From: Solirubrobacterales bacterium
GTDB taxonomy: Bacteria; Actinomycetota; Thermoleophilia; Solirubrobacterales; Solirubrobacteraceae
Assembly: GCA_025964175.1 (NCBI GenBank)
Contig: JAOPZL010000184.1
Location: forward strand, 1 to 41,692
Length of the DNA stretch: 41,692 nucleotides
Direction of reading: 5' to 3'
Below are positions 1-41,692 of the stretch, one piece after another (the first letter of the stretch is position 1; each line of letters starts with the position of its first letter). The position numbers and the translations under genes are program-made. The notes under the pieces were generated by a model, which worked only from the letters and a program-made list of their open reading frames with translations, had not been told where the DNA came from and did no database searches.

Positions 1-2168
1 GCGATGCCCACCGACTGCAGCCGCGCTGCGGCGGCCGCGCCGTCGTGCTCGCGCGACCAGGCGGTCAGGGCGGCCGCGACGCGCGCCGTGAGCGCCTGGG
101 CGTCGTTCTCGGGCAGCGCCTCCAGCCCGGGGACGATTGCCGCCAGCGCGTCCAGCTGCGCGGCGTCCTGCACGCTGACGGCCAGCCAGCGGTCCTCGCC
201 GGCGGCGGGGAAGACGCCGCTGACCAGCGCCCCCAGGTCGGCGTTGCCGCGGCGCGTGAGCTCCTCGCCGTGGGCCTGGAAGTGCAGCAGCGCCTCGGGG
301 ATCACCGAGGCGCCGAGCTGGTACATGCCGAGGTCGATCCACTGCCCCTCGCCGGAGCGCTCGCGCTCGATCAGCGCCGCGATCAGAGCGGTCAGGCCGG
401 TCCAGGCGGCGAGGAAGTCGGGATAGGACTGGCCGACCTTGGAGGGCTTGCCGCCCGCGTAGCCGGTGACGTGGCTGATGCCCATCGTCGCCTCGAGGCT
501 GGTGCCCTGGGCGCGGAAGGGCGACCACGGCCCGGTCGAGCCGTAGCCGGTGTTGGAGAGCATGACCAGGCGGGGGTTGCGCTCGCGCAGCGCCTCGTAG
601 GTCGTGCCCCAGCCGCGCATCACGCGCGGGGTGAAGTTGTCCAGCAGCACGTCGGCGTCGCCCACGAGGTCACCCAGCAGTGCGCGGCCGTCGGGGTGGC
701 CGAGGTGGAGCGAGACCGAGCGCTTGCCGCGGTTGACGACGTGGAAGGTCGCCGACCGGTCCCACCAGTCCTGGCCGGGCGCATTGTCGTAGTAAGGGCC
801 GAACCAGGTGCGGGTCTGGTCGAGGCGGTGGGGCGCCTCGACCTTGATGACCTCCGCACCCAGGTCGGCGAGCAGGCCGCCGATGTACGGGACGGCGAAG
901 ACGGTCGAGAGGTCGACCACCCGCACGCCGGCCAGCGGCCCTCCGGCGTCCTCGCCGCCGGCCCCGGCGATCGCCGGCGGACGCGCGCGGCCCGTGCGCG
1001 CGAGCGGCGCGTCGGCGTGCTCGTCCAGCGCGGGCGCGCGGCGGCGGACGCTGGTCGGCGTGCGCGACAGCGTCATCAGCGTCGCCGGGAAGCGCACCGG
1101 CGCACCGTTCACCGACAGGTCGTCGAAGGCGTGGAAGACGTCGCGGGCGGCCAACTGCGGACAGCTCAGCAGGTCGGCCGCTCCCTGGACCTGGCCGCTG
1201 AGGTAGCCGGCGGCGCACGAGCGGGCGAAGAAGCCGGCGCGCGTCTCGCGCGCGAGATGCTCGGTGAGGATCGCGTTGAGCTCCTGCGCGTGCTCCGTGC
1301 GCGCCTCGACCGAGGCGAAGCGCGGCTCGGCCAGGCGCGAGTCATCGAACAGCTCGGCCAGCCGGGCGACGGGGATCAGCCCGCTGTTCTGCAGCGACAC
1401 CCAGCCGTCGGCCGCGGGCAGCGGATCCCCGGCCAGCGGGTCCTGCACCGGGGGACGGCGTCCCTGCACGGCGCCCAGGAAGGCGTAGTGGGCCTCGTTG
1501 AGCACGAGCTGGGAGGACAGGCACTCCAGCACCGACAGGTCGACGTCGGCCCCGCCCCCGCCGCGCAGCCGGCCCAGGTGGGCGGCCAGCGAGGCGTAGG
1601 CCGCGTTGAGGCCGGCGCCGTAGAGCGACTGGCGCAGCCCGTGCTTGAGCGGCTCGCGGTCCGACGTGCCGCTGATCGCCATCACGCCGCTCATCGCCTG
1701 CAGCACGAGATCGGTCGCGCGCCAGGACGCGTAGGGCCCCTCCTGCCCGAAGCCCGAGACGGAGGTGATGACCAGCTCCGGGTTGGCGGCCCGCAGGTCG
1801 GCGGGCGCGAGGCCCAGCGCGGTCAGCTCCCCGGGACCCAGCGACTCGATGAGGATGTCGGCGTCGGCGGCCAGCGCGCGCACGGCGTCGCGGCCGGCGT
1901 CGGTGGCCAGATCGGCGACGACACCGCGCTTGTTCCAGTTGAGGAACTCGAAGACGAGGCTGCAGGCACGCCCGTCGCGATCGCTGGCGAACGGCTCCAG
2001 CCGCCGCGCGGGGTCGCCGGCCGGCGGCTCGAGCTTGACCACGTCGGCGCCCAGGTCGCCCAGCAGCCGGGCCGCGAACGGGCCGGCCACGCCGCCGCCC
2101 AGCTCGACGACGCGCACGCCGCTCAGCGCGGCGGCCGGTGCCGCCTCGGCCTCGCGGGCATCGTCCAT
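1..2168 (-). CDS. Tandem-domain CaiB/BaiF family III CoA-transferase (C-terminus runs off left edge)
   Basis: Continuous minus-strand frame from ATG at 2168 off the window edge: MDDAREAEAAPAAALSGVRVVELGGGVAGPFAARLLGDLGADVVKLEPPAGDPARR...; a second copy of the N-terminal motif follows (GPLAGVRVVDLSTVFAVPYIGGLLADLGAEVIKVEAPHRLDQTR). Confidence 0.9.
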   Translation of the reverse strand, partial: MDDAREAEAAPAAALSGVRVVELGGGVAGPFAARLLGDLGADVVKLEPPAGDPARRLEPFASDRDGRACSLVFEFLNWNKRGVVADLATDAGRDAVRALAADADILIESLGPGELTALGLAPADLRAANPELVITSVSGFGQEGPYASWRATDLVLQAMSGVMAISGTSDREPLKHGLRQSLYGAGLNAAYASLAAHLGRLRGGGGADVDLSVLECLSSQLVLNEAHYAFLGAVQGRRPPVQDPLAGDPLPAADGWVSLQNSGLIPVARLAELFDDSRLAEPRFASVEARTEHAQELNAILTEHLARETRAGFFARSCAAGYLSGQVQGAADLLSCPQLAARDVFHAFDDLSVNGAPVRFPATLMTLSRTPTSVRRRAPALDEHADAPLARTGRARPPAIAGAGGEDAGGPLAGVRVVDLSTVFAVPYIGGLLADLGAEVIKVEAPHRLDQTRTWFGPYYDNAPGQDWWDRSATFHVVNRGKRSVSLHLGHPDGRALLGDLVGDADVLLDNFTPRVMRGWGTTYEALRERNPRLVMLSNTGYGSTGPWSPFRAQGTSLEATMGISHVTGYAGGKPSKVGQSYPDFLAAWTGLTALIAALIERERSGEGQWIDLGMYQLGASVIPEALLHFQAHGEELTRRGNADLGALVSGVFPAAGEDRWLAVSVQDAAQLDALAAIVPGLEALPENDAQALTARVAAALTAWSREHDGAAAAARLQSVGI

Positions 2169-2169
2169 C

Positions 2170-2667
2170 TCAGCCGGCGGGGTAGGGGTACGGGACGGGA
2201 CGCCCGCCACGCAGCGGCAGCACCCCGGTCGCGGTCCCGGGCGTGCTGTTCTCGCCGCGCGGGTTCTCGATGCCGATCTCACAGGTGACGAAGCCGAGGC
2301 CGTCGCGTTCCTGCGTCTCGGTGACGGTGCCCCAGGCGGTGAGCGTGTCGCCGACGAGGTCCATGCGCCGGAAGCTGAACTGGATGCGCACGAGCCAGCC
2401 GTCGGGGGCGAGCCACTCGCGCATCATCTGGGTCAGCACGTGCTGCTTCCAGGAGCCGTTGACGAGCAGGCCGGGCAGGCCGTCGTGCTCGGTGGCGAAC
2501 GGCTCGTCGTAGTGGATCCGGTGCCAGTTCTCGATCGCCGCCGACCACCGCATCAGGTGGGAGGGCGTCATCGGGCCGCGCACCAGCGGGGTGATCGCGT
2601 CGCCGACCGCCACGTCCTGCAAGCAGCGCGGCGACGAGGTCGCCCGGGCCCGTTGCGTCTCGGTCAC
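2170..2667 (-). CDS. MaoC-like acyl dehydratase
   Basis: Hot-dog type translation (HYDEPFATEHDGLPGLLVNGSWKQHVLTQMM); tightly linked to neighbours. Confidence 0.78.
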   Translation of the reverse strand: MTETQRARATSSPRCLQDVAVGDAITPLVRGPMTPSHLMRWSAAIENWHRIHYDEPFATEHDGLPGLLVNGSWKQHVLTQMMREWLAPDGWLVRIQFSFRRMDLVGDTLTAWGTVTETQERDGLGFVTCEIGIENPRGENSTPGTATGVLPLRGGRPVPYPYPAG

Positions 2668-2677
2668 GACAAGCTCC

Positions 2678-3205
2678 TCATCGCATGATCACCGTGCTGC
2701 GGGCCCGCACGAGCACGGCATCGTCCTGGTTGGTGTAGGTGGTCTCGACGGTCAGGATCACCATCGGGCCCGACTTCCCGGCGCGCTCGCTGATGTCGAG
2801 GTAGCGGGCCTGCGCGCTGATCACGTCGCCGACCCGCGCCATCTGGTGGAACTCGGCCTCGACGCCGCCGTTGAGCACGCGCGGGAGCCCGGGCACCCGC
2901 ACCGGAGGCAGGCCGCCGAGCCCGGAGCCGAGGTCGGTGCCATCCCAGTCGGGGTCGCCGTGCAGGCGGTCCAGCGGGTCGGCCGAGCCCGGCGGGCGGC
3001 GCAGCGCGTTGACCGGGTACAGCAGGGGCGCCACGACGCCGCCGTAGCGCGCGCCGGCGTCCGCGTCCCAGTGGATCGGGTCGTCGTCCATGACGGCCTG
3101 GGTGAAGCGGCGCAGCTCGTCGGGGCCGAGCGGGTGGGCGGCGGTCAGGCGCGGCCCGGTCTGCCCGACGAGCGCGCGGATCTCGTCCGTGAGGTGGGCG
3201 GCCAT
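2678..3205 (-). CDS. FAS1-like / MaoC N-terminal dehydratase domain protein
   Basis: Translation with DDDPIHWDADAGARYGGVVAPLLYPVNAL and LNGGVEAEFHQMARVGDVISA, typical of the FAS1-like dehydratase N-terminal half. Confidence 0.78.
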   Translation of the reverse strand: MAAHLTDEIRALVGQTGPRLTAAHPLGPDELRRFTQAVMDDDPIHWDADAGARYGGVVAPLLYPVNALRRPPGSADPLDRLHGDPDWDGTDLGSGLGGLPPVRVPGLPRVLNGGVEAEFHQMARVGDVISAQARYLDISERAGKSGPMVILTVETTYTNQDDAVLVRARSTVIMR

Positions 3206-3208
3206 CGC

Positions 3209-4315
3209 CTAGGCGCCCGCGAGCCGGCCGGCCGGATCGGGGATCGGCTCGCGCCACGGGCGCGCCTGGTGCTCGGCGACCTCGGGTCCGAGGCGGAAGT
3301 GGCGCCCTTCCTCGAAGGTCTCCACCAGCGGGAGGTTGGCGTCGTAGAGCGCCGCGCCGCGCGGCAGCGGCCCGGCCTTGGCCACGTGACCCGGCGCGGG
3401 ACGCCCGATCAGCTCCTCGACGATCCACACCGCCGCGATCAGCGCGTCGAGGTCGACCCCGGTGTCGATGCCCATCTCCTCCAGCAGGCAGACGAGGTCC
3501 TCGGTCGCCGCCATCCCGGTGGCGCGGCCGTTGCCGCAGTAGGGGCAGCCGCCGATGCCGCCGGCGGTGGTGTCGAGGTAGAGGTCGTCGCCCTCGCCGA
3601 GCACGCGCAGCGCGGCGTAGCTGGTCGGCAGCGCCATCCCGCGCCCGTCGTGCAGGTGCAGGTAGAAGTGCGTGATCTGCGGCCACTGCGCGCGGATCGC
3701 CTCCAGCTGCTCCTCCATGCGGTGGGGCATGCACCAGCTCATCGGATCGCCGAGCAGGACCGAGGTCACCGCGATGCCCGCATCGGTCCAGGTGTCGTGC
3801 TGGCGACGCAGCAGGTCCATCCGCTGCTCCAGCGAGAACTCGCCCTCGAAGTTGGAGCCGAAGGCGGCGTTGACGGCGATGGCGGCCTCGGTGACGCCGC
3901 GCTCACGAGCGATGTCGACGGTCACCGGCCAACGCGCGATCTCCTGCGCCTGGCTCATGTTCGCGTTGCGGCGCACGAACGTGTCGCACAGGTGGGTGAA
4001 GAGCATCGGCGGCCGATCGGCGCGCGACAGCGGCGGCATGTGCTCGGCCGCGCGCTCGCGGCCCTTCTGGTTCAGCGCCAGCGCGGTGTAGGTCACGCCC
4101 TCGACCGGCGTGAAGCCGCGGACGAGCTCGTCGATCTGCGCCATCTGCGGCGTGTAGCGGGGGCTGACGAAGGATCCGACCATGATCGACTTCAGGCCGG
4201 TGCGCGAGAGCGCGTCGAGCAGCCGGACCTTGTCGGCGACGGTGATGTCCACCGACTCGATCTGCATGCCCTCGCGCAGGCACTCCTCGGTGATGTGGAC
4301 CGCGGGATACGTCAT
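3209..4315 (-). CDS. HMG-CoA lyase-like / pyruvate carboxyltransferase-fold lyase
   Basis: ITEECLREGMQIES, FYLHLHDGRGMALPTSYAAL, DTTAGGIGGCPYCGNGRATGMAATEDLV: DRE-TIM-like lyase signature motifs. Confidence 0.82.
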   Translation of the reverse strand: MTYPAVHITEECLREGMQIESVDITVADKVRLLDALSRTGLKSIMVGSFVSPRYTPQMAQIDELVRGFTPVEGVTYTALALNQKGRERAAEHMPPLSRADRPPMLFTHLCDTFVRRNANMSQAQEIARWPVTVDIARERGVTEAAIAVNAAFGSNFEGEFSLEQRMDLLRRQHDTWTDAGIAVTSVLLGDPMSWCMPHRMEEQLEAIRAQWPQITHFYLHLHDGRGMALPTSYAALRVLGEGDDLYLDTTAGGIGGCPYCGNGRATGMAATEDLVCLLEEMGIDTGVDLDALIAAVWIVEELIGRPAPGHVAKAGPLPRGAALYDANLPLVETFEEGRHFRLGPEVAEHQARPWREPIPDPAGRLAGA

Positions 4316-4423
4316 CTCACCCCCAGGGGAAAAACCAAATCATCTGACATGAATCATCGCAGAAACTCGGACGGACGGGAAGGGCCGTCGGGATCGTCGG
4401 CTCATGGCGGTGGCGACCCGCGT

Positions 4424-5713
4424 TCAGCGCGCCAGCGCGGGCAGGGGCCCGGCGGTGGCCGGGCGGCGCAGGTCGTGCACCCGGCGCGCCTTGCCCTGCT
4501 GGACGGGCAGCACCCCGGCCTGGACGGGAACGATGCGTACCCGCAGCCCGAGCTTGTGCCGCATCCGCGCCTGGATCGCGCGGGCGTCCAGCGGTCGCGC
4601 CAGCTCGACCTCGACCTTGACCTCGTCCATCGCCGCCGGATCGCGGTAGAAGGTGATGCGGAACTCGCCGATGGCCGCCGAGTCGCGCAGCAGCTGCTCG
4701 ATCGCCGTGGGGAAGACGTTCATTCCGCGGATCACGACCATGTCGTCGATGCGGCCGAGGATCCCCTCCGACAGCCAGCGTCCCGGATGGCCGGCCGGAC
4801 ACGGCTCGCCGTGCGCCCGCACGCTGTCGCCCGTGCGGTAGCGGATCGCCGGGTACCCGGTCCGGCCCAGGGCGGTGACGACGAGCTCGCCGAGTTCGCC
4901 CTCGGCCACCGCCTCGCCGCTGGAGGGATCGAGGATCTCGCAGACGAACTCGTCCTCGCGCAGGTGGATGCCGCCGTGCTCGGCGCACGGGATCCCGCAC
5001 GGGCCGCTCTCGCTCAGCCCGTACTGGTCGAAGCAGCGGGCGTCCCAGGCTGCCTCGATCTCGGCCCGGACGGCCGGCAGCGACGCGCCCGGCTCCCCGC
5101 CGCAGATGACCCGCCGCACCGACGCCAGCGCGCCCTCGAGGCGCATGCTCCGCGCGGTGCGCGCCAGGTGCACGGCGTAGGTCGGCGTGCACATCGCCAC
5201 CGTGGGTCGGTACTCCTCGAAGGCCTGCAGGCGCTGGACGGAGTCCATGCCGCCCAGCGGCACGGCCATCGCGCCGGCCGCCTGGGTTCCGCCATAGGCG
5301 GCCCAGAACGCCAGGTAGGGGCCGAACGAGTAGGCCAGCGCCACGCGGTCGCCGGGCCCGACGCCGGCGGCGCGCAGCACGGCGCCCAGCCCGGCGCACA
5401 TCCAGGCCCAGTCCTCGGCGGTGTCGGGAATCCACAGCGTGGCGCCGAGCGTCCCGCTCGTCTGGTGGACGTGGGTGTAGCGGTCGGGCGCGTAGGTGAG
5501 GTTCGTCCCGTGCGGCGGGTGGGCGGCCTGGTCGGCCAGCAGCTCCTCCTTGGAGGTCAGCGGCAACCGGCGCAGGTCGTCCATCGACGCCAGCCGAACC
5601 CCGGCCAGCCGGGCGGCCTGGAACGGGTTGCGCTCGGCGACGAGCGCCACCAGCTCCCGCAGGCGCGCCAGGCGGAGCTGCTCATGCGCCGTGGTGCCGT
5701 TCTCTGTCCCCAT
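4424..5713 (-). CDS. PaaK-like (phenylacetate-CoA ligase family) AMP-forming CoA ligase
   Basis: RNPFQAARLAGVRLASMDDLRRLPLTSKEELL, HVHQTSGTLGATLWIPDTAEDW, FDQYGLSESGP, RIDDMVVIRGMNVFPTAIE. Confidence 0.87.
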   Translation of the reverse strand: MGTENGTTAHEQLRLARLRELVALVAERNPFQAARLAGVRLASMDDLRRLPLTSKEELLADQAAHPPHGTNLTYAPDRYTHVHQTSGTLGATLWIPDTAEDWAWMCAGLGAVLRAAGVGPGDRVALAYSFGPYLAFWAAYGGTQAAGAMAVPLGGMDSVQRLQAFEEYRPTVAMCTPTYAVHLARTARSMRLEGALASVRRVICGGEPGASLPAVRAEIEAAWDARCFDQYGLSESGPCGIPCAEHGGIHLREDEFVCEILDPSSGEAVAEGELGELVVTALGRTGYPAIRYRTGDSVRAHGEPCPAGHPGRWLSEGILGRIDDMVVIRGMNVFPTAIEQLLRDSAAIGEFRITFYRDPAAMDEVKVEVELARPLDARAIQARMRHKLGLRVRIVPVQAGVLPVQQGKARRVHDLRRPATAGPLPALAR

Positions 5714-5764
5714 GCGGCTCCCTCTCCGTGACTGCTGACCCAGGGCCCCTCCCGCTCCGCCACT

Positions 5765-5905
5765 CTACGGCCGCTCCCCCGATACATCAAGTTGTTTGGT
5801 CGATATCGGGTCGGCCTCTTCCGCGTGCCCCATCGGACTCCAGGACGCGACGAGCAGGAGGTCGGTGAAGGTCCCGCCGGCATCCACTCCCAGCCGGTAC
5901 GCCAT
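5765..5905 (-). pseudogene. 5' fragment of a hydantoinase/oxoprolinase subunit A (HyuA) gene
   Basis: ATG at 5905 behind AAGGAGAG; peptide MAYRLGVDAGGTFTDLLLVASWSPMGHAEEADPISTKQLDVSGERP*. The first ~19 residues match the HyuA N-terminus, the rest does not. Confidence 0.6.
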
Positions 5906-5956
5906 CTGCTCTCTCCTTGAGTTCGCGGCGTGCGCGGCACGCCGCGCGGGGTCACG

Positions 5957-6922
5957 TCAAACCAGGCCCAGCGGGTCCTCGGCGGCGCCCAGCTGCGCGC
6001 AGACCGCGTCGAGCAGCAGCTGCTGCCCGGTGGTGAAGCGCCGTCCCTTGCGCTGGCAGAGGAAGACGCCGGTCGCCGGGGTCGGCCCCGGCAGCGCGAT
6101 CTCGTGCAGGGTGCCGGTGGCCAGCTCCTCGGTCAGGCTGCAGCGGTACAGCAGCGCCACCCCGATCCCCTCCCGCACGGCGTGCTTGATCGCCTCCGGC
6201 GGGCTGAGCTCCATCGTCACGCGCCGGCGGTCGGCGCCCCGCTCGCGCAGCAGCCGATCGACGGTCGTGCGCCGCGGGTGCCCCTGCGGCGAGCAGACGA
6301 AGTCGTGCTCGACGAGCTCGCGCACCGACTGCGCCCGCGTCGCCGGATGGCCGGGCGCGGCGACGGCGACGAGCGGCGCGCTGGTCAGCCGGCGCGACTG
6401 CAGCGTGGGGGTGGACAGCGGCCCGTCGGCGAGCACGACGGCGAAGTCGCAGCGCCCGTCCAGCAGCGCCGCCGCGAGGTCGCGCGTGGCGTGGACCTCC
6501 AGCGTCATGCGCATCTGCGGCAGCAGCCGGCGCGCCTCCAGCAGGACCGCCGGCAGCAGGTAGGTGCCGACGGTCGAGGTCGCGCCGACGACGCAGGCGC
6601 CGCTCGTCCCGTCGCGCACGCCCTCGATCGCGCGCATCGCCTCGCGGGTACGCTGCAGCAGCGCGCTCGCCCATTCGTAGGCGATCGTCCCCGCCTCCGT
6701 CAGCCGCAGCTGGCGCCCCTCCCAGTACAGCAGCGTGGAGCCGAGCGCCGCCTCCAAGGAGCGCAGGTGGCCGCTGACGCCGGGCTGGGAGAGGAACAGC
6801 TCCTCGGCGGTCCGGCTCACGCTCTCCAGCTCCACGACGCGGCAGAAGACCTCGAGCTTCTGCAGCGTGACGCGGCCGTCCACGGTGGCCGACGATATCA
6901 GCGCATCTCGATGGGACGGCAT
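5957..6922 (-). CDS. LysR family transcriptional regulator
   Basis: LQKLEVFCRVVELESVSRTAEELFLSQPGVSGHLRSLEAALGSTLL HTH, followed by a LysR substrate-binding type domain. Confidence 0.92.
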   Translation of the reverse strand: MPSHRDALISSATVDGRVTLQKLEVFCRVVELESVSRTAEELFLSQPGVSGHLRSLEAALGSTLLYWEGRQLRLTEAGTIAYEWASALLQRTREAMRAIEGVRDGTSGACVVGATSTVGTYLLPAVLLEARRLLPQMRMTLEVHATRDLAAALLDGRCDFAVVLADGPLSTPTLQSRRLTSAPLVAVAAPGHPATRAQSVRELVEHDFVCSPQGHPRRTTVDRLLRERGADRRRVTMELSPPEAIKHAVREGIGVALLYRCSLTEELATGTLHEIALPGPTPATGVFLCQRKGRRFTTGQQLLLDAVCAQLGAAEDPLGLV

Positions 6923-6928
6923 CGGGCA

Positions 6929-7570
6929 TCAGTGGTCGCTGATGCTCGTCAGCGCCGCGCACGCCTCGTCCAGCCCGACAACGTCGGCGTACTTGTCCTG
7001 CAGGTCCCGCAGCGCGCCGTCGTGGGCGGCGGCGAAGCGGTCTCCGACGCACGGCGCCGCCACCAGCACCGGGTAGCTGTGCTGGAAGAGGTCGACGGCG
7101 GTCGCGCGCAAGCAGCCGCTGGTGGTGGCGCCGGCGAGGATCACCGAGTCGACCCGCCAGCGGATCAGCGTGGGTACGAGCGCGGTGCCGAAGCACGCCG
7201 ACGCACCCTGCTTGACGAACACCGGCTCTCCGTCTCGCTGGCCCAGGCGGGGGTCGAGCTCCACGGCGCGGGTGCCGCGCACCAGCCCGGCGCCGCCCGG
7301 TGCCTTGGCGCTCCACAGGCCGAGGTCGGACAGGTCGGGGGCGAAGCCGATGACCGTGAAGGCCACGGGCGCGGCGACCGCGCGGGCGACGTCCAGCAGG
7401 GTGCGCGTCGCCTCCACGACGGCCGTCAGGTCGCTGCCCAGCGCGGCCTGCGGATCGGTGAAGCCGAGCGCGAGGTCGACGACGACGACCGCCGGACGCC
7501 GTCCGCGCGGCAGCGCCGCGCCGAACCCCCCACGAGCCCGGTCCGCCCGCTCCTGCGCCGTCTCAGCCAT
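6929..7570 (-). CDS. Isochorismatase-family amidohydrolase (N-carbamoylsarcosine amidase-like)
   Basis: AVVVVDLALGFTD, FVKQGASACFGTALV, LAGATTSGCLRATAVDLFQHSYPVLVAAPCVGDR (Asp/Lys/Cys triad context). Confidence 0.85.
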   Translation of the reverse strand: MAETAQERADRARGGFGAALPRGRRPAVVVVDLALGFTDPQAALGSDLTAVVEATRTLLDVARAVAAPVAFTVIGFAPDLSDLGLWSAKAPGGAGLVRGTRAVELDPRLGQRDGEPVFVKQGASACFGTALVPTLIRWRVDSVILAGATTSGCLRATAVDLFQHSYPVLVAAPCVGDRFAAAHDGALRDLQDKYADVVGLDEACAALTSISDH

Positions 7571-9020
7571 CGACGGCGAGCGGCTGCCCGGGCGCGTCGG
7601 CGGCCGCGGGATCGAACGGCGCGCGCGACACGTAGGCGCCGTCGCCCGGACGCCCGACCACCCGCCCGTCCTCCACGACGATCCGCCCGCGCACGGTGAC
7701 GAGGGTCGGCGAGCCGACGACCTCGACGCCCTCCATCAGGGAGTAGTCCGAGTGGCTCACCTGGGTGGCAGCGCAGATCGTGTGGCGCCGCTGCGGATCG
7801 AAGAGCACGAGGTCGGCGTCGGCACCGACCGCGATCGTCCCCTTGCGCGGGTGCAGGCCGAAGATCCGCGCCGGGGTGGTGGACAGCAGGTCGACCATGC
7901 GGTGCAGGTCGAAGCGACCGGCGCGCACGCCGAAGTGGTGCATGAGCTGCAGGCGGTTCTCGATGCCTGGCGCGCCGTTGGGGATCGCGCTGAAGTCGTC
8001 GCGGCCGAGCTGCTTGTCGCGGGCGAAGGTGAACGGCACGTGGTCGGTGGCGACGACCGACAGCACGCCGTCGGCCAGCCCCTCCCACAGCGCCTCCTGG
8101 TCGGCGGGCGTGCGCGGCGGCGGCGAGAAGACGTACTTCGCCCCCTCGAAGTCGGGGCGCTCCAGGTCGGACTCGTCGGTGAACAGGTACTGGGGGCAGG
8201 TCTCGCCCCAGACGCGCCAGCCCTTGGCCCGCGCGTTGGCGATCCGCTCCAGCGACGCGGCGCAGGAGACGTGCACCACGTACAGCGAGGCGCCCGCCAG
8301 GTGGGCGATGTCGATCACGCGGCTCGTCGCCTCGGCCTCGGCCAGGGCCGGGCGCGTGGCGGCATGCCAGCGCGGCTCGGTGTGGCCCTGTTCCAGCGCG
8401 CGGCGCTGGAGCAGGTCGACGATGTCCCCGTTCTCGGCGTGGACCATGACCAGCACGTCGTTGGCCGCGGCGGACTCCATGACGCGCAGCAGGTCGTCGT
8501 CGGACAGCATCGCCGAGCCCTTGTAGGCAGTGAAGACCTTGTAGCTGGGGATCCCGCCGCGGGTGATCGCGTCGAGCTCGTCGAAGCTGCCCGCGTAGTC
8601 GAGGTCGGTGATCGCCATGTGCAGGCCGACGTCCACGATCGGCGGGTGCTCCTCGATCTGCCCCTTCCACGCGTCCAGCGCCTGGGCCAGCGTCTGGCCC
8701 GGCCACTGCATCGCGAAGTTGATCAGCGTGGTCGTGCCGCCGATCGCCGCCGCGGCGGTGCCGTTGGTGAAGTCGTCGACCGTCTTGGCCCCGCCGAAGT
8801 CGGTGTCGAGGTGGACGTGCGGATCGACGCACCCGGGGAGCACGAGCAGGCCGCGGGCGTCAAGCTCGCGGGCCTGCCCGGCGGGCAGGTCCTCCCCGAT
8901 CGCGGTGATCCGCTCCCCCTCGACGAGCACGTCGGCGACCCGGTTCTCGGTGGTGGTGATGATCCGGCCGCCGCGGATCAGGAGGGGCTCGCTGCTCGCG
9001 CCGGCGTTGGTCGCGCTCAT
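7563..9020 (-). CDS. Dihydropyrimidinase / hydantoinase (cyclic amidohydrolase)
   Basis: LVLPGCVDPHVHLDTDFGG, GIPSYKVFTAYKGSAML, VVHVSCAASLERI, VVATDHVPFTF, ARIFGLHPRKGTIAVGADADLVLFDP. Confidence 0.92.
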   Translation of the reverse strand: MSATNAGASSEPLLIRGGRIITTTENRVADVLVEGERITAIGEDLPAGQARELDARGLLVLPGCVDPHVHLDTDFGGAKTVDDFTNGTAAAAIGGTTTLINFAMQWPGQTLAQALDAWKGQIEEHPPIVDVGLHMAITDLDYAGSFDELDAITRGGIPSYKVFTAYKGSAMLSDDDLLRVMESAAANDVLVMVHAENGDIVDLLQRRALEQGHTEPRWHAATRPALAEAEATSRVIDIAHLAGASLYVVHVSCAASLERIANARAKGWRVWGETCPQYLFTDESDLERPDFEGAKYVFSPPPRTPADQEALWEGLADGVLSVVATDHVPFTFARDKQLGRDDFSAIPNGAPGIENRLQLMHHFGVRAGRFDLHRMVDLLSTTPARIFGLHPRKGTIAVGADADLVLFDPQRRHTICAATQVSHSDYSLMEGVEVVGSPTLVTVRGRIVVEDGRVVGRPGDGAYVSRAPFDPAAADAPGQPLAVDG

Positions 9021-9247
9021 GTCGGCGGGACCCTAACGCCGGGTGAGCATCAGCCGAATACGAATATGGGGATCGCGCTATCGGCGTTCGCTTATGGGTT
9101 TCAAGCCGACGCGCTCGCGCTCGCATCGTCCCCAGCAAGGCGCCCGCTGCTCGCGGATTGAACCTGCGATCTGCGGCTCCGCAACGCGCCGTCCTTCGTT
9201 CTGCGCGAACGCGCCGACGACGATCGAGCAGCGATTCAGCGCGGCGG

Positions 9248-10030
9248 TCAGCGACCCCGCCAGACCGGGTCGCGCCTCTGCGCGAAGGCGAGCGCGCCCT
9301 CGCGGGCGTCCTCGGAGGCCAGGACCGGATCGGCGATCTCGGCCTGGCGATCCCACGCCTCCTGGGCCGGCCAGTCCAGCGAGCGCTCGACGATCGCCTT
9401 GGACGCGCGCAGGGCCAGCGGGGCGTTGACGCTGATCTGCGCGGCGAGCTCCAGCGCGCCATCGAGCGCCTCGCCGGGCTCGGTCAGCCGGTTGACGACC
9501 CCGAACCCGTGCAGCCGCTGCGCATCCATCGGGTCTCCGGTGAGCGCGAGCTCCATGGCGACGTGGTAGGGCATGCGCCGCGGCAGGCGCAGCAGGCCGC
9601 CGCCCGCGGCGACGAGCGAGCGCTTGACCTCGGGCAGCCCGAAGCGGGCGTCGCGCCCGGCGACGATCAGGTCGCACGCCAGGGCGATCTCGAACCCACC
9701 GGCCACGGCGAACCCGTCGACGGCGGCGATCAGCGGCTTGCGGGCGGCGCGGCGGACGATCCCGCCGAAGCCGCGATCGCCGACCCACGGCTGGCGGCCG
9801 GTGGCCGCGAACCCCTTCAGGTCCATGCCGGCGCAGAACCCGCGCCCGTTGCCGCACAGGATGCCGACGGCCAGCTCGTCGTCGGCGTCGAGCCGGTCGA
9901 GTGCGGCGGCGATCCCCTCGGCGACCGCGAGGTCCACGGCGTTGCGCTGGTCGGGGCGGTTGAGCGTGATCACCAGCGTCGTCCCGTGCCGGGCGGTGAG
10001 GACGCTGTCGGTGTCGGTGGTGGACGCCAT
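9248..10030 (-). CDS. Enoyl-CoA hydratase/isomerase (crotonase) family
   Basis: ITLNRPDQRNAVDLAVAEGIA, GRGFCAGMDLKGF, AAVDGFAVAGGFEIALACDLIVAGRDARFGLPEV. Confidence 0.92.
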   Translation of the reverse strand: MASTTDTDSVLTARHGTTLVITLNRPDQRNAVDLAVAEGIAAALDRLDADDELAVGILCGNGRGFCAGMDLKGFAATGRQPWVGDRGFGGIVRRAARKPLIAAVDGFAVAGGFEIALACDLIVAGRDARFGLPEVKRSLVAAGGGLLRLPRRMPYHVAMELALTGDPMDAQRLHGFGVVNRLTEPGEALDGALELAAQISVNAPLALRASKAIVERSLDWPAQEAWDRQAEIADPVLASEDAREGALAFAQRRDPVWRGR

Positions 10031-10032
10031 CG

Positions 10033-10665
10033 CTATCGCCGCGTCCCGGCGCCCAGCAGGTAGATGTCGCAGAAGACGTCGGCGACCTCGGCCGCGCTGT
10101 AGTCGCCGTCCGGGCGGTACCACTGGTAGGCGTAGTTGATCATCCCCAGGAACGCCAGCACCGAGAGCATCGGCTTGCGCGGCGTGAAGCTGCCGTCGGC
10201 CATTCCGCGCTCGAGCGTGCGCTCGATGACCGACTCGAAGTCGCGGCGCGCCTGGCGCACCCGCTCGGCCCGCTCGCTGTCCTTGTCGACGACCGAGCGC
10301 CACTCGTGCAGGAAGACGGTGACCTGGTCGTTGTACTCGGCGATCACGCCCATCAGCACGTGGGCCAGCCCGCGCAGGGTGGCGTCGGGGCTCGCCCCGC
10401 GCGACTCGACCTCGTGGGCGGCGGCCAGCAGCGGCTCGATGAAGCGCTCGTGGATGAGGTAGAGCAGCTCCTCCTTGCTGCCGATGTAGTGGTACAGCCC
10501 GCCGCGCTTGAGCGCGGTGGCCTCGCACAGGTCGTCCAGCGACGTCGCGTGGTAGCCGTGGCGGGCGAACAGGCCCGCGGCGATGTCGACGATCTCGTAG
10601 CGGCGCGTGTCGAATCGCGAGGGCGGTGGAACCGGCGGGGCCGGCTCGAGGTGCGAGGAGGTCAT
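10033..10665 (-). CDS. TetR family transcriptional regulator
   Basis: RRYEIVDIAAGLFARHGYHATSLDDLCEATALKRGGLYHYIGSKEELLYLIHERF; ATGA overlap with the upstream gene. Confidence 0.93.
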   Translation of the reverse strand: MTSSHLEPAPPVPPPSRFDTRRYEIVDIAAGLFARHGYHATSLDDLCEATALKRGGLYHYIGSKEELLYLIHERFIEPLLAAAHEVESRGASPDATLRGLAHVLMGVIAEYNDQVTVFLHEWRSVVDKDSERAERVRQARRDFESVIERTLERGMADGSFTPRKPMLSVLAFLGMINYAYQWYRPDGDYSAAEVADVFCDIYLLGAGTRR

Positions 10666-11714
10666 GGGGTGTCGCCGATCGCCACGAGGGCCTTGATCGT
10701 CGTGCCGGGCCCGCCGGCAAGCCGTTGGATCAGCTCGACCGCCTCGCCGAGCGGCACGACATCGGTCACGATGGCCGAGGGATCGAGCCGGCCGGCGTCC
10801 ACGAGGGCGAGGATCCGCGGACAGTCGTGACGATATCCCAGGCTCCCGACGAGCGATCGCTCGAACAGCGTCAGGCGCCGCCCGTCGATCTCGCTGGCCC
10901 GGCTCGGCAGCCCGGCCAGCACGATCCGCCCGCCGCGCGCCGCGCACTCGATCGCCTGCGGCACCACGGCCGCGGCGCCGGTGGACTCGACCACCACGTC
11001 GGCTCCGCCGCCTCCGACGGCCGCGCGCACGCGCCGGTGGACGTCCTCGCCGCCTTCGACGACGGTGAGGCCGAGCCGTTGCGCGGCGGCGAGGCGGAGG
11101 GGGTCGAGCTCGACGACGACCGGCGCGGCGCCGAGCGCCTGGGCGACCAGCGCGGTGGCCGCGCCGATCGGCCCGAAGCCGAGTACCGCGATGGTGTCGC
11201 CGGTGCGCAGGCCGCCGCGCTCCAGCGCGTGCAGCCCGACGGCGAACGGCTCGGTCAGCGCGGCCTGGCGGTCGGTCACGGAGTCGGGCACCGCGACCAG
11301 GCAGGCGCCGGGCACGGCGACGTGACGGGCGAACCCGCCGTCGCTGTGCAGGCCGATCGACCCGCCGTAGCGGCAGCGGTGGTAGTCGCCGCGCACGCAC
11401 GCCGCGCAGGTGCCGCAGCGCAGGCAGGCGTCGACGGTGACGCGCATGCCCGGTGTGATCGTGCCATCGGGGGAGCTCCCCTCCACCAGCGTCCCGACGA
11501 GCTCGTGGCCGAGCGTGATCGGCGGCTGCTGCCCGCTGAGCGGGTGCGGGGACATCCGGATCATCCCGGGCCCGTGGCGGTACTCCGCCAGGTCGGTGCC
11601 GCACAGGCCGCACAGCTCGACCTCGATCAGCGCGTCGAGCAGCGGCGTGAGCTGCGGGGCCTGGACGTCGTCGAGCCGCACGTCCTCGCGGCCATGCCAG
11701 CGCAGGGCGAGCAT
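10662..11714 (-). CDS. Zinc-dependent MDR alcohol dehydrogenase
   Basis: CGLCGTDLAEYRHGP, GHELVGTLVEG, CLRCGTCAACVRGDYHRC, VLGFGPIGAATALVAQALGA. Confidence 0.9.
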   Translation of the reverse strand: MLALRWHGREDVRLDDVQAPQLTPLLDALIEVELCGLCGTDLAEYRHGPGMIRMSPHPLSGQQPPITLGHELVGTLVEGSSPDGTITPGMRVTVDACLRCGTCAACVRGDYHRCRYGGSIGLHSDGGFARHVAVPGACLVAVPDSVTDRQAALTEPFAVGLHALERGGLRTGDTIAVLGFGPIGAATALVAQALGAAPVVVELDPLRLAAAQRLGLTVVEGGEDVHRRVRAAVGGGGADVVVESTGAAAVVPQAIECAARGGRIVLAGLPSRASEIDGRRLTLFERSLVGSLGYRHDCPRILALVDAGRLDPSAIVTDVVPLGEAVELIQRLAGGPGTTIKALVAIGDTP

Positions 11715-12871
11715 CAGCAGCCCAGGTGCCGGGCGATGACGATCCGCTGGATCTCGCTCGTGCCCTCGCCGATCTCCAGCACCTTCGCGTCGCAGTAGAA
11801 GCGCGACACGGGGTACTCGTACATGGTGCCGTAGCCGCCGTGGATCTGGACGGCCTCGGAGGCGGAGCGCACCGCCAGCTCGGAGGCCAGCAGCTTGGCC
11901 ATCGCCGCCTCCTTGTCGAACGGGCGCCCCGCGTCGCGCAGCCGCGCAGCGTGGTAGACGAGCAGCTGCGCGGCCTCCAGCTCGGTGGCCATGTCGGCGA
12001 GCTTGAACTGGATGGCCTGGAACTTCGACAGCGGCCGGCCGAACTGCTGGCGCTGCTTGGCGTAGTCGAGGGCGAGCTCGAGCACGGCGGCGGTCAGCGA
12101 GATGGCAAGGGTGGCCACGGTGATGCGCCCGACGGCCAGCGCGGCGAGGAACTGCGACAGCCCGCGCGCGGAGTCGCCGATGACGTGCTCGTCGGTGAGG
12201 CGCACGTCCTCGAAGGTCAGCTCGCGGCTGTCGAGCGCGTGCCAGCCGATCCCCCGCAGCTTGGGGCCGGTGGTGTAGCCGGGCGTATCGCGCTCGACGA
12301 GGAAGGCGCCGAAGCCCTCGGTCTCGCCGTCGACCGTGCGCGCGAGCACCACGGGGCCGAGGCTGATGTCGGTGCCGGCGTTGGAGATGAAGGTCTTGGA
12401 GCCGTTCAGCAGCCAGCTGCCGTCGTCCTGGCGCACCGCGGTGGTGCGGATTCCGGCGGCGTCGGAGCCGGCCCCGGGCTCGGTCAGGGCGAAGGAGCCC
12501 AGGCGCTCACCGCTGACCAGCGGGCGCAGCCAGCGCTCGCGCTGCGCGGGGCTGCCGAACAGCAGGATCGGCAGCGACCCGATGCTCAGGTGCGCCTGCC
12601 ACGCCGCGGCGATCGACTGGTCGGCCTTGCCGATCTCCATCAGCCCCGCGACGGTGCCGACGGTCGACAGCCCGGCGCCGCCCTCCTCCTCGGGCACGAG
12701 CAGGCCCATCAGCCCCAGCTCGCCCATGCGCGGGAAGAGCTCGGTCGGGCAGCGCTCCTCCAGCCACCACTGGGCGGCGTGCGGGGCGATCTCGGCCGCG
12801 GCGAAGTCACGGCAGAGGTCGCGGACCGCAGCCTCCTCGTGGCTGAGGTCGGTGGCGATGGCGGTGGTCAT
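11714..12871 (-). CDS. Acyl-CoA dehydrogenase
   Basis: FALTEPGAGSDAAGIRTTAVRQDD, LNGSKTFISNAGT, QIHGGYGTMYEYPVSRFYCDAKVLEIGEGTSEIQRIVIARHLG. ATG at 12871 preceded by AGGAG chosen over the longer ORF start. Confidence 0.94.
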   Translation of the reverse strand: MTTAIATDLSHEEAAVRDLCRDFAAAEIAPHAAQWWLEERCPTELFPRMGELGLMGLLVPEEEGGAGLSTVGTVAGLMEIGKADQSIAAAWQAHLSIGSLPILLFGSPAQRERWLRPLVSGERLGSFALTEPGAGSDAAGIRTTAVRQDDGSWLLNGSKTFISNAGTDISLGPVVLARTVDGETEGFGAFLVERDTPGYTTGPKLRGIGWHALDSRELTFEDVRLTDEHVIGDSARGLSQFLAALAVGRITVATLAISLTAAVLELALDYAKQRQQFGRPLSKFQAIQFKLADMATELEAAQLLVYHAARLRDAGRPFDKEAAMAKLLASELAVRSASEAVQIHGGYGTMYEYPVSRFYCDAKVLEIGEGTSEIQRIVIARHLGC

Positions 12872-12911
12872 GACGGGGCACTCCTGGGCGGTGGGACGGT
12901 GGAGGGGGCCA

Positions 12912-13682
12912 TCAGGCGAACAGGCCCCCATCGACGAAGAGGGTGGATCCGGTGACGTAGGCCGCGGCATCGGAGACGAGGAAGGCGGCGACGTCGGCGA
13001 TGTCCTGCGGCTGGCCGAAGCGCCCGAGCGGAACCTGGGCCAGCGTCTGGCGCACGAAGTCGGGGTCGTCGAGCAGCGGGCGGCTGAGGTCGGTGTCGAT
13101 CCAGCCCGGCCCCAGGCAGTTGACGCGCACCCCGCGCGGCCCCCATTCGCGCGCCGCCGTGCGCGACAGCGCGGCGACAGCGGCCTTGGCGCCCCCGTAG
13201 TAGGACATGCCGTCCAGGCCGCGCTCGGCGGCGATCGAGATGATGTTCAGCACCGCCGCGCCGGTCTGGGGCGCCGCCGCGAACAGGTGGGGGGCGGCCT
13301 CGCGCATCATGCGGAAGACCGACGTGTAGTTGAGGTCGGTGCCGCGCGCGAAGGTCGCGTCGTCGAGCGCCTCCAGGGGCCGCACGCGGTGCGCGCCCCC
13401 GGCGTTGTTGACGAGGATGCTCAGCCCGCCGAGCTCGGCCGTCGCGTAGGCGACGAGCTCGCCGGGCACGGCCGGATCGGTGAGGTCCCCGGGGGCGACG
13501 ACGGCGCGGCCCCCGACGGCCTCGATCGCCGCGCGGACGGCCTCGAGCTCGTCGTGGCTGCGCGCGGCCAGGCAGACGGCGGCGCCGTCGCCGGCGAGGC
13601 GCTCGGCGATCGTGCGGCCGATCCCGCGGCCGGCGCCGGTGACCAGCGCCGCATGGCCGGCCAGGGGGCGGGGGACGCTCAC
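12912..13682 (-). CDS. Short-chain dehydrogenase/reductase
   Basis: AALVTGAGRGIGRTIAERLAG, ILVNNAGGAHRV, SYYGGAKAAVAALSRTAAREWGPRGVRVNCLGPGWIDTDL, VTGSTLFVDGG; GTG start overlaps the upstream TGA. Confidence 0.92.
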   Translation of the reverse strand: MSVPRPLAGHAALVTGAGRGIGRTIAERLAGDGAAVCLAARSHDELEAVRAAIEAVGGRAVVAPGDLTDPAVPGELVAYATAELGGLSILVNNAGGAHRVRPLEALDDATFARGTDLNYTSVFRMMREAAPHLFAAAPQTGAAVLNIISIAAERGLDGMSYYGGAKAAVAALSRTAAREWGPRGVRVNCLGPGWIDTDLSRPLLDDPDFVRQTLAQVPLGRFGQPQDIADVAAFLVSDAAAYVTGSTLFVDGGLFA

Positions 13683-15028
13683 GATCCGGCCACCCCGCGC
13701 AGCAGCGGGTCGAGCACATCGGCCGCGGTCAGCGTCTCCAGGCGGGCGATGCGGTCGAGCAGGTCGTCGACATCGGCCTCGGACAGGCCCCGTTCGGATC
13801 CCAGGCTCTCGGCGGTCTGGCGGGACCGGTCGAAGCCCCACGACAGGTAGCCCTGGGGCCCGTCGGCGATCTCGCTGCGCAGGCGGCGCCCGTCCGTCGT
13901 CTCCACGGTCAGCGCCGCGGTCATCGGCGGGCGGTCGGGGTCGGCCTGCACGTGGATGCGCTCCACGAGGGCGTGGACGCCCGGATCGTCGAAGGCGGTC
14001 AGGTCGGCGTAGTCGACGCCGCCGCGCAGCAGCCCGCCGGCGACGCAGAAGCGCGTGCTCATCTGGGTCTCGCCGATCGTCGTGAAGGGGCCCTGGTGGC
14101 TCATGCCGGGATAGCCGGCCTCGTAGGCGTTCATGACGATCTCGGCGCGGACGACGTCGTCGGCGGCCAGGTCGTGCTCCGCCACGAGACGGGCGGCGAG
14201 GGTGACCGGGGCCTGGTTGAAGGCGCAGACCGGGTAGAGCTTGAAGGTGACCTCGCGCATGGCCCAGGTGCGGCCGAGGTCGAGGCCGATCTCGCCGGCG
14301 CCGTCGGTGGTGCCCCAGAACGCGGCCAGGTAGCCGGCGGGCCCCTCGATGCCGGTCGGGGCGCTGGGCGCGCCGGCCGCGGCGATGCCCGCGGCGACGA
14401 TGCCGTTGTGGGCGGCCACCCCGTTCTGGAACTGCCACTCGGGCGTCCCCTGGGCGAAGGACTCCAGCGTGCCGCCCCCGAACGCCGAGGCGAACGACAG
14501 CGCCGCGGCGATCCCGGCGCCCCCCAGCCCCAGCAGCCGGCCGGCCACCGTCGCGGCGGCGAACGGCCCGTACACCGAGCTGGCGCGGAAGCCGCGGGCC
14601 GAGGACCGGGCGGTGCCGGGTCCGGCGAGCGCCGCGGCGACCTCGTAGCCGGCGACGATCGCCGTCAGCAGCTCGCGGCCGCCGGCGCCGGTCTGCTCGC
14701 CGATGGCCAGGGCCGTGGGATGGACGACGGTCCCCAGGTGGGAGGTCCCGTAGGTGTCCTCCTGGACGCGAGAGTGCAGCACCGTGGCGTTGACGAGGGC
14801 GGCGTGGGCGGTGGCGACGCGGCGTCCGGAGGTCAGCAGCCGCGCCGGCCCGTCGGAGACCGCGACCGCCTGCTCCGCGTATCCGCCCAGCGGGCTGACC
14901 CGTCCGGCCGCGCCGATCAGCAGCCCGTGGGCCAGGCAGGCCCGGGCCTTGTCCAGCACGTCGGGCGGCAGGTCCTCGTATCGCAGCTCAGCGGCGAAGT
15001 CGCCCAGTCGCGTGGCGACCGTGGTCAT
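13679..15028 (-). CDS. MmgE/PrpD family protein
   Basis: ARACLAHGLLIGAAGR, HSRVQEDTYGTSHLGTVVHPTALAIGEQTG, VTFKLYPVCAFNQAPVTLAARL. Confidence 0.88.
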   Translation of the reverse strand: MTTVATRLGDFAAELRYEDLPPDVLDKARACLAHGLLIGAAGRVSPLGGYAEQAVAVSDGPARLLTSGRRVATAHAALVNATVLHSRVQEDTYGTSHLGTVVHPTALAIGEQTGAGGRELLTAIVAGYEVAAALAGPGTARSSARGFRASSVYGPFAAATVAGRLLGLGGAGIAAALSFASAFGGGTLESFAQGTPEWQFQNGVAAHNGIVAAGIAAAGAPSAPTGIEGPAGYLAAFWGTTDGAGEIGLDLGRTWAMREVTFKLYPVCAFNQAPVTLAARLVAEHDLAADDVVRAEIVMNAYEAGYPGMSHQGPFTTIGETQMSTRFCVAGGLLRGGVDYADLTAFDDPGVHALVERIHVQADPDRPPMTAALTVETTDGRRLRSEIADGPQGYLSWGFDRSRQTAESLGSERGLSEADVDDLLDRIARLETLTAADVLDPLLRGVAGS

Positions 15029-15086
15029 CAGCGCTCATCTCCTCGTGGTCCGCGGGAACCGGTTCCGCGACTCCTTTGACACAGGG

Positions 15087-15119
15087 AGTTGTATCGCAGA
15101 CCGATCAGTCGGTACAACT
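15087..15119. promoter_or_regulatory. Near-symmetric divergent promoter with internal TetR-type operator
   Basis: AGTTGTA-N19-TACAACT perfect 7-bp arms; TTGTAT-N18-TACAAC (+) and TTGTAC-N18-TACAAC (-); ACCGA-TCAG-TCGGT at 15100-15113. Confidence 0.6.
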
Positions 15120-15125
15120 AGGGAC

Positions 15126-16175
15126 ATGGGAGCAGACAGCAGCGAGGGGCCGGCCGTCGCGGACGCCGGGGCACCGTCCCGCCCCGGCGTCGTCGATCCG
15201 CCCGGCGCGCCCGTCCACGCCCGGCCCGGCGACCTCGAGCGGCTGCTCGGGCGCTACGGCACGATGGCCCGCATCCGGGCCTTCGAGGAGGCGGTCGGCC
15301 GGCGCTTCCGCGACGGCGACATCCACGGCTTCGTCCACACCTCCATCGGCCAGGAGGCGGCGGCGACGGGCGCCTGCGCGGCGCTGCGCGACGGCGACTA
15401 CCTGACCACCACCCACCGCGGCCACGGCCACTGCCTGGCCAAGGGGGCCGACGCGACGGCGATGATGGCCGAGCTCTTCGGCCGCGAGACGGGGACGTGC
15501 CGGGGCCGCGGCGGGTCGATGCACCTGGCCCAGGCCGATCTCGGGATCCTCGGCGCCAACGGCATCGTCGGCGCGGGCATCCCGATCGCCGTCGGCGCCG
15601 CGCTGGCCGCCCGCTCGGCCGGCGCGGGCGCGGTGGCCGTCGCCTTCTTCGGCGAGGGCGCCGTCCACAGCGGGGCCTTCCACGAGGGCATCGGCCTCTC
15701 CGTCGCCTGGCAGGTGCCGGTGATCTTCGCCTGCGAGAACAACCACTACGCCGAGTTCACGCCGAGCGAGGGGTCGTGGAACGGCCCGTCGCTGGTCGAC
15801 CGCGCGGCCTCCTACGGCATGACGGCGATCAGCGTCGACGGCAACGACGTGTTCGCCGTCGAGGACGCGATGAGCGAGCTCGTCGCGGCGGCGCGCGCCG
15901 GCGAGGGCCCCGCGTTCGTGGAGCTGCGCACCTACCGCATGGGCGGCCACTACGAGGGCGACGCGACGCCCTATCGCGCCGACGACGAGGTCGAGCGCTG
16001 GCGGTCGGCCGACCCGCTGGCCCGGGCCCGCGCGGCGCTGGAGCCGCTCGGTGCGCTCGACCGCGCCGACGCGCTCGACGCCGCCGCGGCCGCGGAGATC
16101 GAGGCGGCCGTCGACGAGGCGCTCGCCGCGCCCTATCCCGATCCCGCCAGCGTCCTGGAGAATATCCGTGCCTGA
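15126..16175 (+). CDS. TPP-dependent dehydrogenase E1 component, alpha subunit (acetoin/pyruvate dehydrogenase type)
   Basis: TTHRGHGHCLAKGADATAMMAELFGRETGTCRGRGGSMHLAQ, FFGEGAVHSGAFHEGIGLSVAWQVPVIFACENNHYAEFTP. Confidence 0.92.
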   Translation: MGADSSEGPAVADAGAPSRPGVVDPPGAPVHARPGDLERLLGRYGTMARIRAFEEAVGRRFRDGDIHGFVHTSIGQEAAATGACAALRDGDYLTTTHRGHGHCLAKGADATAMMAELFGRETGTCRGRGGSMHLAQADLGILGANGIVGAGIPIAVGAALAARSAGAGAVAVAFFGEGAVHSGAFHEGIGLSVAWQVPVIFACENNHYAEFTPSEGSWNGPSLVDRAASYGMTAISVDGNDVFAVEDAMSELVAAARAGEGPAFVELRTYRMGGHYEGDATPYRADDEVERWRSADPLARARAALEPLGALDRADALDAAAAAEIEAAVDEALAAPYPDPASVLENIRA

Positions 16176-17163
16176 TCCGTCCACCGCCGAGGCGGCGCCG
16201 CCGCGGTACATCGAGGCGCTCAACCGGGCCCTGACCGACGCGATGGAGGCCGATGGCGCGGTCACGCTGATGGGCGTCGACATCGGCGCCGGCGGCGGGG
16301 CCTACGGCGTCACGCGCGGGCTGTACGAGCGCTTCGGCGCCGGCCGCGTGCTCGACACCCCGATCGCCGAGGCCGGGGTCCTCGGCGCCGCGGTCGGCGC
16401 GGCGATGGCGGGCCTGCGCCCGGTCGCCGAGATCATGTACGTCGACTTCATCACGGTCTGCCTGGATCCGATCGTCAACCAGGCGGCCAAGCTGCGCTAC
16501 ATGACGGGCGGCGGCGTGCGCGTCCCGATCGTCTTCCGCACCCAGAGCGGCGCGGGGCGCAGCGGCGGGGCCCAGCACTCCCAGAGCCTGGAGGGGCTGC
16601 TGGCCCACATCCCCGGCCTGGACGTCTACTGCCCCGCCGACGGTCGCGACGCCTACGACCTGACGCGGGCTGCGATCGACGCCGACCACCCGGTCTGCCT
16701 CATCGAGAACCGCCGCCTGTACGGCAAGCGCCACCCCGGCTGGGAGCGTGATCCGCTGCCGCCCGGGAAGGCGCGGGTGGTCCGCGACGGCGACGACGTC
16801 ACCGTCGTCACGTGGGGCCGGATGGTCCACGAGACGCTCGACGCCGTCGCCGCGATGGAGGGCGGCGCGTCGGTCGAGGTGATCGATCTGCGCACGCTCG
16901 TCCCGCTCGACGTGGAGACGGTGCGCGCCAGCGTCGCCCGGACCGGGCGCTGCCTCGTCGTGCACGAGGCGGTGGAGCAGTTCGGGCCCGGCGGCGAGAT
17001 CGTCGCGCAGATCGCCGAGCACGCGCTGTTCGATCTCGACGGGCCGGTGCGCCGTTACGGCGCCCTGGCCTCGCCGGTGCCGTACAGCCCCGGGTTGGAG
17101 GCGGCGATGTTGCCGGGCTCCGACGGCATCGCGGCGGCCATCACGGCCGTCTTGGAGCACTGA
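16168..17163 (+). CDS. TPP-dependent dehydrogenase E1 component, beta subunit
   Basis: GTG start overlaps the alpha gene; EALNRALTDAMEADGAVTLMGVDIG, RVLDTPIAEAGVLGAAVGAAMAGLRPVAEIMYVDF, QSGAGRSGGAQHSQSLEG. Confidence 0.93.
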   Translation: MPDPSTAEAAPPRYIEALNRALTDAMEADGAVTLMGVDIGAGGGAYGVTRGLYERFGAGRVLDTPIAEAGVLGAAVGAAMAGLRPVAEIMYVDFITVCLDPIVNQAAKLRYMTGGGVRVPIVFRTQSGAGRSGGAQHSQSLEGLLAHIPGLDVYCPADGRDAYDLTRAAIDADHPVCLIENRRLYGKRHPGWERDPLPPGKARVVRDGDDVTVVTWGRMVHETLDAVAAMEGGASVEVIDLRTLVPLDVETVRASVARTGRCLVVHEAVEQFGPGGEIVAQIAEHALFDLDGPVRRYGALASPVPYSPGLEAAMLPGSDGIAAAITAVLEH

Positions 17164-17175
17164 TCGTGCTCCGTT

Positions 17176-17205
17176 TTGACTTGTACCGACCGATTGGTCT
17201 ACTGT
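17176..17205 (+). promoter_or_regulatory. hyuA promoter with TetR-type operator between -35 and -10
   Basis: TTGACT (17176-17181), TACTGT (17200-17205), ACCGACCGATTGGT (17185-17198) in the 18-nt spacer. Confidence 0.55.
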
Positions 17206-17232
17206 CGCAGGCAGTTCCGAGGAGGAGAGAAG

Positions 17233-19371
17233 ATGGCTTCGAGCATCGCCCCTGACCGTTCACTCATCGCAGCGGTCGACATCGGGGGCACGTTCACCGA
17301 TTGCGTGATCGTCGACGACGAGGGAAAGGTCGCCTACGGCAAGTCGCTGAGCACCCCCGCCGACGACTTCCAATCCGGCTTCTTCGGAAGCCTGGAGGCG
17401 GCCGCGGCCCAGGCCGGGTATCCGGCCGAGGAGCTCTTCGAGCGCCTCACCCGGCTCGTGTCCCACGGCTCGACCGTGGCCACGAACATCGTCGTGGAGG
17501 AGCGCGGCGCCCGCGTCGGCGTCCTCACGACCAAGGGTCACGAGGACACGCTGATCATGATGCGCGGCCTCGGCCGCGTCACCGGCGAGCCGCCGGAGAA
17601 CCTCCTGCGCGTCACCGAGACGCGCAAGCCGACGCCGATCGTCCCGCGCGACCGCATCCGCGGCGTCAGCGAGCGCGTCGACTCGGCCGGCACCGTCGTC
17701 GTCGAGCTCGACGAGCAGCAGCTCGAGGCCGAGGTCCGCGCGCTCGTGGCCGACGGCTGCGAGGCGTTCGCCGTCTGCTTCTTGTGGTCGATCCAGAACC
17801 CCGCCCACGAGCTGCGCGCCCGCGAGATCGTCCGTCGGGTCGCCCCCGACGCGTTCGTCACCGTCTCCCACGAGCTGTCGAAGTCGGTGGGCGAGTACGA
17901 GCGCACCGTGGCGGCCGTCATCAACGCGTTCGTCGGCCCCAAGACGTCGCAGTACCTGACCAAGCTCGAGGCGCAGCTGAGCAAGCTCGGCTTCGGCGAC
18001 GGGCTGATGCTGATGCAGTGCCACGGCGGCATGGTGCCGCTGGAGGACGGCAAGGACCGCCCGATCCTGACCATCGGATCCGGGCCCGTCGGCGGCATCG
18101 TCGGCACCCAGCGCCTCGCAGCCGACCTCGGCTTCCGTGACGTGATCGCCACCGACATGGGCGGCACCAGCTTCGACGTCGGGATCATCAAGGACCTCGA
18201 TCCCGAGGTCGCCGAGGGCACCACGATCGGCAAGTACGCCTACAAGATCCCCGCCGTCGAGGTGCTGTCGATCGGGGCGGGCGGCGGCTCGATCGCCTGG
18301 ATCGACGAGGCCAGCGGGACGCTGCGCGTCGGACCCCAGAGCGCGAGCTCCAACCCGGGTCCCGCGTGCTACGACCGCGGCGGCGTCGAGCCGACCGTGA
18401 CCGACGCCAACCTCGTGCTCGGCTACCTCGACCCGAAGGCGGTGTTCGGGACCTCCGGCGACCGCCAGATCCACCCGCGCCTGGACCTCGCCGAGGCGGC
18501 GGTCCGGCGCGTCGCCGAGCCGCTCGGCCTGTCGGTCACCGACGCGGCGCTCGGCATCATCGAGATCATCAACGCGAAGATGGCCAACGTGCTCGAGCGC
18601 GTCGTCGTGGGCCGCGGCTTCGACCCGCGCGACTTCGCGATCCTCTCCTACGGCGGCTCCGGCCCCCTGCACGCGGCCGGCTACGCCCGCGAGCTCGGCG
18701 TCGAGCAGGTCGTGATCCCGGGCGAGGTCGCCTCGGTCTGGAGCGCGTTCGGGATCGGCCTGTCCGACGTTCGCTACCAGCAGGAGGAGGACTGCCAGCT
18801 GGTCGAGCCGTTCACCAGCGCCGACCTGCAGACGCCGTTCGAGGCGATCGAGCAGGTGCTGCGCGAGCAGGTGGCGGCCAGCCGCGTGGGCGGGGGCGTC
18901 GATCCGCAGCTCGTGCGCCACGCGCGCGTGCGCTACGAGTGGCAGCGCCACGAGCTGGAGATCCTCGTCCCCGCCGGCGAGCTCGGCGAGGAGGCGGTCT
19001 CGCAGCTGCGCGCCGCCTTCGAGGCGAGCTACGCCGGGCGCTACGGCGCGGCCGCGCTGCTGCCCGAGGCCAACCTGGAGATCGTGTCGGTGACGTCCGA
19101 GGCGGTCGTGAGCACCGGCGTCCAGGCCGTCTCGCGCACGGCACCGGGCGCGACCGACCGGGCTCCCGACGGGGCGACGCGCACCGTCCACTTCGAGCGC
19201 GGCGAGGACGGCGTCGAGGCGGCGGTGCTGCGCTCCGACGACCTGCAGCCCGGCCAGAGCGTTACCGGTCCGGCGGTCATCGACCTGCCGACCACGGGAA
19301 TCGTCGTTCCGCCCGGGACCCGCGTGGCACGCGGCGACGGCGGCGACTTCATCATGACCTTCGGGGGTTAG
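17233..19371 (+). CDS. HyuA/AcxA-like ATP-dependent subunit (hydantoinase/oxoprolinase/acetone-acetophenone carboxylase superfamily)
   Basis: AAVDIGGTFTDCVIVDDEG, GSTVATNIVVEERGARVGVLTTKGHEDTL, ATDMGGTSFDVGII, SIGAGGGSIAWID, FAILSYGGSGPLHAAGYARELG; strong SD. Confidence 0.93.
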   Translation: MASSIAPDRSLIAAVDIGGTFTDCVIVDDEGKVAYGKSLSTPADDFQSGFFGSLEAAAAQAGYPAEELFERLTRLVSHGSTVATNIVVEERGARVGVLTTKGHEDTLIMMRGLGRVTGEPPENLLRVTETRKPTPIVPRDRIRGVSERVDSAGTVVVELDEQQLEAEVRALVADGCEAFAVCFLWSIQNPAHELRAREIVRRVAPDAFVTVSHELSKSVGEYERTVAAVINAFVGPKTSQYLTKLEAQLSKLGFGDGLMLMQCHGGMVPLEDGKDRPILTIGSGPVGGIVGTQRLAADLGFRDVIATDMGGTSFDVGIIKDLDPEVAEGTTIGKYAYKIPAVEVLSIGAGGGSIAWIDEASGTLRVGPQSASSNPGPACYDRGGVEPTVTDANLVLGYLDPKAVFGTSGDRQIHPRLDLAEAAVRRVAEPLGLSVTDAALGIIEIINAKMANVLERVVVGRGFDPRDFAILSYGGSGPLHAAGYARELGVEQVVIPGEVASVWSAFGIGLSDVRYQQEEDCQLVEPFTSADLQTPFEAIEQVLREQVAASRVGGGVDPQLVRHARVRYEWQRHELEILVPAGELGEEAVSQLRAAFEASYAGRYGAAALLPEANLEIVSVTSEAVVSTGVQAVSRTAPGATDRAPDGATRTVHFERGEDGVEAAVLRSDDLQPGQSVTGPAVIDLPTTGIVVPPGTRVARGDGGDFIMTFGG

Positions 19372-19374
19372 ACC

Positions 19375-21681
19375 ATGGCGATCATCGAGAGCACCGCGCC
19401 GAGCGACGCCGAGCGCGAGCACCGCAAGTACTGGAACGGCGTCGACCGGTCGTTCATCCCGGCGGGCACCCTGCGGGTCCCCGACGGCCTGAAGCTGCAC
19501 AGCGAGGCCGACACCGAGATCGATCCGATCACCTTCGAGGTGGTGCGCCACAGCCTGTGGAACGCCAACGAGGAGCACGGCTCGATCATCACCAACCTCG
19601 CCGTCTCCCCGATCACGCTGGAGACCCGCGACTTCCAGACGGCGATCATCACCGCCGACGGCGAGATCCTGTTCTTCGGCCCCTACCTGCAGTACCTGGC
19701 CGGGTTCATGGACATGGTGGTGAAGTTCATCATCGAGCAGCGCGGCAACGACGTGAAGCCGGGCGACATGTGGCTGGTCAACGACCCGTGGATCGGCACG
19801 GCCCACCAGCCGGACGTCAACCTGCTGTGCCCGGTTTTCGTCGGCGACGAGCTGTTCTGCTGGGTGGCCAACAACGTCCACCAGAACGACATCGGCGGCA
19901 CCGTCCCGGGCTCGTTCTGCACCAACGCCCAGGACGCGTTCTGGGACCCGGTGTCGATCCCGCCCTGCCGGATCGTGCGCGACGGCGAGATCCAGCGCGA
20001 CGTGGAGGACTTCTACCGCCGCCAGTCGCGCACGCCGGTCAACATCGCGCTCGACCTGCGCGCCTGCATCGCCGGCAACAACGCCGCCCGTGACCGCATC
20101 CTGGGGATGGCGAAGCGCTACGGCGCCGCGACGGTCAAGGGCGTCATGAACGGCCTGCTCGACGCGAGCCAGTCGGCGTTCACGAACCTGCTGGAGACGA
20201 TCCCCGACGGCGAGTGGCACGAGCGCTGCTACCAGGAGGTGGCCGTCACCGGCGACCGCGGCAGCTACCGCATCGAGATGCAGCTGCGCAAGGAGGGCGA
20301 CCGGCTGATCTTCGCCAACAAGGGCACCGACCCCGAGGTCGGGGCGATCAACCTGACGTTCGGCGCCCATCGCGGCACGACGCTGGCGGCGATCAACGTC
20401 CTCGTGCTCGCCGAGCAGATGGGGGTGATCGGCGGCGCCGCCCGCCAGATCGACTACGAGCCCGAGTCGGGCACGATCACCTGCTGCGACTACGGCGTCG
20501 CCGTCAGCCCGGCCGGCGTCTACGCCAACGAGCTGATGATGGCGATGGCCAACGCGGTCGTGACGAAGATGCTGCTGTGCTCCAGCTCGGAGGCGGTCCG
20601 CGCCAAGGCGCTGGCCTCCACGCCCGGGCAGTGGCACCTGCACATCCACGCCGGCAACAACCAGCGCGGCGCCTACTACGTCGGCCCGATGCTCGACGCG
20701 ATCATCGGCACCACCGGCGCCACCGCCACGGCCGACGGCGACTTCGCCAACGGCGTGTGGTGGATCCCCGAGGGCCGCGGTCCCAACGTGGAGACGTACG
20801 AGCGCGACTGGCCGATCCTCTACCTCTACCGGCGCGAGGACAGCGACTCCGGCGGTGCCGGGCGCTTCCGCGGCGGCAACGGCGGGCGCATCGGCTACAT
20901 CCCCCACGGCGGGGAGATGGGCGTCGGCGTGTACCCCGCGGAGGGGCTGCCGAAGTCGCCGGGGATCCTCGGCGCGCTGCCGGGCAGCATCGGCGAGACG
21001 GTGCTGCTGCAGGGCAGCGACATCCGCGCCCAGCTGGCCGCCGGCAACCTGCCCAGCTCGGTCGAGGGGCTCACGGGCACCCGCGTCCCGACCCAGGGCA
21101 AGGGCGACCCGCTGCTCGTCGACGACGACTCGGTCATGGAGTGGAACTGGGGCGGATCGGCCGGCTACGGCGACCCGCTGACCCGGGAGCCCGCCCGCGT
21201 GGCGGCCGACCTGGCCGCGGGGCAGATCTCGGCCGAGGTCGCCGATCGCGAGTACGGCGTCGTCCTCGTCGACGGCGCGGTCGACGAGGCCGCGACGCAG
21301 GAGCGCCGCACCGCGCTGCGCAAGGCGCGCCTGGCCGGAGCGGGCATCGACCGCGAGCCGGCGGCGCGCGACTTCAGCGTCGCCGACGGCACCACGATGA
21401 TCGGGGCCGACATCGCGCTGGACCAGGACGCCGGCACCTACCGCTGCGCGTACTGCGGCGATCGGCTCGGCTCGCTGGACGGGCACACGCGCGAGCACGT
21501 CGCGGTGTGGGAGCACGCGGTGCAGGAGATCGGTCCGCGGTTCTCGGACCCCTCGCAGTACATCGACCAGGAGCTCGTCTACCGCGAGATCCTCTGCTGC
21601 GGCTGCGGGCACCGGTTCGGCACCGAGGTCTCGCGGCCGGAGGACGACCTCGTCGTGGACTTCCGGATCCACGCGAGCTAG
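19375..21681 (+). CDS. HyuB/AcxB-like subunit with C-terminal acetone-carboxylase-gamma-like zinc-ribbon domain
   Basis: DPITFEVVRHSLWNANEEHGSIITNLAVSP, GDMWLVNDPWIGTAHQPDVNL, GGAGRFRGGNGGRIGYI; C-terminus YRCAYCGDRLGSLDGHTREHVAVWEHAVQEIGPRFSDPSQYIDQELVYREILCCGCGHRFGTEV (CX2C...CX2C). Confidence 0.88.
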   Translation: MAIIESTAPSDAEREHRKYWNGVDRSFIPAGTLRVPDGLKLHSEADTEIDPITFEVVRHSLWNANEEHGSIITNLAVSPITLETRDFQTAIITADGEILFFGPYLQYLAGFMDMVVKFIIEQRGNDVKPGDMWLVNDPWIGTAHQPDVNLLCPVFVGDELFCWVANNVHQNDIGGTVPGSFCTNAQDAFWDPVSIPPCRIVRDGEIQRDVEDFYRRQSRTPVNIALDLRACIAGNNAARDRILGMAKRYGAATVKGVMNGLLDASQSAFTNLLETIPDGEWHERCYQEVAVTGDRGSYRIEMQLRKEGDRLIFANKGTDPEVGAINLTFGAHRGTTLAAINVLVLAEQMGVIGGAARQIDYEPESGTITCCDYGVAVSPAGVYANELMMAMANAVVTKMLLCSSSEAVRAKALASTPGQWHLHIHAGNNQRGAYYVGPMLDAIIGTTGATATADGDFANGVWWIPEGRGPNVETYERDWPILYLYRREDSDSGGAGRFRGGNGGRIGYIPHGGEMGVGVYPAEGLPKSPGILGALPGSIGETVLLQGSDIRAQLAAGNLPSSVEGLTGTRVPTQGKGDPLLVDDDSVMEWNWGGSAGYGDPLTREPARVAADLAAGQISAEVADREYGVVLVDGAVDEAATQERRTALRKARLAGAGIDREPAARDFSVADGTTMIGADIALDQDAGTYRCAYCGDRLGSLDGHTREHVAVWEHAVQEIGPRFSDPSQYIDQELVYREILCCGCGHRFGTEVSRPEDDLVVDFRIHAS

Positions 21682-21697
21682 GGCGGGAGCCGCTGCG

Positions 21698-23224
21698 ATG
21701 AACCTGACCGACATCCTGGCCCACCACGCCGCCCACTTCGGTGGCGAGGTGGCGCTGGAGCACGAGGGCGTCGAGACGACCTGGTCGCAGCTGCTGGAGG
21801 GCACCCGCCGCACGGCGGGTGCCCTTCGCGAGCTCGGCGTCTCGCGCGGGGACGTGGTCGCGGTCCTGCTGCACAACAGCGACCGCTTCCTGGAGATCAT
21901 GCACGCCATCTCGCATCTCGGCGCCGTGTTCATGCCGCTGAACTGGCGGCTGGCCGGGCCCGAGCTGTCCTACATCGTGCAGGACGCGACCGCGCGCGTG
22001 ATGATCAGCGAGGCCGAGTTCGGCCCCACGCTGGACGCGATCCGCAGCGACCTGGAGTGCACCTACGTCGCCGTCGGCGCAACGGTGCCCGAGGGCTGGA
22101 CGGGCCTGGACGAGGTGGCGGCGGGCGCGCAGGCCGAGCACGCCGCGGCCGTCCTGGAGCACGGCGACCTGCTGCGCCTGATGTACACGTCGGGCACCAC
22201 GTCCCGACCCAAGGGCGTGATGCTCACCTACGGCAACCTGCTGGCCAAGTGCTCGGCCCACGTCGTCGAGTACCGCATGACCCACGACGCGGTCGGGCTG
22301 GCCTGCGGGCCGCTCTACCACGTCGGCACGCTGGACATGACGACGACGAACCTCATGTACCTCGGCGCACGCGTGCACGTGCAGCGGCGCTTCGACGCCG
22401 GGCGGGTGCTCGAGGCGATCGAGCGTCAGCGGATCACGCACCTGTGGCTGGCGCCGGCGATGGTCCGCGCGGTGGTCGACGACCCCGCCATCGGCCAGCG
22501 CGACCTGCGCTCGGTGGCGATGATCATCGACGGCGGCGAGAAGATGCCGCTGCCGCTGATCGAGCGCGTGCTGGAGGCGTTCCCCAACGCCTGGTTCGCC
22601 GACGGCTACGGCCTGACCGAGACGATGAGCGGCGACACCTGCCTGGACAAGGGCCGCGAGCGCCACAAGCTCGGCTCGGTGGGCCGGCCCGTCCTGCACA
22701 CGGAGATCCGCGTCGTCGACGAGGCGGGCCAGGACGTGCCGGCCGGCGAGCGCGGCGAGATCATCATCCGCGGGCCCAAGACGTGCGTGGGCTACTGGCG
22801 CAACGAGGCGGCCACCGCCGAGAGCTTCCGCGACGGCTGGTTCCACTCCGGCGACCTCGGGATGCTCGACGAGGACGGCTACCTGTTCGTGCTCGACCGG
22901 CTCAAGGACGTGATCGTCAGCGGGGGCGAGAACATCGCCTCCTCCGAGGTCGAGCGCGTCATCTACGAGCACCCGGCCGTGCGCGAGGTCGCCGTCGTGG
23001 CCGGGCCCCACGAGCGCTGGATCGAGGTGCCCGTGGCCTACGTCGCGCTCGTGGAGGGCGGGGAGCTGAGCATCGACCAACTGCGCGAGCACTGCCGCTC
23101 CCAGCTCGCGGGCTTCAAGGTGCCCAAGCAGTTCCACATCGTCGACGAGCTGCCGCGCAACCCGTCGGGCAAGATCCTCAAGCGCCAGCTGCGCGAGCAG
23201 GCCCAGGCGGAGCCGGCGGCATGA
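21698..23224 (+). CDS. AMP-dependent acyl-CoA synthetase
   Basis: LMYTSGTTSRPKGVMLTYGNL, WFADGYGLTETMSGDTC, GWFHSGDLGMLDEDGYLFVLDRLKDVIVSGGENIASSEVE, LPRNPSGKILKRQLRE. Confidence 0.95.
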   Translation: MNLTDILAHHAAHFGGEVALEHEGVETTWSQLLEGTRRTAGALRELGVSRGDVVAVLLHNSDRFLEIMHAISHLGAVFMPLNWRLAGPELSYIVQDATARVMISEAEFGPTLDAIRSDLECTYVAVGATVPEGWTGLDEVAAGAQAEHAAAVLEHGDLLRLMYTSGTTSRPKGVMLTYGNLLAKCSAHVVEYRMTHDAVGLACGPLYHVGTLDMTTTNLMYLGARVHVQRRFDAGRVLEAIERQRITHLWLAPAMVRAVVDDPAIGQRDLRSVAMIIDGGEKMPLPLIERVLEAFPNAWFADGYGLTETMSGDTCLDKGRERHKLGSVGRPVLHTEIRVVDEAGQDVPAGERGEIIIRGPKTCVGYWRNEAATAESFRDGWFHSGDLGMLDEDGYLFVLDRLKDVIVSGGENIASSEVERVIYEHPAVREVAVVAGPHERWIEVPVAYVALVEGGELSIDQLREHCRSQLAGFKVPKQFHIVDELPRNPSGKILKRQLREQAQAEPAA

Positions 23225-23985
23225 GCCGGCCGCTGGATGGGCGCCGCGCCGTCGTCACCGGCGGTGGCCAGGGCATCGGGCGCGAGATCGCCCGCGAGCT
23301 GCTCGCCCAGGGCGCGCAGGTCACGCTCCTGGACCTCGACGCAGCGATCCTCGACGCGACCGTCGCCGAGCTGTCGGGCGATGGCGCGGCCGTGTACGGC
23401 GACGTCTGCGACGTCAGCGACGGCGCCCGGGTCGGCGCCGCCTTCGATGCCGCAGCGGAGCGCATGGGCGGCCTCGACGTGCTCGTCAACAACGCCGGGA
23501 TCCGCCGCATCGCCGGCTTCATGGAGTATTCGCTGGAGGACTGGCAGGCGACGCTCGACGTCGACCTGACCGGTCCGTTCCTGTGCTGCCGCGCGGCCGC
23601 ACCGCACATGCTGGCCAACGGGGACGGGCGGATCGTCAACGTCGCCTCGGTCGCCGGCCGGCTCGCGTTTCGCAACCGCGTCGCCTACAACGTCGCCAAG
23701 GCCGGGCTGATCATGCTCACCCAGTCGGTGGCGCTCGAGCTCGGCGCCCAGGGCATCCGCTGCAACGCGGTCGCTCCGGGCGTGATCGAGACCCCGCTGA
23801 CCGCCGAGTACTTCACCGACGCGCAGATGGCGCAGACGATCGTGGAGAACACGCCGAGCGGTCGCTGGGGCCACCCGGGCGACCTGGCCGGACCGGTCGC
23901 CTTCCTGTGCAGCGATGCCGCCGCCTTCGTGCAGGGCACGACGCTGTTCGTGGACGGCGGCTGGGTGGCGAGCAAGGGCTACTGA
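23221..23985 (+). CDS. Short-chain dehydrogenase/reductase
   Basis: AVVTGGGQGIGREIARELLAQG, LVNNAGIRR, AYNVAKAGLIMLTQSVALELGAQGIRCNAVAPGVIETPL; ATGA overlap with the ligase gene. Confidence 0.94.
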   Translation: MSRPLDGRRAVVTGGGQGIGREIARELLAQGAQVTLLDLDAAILDATVAELSGDGAAVYGDVCDVSDGARVGAAFDAAAERMGGLDVLVNNAGIRRIAGFMEYSLEDWQATLDVDLTGPFLCCRAAAPHMLANGDGRIVNVASVAGRLAFRNRVAYNVAKAGLIMLTQSVALELGAQGIRCNAVAPGVIETPLTAEYFTDAQMAQTIVENTPSGRWGHPGDLAGPVAFLCSDAAAFVQGTTLFVDGGWVASKGY

Positions 23986-23995
23986 GCTCCGCGGC

Positions 23996-24011
23996 CGCGG
24001 CGGCCGCCGCG
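23996..24011. terminator. GC palindrome between convergent genes, possible bidirectional terminator
   Basis: CGCGGCGGCCGCCGCG perfect 16-bp palindrome in the 43-bp gap between convergent SDR and ROK genes; no clear T-tract. Confidence 0.35.
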
Positions 24012-24028
24012 CCGCGCCGTTGCTTGCC

Positions 24029-25252
24029 CTACGCCTCCACGGCGCCCTGGGACTCGACGAGCCGGCGGATGATCGCCCGCCGCACCTCGGTGCGCGCGAC
24101 CGCGATGGCTCCGGTGCGCACGGCCTTCTCGCCCAGCACGGCGCGCTCGACGCGAGGCGGCAACGGCAGGAGCTCGGTGATCGCGGCCCGCACGTCGGGG
24201 AGCAGCAGCTCGTCGTTGTCGCCGATCCCGCCGCCGATCAGCACGAGCTCGAGGTCGACGACCGCGCTCAGCCCGGCGACGCAGACGGCGATCGCCCGCG
24301 CGGCCTCCGCGACGACGGCGCGGCCGAGCGGGTCGCCGTGGCGTGCCGCCTCGAACATCTGGTCGACCTCGAACGGAGGGTGCAGCGAGGTGGTGAGGGT
24401 GGGGGCGAGGCGCTGCGCCATCCGTGCCAGCCCGTGGCTGGAGAGCTGGCGCTCCATCGCCCCGCTGTGGGTCGCGCGGGTGGCGGGAAACGGGTCGGCC
24501 CCGACCGGCAGGAAGCCGACCTCTCCGGCCGCTCCGCGCGCGCCCCGGTGCAGCCGGCCGTTGAGGATGATGCCCGCGCCCAGCCCGGAGCCGACGGTCA
24601 GGTAGGCGAAGCTCTCGACGCCGAGCCCGCCGCCGTAGGCCTGCTCCCCGAGCGCGGCGAGGTTGACGTCGTTCTCCACGCGGACCGGGATCCCGAGCGT
24701 GCGCTCCAGGACGGTCGTGGCCAGCACGCCCTCCCATTCGGCGATGTTGGGCGCGGAGCCGATGCGCCCGGTCAGCGGGTCGATGACGCCGGGGGATCCC
24801 ACGACCGCGACCTCGGTGCGCGCCGCGTGCGGGGCGATGCGCGCCCGGATCTCGTCGATCGCCGCGAGCACGTCCTGCGCGTGGGGCCGGGCGAGCCGCA
24901 GCGTCAGCTCCTGCACCGGCTGGCCCTGGAGGTCGGCGAGCACCGCGCGGACGTAGCGGGCCCCGATGTCCACGCCGAGCGTCAGGGCCGCATCGGTGAC
25001 GAGCTCGTACAGCGAGGCGCTCGGCCCGCGCCGCCCGGTGGTGCGGCCGAACTCGCGCACGAGCCCCGCCTGCTCGAACGCCCGCAGCGCGCTGGCGACG
25101 GTGGGCTTGGAGAGCCCGGTGCGGGCCGCCGCCTCGGCGCGGGAGATCGGGCCGCCGTCGCCCAGCATCTCCAGGACGGCGCTCAGGTTGTGCTCTCGGA
25201 TCGCGCTGGAGGACGGGTAGGTGCTGGCCACGGGACGTCGCAGATTAGACAA
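24029..25252 (-). CDS. ROK family transcriptional regulator (HTH + ROK)
   Basis: IREHNLSAVLEMLGDGGPISRAEAAARTGLSKPTVASALRAFEQAGLV; LGVDIGARYVRAVLADLQG. TTG start as listed; GTG at 25231 is an alternative. Confidence 0.88.
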   Translation of the reverse strand: MSNLRRPVASTYPSSSAIREHNLSAVLEMLGDGGPISRAEAAARTGLSKPTVASALRAFEQAGLVREFGRTTGRRGPSASLYELVTDAALTLGVDIGARYVRAVLADLQGQPVQELTLRLARPHAQDVLAAIDEIRARIAPHAARTEVAVVGSPGVIDPLTGRIGSAPNIAEWEGVLATTVLERTLGIPVRVENDVNLAALGEQAYGGGLGVESFAYLTVGSGLGAGIILNGRLHRGARGAAGEVGFLPVGADPFPATRATHSGAMERQLSSHGLARMAQRLAPTLTTSLHPPFEVDQMFEAARHGDPLGRAVVAEAARAIAVCVAGLSAVVDLELVLIGGGIGDNDELLLPDVRAAITELLPLPPRVERAVLGEKAVRTGAIAVARTEVRRAIIRRLVESQGAVEA

Positions 25253-25300
25253 CCGCGTTCGACGTGGTGAATTGCCGGATTACGGGCCAATGCTTCGGCC

Positions 25301-25357
25301 TTGACACCCCGAGTTTGAACGATCTAGAGTTGAAATAGGCAATGTCTTTTCCTATTT
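25301..25357 (+). promoter_or_regulatory. Promoter plus palindrome spanning the start codon of the ROK kinase-like gene
   Basis: TTGACA (25301-25306), 17-nt spacer, CTAGAG (25324-25329); AAATAGG (25333-25339) ... CCTATTT (25351-25357) flanks the ATG at 25342. Confidence 0.55.
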
Positions 25358-26304
25358 ACGACGGACGACGCGACCACGTCGTTGGCATCGACCTCGGCGG
25401 CTCCTACGTGCGGGCACTGCTCTGCGACCTCGAGGGCCGCGAGGTCACCGGCGCCGTCGAGGCGACGCCGGCGGGCGACGCGGCCGCCGTCGTGGCGGGG
25501 ATGGCCCGGCTGGCCCGGGAGGTGGCCGCGCGCGCCGGCGTCGCCTGGGAGCGCGTCGCCGGGGTGGCCGTCGGCGTCCCCGGCGTGGCCGACCCCGGCG
25601 ACGGCAGGCTCCGCCACGCGCCCAACCTGCCGGCCTTCGGCGATCGCGACGTGGCCCTGGCGCTCGGCGAGCAGCTCAACGTCCCGGTCGCCGTGGACAA
25701 CGACGTCAACATGGCCACCCGGGCCGAACACCGCCGCGGCCACGGGGACGGCGTCGACGACTTCGTCTTCATCGCCATCGGCACCGGGATCGGCATGGGG
25801 ATCGTCACGGGCGGCCGTCTCCAGCGCGGTGCCACCGGAGCCGCCGGCGAGATCGGCACGCTCCCCGTCGGCGCCGACCCCTTCGACCAGGCCAACCACG
25901 TGCGCGGCTCCCTCGAGGAGGCGGCGGCGGGCAACGGCCTGGCCCGCCGCTACGCGAGCCGCACCGGCGCGTCCGCCGTCGACGAGGGCTTCGACCTGTT
26001 CGCCGCGGCGGCCGCCCACGACCCCCACGCCGAGGCGGTCGTCGCGGAGCAGGCCCGGGCGCTCGCGCTCGCCGTCGTCGCCGTGCACAGCGTCCTCGAT
26101 CCCGCGCTCGTCGTGTTCGGCGGCGGGATCGGCAGCCGTGACGACGTGCTCGCGCGCGTGCGCGAGAACCTGCCCGAGCTGACCAGCCGCTCCATCCACG
26201 TCGCCACCAGCGCGCTCGGTGAGCGTGCCGGCCTGATCGGCGCGGCCGAGCTCGCCGCCGAGCTGGCGCTCAACGCCGCGGACGCCGTCGGAGGCGGATG
26301 GTGA
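25342..26304 (+). CDS. ROK family protein without HTH (sugar-kinase-like)
   Basis: VVGIDLGGSYVRALLCDLEG, VAVGVPGVADPGDGRLRHAPNLP, VDNDVNMATRAEHRRGHG, IAIGTGIGMGIVTGGRLQRGATGAAGEIGTLPVGADPF. Confidence 0.85.
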   Translation: MSFPIYDGRRDHVVGIDLGGSYVRALLCDLEGREVTGAVEATPAGDAAAVVAGMARLAREVAARAGVAWERVAGVAVGVPGVADPGDGRLRHAPNLPAFGDRDVALALGEQLNVPVAVDNDVNMATRAEHRRGHGDGVDDFVFIAIGTGIGMGIVTGGRLQRGATGAAGEIGTLPVGADPFDQANHVRGSLEEAAAGNGLARRYASRTGASAVDEGFDLFAAAAAHDPHAEAVVAEQARALALAVVAVHSVLDPALVVFGGGIGSRDDVLARVRENLPELTSRSIHVATSALGERAGLIGAAELAAELALNAADAVGGGW

Positions 26305-27575
26305 TGCTCGACCGCGAGCAGCGCGATCGCCTCCTGGGCGCGGTCGACGCCGCGCACGCCACCGCGCTGCTGCAGCGCGCGGTCGCCGTGCCCAGCGTCA
26401 CCGGCGACGAGCTCGCCTTCGCTGCACTGGTCGCCGCCGAGCTGCGAGCCGCCGGCGCGGACGAGGTCGAGCTCGCCCAGCCGCAGCCGGGGCGGCCGAT
26501 CGTCTGGTCGCGCACCCGCGGCACCGGAGGCGGGCCCACGCTGCTGCTGGTGGGTCACCTCGACACGGTGCGCGTGAGCGGCTGGGCGGAGCGCTGGGCG
26601 GGCGAGGAGCGCGAGGATCCGTTCGCCGGGGCGGTCGTGGACGGAGCGGTCTGGGGCCGGGGCAGCGCCGACCTCAAGGGCGGGATCGCCGCCGTCCTGT
26701 GCGCGCTGCGCACGGTCCGCGACGCCGGCGTGGCCCTGCGCGGCGACGTGATCACCGCCTGGGTCTGCGACGAGGAGAGCGGCGAGCCGGGCCTCGGCCG
26801 GTCGATCGGCATGCAGGCGCTCGTGGACGCGATCGAGGCCGGGATCGTGCCGCGCGCCGACTTCGCCGTGTACGTCGAGCCGACGCGCCTGGAGGTCCTG
26901 CCCGCCCAGATCGGCTTCCTCATCGCCGACGTCGTGCTGGAGGGGCGCACCGCCTACTTCGCCCGTCCGCAGGAGGGCGTCGACGCCCTGCGCGCGGCGC
27001 ACCGCGTGCTGGAGGAGCTGTGGCACCACGGCGCGCAGCTCGCCAGAGGCGCCGCCGACCCGCTGCTGGGCCGCTCGGCGCTGCTCGTCACCGACCTCTC
27101 GGCCGGCGGCCTGATCGCCGTTCCCGGCTCCGCCCGCCTCAGCCTGATCCGCACGCTCCTGCCCGGCGAGGCGCTGGAGGACGCGGCGCAGCAGATCCGG
27201 GCCGCCGTGGCCCGTGGGGTCGCCGACAGCGAGGTGCGCGCCCAGGTCGACTTCCCCGCCGGGCGCGACCACCCGCTCGGCGGCCTCCCCTTCCGGACGC
27301 CGTCCGACCATCCCGCCGTCTCGCTGCTGTGCGAGAGCGTGCGGACCGTCGCCCCGGGGCGCGGCACGGTCGGCGGGGCCACCTTCTGGTCGGAGCTGTC
27401 GTTCCTCGAGCAGCACGGGATCCCCGGGGCGTACTTCGGCCCGGGAGACATCGCGACGGCGCACACCGCGCAGGAGCACGTCGAGATCCACGAGCTGGTC
27501 GATGCCGTCAAGGCGCTGTCGCTGTTCATCGCCGGCCACTGCGGGGCTGGCACCATCCAAGGAGTGCACCCATGA
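26298..27575 (+). CDS. M20 family metallopeptidase/deacylase
   Basis: LLLVGHLDTVRVSG, VWGRGSADLKGGIAAVLCAL, VCDEESGEPGLG. Confidence 0.88.
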   Translation: MVMLDREQRDRLLGAVDAAHATALLQRAVAVPSVTGDELAFAALVAAELRAAGADEVELAQPQPGRPIVWSRTRGTGGGPTLLLVGHLDTVRVSGWAERWAGEEREDPFAGAVVDGAVWGRGSADLKGGIAAVLCALRTVRDAGVALRGDVITAWVCDEESGEPGLGRSIGMQALVDAIEAGIVPRADFAVYVEPTRLEVLPAQIGFLIADVVLEGRTAYFARPQEGVDALRAAHRVLEELWHHGAQLARGAADPLLGRSALLVTDLSAGGLIAVPGSARLSLIRTLLPGEALEDAAQQIRAAVARGVADSEVRAQVDFPAGRDHPLGGLPFRTPSDHPAVSLLCESVRTVAPGRGTVGGATFWSELSFLEQHGIPGAYFGPGDIATAHTAQEHVEIHELVDAVKALSLFIAGHCGAGTIQGVHP

Positions 27576-28729
27576 AGGCACCTCGTCGGGCGATGGCGCT
27601 GCTTGCCGCCGCCCTCTCAACCGCCGGTCTCGCCGCCTGTGGCGGCGGATCCTCGAGCGACACGAGCTCGAGCCCCGCGGCGTCCACGCCGACGACCGCG
27701 GCGAGCACCACCCCCGCCTCGTCGAAGACCGTCGGCGCAACCGTCGGCCCCAACGGCGAGAAGGCGACGCCGATCAGCGCGCTGACCCTCACGCCGGCGC
27801 AGATCGACAAGGTCAAGGCCGGGAACTACACCAGCGCGCTGGTCTGGCACCAGTCCTCGGACTTCGTGACCGCCGTCTCCAACGGCGCCCGCGACGAGTT
27901 CGCCCAGCTCGGCATCAAGGTCGTGGCCGAGACCAACGCGAACTTCGACGCGGGCAAGCAGAAGAGCGACATCGAGACGGTGCTGGCCAAGAAGCCGAGC
28001 GTCCTGCTCAGCCTCCCCGTCGACCCGACGGCGACCGCCTCGGCCTACCGCGACGCCAACAAGGCCGGCACGAAGCTCGTGCTGCTCTCCAACGTCCCGA
28101 CCGGCTTCGTCGCCGGCAAGGACTACGTCGCGGTCGTCACCGACGACCTGTTCCAGATGGGCAAGCACGCCGCTGACGCCCTCGCGCAGTCCATCGGCGG
28201 CAAGGGCGACATCGCCTACCTGTTCCACGACGCCAAGTACTACGTCACCAACCAGCGCGACCAGGCGTTCAAGCAGACGATCGAGTCCAACTACCCGAAC
28301 ATCCACATCGTCGCCGAGAAGGGCATCGCCGATCCCGCCAAGGCCGAGGACCAGGCCAACGCGATCCTGATCAAGAACCCCAACCTCGCCGGCATCTACG
28401 TCACCTTCGCCCAGCCGCCGGCCGAGGGCGTGCTCAGCGCGCTGCGCAACAACACGAACACGACCACGAAGCTCGTCTCGCTGGACCTCGACGAGCCGCT
28501 GGCCGTGGACATGGCCCGCGGGGGCAACACCGCCGCGCTGGTCGCCGACGAGGCCTACGCGCTGGGGCAGTCGATGGCGAAGGCGGCGGCGTACGGGCTG
28601 CTGGGCCAGAAGGCCCCGCCGTTCATCGTCGCGCCGGCGGTCACGGTGACCAAGGCCAACCTCGCCCAGGGCTACATGCAGTCCCTGCACCAGCAGCCGC
28701 CCAAGGCCGTCCTGGACGCGATGAAGTAG
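27572..28729 (+). CDS. Sugar-type ABC transporter substrate-binding lipoprotein
   Basis: Signal peptide with lipobox (LSTAGLAACGGG), Ser/Thr/Pro linker, periplasmic-binding fold (FVTAVSNGARDEFAQLGIKVVAETNANFDAGKQKSDIETVLAKKPSVLLSLPVDPTA). Confidence 0.92.
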   Translation: MKAPRRAMALLAAALSTAGLAACGGGSSSDTSSSPAASTPTTAASTTPASSKTVGATVGPNGEKATPISALTLTPAQIDKVKAGNYTSALVWHQSSDFVTAVSNGARDEFAQLGIKVVAETNANFDAGKQKSDIETVLAKKPSVLLSLPVDPTATASAYRDANKAGTKLVLLSNVPTGFVAGKDYVAVVTDDLFQMGKHAADALAQSIGGKGDIAYLFHDAKYYVTNQRDQAFKQTIESNYPNIHIVAEKGIADPAKAEDQANAILIKNPNLAGIYVTFAQPPAEGVLSALRNNTNTTTKLVSLDLDEPLAVDMARGGNTAALVADEAYALGQSMAKAAAYGLLGQKAPPFIVAPAVTVTKANLAQGYMQSLHQQPPKAVLDAMK

Positions 28730-28733
28730 CTCG

Positions 28734-29744
28734 ATGGCGCTGCACGAGCCCAGCACCGACACGTCTCCCGCCACCGGGAGCGACCCCTCGGGGTCGCTCC
28801 TGGCGCGGATGCGGCGGATCGATCCCCGCAGCTATGTCGTGTACCTGGCGTTCCTGCTGATCCTCGCGTTCTTCGCGGTGACGCTCCAGGACGACGGCTT
28901 CCTCACATCGACGAACCTGCTGAACATCGTCAAGCAGACGGCGCCGGTGAGCGTCATGGCGGTCGGGCTGGTGTTCGTGCTCAGCGCCGGGGAGATCGAC
29001 CTCTCGATCGGATCGGTGGTCGCGCTGGCGGCGCTCGTCGCGGCGATCGTGCTGCGCGATCACGGGCTCGTGCTCGGCGTCCTGGCGGGCCTCGGCTGCG
29101 GCGTCGGGGTCGGGGTCCTGAACGGCTTCTTCACCACGGCGCTGCGGCTCCCGTCGTTCCTGGTCACGCTGGCCACGATGGGACTGGTCGCGGGCATCGC
29201 GCGCTGGACCACGGACCTGGAGGCGGTCGCGGTCACCAACCAGACCTTCGTGAACGTGTTCGGGTCGGGCAAGGTCGGGCCGGTCCCGGTGCTCGTCCTG
29301 TGGACGCTCGGGGTCGTCCTCGTCGGCCACTTCGTCTTCCGCCACACGCGCTTCGGCGCGCACGTGCTCGCCATCGGCGACAACGCGTCCGCCGCGCGCG
29401 TCACCGGCATCCACGTCGACCGGGTGCGCCTCGCCGTGCTCGTGATCAGCGCCTCGGCGGCCGCGCTGGGCGGGCTCCTCTACGCGGGCCGCGTCCAGGG
29501 CGCGACCTACACCCTGGGCACCTCGGACCTGCTGATCGCGATCGCCGCGGTCGTCATCGGCGGCACGCGCCTGTTCGGGGGCAGCGGCAGCGTCGTCGGC
29601 GCGCTCGTCGGCAGCCTGATCATGGGGATGCTGACCAACGGCCTGATCCTCATGGGTCTGGACAGCAACCAGCAGATGGTCGCCCAGGGCGCCCTGCTGC
29701 TGCTGGCCATCTCCCTGACCCTTCGCGAACCGAGAGGACGCTGA
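28734..29744 (+). CDS. ABC transporter permease (RbsC-like)
   Basis: VSVMAVGLVFVLSAGEIDLSIGSVVALAALVAAIVL, LPSFLVTLATMGLVAGIA, GGTRLFGGSGSVVGALVGSLIMGMLTNGLILMG. Confidence 0.94.
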   Translation: MALHEPSTDTSPATGSDPSGSLLARMRRIDPRSYVVYLAFLLILAFFAVTLQDDGFLTSTNLLNIVKQTAPVSVMAVGLVFVLSAGEIDLSIGSVVALAALVAAIVLRDHGLVLGVLAGLGCGVGVGVLNGFFTTALRLPSFLVTLATMGLVAGIARWTTDLEAVAVTNQTFVNVFGSGKVGPVPVLVLWTLGVVLVGHFVFRHTRFGAHVLAIGDNASAARVTGIHVDRVRLAVLVISASAAALGGLLYAGRVQGATYTLGTSDLLIAIAAVVIGGTRLFGGSGSVVGALVGSLIMGMLTNGLILMGLDSNQQMVAQGALLLLAISLTLREPRGR

Positions 29745-29747
29745 CCG

Positions 29748-30944
29748 ATGTTCCTGGACGTGCTGCGCCGGCGCAACCCGGCCTTCCTGCAGGCCGTCAT
29801 CACGCTGCACCGCGCCGGCCGGCTGCCCGCCAACGCCTACGCGCTGGACCTCGACGCGGTGCGCGACAACGCCCGTGCCCTGCGGGAAGCCGGTGACCGG
29901 CACGGGCTGGAGGTGCTGGCGATGACGAAGCAGGTCGGGCGGGCGCCCGGCTTCCTCGCCGCCGTGCGCGAGGGTGGGATCGAGGCGGGCGTGGCCGTCG
30001 ACATGACCGATGCCCGCGCGCTGGCGGCGGGCGGCCTGCGCGTCGGCCACGTCGGTCACCTCGTGCAGGTGCCGCGCGCCGAGGCCGCCGCCGCTGCCGC
30101 GCTGCAACCGGGCAACTGGACCGTCTTCAGCGACGACAAGGCCGTCGAGGCGGCGACCGCCTCGCGCGACCTCGGGCGCGAGCAGGACCTGCTGGCCCGC
30201 ATCCACGCGCCGGGCGATCGCTTCTACCCCGGCCACGAGGGCGGGTTCGCGGCCGCCGACGTCGTGCAGGTCGCCGAGCGGATGGATGCCCTGGAGGGCG
30301 CGCGCTTCGCCGGCGTCACCACCTTCCCGGCGCTGCTGTTCGATGCCGCGAGCGCCACCGTCAAGCCGACGCCCAACGCGCAGACGCTGGCGCGTGCGGT
30401 GGCGGCCCTGCGCGCCGCCGGCCGCGACGAGGTCCGCGTCAACGCGCCCGGCACCACGTCCGTCGAGGTCTTCCCGCTGCTCGCGCAGCTGGGCGCCACG
30501 CAGGTCGAGCCGGGGCACGGGCTGACGGGGACGACGCCGCCGCACGCCCTGCGCGACCTCCCCGAGCGGCCGGCCGCCTGCTACGTCACCGAGGTCTCCC
30601 ATCACCACGGGGACCGCGCCTTCGTCTTCGGCGGTGGGCTGTACATCGACCCGGTGTTCGGCGACTACCGGCTGCGCGCGCTCGTGGCGCGCGACGAGGC
30701 GCTGGAGGACGCGCACCTGCTGGACGCGACGATCCCGCCGCCCGAGGCGATCGACTACTACGGCCAGCTGGATCCCGGCGACCGGCCCCTGCCGCCGACG
30801 GGCGCGACCGCGGTGTTCGGCTTCCGCATCCAGGCGTTCGTCACGCGCGCGTACGTCGCGGGGATCGCGGGCGTCGCCGACGGGACGCCGCGGGTGGCGG
30901 GCATCTGGACGAGCGACGGGCGGGAGGCGGCATGGCCTCAGTAG
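29748..30944 (+). CDS. YhfX-like PLP-dependent alanine-racemase-fold protein
   Basis: FLDVLRRRNPAFLQAVITLHRAGRLPANAYALDLDAVRDNARALREAGDRHGLEVLAMTKQVGRAPGFLAAV. Confidence 0.78.
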   Translation: MFLDVLRRRNPAFLQAVITLHRAGRLPANAYALDLDAVRDNARALREAGDRHGLEVLAMTKQVGRAPGFLAAVREGGIEAGVAVDMTDARALAAGGLRVGHVGHLVQVPRAEAAAAAALQPGNWTVFSDDKAVEAATASRDLGREQDLLARIHAPGDRFYPGHEGGFAAADVVQVAERMDALEGARFAGVTTFPALLFDAASATVKPTPNAQTLARAVAALRAAGRDEVRVNAPGTTSVEVFPLLAQLGATQVEPGHGLTGTTPPHALRDLPERPAACYVTEVSHHHGDRAFVFGGGLYIDPVFGDYRLRALVARDEALEDAHLLDATIPPPEAIDYYGQLDPGDRPLPPTGATAVFGFRIQAFVTRAYVAGIAGVADGTPRVAGIWTSDGREAAWPQ

Positions 30945-31684
30945 AGGCTCCGGCCGCGCCGCTGGTGCGCCTGGACCGGGTGCGCAAGGAGTTCGGGGCC
31001 GTGGTGGCCCTGCAGGAGGTGTCGCTGGAAGTCGGCGCGGGCGAGATCGTCGCCCTCGTGGGCGACAACGGCGCGGGCAAGTCGACGCTGGTCAAGATGA
31101 TCGCCGGCGTCCACCAGCCGACCAGCGGCGAGATCGTCCTCGACGGCAAGCCGGTGCGGCTGGCCAACCCCAACGACTCGCGTCGCCAGGGGATCGAGGT
31201 CGTCTTCCAGGACCTGGCCCTGGCCGACAACCAGCCCGTCTACATGAACATGTTCCTCGGCCGCGAGCTCGTGCGCGGCCCGCTGCGCCGCCTCGATCGC
31301 GCCCGCATGGCCACCGAGACGCAGCAGCTGCTCGACGACCTGGACGTCCGCATCCCCAGCCCGCGCGCGACGATCCGCGACCTCTCCGGCGGCCAGCGCC
31401 AGGGCGTGGCCATCGGCCGCGCGACGCACTGGGCGCAGCGCCTGGTGCTGATGGACGAGCCGACCGCCGCGCTCGGCGTGCAGGAGACGGCGCGCGTGGA
31501 GGAGATCATCCTGCGCATGCGCGACCGCGGCCGCGCGATCCTCATCGTCAGCCACAGCCTGGACCAGGTCTTCCGCATCTCCGATCGCATCTGCGTCCTG
31601 CGCCGGGGCGCGCAGGTCGGCGTGCGCGAGACGGCCGGCACCAGCGGCGACGAGATCGTCGCCCTGATCACCGGCCTGCGATGA
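30932..31684 (+). CDS. Sugar-type ABC transporter ATP-binding protein (single ATPase domain)
   Basis: ALVGDNGAGKSTLVKMIAG (Walker A), LSGGQRQGVAIGRA, LVLMDEPTAALG. Confidence 0.95.
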   Translation: MASVEAPAAPLVRLDRVRKEFGAVVALQEVSLEVGAGEIVALVGDNGAGKSTLVKMIAGVHQPTSGEIVLDGKPVRLANPNDSRRQGIEVVFQDLALADNQPVYMNMFLGRELVRGPLRRLDRARMATETQQLLDDLDVRIPSPRATIRDLSGGQRQGVAIGRATHWAQRLVLMDEPTAALGVQETARVEEIILRMRDRGRAILIVSHSLDQVFRISDRICVLRRGAQVGVRETAGTSGDEIVALITGLR

Positions 31685-31834
31685 GCCGGTCGGCCTCGCT
31701 GCTGGAGCGGCGGATCGCCTGCGCGAGCGCGGCGCGCGCATCGTCCTGACCGACGACACGGACGCGGCCGCGCCGTGCCGGGGCGACCGCGGCGCGTACG
31801 CTGACCGCCTTGTCGTGCGGTAGGGTTCCGGGCG

Positions 31835-31978
31835 ATGGCGCTACACCGCTGGGGGTTCATCTACATCGCTGCCGGGGCCGATCCCGACCGCGATCGGACC
31901 GTGGGCGGCTCCGTGCCCGTCGGCGCGGTCGGCTACGGGCCCGAGGCGGTCGACCAGCTCCACACGATCTTCGCCTGA
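31835..31978 (+). CDS. Small ORF (47 aa), DUF6506-like ends with missing middle; possibly decayed
   Basis: MALHRWGFIYIAAGADPDRDRTVGGSVPVGAVGYGPEAVDQLHTIFA; assignment from memory of the family. Confidence 0.35.
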   Translation: MALHRWGFIYIAAGADPDRDRTVGGSVPVGAVGYGPEAVDQLHTIFA

Positions 31979-32027
31979 GTTGCCCGCCCGAGGAGATCGC
32001 GCGCGGCGATATGCTCGCGCGTCGGTC

Positions 32028-32846
32028 ATGTCCAGGAGCTCCGAGGCGCGCCGGCCGACCGGCGTCTACATCAGCCAGGTCGCCCGCATGCTCGGGGTGT
32101 CGGCCTCGGTGCTGCGCACGTGGGAGAACGAGGGCCTGGTGTCGCCGACGCGGACCGAGTCCGGCTATCGCGTCTTCTCGCCGACCGACGTCGAGCGGGT
32201 GCGCCGGATCCGTGACCTGATCCAGGAGGGCCTCAACCCCGCGGGTGTGCGCCGCCTGCTGGAGGAGGAAGGGGACGACGGCGAGGCGCCCTCGCGCGGT
32301 CCGCGCCCCCATGTCCACGATCGCATCCAGATGCTGCGCAAGCGCAAGGGGCTGTCGCTGCGGACGCTGGCGGCGATGTCGGACCTCAGCCCCTCGTCGG
32401 TCAGCGCGATCGAGCGCGGCCTCAGCGCGCCGTCGGTGGGCACGCTGCAGCGCCTGGCCGCCGCGCTGGACACGACCGTCCCGCAGCTGCTCGACACGCC
32501 CCGGCCACAGCGCCAGCTGGTCGTGCGCCCGCACGAGCGCCAGGTGCTGGACATGGAGACGCCCGGCGTCACCTTCGAGAACCTCTACTCGACCGACACG
32601 ATCCTGCAGTCGATCCTCATCAGCGTCGAGCCCGGCGAGGGCAGCCACGAGTCCTACAGCCACGAGGGCGAGGAGTTCCTCTTTGTGCTCGAGGGGCAGT
32701 TGGAGCTCACGCTCGACGAGATCTACACCTACCGGCTCGGCGCGCGCGACGCGATGACCTTCGCCAGCCCGCGTCCGCACCGTTGGTGGAACCCCGGCGA
32801 CGTGCGCACCGTGCTCGTCTGGGTCAACACCCCGCCGACCTTCTGA
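32028..32846 (+). CDS. Triple-domain regulator: MerR HTH + XRE HTH + cupin
   Basis: YISQVARMLGVSASVLRTWENEGLVSPTRTESGYRVFSPTDVERVRRI; RIQMLRKRKGLSLRTLAAMSDLSPSSVSAIERGLSAPSVGTLQRLAAAL; SHEGEEFLFVLEGQLELTLDEIYTYRLGARDAMTFASPRPHRWWNPG. Confidence 0.92.
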   Translation: MSRSSEARRPTGVYISQVARMLGVSASVLRTWENEGLVSPTRTESGYRVFSPTDVERVRRIRDLIQEGLNPAGVRRLLEEEGDDGEAPSRGPRPHVHDRIQMLRKRKGLSLRTLAAMSDLSPSSVSAIERGLSAPSVGTLQRLAAALDTTVPQLLDTPRPQRQLVVRPHERQVLDMETPGVTFENLYSTDTILQSILISVEPGEGSHESYSHEGEEFLFVLEGQLELTLDEIYTYRLGARDAMTFASPRPHRWWNPGDVRTVLVWVNTPPTF

Positions 32847-32851
32847 CGCCC

Positions 32852-32865
32852 CGCGGCGCGCCGCG
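32852..32865 (+). terminator. GC palindrome after the regulator gene, possible terminator
   Basis: CGCGGCGCGCCGCG, 14-bp perfect palindrome 5 nt after the stop codon; no T-tract. Confidence 0.35.
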
Positions 32866-33063
32866 CCGTCCGGCAGCCTGACGATCTGCCGCCCTCGGGA
32901 CGCACGACTTCCGGACCGCGTCTCCGCGGCCCTCGTGGGCCGGCTTCTGCGTTGTCGTGTTGGCGCAACCTTACCGAACGTGGTAAAGCTTGCAGCATGG
33001 GCTCCACGGTCGGCCACCGGCCGCCGTCGGAGGGCAACGCGAGCAGCGAGGGGCTGATCTGGA

Positions 33064-34032
33064 GTGGGAACGGCGAGCAGCGCGCAGGACGCGCAACGGG
33101 CGATGCAGGAGCTCTACGACGCGTACAACCGCCACGATCCAGGGCGGGTCGCGGCGCTCTACGCGGCGCAGGGGACCCATGAGGACGTGGCCCAGTCGCG
33201 GGTGGGCAGCGGCCCTGAAGCGGTGCGCGCGGGGCTGGAGCACTTCCTCGCCGCGTTCCCCGACGCGCGCTGGGAGCCCGAGCGCATCGTCGGCGAGGGG
33301 TCTCGCGCCACGGCGGCGTACCGCCTGACCGGCACCCTGCGCGGGCCGCTGGGACCGTTCCGCCCGGAGGGCCAGCGGCTCGACCTGCGCGGCGTCCACG
33401 TCCTCCAGACGGCGGGCGACGGACGCATCGAGCGCACCGTCGACTACTGGGACGGCGCGACGTTCGCGCGGCAGATGGCCGGCCGGTCGTCGGCGCCCGG
33501 GGCGGAGGATCCGCTGCCGGCCGGGGAGATCCCGAGCGCGGCGCCCGAGGGCTTCCGGCGCGCGATGCGTCTGCTGGCCGGTGGCGTGGCGGTCGTGACG
33601 ACGATCGTCGATGGCCGTCCGTGGGGGCTGACGGTCAGCGCCTGCTGCTCGCTCACCGCCGACCCGCCGCAGGTTCTGGTCTCGCTGGACTCGCGCACCG
33701 CGAGCTGTCGCGCGATCGTCGACCGCGGCGGCTTCGGCGTGGCGTTGCTGGGCTCAGACCAGGTCGACGTCGCGCGCGTCTGCTCGGCCAGCGGCCGTCC
33801 GAAGTTCGTCGAGGAGCTGGTCGACCCGGAGTTCGTCTCGGCGCAGTCGCCGGTGATCGCCGGGGCGCTGGCGCAGCTGGACTGCCGCCTCGTCGACTCC
33901 CACCGGGTCGGCGACCACCTACTCCTCGTCGGGCTGGTCCGCGAGGTCCTCAGCCCGCGCACCCACGAGGAGCTGGCGCCGCTCGTGTACTACGAGCGCG
34001 AATTCCGCACCGTCGGCGCCGCGCTCGGGTAG
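33064..34032 (+). CDS. SnoaL-like domain fused to flavin reductase-like (split-barrel FMN-binding) domain
   Basis: N-term ELYDAYNRHDPGRVAALYAAQGTHED...VDYWDGATFARQM; C-term FRRAMRLLAGGVAVVTTIVDGRPWGLTVSACCSLTADPPQVLVSLDSRTASCRAI. GTG start is the ORF-track choice. Confidence 0.85.
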   Translation: MGTASSAQDAQRAMQELYDAYNRHDPGRVAALYAAQGTHEDVAQSRVGSGPEAVRAGLEHFLAAFPDARWEPERIVGEGSRATAAYRLTGTLRGPLGPFRPEGQRLDLRGVHVLQTAGDGRIERTVDYWDGATFARQMAGRSSAPGAEDPLPAGEIPSAAPEGFRRAMRLLAGGVAVVTTIVDGRPWGLTVSACCSLTADPPQVLVSLDSRTASCRAIVDRGGFGVALLGSDQVDVARVCSASGRPKFVEELVDPEFVSAQSPVIAGALAQLDCRLVDSHRVGDHLLLVGLVREVLSPRTHEELAPLVYYEREFRTVGAALG

Positions 34033-34065
34033 GTCTCGCCCGGTGTGCGGCAAGCTTCTCGGAGC

Positions 34066-34111
34066 TTGACAACCTTCATCGGGCTTCTGTACGTTCACAA
34101 CGTTGCCGAAC
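34066..34111 (+). promoter_or_regulatory. Promoter of the cyclase-led operon with candidate operator
   Basis: TTGACA (34066-34071), 18-nt spacer, TACGTT (34090-34095), overlapped by ACGTTcacAACGT and CAACGTTGCCGAAC. Confidence 0.5.
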
Positions 34112-34141
34112 AGCCGTCGGCAGAGGAAAGAGGGGGGACAC

Positions 34142-34972
34142 GTGTCGACGACACGCATGTCGATTGAGGAAGGCCAGCAGCAGGCCAAGCAGGTCGGAGC
34201 GACTCCGGGACCGGGCCAGGCGCCCGTCAACGGGGCCGACCTCCTGCGCCGCCCAGGACGGGTCGTGGATCTCACGCGCCCGATCTACGAGGGCATGCCG
34301 ATGTGGTTCGGCCACCAGAAGACGTACATCTCGGTCAACCAGGACCACGAGGGCTTCAAGAAGCTCTGGGGCACCGACAGCGGCTTCTACGCCCGCCACC
34401 TGACGATCAGCGAGCACGCGGGCACCCACACCGACTCGATCGTCGAGTACGACCCCGACGGCCCGTCGCTGAGCGACATGCCGCTCGAGTTCTACTACGG
34501 CTCCGCGGTCTGCATCGACCTCTCCGAGGCCCAGTTCCAGGACCCCGACCCCGAGGGCCGCGGCTACGCGACCGAGGAGGTCGTCCGCCGCGCCGAGGAG
34601 AAGCTCGCCGCGGCCGGTGAGGCGATCCGCCCCGGCGACATCGTCCTCGCCTGGTTCGACTACGGCGACCGCCACTTCCCCGGCAAGAAGTTCATCACCG
34701 AGTGCCCGGGCTTCAGCTTCGACGGCGCCGAGTACCTGGCCCAGAAGGGCGTCGTGAACATCGGCACCGACTGCGTCGGCATCGACAACATGCTCGACGA
34801 CCAGTTCTCCGGCCACCAGGTCTGCAAGAAGTACGGGATCGTCAACACCGAGAACCTCGCCAACCTGGGCGAGCTGGTGAACAAGCGCTTCCAGTTCTTC
34901 GGGCTGCCGCTGAACATCGACGGGGGCACCGGCTCCCCGATCCGCGCCATCGCGTGGTTCCCGGAGGGCTGA
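34142..34972 (+). CDS. Cyclase family protein (kynurenine formamidase-like metal hydrolase)
   Basis: RVVDLTRPIYEGMPMWFGH and the HxGTHxD motif in ISEHAGTHTDSIVEYDPDG; GTG start with strong SD. Confidence 0.88.
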   Translation: MSTTRMSIEEGQQQAKQVGATPGPGQAPVNGADLLRRPGRVVDLTRPIYEGMPMWFGHQKTYISVNQDHEGFKKLWGTDSGFYARHLTISEHAGTHTDSIVEYDPDGPSLSDMPLEFYYGSAVCIDLSEAQFQDPDPEGRGYATEEVVRRAEEKLAAAGEAIRPGDIVLAWFDYGDRHFPGKKFITECPGFSFDGAEYLAQKGVVNIGTDCVGIDNMLDDQFSGHQVCKKYGIVNTENLANLGELVNKRFQFFGLPLNIDGGTGSPIRAIAWFPEG

Positions 34973-34977
34973 GCGAG

Positions 34978-35454
34978 ATGGCGCAGGAGAACGGGCACGC
35001 GGCCGTCGCGCCCCGGTCCCGCCGGCGCATCATGCCGGCGGGGCACTGGGACTGGCATGTCCCGACGCCCTTCTCGCAGGGGTGGCGTGTCGGCCCGATG
35101 GTGTTCGTGGGCGGTCAGCTGTCGCTGGACTCCAGCGGCGCGGTGATCGGCGAAGGCGACATCGAGCTGCAGACCCGCAACGTCTTCGAGAACGTGACGA
35201 CCGTCCTGCGGGACGCGGGCGCCACGTGGGAGGACGTGGTCAAGCTCAACACGTACTACGTCTTCGACGGGGATCCGGCGCAGGCCCAGGAGTACTGGAC
35301 GAAGATGACCAACGTCCGGATGGAGTTCCTGCCCGATCCCGGGCCGTGCGGCACCGGCGTCCGCGTCGACGGGCTGATGTACGACGGGCTGCTCATCGAG
35401 GTCGAGGCGATCGCCATGATCGACGAGGACCGAGCCCGGGAGAGCGCGGCGTGA
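34978..35454 (+). CDS. RidA/YjgF family protein (copy 1)
   Basis: PTPFSQGWRVGPMVFVGGQLSLDSSG, DIELQTRNVFENVTTVLRDAGATWEDVVKLNTYYV, LLIEVEAIAMI. Confidence 0.92.
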   Translation: MAQENGHAAVAPRSRRRIMPAGHWDWHVPTPFSQGWRVGPMVFVGGQLSLDSSGAVIGEGDIELQTRNVFENVTTVLRDAGATWEDVVKLNTYYVFDGDPAQAQEYWTKMTNVRMEFLPDPGPCGTGVRVDGLMYDGLLIEVEAIAMIDEDRARESAA

Positions 35455-36230
35455 GCCACGCGGTGCGCGTCGCCCGGGATCCCCGCGACCTTCCGGTCGT
35501 CGGACCGCGGGTGATCACGATCGGGAACTTCGACGGGGTCCATGTCGGGCACCGGTCGATCATCGACTCGATCGTGCAGCGCGGGATGACGAGCACCGTG
35601 GTGACCTTCGATCCGCATCCGCGGACGTACTTCGGCGGGCGGGTCTGCGAGATCACATCACTGGAGCGGCGGCTGGAGCTGCTGTCGGGCACGGGAATCG
35701 ACGAGGTGCTCGTGCTGCCCTTCGACGACGCCATGGCGGCGCTGGAGCCCGATCTCTGGATCCGGCGCTACCTGGAGCCGATCGACGCCCGCGTGGTCGT
35801 CGTCGGAGAGCGGTTCCGCTTCGGACGCGACCGGGCCGGCGACGCGGCGCTCCTGCGCCGCATGGGCCTCGAGGTGCGCGCCGTCCCGCTCGTGCCCGAG
35901 GTCTCGTCGACCCGGGTCCGCGAGCTCGTCGGTCAGGGCGATCTGCCGCGCGCCGCGCGGCTGCTCGGCCGCTGCCACGAGATCGAGGTCACCGTCGTCG
36001 ACGCCGAGGTCCGGCGTGACGCGACGACGTTGCGGCTGGAACCGGCCGTGCGCACGGCCGCGATGCCTCCCATCGGGAGGTACGCGGCTCGTGTCGACCG
36101 GCGTCCGGCCGTGATCGACCGGGTGTCCGATCACCCGGATCTACGTGCGCGGGTCCGCGCGTGGGACGGCGCCATCGGCGCCCGACTGCGCGTGGCGCTG
36201 AGCCGGTCGCTCGCGGCCGGCACGGCATAG
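35451..36230 (+). CDS. FAD synthetase (FMN adenylyltransferase domain, RibF-like) without recognisable riboflavin kinase motif
   Basis: ITIGNFDGVHVGHRSIIDSIV, TFDPHPRTYF, VGERFRFGRDRAG, SSTRVRELVGQGDL; no GFPTAN-type RFK motif downstream. Confidence 0.85.
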   Translation: MSHAVRVARDPRDLPVVGPRVITIGNFDGVHVGHRSIIDSIVQRGMTSTVVTFDPHPRTYFGGRVCEITSLERRLELLSGTGIDEVLVLPFDDAMAALEPDLWIRRYLEPIDARVVVVGERFRFGRDRAGDAALLRRMGLEVRAVPLVPEVSSTRVRELVGQGDLPRAARLLGRCHEIEVTVVDAEVRRDATTLRLEPAVRTAAMPPIGRYAARVDRRPAVIDRVSDHPDLRARVRAWDGAIGARLRVALSRSLAAGTA

Positions 36231-36358
36231 AAGACGACGGTCCCTGTCCCAAGGGGCTCGGAGGAGGAGTGCAGAACGGTGGTCCGCGGAGAGGCGGTCC
36301 ATCGGCCAGCCCTCGGCGAAAACGCCGGGGTCAGCGACGCATGGAGGGAGTGGGGACG

Positions 36359-37930
36359 ATGACGAGGGAAGACGACGGCTCGCGCGGCGGGCCGATGCAT
36401 CTGGACGAGCCGATGGGCCACGCGGGCCACCCCGAGGTGGTCGGCGACGGCGCGGCGATCGGCCGCGTGGAGAACCGCGGGATCGACTACATCCCCGAGG
36501 ACGAGCGTCATTCCAGCCCGGCCAACCTGTTCTGGGTCTGGCTGGGAACGCAGATGTGCTTCGGGATCATCGTGGCCGGGTGGCTGCCGATCGCCTTCGG
36601 CCTGGGCTGGTGGAGCGCCGTCAGCGCGATCACCGTCGGCCTGGCCATCGGCTGCCTGCTGTTCGCGCCGTTCTCGCTGCTGGGACCGCGCACCGGAACC
36701 AACAGCGCCGTCAGCTCCGGCGCGCACTTCGGGCTCGTCGGCCGGATGGTCGGCTCGCTGCAGGCGCTGTTCATCGCCATCGGCTTCGTGTCGCTGACGA
36801 TCTGGACGGGAGGCGACGCGATCGTCTCCGGCCTGGCCCGGCTGATCGGCACGCCGGACAACGACGGCATGCGGATCGTCGTGTACGGGCTGCTCGGGGC
36901 GACCGTCCTGGCCATCTCGATCTACGGCCACGCGATGGTGCTGGCCGCGCAGAAGTTCCTGGTCCCGACCGTCGGCATCATCCTGGTCGTCGGCTTCTTC
37001 GCCAAGCTCGGTGACTTCGACAGCGGCTACAAGGGCGGGGAGTACCTGCTCGGCAGCTTCTGGGCCACGTGGGCGCTGGCCGCGACGGTGGCGCTGTCGC
37101 TGCCGATCTCCTACAGCCCGTTCGCCAACGACTTCGCCCGCTACGTCTCGCGCAAGCGCTTCAGCAACACGACGGTGATGCTCGGAGCGGGCACCGGCAT
37201 GTTCGTCGGCTGCTGGCTGACGCTCGTCTTCGCCGCGTACATGTCGACGATGTTCACCGACGTCTCGACGCCGTTCGTCAGCGGGCTGGTCGGCATCTCG
37301 CCGAGCTGGTACGTCGTGCTCATCCTGCTCGTCGGCCTGTTCGGCAGCTTCGCCCAGGGCGCGCTCGGGCTGTACGGCACCGGGCTGGACACCTCGTCGC
37401 TCATCCCGCGCCTGGCGCGGGTGCCGGCGACGCTGACCGTCGGCGCGCTCGCCGTGGTCATCGTCTACGTCGGCGGCCTCGTGCTCAACGCGCAGGACAC
37501 CGTCTCGGCCTTCCTGCTGATCCTCAACGTGGTGTGCGCCCCGTGGATGCTCATCACGCTGCTCGGCTTCGCCTACTGCCGCGGGCGCTACTACCCCTAC
37601 GACCTGCAGCTCTTCAACATGGGTCGCAAGGGCGGGGCCTACTGGTACTGGCACGGCGTCAACGTGCGCGCGATGATCGCGTTCGTGCCGGCGGTCGTGA
37701 TCGGGCTGATGTTCTCGGCCACCTCGATCTTCACCGGGCCGTGGGCCAACGCCGCCAACGGCGTCGACCTCAGCTTCATCTCCTCGGCGGTCATCGCCGT
37801 CGTCATCTACGGCGCCGCGCTGATCGTGTCGCCCGAGCGCAACCACCCGTCGGCCGAGGCCGGCGAGGTCGTCATCACGCCACACCAGGAAGCCGCCGCG
37901 GCGGTCACCACCGTCGCCGCCGGCGACTGA
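36359..37930 (+). CDS. NCS1 / purine-cytosine permease family transporter
   Basis: About 12 hydrophobic segments; NLFWVWLGTQMCFGIIVAGWLPIAFGLGWWSAV, GPRTGTNSAVSSGAHFGLVGRMVGSLQAL, SPFANDFARYVSRK. Confidence 0.9.
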   Translation: MTREDDGSRGGPMHLDEPMGHAGHPEVVGDGAAIGRVENRGIDYIPEDERHSSPANLFWVWLGTQMCFGIIVAGWLPIAFGLGWWSAVSAITVGLAIGCLLFAPFSLLGPRTGTNSAVSSGAHFGLVGRMVGSLQALFIAIGFVSLTIWTGGDAIVSGLARLIGTPDNDGMRIVVYGLLGATVLAISIYGHAMVLAAQKFLVPTVGIILVVGFFAKLGDFDSGYKGGEYLLGSFWATWALAATVALSLPISYSPFANDFARYVSRKRFSNTTVMLGAGTGMFVGCWLTLVFAAYMSTMFTDVSTPFVSGLVGISPSWYVVLILLVGLFGSFAQGALGLYGTGLDTSSLIPRLARVPATLTVGALAVVIVYVGGLVLNAQDTVSAFLLILNVVCAPWMLITLLGFAYCRGRYYPYDLQLFNMGRKGGAYWYWHGVNVRAMIAFVPAVVIGLMFSATSIFTGPWANAANGVDLSFISSAVIAVVIYGAALIVSPERNHPSAEAGEVVITPHQEAAAAVTTVAAGD

Positions 37931-37947
37931 AAAGGAGCAAGTTCGCT

Positions 37948-39462
37948 ATGACCGATTCCACTGTCAAGTCACCCCCGTACGTCGACAAGGTCATCGAGGC
38001 GCTCGCCGACGGCGACGAGCCGCACCTGATGAACGGCGAGCAGTACCTCAAGAGCCTCGCCGACGGGCGCCGCGTCATCGCCGCCGACGGGACGGAGGTC
38101 GACGACGTCGCCTCCCACCCGGTCACGGGTCCCGCGGCGCAGACGTTCGCCAAGGTGATGGACCTGCAGTTCGACCCGAAGTGGCGGGACATCGTCACCT
38201 ACGCGGACCCGGTGACCGGCGCGCGCAAGTCGCGCGGCTGGCAGGTCCCGACCACCCGCGACGACCTGTACCGCAAGCGCGAGCAGATCGGCGCGACGAC
38301 GCGCACCACGCTCGGCATGTTCGGGCGCCCGCCCGACTACGGCCCGGCGATGTCGCTCGGCTTCATGGCCATCATCGACCGCGTCCAGGCCGAGAGCCCG
38401 GAGTTCGCGGACAACATCCGCAACTTCGTGCAGATGTCGGGCGAGCACAACCTGCTCTCCACGGACCTGATCGCCGACGCCCAGTCGGACCGCTCGGTGC
38501 CGCGCAACGACCGCCCGGCGACGCTGCGGGTGGTCGATGAGCGGCCCGACGGGATCGTGCTGCGCGGCAGCAAGATCGCCGGAAGCTCCGGATCGATCAC
38601 GCACTTCTTCACGCTGTCGACCACGCTGGGGGAGGGCCTGGGGCCCGACGCGGCGATCTGGGCGGCGATCCCGGTGAACCTGCCGGGCCTGTCGCTGCTG
38701 CTGCGTGAGCCGACGATCAACGGCCCCGTCTCCCGCGAGGACCATCCCCTCAACGCCGCCGGCGAGGAGATGGACCAGATGATCGTCTTCGACGACGTCT
38801 TCGTCCCGCGCGAGTACGTGTTCAGCCTGCGCAACCTCGACTTCCTGAAGCTGTACTTCGAGAGCTGCGTCTACGTGCTGTGGCACATCATGACCCGCCT
38901 GGCCTACCGCGCGGAGATCTTCGCCGGCACGGCACAGGTGATCACGGAGATCCTCGGCACCGACAAGGTCCCGGGCGTGCGCCGCGCGGTGGCCGAGATC
39001 ACGACGTACGCGCAGACGCTGCGCGCGTTCTCGATCGCCGCGATCGCCGACAGCCAGACCTGGAACGGCGTCGAGGTGCCCCACCCGGGGCTCGTCTCGG
39101 CCGGGCGACTGCACTCGATCACGAACTACAACCGCATCATGTACACGCTGCAGGACCTCTGCGGCCAGGGCCTCATCTCGCGCTGGCCGGAGAAGATCTG
39201 GGACCACCCGGAGTTCGGCCCCAAGCTCGACGCGTTCCTGCCCGGCCACGGCGTCACGGCGCGGGAGAAGAACCGCTTCTTCAGCTTCGTCTACGACCTC
39301 ACGGCGAGCGGAAACGCCCAGCGGCTGGGGCTGTTCGAGAACGTCAACGCGACGCCCCCCTCGTTCATCGCCGAGCTGGTCTACCAGCACGTCGACCGCT
39401 CCGAGACGGCCCAGTTCGTGCGCGAGTACGCGGGCATCGCGGACGCCGACCTCCCGTCGTGA
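37948..39462 (+). CDS. 4-hydroxyphenylacetate 3-monooxygenase (HpaB)-family flavin monooxygenase
   Basis: ALADGDEPHLMNGEQYLKSLADGRRVIAADG, LRVVDERPDGIVLRGSKIAGSSGSITHFF, DQMIVFDDVFVPREYVFSL; SD AAAGGAG. Confidence 0.9.
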   Translation: MTDSTVKSPPYVDKVIEALADGDEPHLMNGEQYLKSLADGRRVIAADGTEVDDVASHPVTGPAAQTFAKVMDLQFDPKWRDIVTYADPVTGARKSRGWQVPTTRDDLYRKREQIGATTRTTLGMFGRPPDYGPAMSLGFMAIIDRVQAESPEFADNIRNFVQMSGEHNLLSTDLIADAQSDRSVPRNDRPATLRVVDERPDGIVLRGSKIAGSSGSITHFFTLSTTLGEGLGPDAAIWAAIPVNLPGLSLLLREPTINGPVSREDHPLNAAGEEMDQMIVFDDVFVPREYVFSLRNLDFLKLYFESCVYVLWHIMTRLAYRAEIFAGTAQVITEILGTDKVPGVRRAVAEITTYAQTLRAFSIAAIADSQTWNGVEVPHPGLVSAGRLHSITNYNRIMYTLQDLCGQGLISRWPEKIWDHPEFGPKLDAFLPGHGVTAREKNRFFSFVYDLTASGNAQRLGLFENVNATPPSFIAELVYQHVDRSETAQFVREYAGIADADLPS

Positions 39463-39920
39463 CCTCCGCCGACATGACCCCCGCCTGGCCTGCGGCCAGG
39501 CGGATCATGCCCGCCGGCCACTGGGACTGGTCGATGCCGACGCCGTTCTCGCAGGGCTGGCAGTGCGGGCCGTTCATCTTCGTCGGAGGGCAGATCTCCG
39601 CCGACGAGCAGGGCAAGACGATCGGTCCCGGGGACATCGAGGTCCAGACCCGCAACGTGTTCGAGAACATCCGCTCGGTCCTGCGTGAGCAGGGCGCGGA
39701 GATGCGCCACGTCGTCAAGTTCAACACGTTCTACGTGTTCGAGGGGGAGGGCGACGACATCCGCGAGTACTGGGAGGCGATGACGCGCGTCCGGCTGGAG
39801 TTCTTCGACGAGCCGGGCCCGTCGGGCACGGCGGTCCGCTGCGTCGGGCTGGCCTACCCCGACCTGCTGATCGAGGTCGAGGCGATCGCCTACGTGCCCG
39901 AGCCGGCGGGCGGCGCGTGA
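39459..39920 (+). CDS. RidA/YjgF family protein (copy 2)
   Basis: RRIMPAGHWDWSMPTPFSQGWQCGPFIFVGGQISADEQG, DIEVQTRNVFENIRSVLREQGAEMRHVVKFNTFYVFEG; GTG overlaps the upstream TGA (ATG at 39474 is an alternative). Confidence 0.91.
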   Translation: MTSADMTPAWPAARRIMPAGHWDWSMPTPFSQGWQCGPFIFVGGQISADEQGKTIGPGDIEVQTRNVFENIRSVLREQGAEMRHVVKFNTFYVFEGEGDDIREYWEAMTRVRLEFFDEPGPSGTAVRCVGLAYPDLLIEVEAIAYVPEPAGGA

Positions 39921-41038
39921 GCGAGACGGTGGACCTGGCGGCCGCGCTCGTGCGCTGCGCGACCGCCTATCCGCCGGGGGACGAGCTGTGCGCGGCGGAG
40001 GTCGTCGCGCGCTTCCTCGACGTGCCCGGTGTGGAGGTCGAGCTCCAGCCGCTGGACGAGCGGCGCGCCAACCTGGTCGCCCGCCTGCGCGGCAGCGGGC
40101 AGCGACCGTCGCTGGTGTTCTGCGGCCACCTCGACACCGTGCCGGTCGGGCCCGGCGCCTGGAGCTCGGACGCTCTGGGCGGTGAGGTCCGCGACGGGCG
40201 GCTGTGGGGGCGCGGGTCGGCCGACATGAAGGGCGCGATCGCCGCGATGGCGGTCGCGCTGCGCGAGCTGGTGGCGAGCGGGCAGGTGCCGCAGGGCGAC
40301 GTCGTCCTGGCCCTCACCGCCGGCGAGGAGACCGACAGCTGCGGAGCGCGCCTGATGGCCGAGTCGGGGATCGTCGACGACGCCGGGATGATGGTCGTCG
40401 GCGAGATGACCGGCCTCGACGTCGGCTGCGCGCACAAGGGTCTGCTGTGGGTGCAGGTCGAGACGACCGGGCAGCGCGGCCACGGGTCGGTCGTGGGGCG
40501 CGAGGGCAACGCGATCGCGGCGCTGATGGCGTGGCTGCACCCGCTGGAGTCGCTGGACGCGCTCGTGTCCGGCGAGCACCTGCTGCTGGGCCGCGGCAGC
40601 GTCTCGGTCAACCAGATCGACGGCGGCGACGCGCCCAACGTCGTGCCCGGCGCCGCGCGCGCCGTGCTCGACGTCCGCACCCTGCCGGTCCACGACCACG
40701 CGGGGATCCTGCGGGCGCTGGGCGAGCGGGGCGACGCGGCGACGCTCTCGGTCCTGCGCGAGGGGGCGCCGGTCGCCACCGACCCCGGCCACCCGCTCGT
40801 GCGCGCCTGCGCCGACGCGGTCCGCGAGGAGCTCGGGCGGCCGGCGGTCGTCAAGGGGCTGCCGTACCTCACCGACGCGTCCGTCTTCGTGGAGGCGCTG
40901 GACATCCCCGTGGTCATCCTCGGACCGGGGCAGGAGGCCCAGGCCCACGGGGTCGACGAGTCGGTCGCGGTCGCGGCGCTGGAGCAGGCGACGCGGATCT
41001 ACCGCGCCATCGCGCAGCGCCTGCTCGAGCCCGTCTAG
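39917..41038 (+). CDS. M20 family ArgE/DapE-type deacylase
   Basis: LVFCGHLDTVPVGPGAWSSDALGGEVRDGRLWGRGSADMKGAIAAM, LALTAGEETDSCGARLM, NQIDGGDAPNVVPGAARAVLDVRTLP. Confidence 0.93.
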   Translation: MSETVDLAAALVRCATAYPPGDELCAAEVVARFLDVPGVEVELQPLDERRANLVARLRGSGQRPSLVFCGHLDTVPVGPGAWSSDALGGEVRDGRLWGRGSADMKGAIAAMAVALRELVASGQVPQGDVVLALTAGEETDSCGARLMAESGIVDDAGMMVVGEMTGLDVGCAHKGLLWVQVETTGQRGHGSVVGREGNAIAALMAWLHPLESLDALVSGEHLLLGRGSVSVNQIDGGDAPNVVPGAARAVLDVRTLPVHDHAGILRALGERGDAATLSVLREGAPVATDPGHPLVRACADAVREELGRPAVVKGLPYLTDASVFVEALDIPVVILGPGQEAQAHGVDESVAVAALEQATRIYRAIAQRLLEPV

Positions 41039-41646
41039 AGGACGATCGCGCGGCCGTCGGCGGTGGCGATCGCGGCGCGGCGCAGCACGGGCGCGCCGGC
41101 CGTCACCCGCACGCTCAGCGTCGTGGCCGAGCGGTCCAGCCACGCGTGCAGCCCGGACGCGTCGCCACCGACCTCGATCCAGGCGAAGCCGGCAGGGGAG
41201 ACGGCATGGTCGGCCGCCGCGGCGCCCGGGTCGGGCGTTTCCGCACGGCGGCCGATGAGGAACGGGGTGGCGGGGGTGGCGGCGGCCTGCTCCATGCCCG
41301 TGTGGTGGACGACGAGGCCGGCGCGCTCGAGGCGGTCGACGGCGGTGCCCAGGCGGGCCGCGTGTGCGGCGACGTCCTCGACGGCGACCGCCCAGCCCAT
41401 CAGCCGTTCGTCGCCGCCGGCCAGCGTCGCCAGCGCCCAGGCCCCGAACGTCGACGTCGCCGCCTCGGCGGGGTCGGCGACCGCGAGGAGCTCGAGGTAG
41501 CCGGTCCCCAGCGGGACGATGCGGTTGTGCGTGCCCAGCCCGACGTGGCGGCCTCCGGGCACGCCGGCGAGGCCGTGCTCCTCGCGCAGGCGCGCGGCGG
41601 TCCGGTCCAGGTCGGTGGTCGCCAGGATCACGTGGTCGATGCGCAT
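41035..41646 (-). CDS. VOC/glyoxalase-like domain protein
   Basis: MRIDHVILATTDLDRTAARLREEHGLAGVPGGRHVGLGTHNRIVPLGTGYLELLAVADP. Confidence 0.83.
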   Translation of the reverse strand: MRIDHVILATTDLDRTAARLREEHGLAGVPGGRHVGLGTHNRIVPLGTGYLELLAVADPAEAATSTFGAWALATLAGGDERLMGWAVAVEDVAAHAARLGTAVDRLERAGLVVHHTGMEQAAATPATPFLIGRRAETPDPGAAAADHAVSPAGFAWIEVGGDASGLHAWLDRSATTLSVRVTAGAPVLRRAAIATADGRAIVL

Positions 41647-41692
41647 CGCCGGCGAATGTACAGCGGCTCTCGCGCGCGTGCGCGGGTGCGCG

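Follow-up and report, generated by a model that had tools for sequence, protein, structure and literature searches.

A probable catabolic operon for a small N-heteroaromatic compound that joins a conserved lower module to an exchangeable oxygenase

The region lies within the window, the whole stretch of 41,692 nt that was analysed. Nine genes, all on the + strand, occupy positions 32028 to 41038 exactly where an earlier note on this DNA had placed them, and every domain scores far above its Pfam cut-off. The features, including a tenth gene beyond the boundaries drawn in that note, are as follows:

32028..32846, + strand: regulator of 272 aa with MerR HTH, XRE HTH and cupin domains (Pfam)
32967..32996, + strand: candidate operator/promoter element AACCTTACCGAACGTGGTAAAGCTTGCAGC, 30 bp, upstream of the reductase gene (shared with genome G239)
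33064..34032, + strand: SnoaL-like domain fused to a flavin reductase (Flavin_Reduct; Pfam)
34071..34076, + strand: the second of two AACCTT half-sites, ahead of the cyclase gene (motif count in the window)
34142..34972, + strand: cyclase-family metal amidohydrolase, PF04199 (Pfam)
34978..35454, + strand: Rid1, Rid family, lacking the RidA arginine (Pfam and alignment)
35451..36230, + strand: FAD synthetase, FMN adenylyltransferase domain (FAD_syn) alone (Pfam)
36359..37930, + strand: NCS1-family permease, PF02133, with ATG 36341 as a possible earlier start (Pfam)
37948..39462, + strand: HpaB-family two-component flavin monooxygenase, HpaB_N and HpaB domains (Pfam)
39459..39920, + strand: Rid2, Rid family, lacking the RidA arginine (Pfam and alignment)
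39917..41038, + strand: M20-family amidohydrolase/deacylase (Pfam)
41035..41646, - strand: Glyoxalase_3 (VOC) protein, convergent with and overlapping the M20 gene (Pfam)

The reductase and cyclase genes are separated by 109 bp and the cyclase and Rid1 genes by 5 bp, after which Rid1 overlaps the FAD synthetase by 4 bp. A spacer of 128 bp leads to the NCS1 gene and one of 17 bp to HpaB, and the HpaB-Rid2 and Rid2-M20 junctions are both 4 bp overlaps. The VOC gene is a member of the same unit, because VOC and M20 are fused as the single protein NicSoilE8_40920 in Arthrobacter (VOC identity of 35% over 144 aa); the VOC protein may act in the same pathway. The upstream ABC, M20 and ROK genes were rejected as members, since the same order occurs in no relative of the module. 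Sugar-type ABC genes are nevertheless also found at a Paracoccus locus. Elsewhere in the window, 10-25 kb off, lie genes for a D-hydantoinase, an isochorismatase and hydantoinase A/B. The isochorismatase (6929-7570, ~24 kb away) does not match the RutB model.

The oxygenase has the sequence features expected of a two-component reduced-flavin monooxygenase of group D, the HpaB type, and is assigned to it on that basis. The flavin-binding residues of HadA (PMC8342789) are matched at R127, R253, D276, R459 and N467 (R101, R233, D254, R439 and N447 in HadA), with S213 standing where HadA has T193. The nearest solved relatives hydroxylate phenol, nitrophenol and chlorophenol, as would be expected of an ordinary HpaB enzyme that degrades a simple phenol or some other aromatic without nitrogen. 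Such a role is improbable, however. His290, the catalytic base of HadA for phenol, aligns with Leu311, and the HadA pocket residues Phe206, Arg208 and Phe286 are also changed. The score against the 4-hydroxyphenylacetate monooxygenase model TIGR02309 is below cut-off (223 of 480 bits), the operon contains no aromatic ring-cleavage dioxygenase, and no role is known in phenol routes for NCS1, cyclase, M20 or Rid proteins. The reductase shares its Pfam family with RutF of the Rut pathway and falls below the cut-off of the RutF model (69 of 254.75 bits). Separate genes encode the SnoaL-like protein and the flavin reductase in clusters of Thioclava and Rhizobium, close to an HpaB of 38-39% identity. 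No riboflavin kinase domain was detected by Pfam in the FAD synthetase (35451-36230), homologues of which occur in the HpaB clusters of Thioclava and Peribacillus (30% and 34%).

The cyclase carries the PF04199 domain and belongs to a distinct subfamily with the motif HxGTHxDxxxE, in which the last histidine of HxGTHxDxxxH is replaced by glutamate in 12/12 members. Its solved relatives are the kynurenine formamidase KynB and isatin hydrolase, and it scores 66.5 of 223 bits against the KynB equivalog TIGR03035, below cut-off. The permease is a clear member of PF02133 (186 bits; cut-off 23.5), is below the cut-off of the NCBI ncs1 subfamily (64 of 353 bits), and gave no match to a solved structure. 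Its identities are 53% and 49% to the proteins of genomes G346 and G639, and 44% to that of R. opacus. The nearest plasmid-borne NCS1 (44%) adjoins tetramethylpyrazine-oxygenase-like genes.

A second residue change is found in the Rid proteins. RidA Arg105 is replaced by glycine, alanine or valine in all 15 Rid copies compared (13 aligned, and two more inspected by reading). Rid1 and Rid2 both have glycine at this position, equivalent to RutC Arg104, and score below the cut-offs for the RidA type (58-59 of 106 bits) and for RutC (46-50 of 169 bits). The description of these as two RidA proteins therefore stands as to family, and not as to type. The RutC variant R104A is inactive (PMC8113886), Rid proteins without the RidA arginine had no deaminase activity in studies (PMC4433059, PMC8113886), and the function of the subfamilies lacking it, Rid4-Rid7, is described as unknown (PMC4433059). 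This bears on the earlier proposal that the genes follow the same logic as Rut. A functional Rut equivalent for uracil or thymine, with another family at each step, would account for the presence of a flavin oxygenase, a reductase, a Rid protein, a hydrolase and a nucleobase-type transporter. The Rid proteins lack the arginine that RutC requires, so the cluster does not re-create the Rut uracil pathway, and its relatives exchange the entry oxygenase for a di-iron enzyme or have none; we regard a Rut equivalent as very unlikely. Nor is the reductase, the oxygenase or the transporter orthologous to its Rut counterpart.

The earlier note suggested a synteny survey and took lack of conservation of the gene set as a refuting outcome. 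The survey gave the opposite result, the genes being kept together in different families and classes and on a plasmid. The full set is found again in G239, of another family in the same class, with identities of 64% for the regulator, 61% for HpaB, 64% for the cyclase, 73% for Rid, 42-44% for NCS1, 47% for the reductase and 34% for M20. Most of it is present on plasmid AP024662 of Arthrobacter sp. NicSoilE8 (HpaB 66%, Rid 69%, cyclase 54%). In G346 and G639, of another class, NCS1, cyclase, Rid, M20 and regulator form a compact operon without HpaB, behind a soluble di-iron monooxygenase; pyridines are among the substrates of di-iron monooxygenases (PMC8313251). In G699 a stretch of ~10.6 kb contains a fragment of HpaB (44%) together with Rid, cyclase and NCS1 (53-54%). 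A Paracoccus plasmid carries Rid, M20, an adenine-deaminase-like gene (440 bits against a cut-off of 472.5), cyclase and regulator with neither oxygenase nor NCS1, followed by sugar-type ABC genes and a ribokinase.

A Rid gene lies within ~3 kb of the cyclase in 12/12 copies of the subfamily, which was found in just 4/299 genomes of the same class. HpaB used as a probe of 397 genomes of the phylum recovered the window alone, and the cyclase and Rid probes did better; a scan of genome contigs with two short patterns from the HpaB alignment gave one irrelevant match (25%). The arrangement exceeds chance because it is seen again in other families and classes. It is thus very doubtful that the neighbourhood is fortuitous, or biosynthetic instead of catabolic: the gene order does differ among loci, but the set turns up, with an importer and a regulator, in several families, in two classes of the phylum and on a plasmid of a proteobacterium.

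The flavin monooxygenase, counted as a component of the set by the earlier note, does not hold its place. Depending on the locus the entry oxygenase is HpaB, a di-iron monooxygenase, both or none, and this recurrence with differing oxygenases leads to a unit composed of a conserved lower module and an exchangeable entry enzyme. The module of Paracoccus does without an oxygenase, so oxidation is not an obligatory step. The pathway might then be hydrolytic, degrading a purine, another nucleobase or a hydantoin, with an amidohydrolase opening the ring, cyclase, M20 and Rid acting subsequently, and the oxygenase being peripheral. The adenine-deaminase-like gene and ribokinase of the oxygenase-free Paracoccus module, and the distant hydantoinase and isochorismatase genes of the window, are consistent with this. 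We think it unlikely, because an oxygenase is present at 6/6 loci with NCS1 near the cyclase-Rid pair, and among the loci read at length only that of Paracoccus has none (some other loci being contig fragments).

The regulator also travels with the module, its homologues lying beside it on the Arthrobacter plasmid (two copies, 48% and 45%), on the Paracoccus plasmid (46%) and in G346/G639 (42%). The element AACCTTACCGAACGTGGTAAAGCTTGCAGC is identical at 25/30 bases to an intergenic sequence of G239 (L025:11760-11789) before a Rid-cyclase-HpaB operon; the match scores 20, and the best among 300 shuffles scored 16. AACCTT occurs only twice on both strands of the 41.7-kb window, at 32967 and 34071, and four times within ~72 bp ahead of the G346/G639 operons. 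The full operator element was not found at the Paracoccus, G699, G198 and G276 loci.

Taken as a whole, the region is probably an operon that serves, under regulation, to break down a small N-heteroaromatic compound. Its lower module would comprise the NCS1 importer, the cyclase-family hydrolase, the Arg-less Rid, the M20 amidohydrolase and the MerR-XRE-cupin regulator, and the entry enzyme would here be HpaB, served by a dedicated reductase and FAD synthetase. The ring compound would be imported by NCS1, and a ring carbon hydroxylated by HpaB with FADH2 from the SnoaL-reductase to give a lactam or keto tautomer. Hydrolysis of the amide in the ring could fall to the cyclase, in the manner of isatin hydrolase and kynurenine formamidase with their own substrates. 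Rid might accelerate a subsequent hydrolysis or tautomerisation, a chemistry other than Arg105-dependent enamine deamination, and M20 would release an amino or acyl group. The regulator is predicted to work on the AACCTT-containing promoters ahead of the reductase and cyclase genes. The N-heterocycle part of the earlier proposal is upheld to this extent, with related loci carrying 2,5-dihydroxypyridine-dioxygenase-like, amidase and tetramethylpyrazine-oxygenase-like genes, and without the Rut logic; its terms 'convergent' and 'ring-opening' are interpretations. HpaB relatives of 37-39% identity adjoin genes of the 2,5-dihydroxypyridine (DHP) dioxygenase-like, amidase or isochorismatase kinds.

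Several observations count against the catabolic operon. No close characterised homologue points to a substrate; the closest HpaB (71%, in G032) has UbiD adjoining and no cyclase or Rid in the 20 kb read; the Paracoccus version has an adenine-deaminase-like enzyme in place of an oxygenase; and the Arthrobacter plasmid NCS1, ~5.8 kb from that plasmid's reductase, is only a distant relative (23-25%).

A stronger form, which we advance tentatively, is that this is an undescribed N-heteroaromatic route, with one lower module serving different oxygenases, and the Arg-less Rid and His-to-Glu cyclase catalysing new reactions of the ring-opened product. HpaB and the unrelated di-iron monooxygenase replace each other ahead of a shared importer, hydrolases and regulator, from which it is predicted that both yield identical or closely related products. 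This is directly testable, and the Arthrobacter plasmid places the module in a named, testable strain. Here the Arg-less Rid belongs to a single conserved catabolic operon and is in every case close to the same cyclase subfamily; its reaction should therefore be findable by offering it the cyclase product.

No cluster of such composition was found in the open-access literature (RidA with cyclase, NCS1 with HpaB, pyrrole, imidazole), and the known systems are each alike in part. E. coli rutABCDEFG shares the roles of flavin oxygenase, flavin reductase, Rid-family protein, amide hydrolase and importer. Its oxygenase is however the luciferase-like RutA and not a group D HpaB, and its hydrolase the isochorismatase-type RutB and not cyclase and M20, no RutB-type isochorismatase being found by Pfam within 32028-41038. 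RutG is an NCS2 transporter, whereas the importer here is NCS1; the RutC arginine is missing, and reductase and Rid are under the RutF and RutC cut-offs.

The kpi cluster for 4-hydroxypyridine in Arthrobacter sp. IN13, where an NCS1-family permease is proposed for uptake, resembles the operon in having a flavin monooxygenase first, a cytosine/purine/uracil/thiamine/allantoin (NCS1) permease, and hydrolases after (PMC7356986). KpiA, however, belongs to PF01494 and works as a single component, KpiC is a dioxygenase of the amidohydrolase family, KpiB is an alpha/beta hydrolase, and the cyclase, Rid and M20 of the window are all absent from the kpi gene table (PMC7356986). The indole genes of Providencia rettgeri GS, in the portion of that account consulted, combine a two-component flavin oxygenase with a cyclase-family hydrolase after oxidation of the N-heterocycle; the oxygenase of the indole clusters is of the styrene-monooxygenase type in contrast to HpaB, and that portion makes no mention of the Rid, M20 and NCS1 carried by the window (PMC9871250).

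Nic-like or 2,5-dihydroxypyridine clusters of Rhizobium, Thioclava, Peribacillus and contig C194 of the same genome have an HpaB (34-39%) and a flavin reductase, and some share SnoaL, FAD synthetase or an NCS1-like permease with the window. That on C194 contains an NCS1-like gene, a reductase, HpaB (34%), an isochorismatase, a DHP-dioxygenase-like gene and a molybdenum hydroxylase. The lower pathway of these clusters is composed of DHP-dioxygenase-like proteins with amidases or isochorismatase, whereas that of the window is composed of cyclase, Rid and M20.

The window (GC content 73%) is contig C314 of a draft genome of 3.9 Mb, probably that of an actinobacterium. Domain searches bore out the nine co-oriented genes that the earlier note had placed at 32028-41038, three of whose junctions have 4-bp overlaps. 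They are met by a tenth gene:

41035-41646, minus strand, Glyoxalase_3 (VOC) protein, overlapping the end of the M20 gene

In Arthrobacter sp. NicSoilE8, Glyoxalase_3 and M20 are fused as one 629-aa protein encoded on plasmid AP024662, where it adjoins the same HpaB, cyclase (PF04199), Rid and regulator genes, and the VOC gene is therefore assigned to the unit. The FAD synthetase comprises an FMN adenylyltransferase domain only, which fits a role in supplying FAD to HpaB.

The window contig is rich in N-ring hydrolases. At 6929-9020 (minus strand) an isochorismatase lies next to a D-hydantoinase/dihydropyrimidinase (543 bits against a model cut-off of 393), and at 17233-23224 (plus strand) hydantoinase A and B genes are followed by an AMP-binding ligase. 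The region 24029-31684 encodes a ROK regulator, a ROK kinase, a second M20 protein, a solute-binding protein, a sugar-type permease and a YhfX-like racemase; an ABC ATPase also encoded there roughly equals the N-terminal half of RbsA-type ATPases in size.

The earlier note would have abandoned its pathway had the genes not been conserved together; by synteny the set recurs in G239, a genome of the same class and another family, and most of it on the NicSoilE8 plasmid. The latter carries the best plasmid match to HpaB (65.6%; runner-up 44%; identities are to the window proteins unless stated), and within 14.5 kb encodes the reductase (27%), HpaB (66%), cyclase (54%), Rid (69%), the VOC-M20 fusion and two copies of the regulator (48% and 45%), a distantly related NCS1 (25%) lying ∼5.8 kb before the reductase. 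In G239 the whole cluster lies on one contig. One strand encodes NCS1 (42%), M20 (34%), reductase (47%), Rid (73%), cyclase (64%), a GntR regulator and a MerR-XRE-cupin regulator (64%), and the divergent strand Rid, cyclase, HpaB (61%), a di-iron monooxygenase (two Phenol_Hydrox domains and MmoB), a [2Fe-2S] ferredoxin, a third cyclase, a NuoF-like fragment and a third Rid. The third-position GC of these genes (L025:4811-19069) is 0.67-0.78, compared with 0.88-0.95 in flanking genes, suggesting recent acquisition; two copies of the module besides this one are plasmid-borne.

Less complete sets occur elsewhere. G699, from the window's family, has Rid, cyclase, NCS1 (53%) and an HpaB fragment (44%) at a contig edge; G198 and G276 have cyclase-Rid pairs. 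In G249 a NuoF-like gene and a Rieske oxygenase lie between Rid and M20 (51%); the Rieske enzyme may represent a third kind of entry oxygenase. Alanine dehydrogenase genes lie close to the module in G699 (L054:3867-5039), which additionally has a class III aminotransferase, and in Arthrobacter (L009:7177-8304); these neighbours may point to the end product.

The entry enzyme of the module is exchangeable. In G346 and G639, from another class, a single operon divergent from the regulator (42%) lacks HpaB; it encodes di-iron monooxygenase alpha and beta subunits, MmoB, a thioredoxin-like [2Fe-2S] ferredoxin and a NuoF-like protein, the last two replacing the usual single reductase, and then the core of NCS1 (53% and 49%), cyclase (54%), Rid (66-68%) and M20 (30-31%). 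Di-iron monooxygenase genes paired in this way with ferredoxin and NuoF-like genes instead of a single reductase lie in G346, G639 and G239 at the following positions:

L061:12434-17091, minus strand
L062:11863-16518, minus strand
L025/L026

A Paracoccus plasmid locus has neither oxygenase nor NCS1. Its cyclase (51%) and regulator (46%) are accompanied by Rid (64% to Rid1, window 34978-35454), M20 (37%) and an adenine-deaminase-like enzyme, and beyond them lie ribokinase and sugar-type ABC genes. Conversely, the closest HpaB of all (71%, G032) adjoins a UbiD-type decarboxylase, with no cyclase or Rid in the 20 kb read. Since the oxygenase is swapped or absent in these loci, and HpaB can occur with no cyclase or Rid nearby, the constant part is cyclase plus Rid, usually with M20 and regulator and often with NCS1. 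All 12 copies of the cyclase subfamily have a Rid gene within ∼3 kb, immediately adjacent in 10. Few genomes have the subfamily (4 of 299 in the class, 3 of 397 in the phylum), and all four class genomes that have it also have the Rid subfamily. Mesorhizobium plasmids encode a 399-aa protein (L030:13209-14408, L031:2610-3809) with a related Rid domain (47-48%) at its C-terminus, in an ectoine-like neighbourhood (M24 peptidase, aspartoacylase-like, threonine dehydratase).

Upstream of the reductase gene, a 30-bp element (32967-32996) agrees at 25 of 30 positions with an element that precedes the HpaB operon of G239 (score 20, against 16 for the best of 300 shuffles); the full element was not found in the other loci examined. 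Its AACCTT core occurs twice in the 41.7 kb (32967 and 34071), both times in cluster promoter regions, and four times in ∼72 bp upstream of the operons in G346 and G639. Together these sites support a putative single regulon, the hexamer alone being short.

Aligned with the characterized HadA (residue roles from PMC8342789), the window HpaB retains flavin-binding R101, R233, D254, R439 and N447 (HadA numbering), with T193 replaced by serine, and so should be a working reduced-flavin monooxygenase. Leu311 takes the place of the HadA phenol base His290, and residues of the pocket differ as well. These changes speak against a dehalogenase or denitrase but not against phenols as a whole, given that relatives which only hydroxylate likewise lack His290 (PMC8342789).

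As a class, N-heterocycles are favoured by genomic context, which names no individual substrate. The nearest plasmid NCS1 (44%, R. opacus 1CP) adjoins Rieske and tetramethylpyrazine-oxygenase-like genes. HpaB relatives at 37-39% adjoin proteins like 2,5-dihydroxypyridine (DHP) dioxygenase, amidases, isochorismatase or Asp/Glu racemase; nearby 'leucyl aminopeptidase' genes are 41-52% identical to an annotated DHP dioxygenase or its homologues. A characterized 4-hydroxypyridine cluster includes a permease of the NCS1 family (PMC7356986), and pyridines are substrates of the di-iron monooxygenases HpdABCDE and PmlABCDEF (PMC8313251). N-heterocycle catabolism is the reading we favour, by a modest margin over even chances.

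Oxidative N-heterocycle catabolism is itself already known; a lower module of cyclase, arginine-less Rid and M20, coupled to interchangeable oxygenases, was not found in the literature searched. The window's genome also adds to the N-heterocycle context through a second cluster on contig C194 (C194:3001-23000), probably a pyridine pathway, in which an NCS1-like permease, HpaB (34%) and a flavin reductase are encoded with a DHP-dioxygenase-like protein, a molybdenum hydroxylase and an isochorismatase (58% identical to that at 6929-9020); Asp/Glu-racemase-like genes are also present. The upper trio of NCS1, reductase and HpaB is alike in the two clusters, but the lower pathway differs. The cyclase motif is HxGTHxDxxxE in 12 of 12 subfamily members, whereas in KynB and isatin hydrolase it ends in histidine (HxGTHxDxxxH). 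The likeness to Rut stops at the parts list, and fails where tested: the RidA/RutC arginine is Gly, Ala or Val in every Rid member, while RutC R104A is inactive and in Rid proteins without this arginine imine/enamine deaminase activity was not detected (PMC4433059, PMC8113886). An arginine four positions further on (T-[AG]-[VI]-R) is common to all the Rid members.
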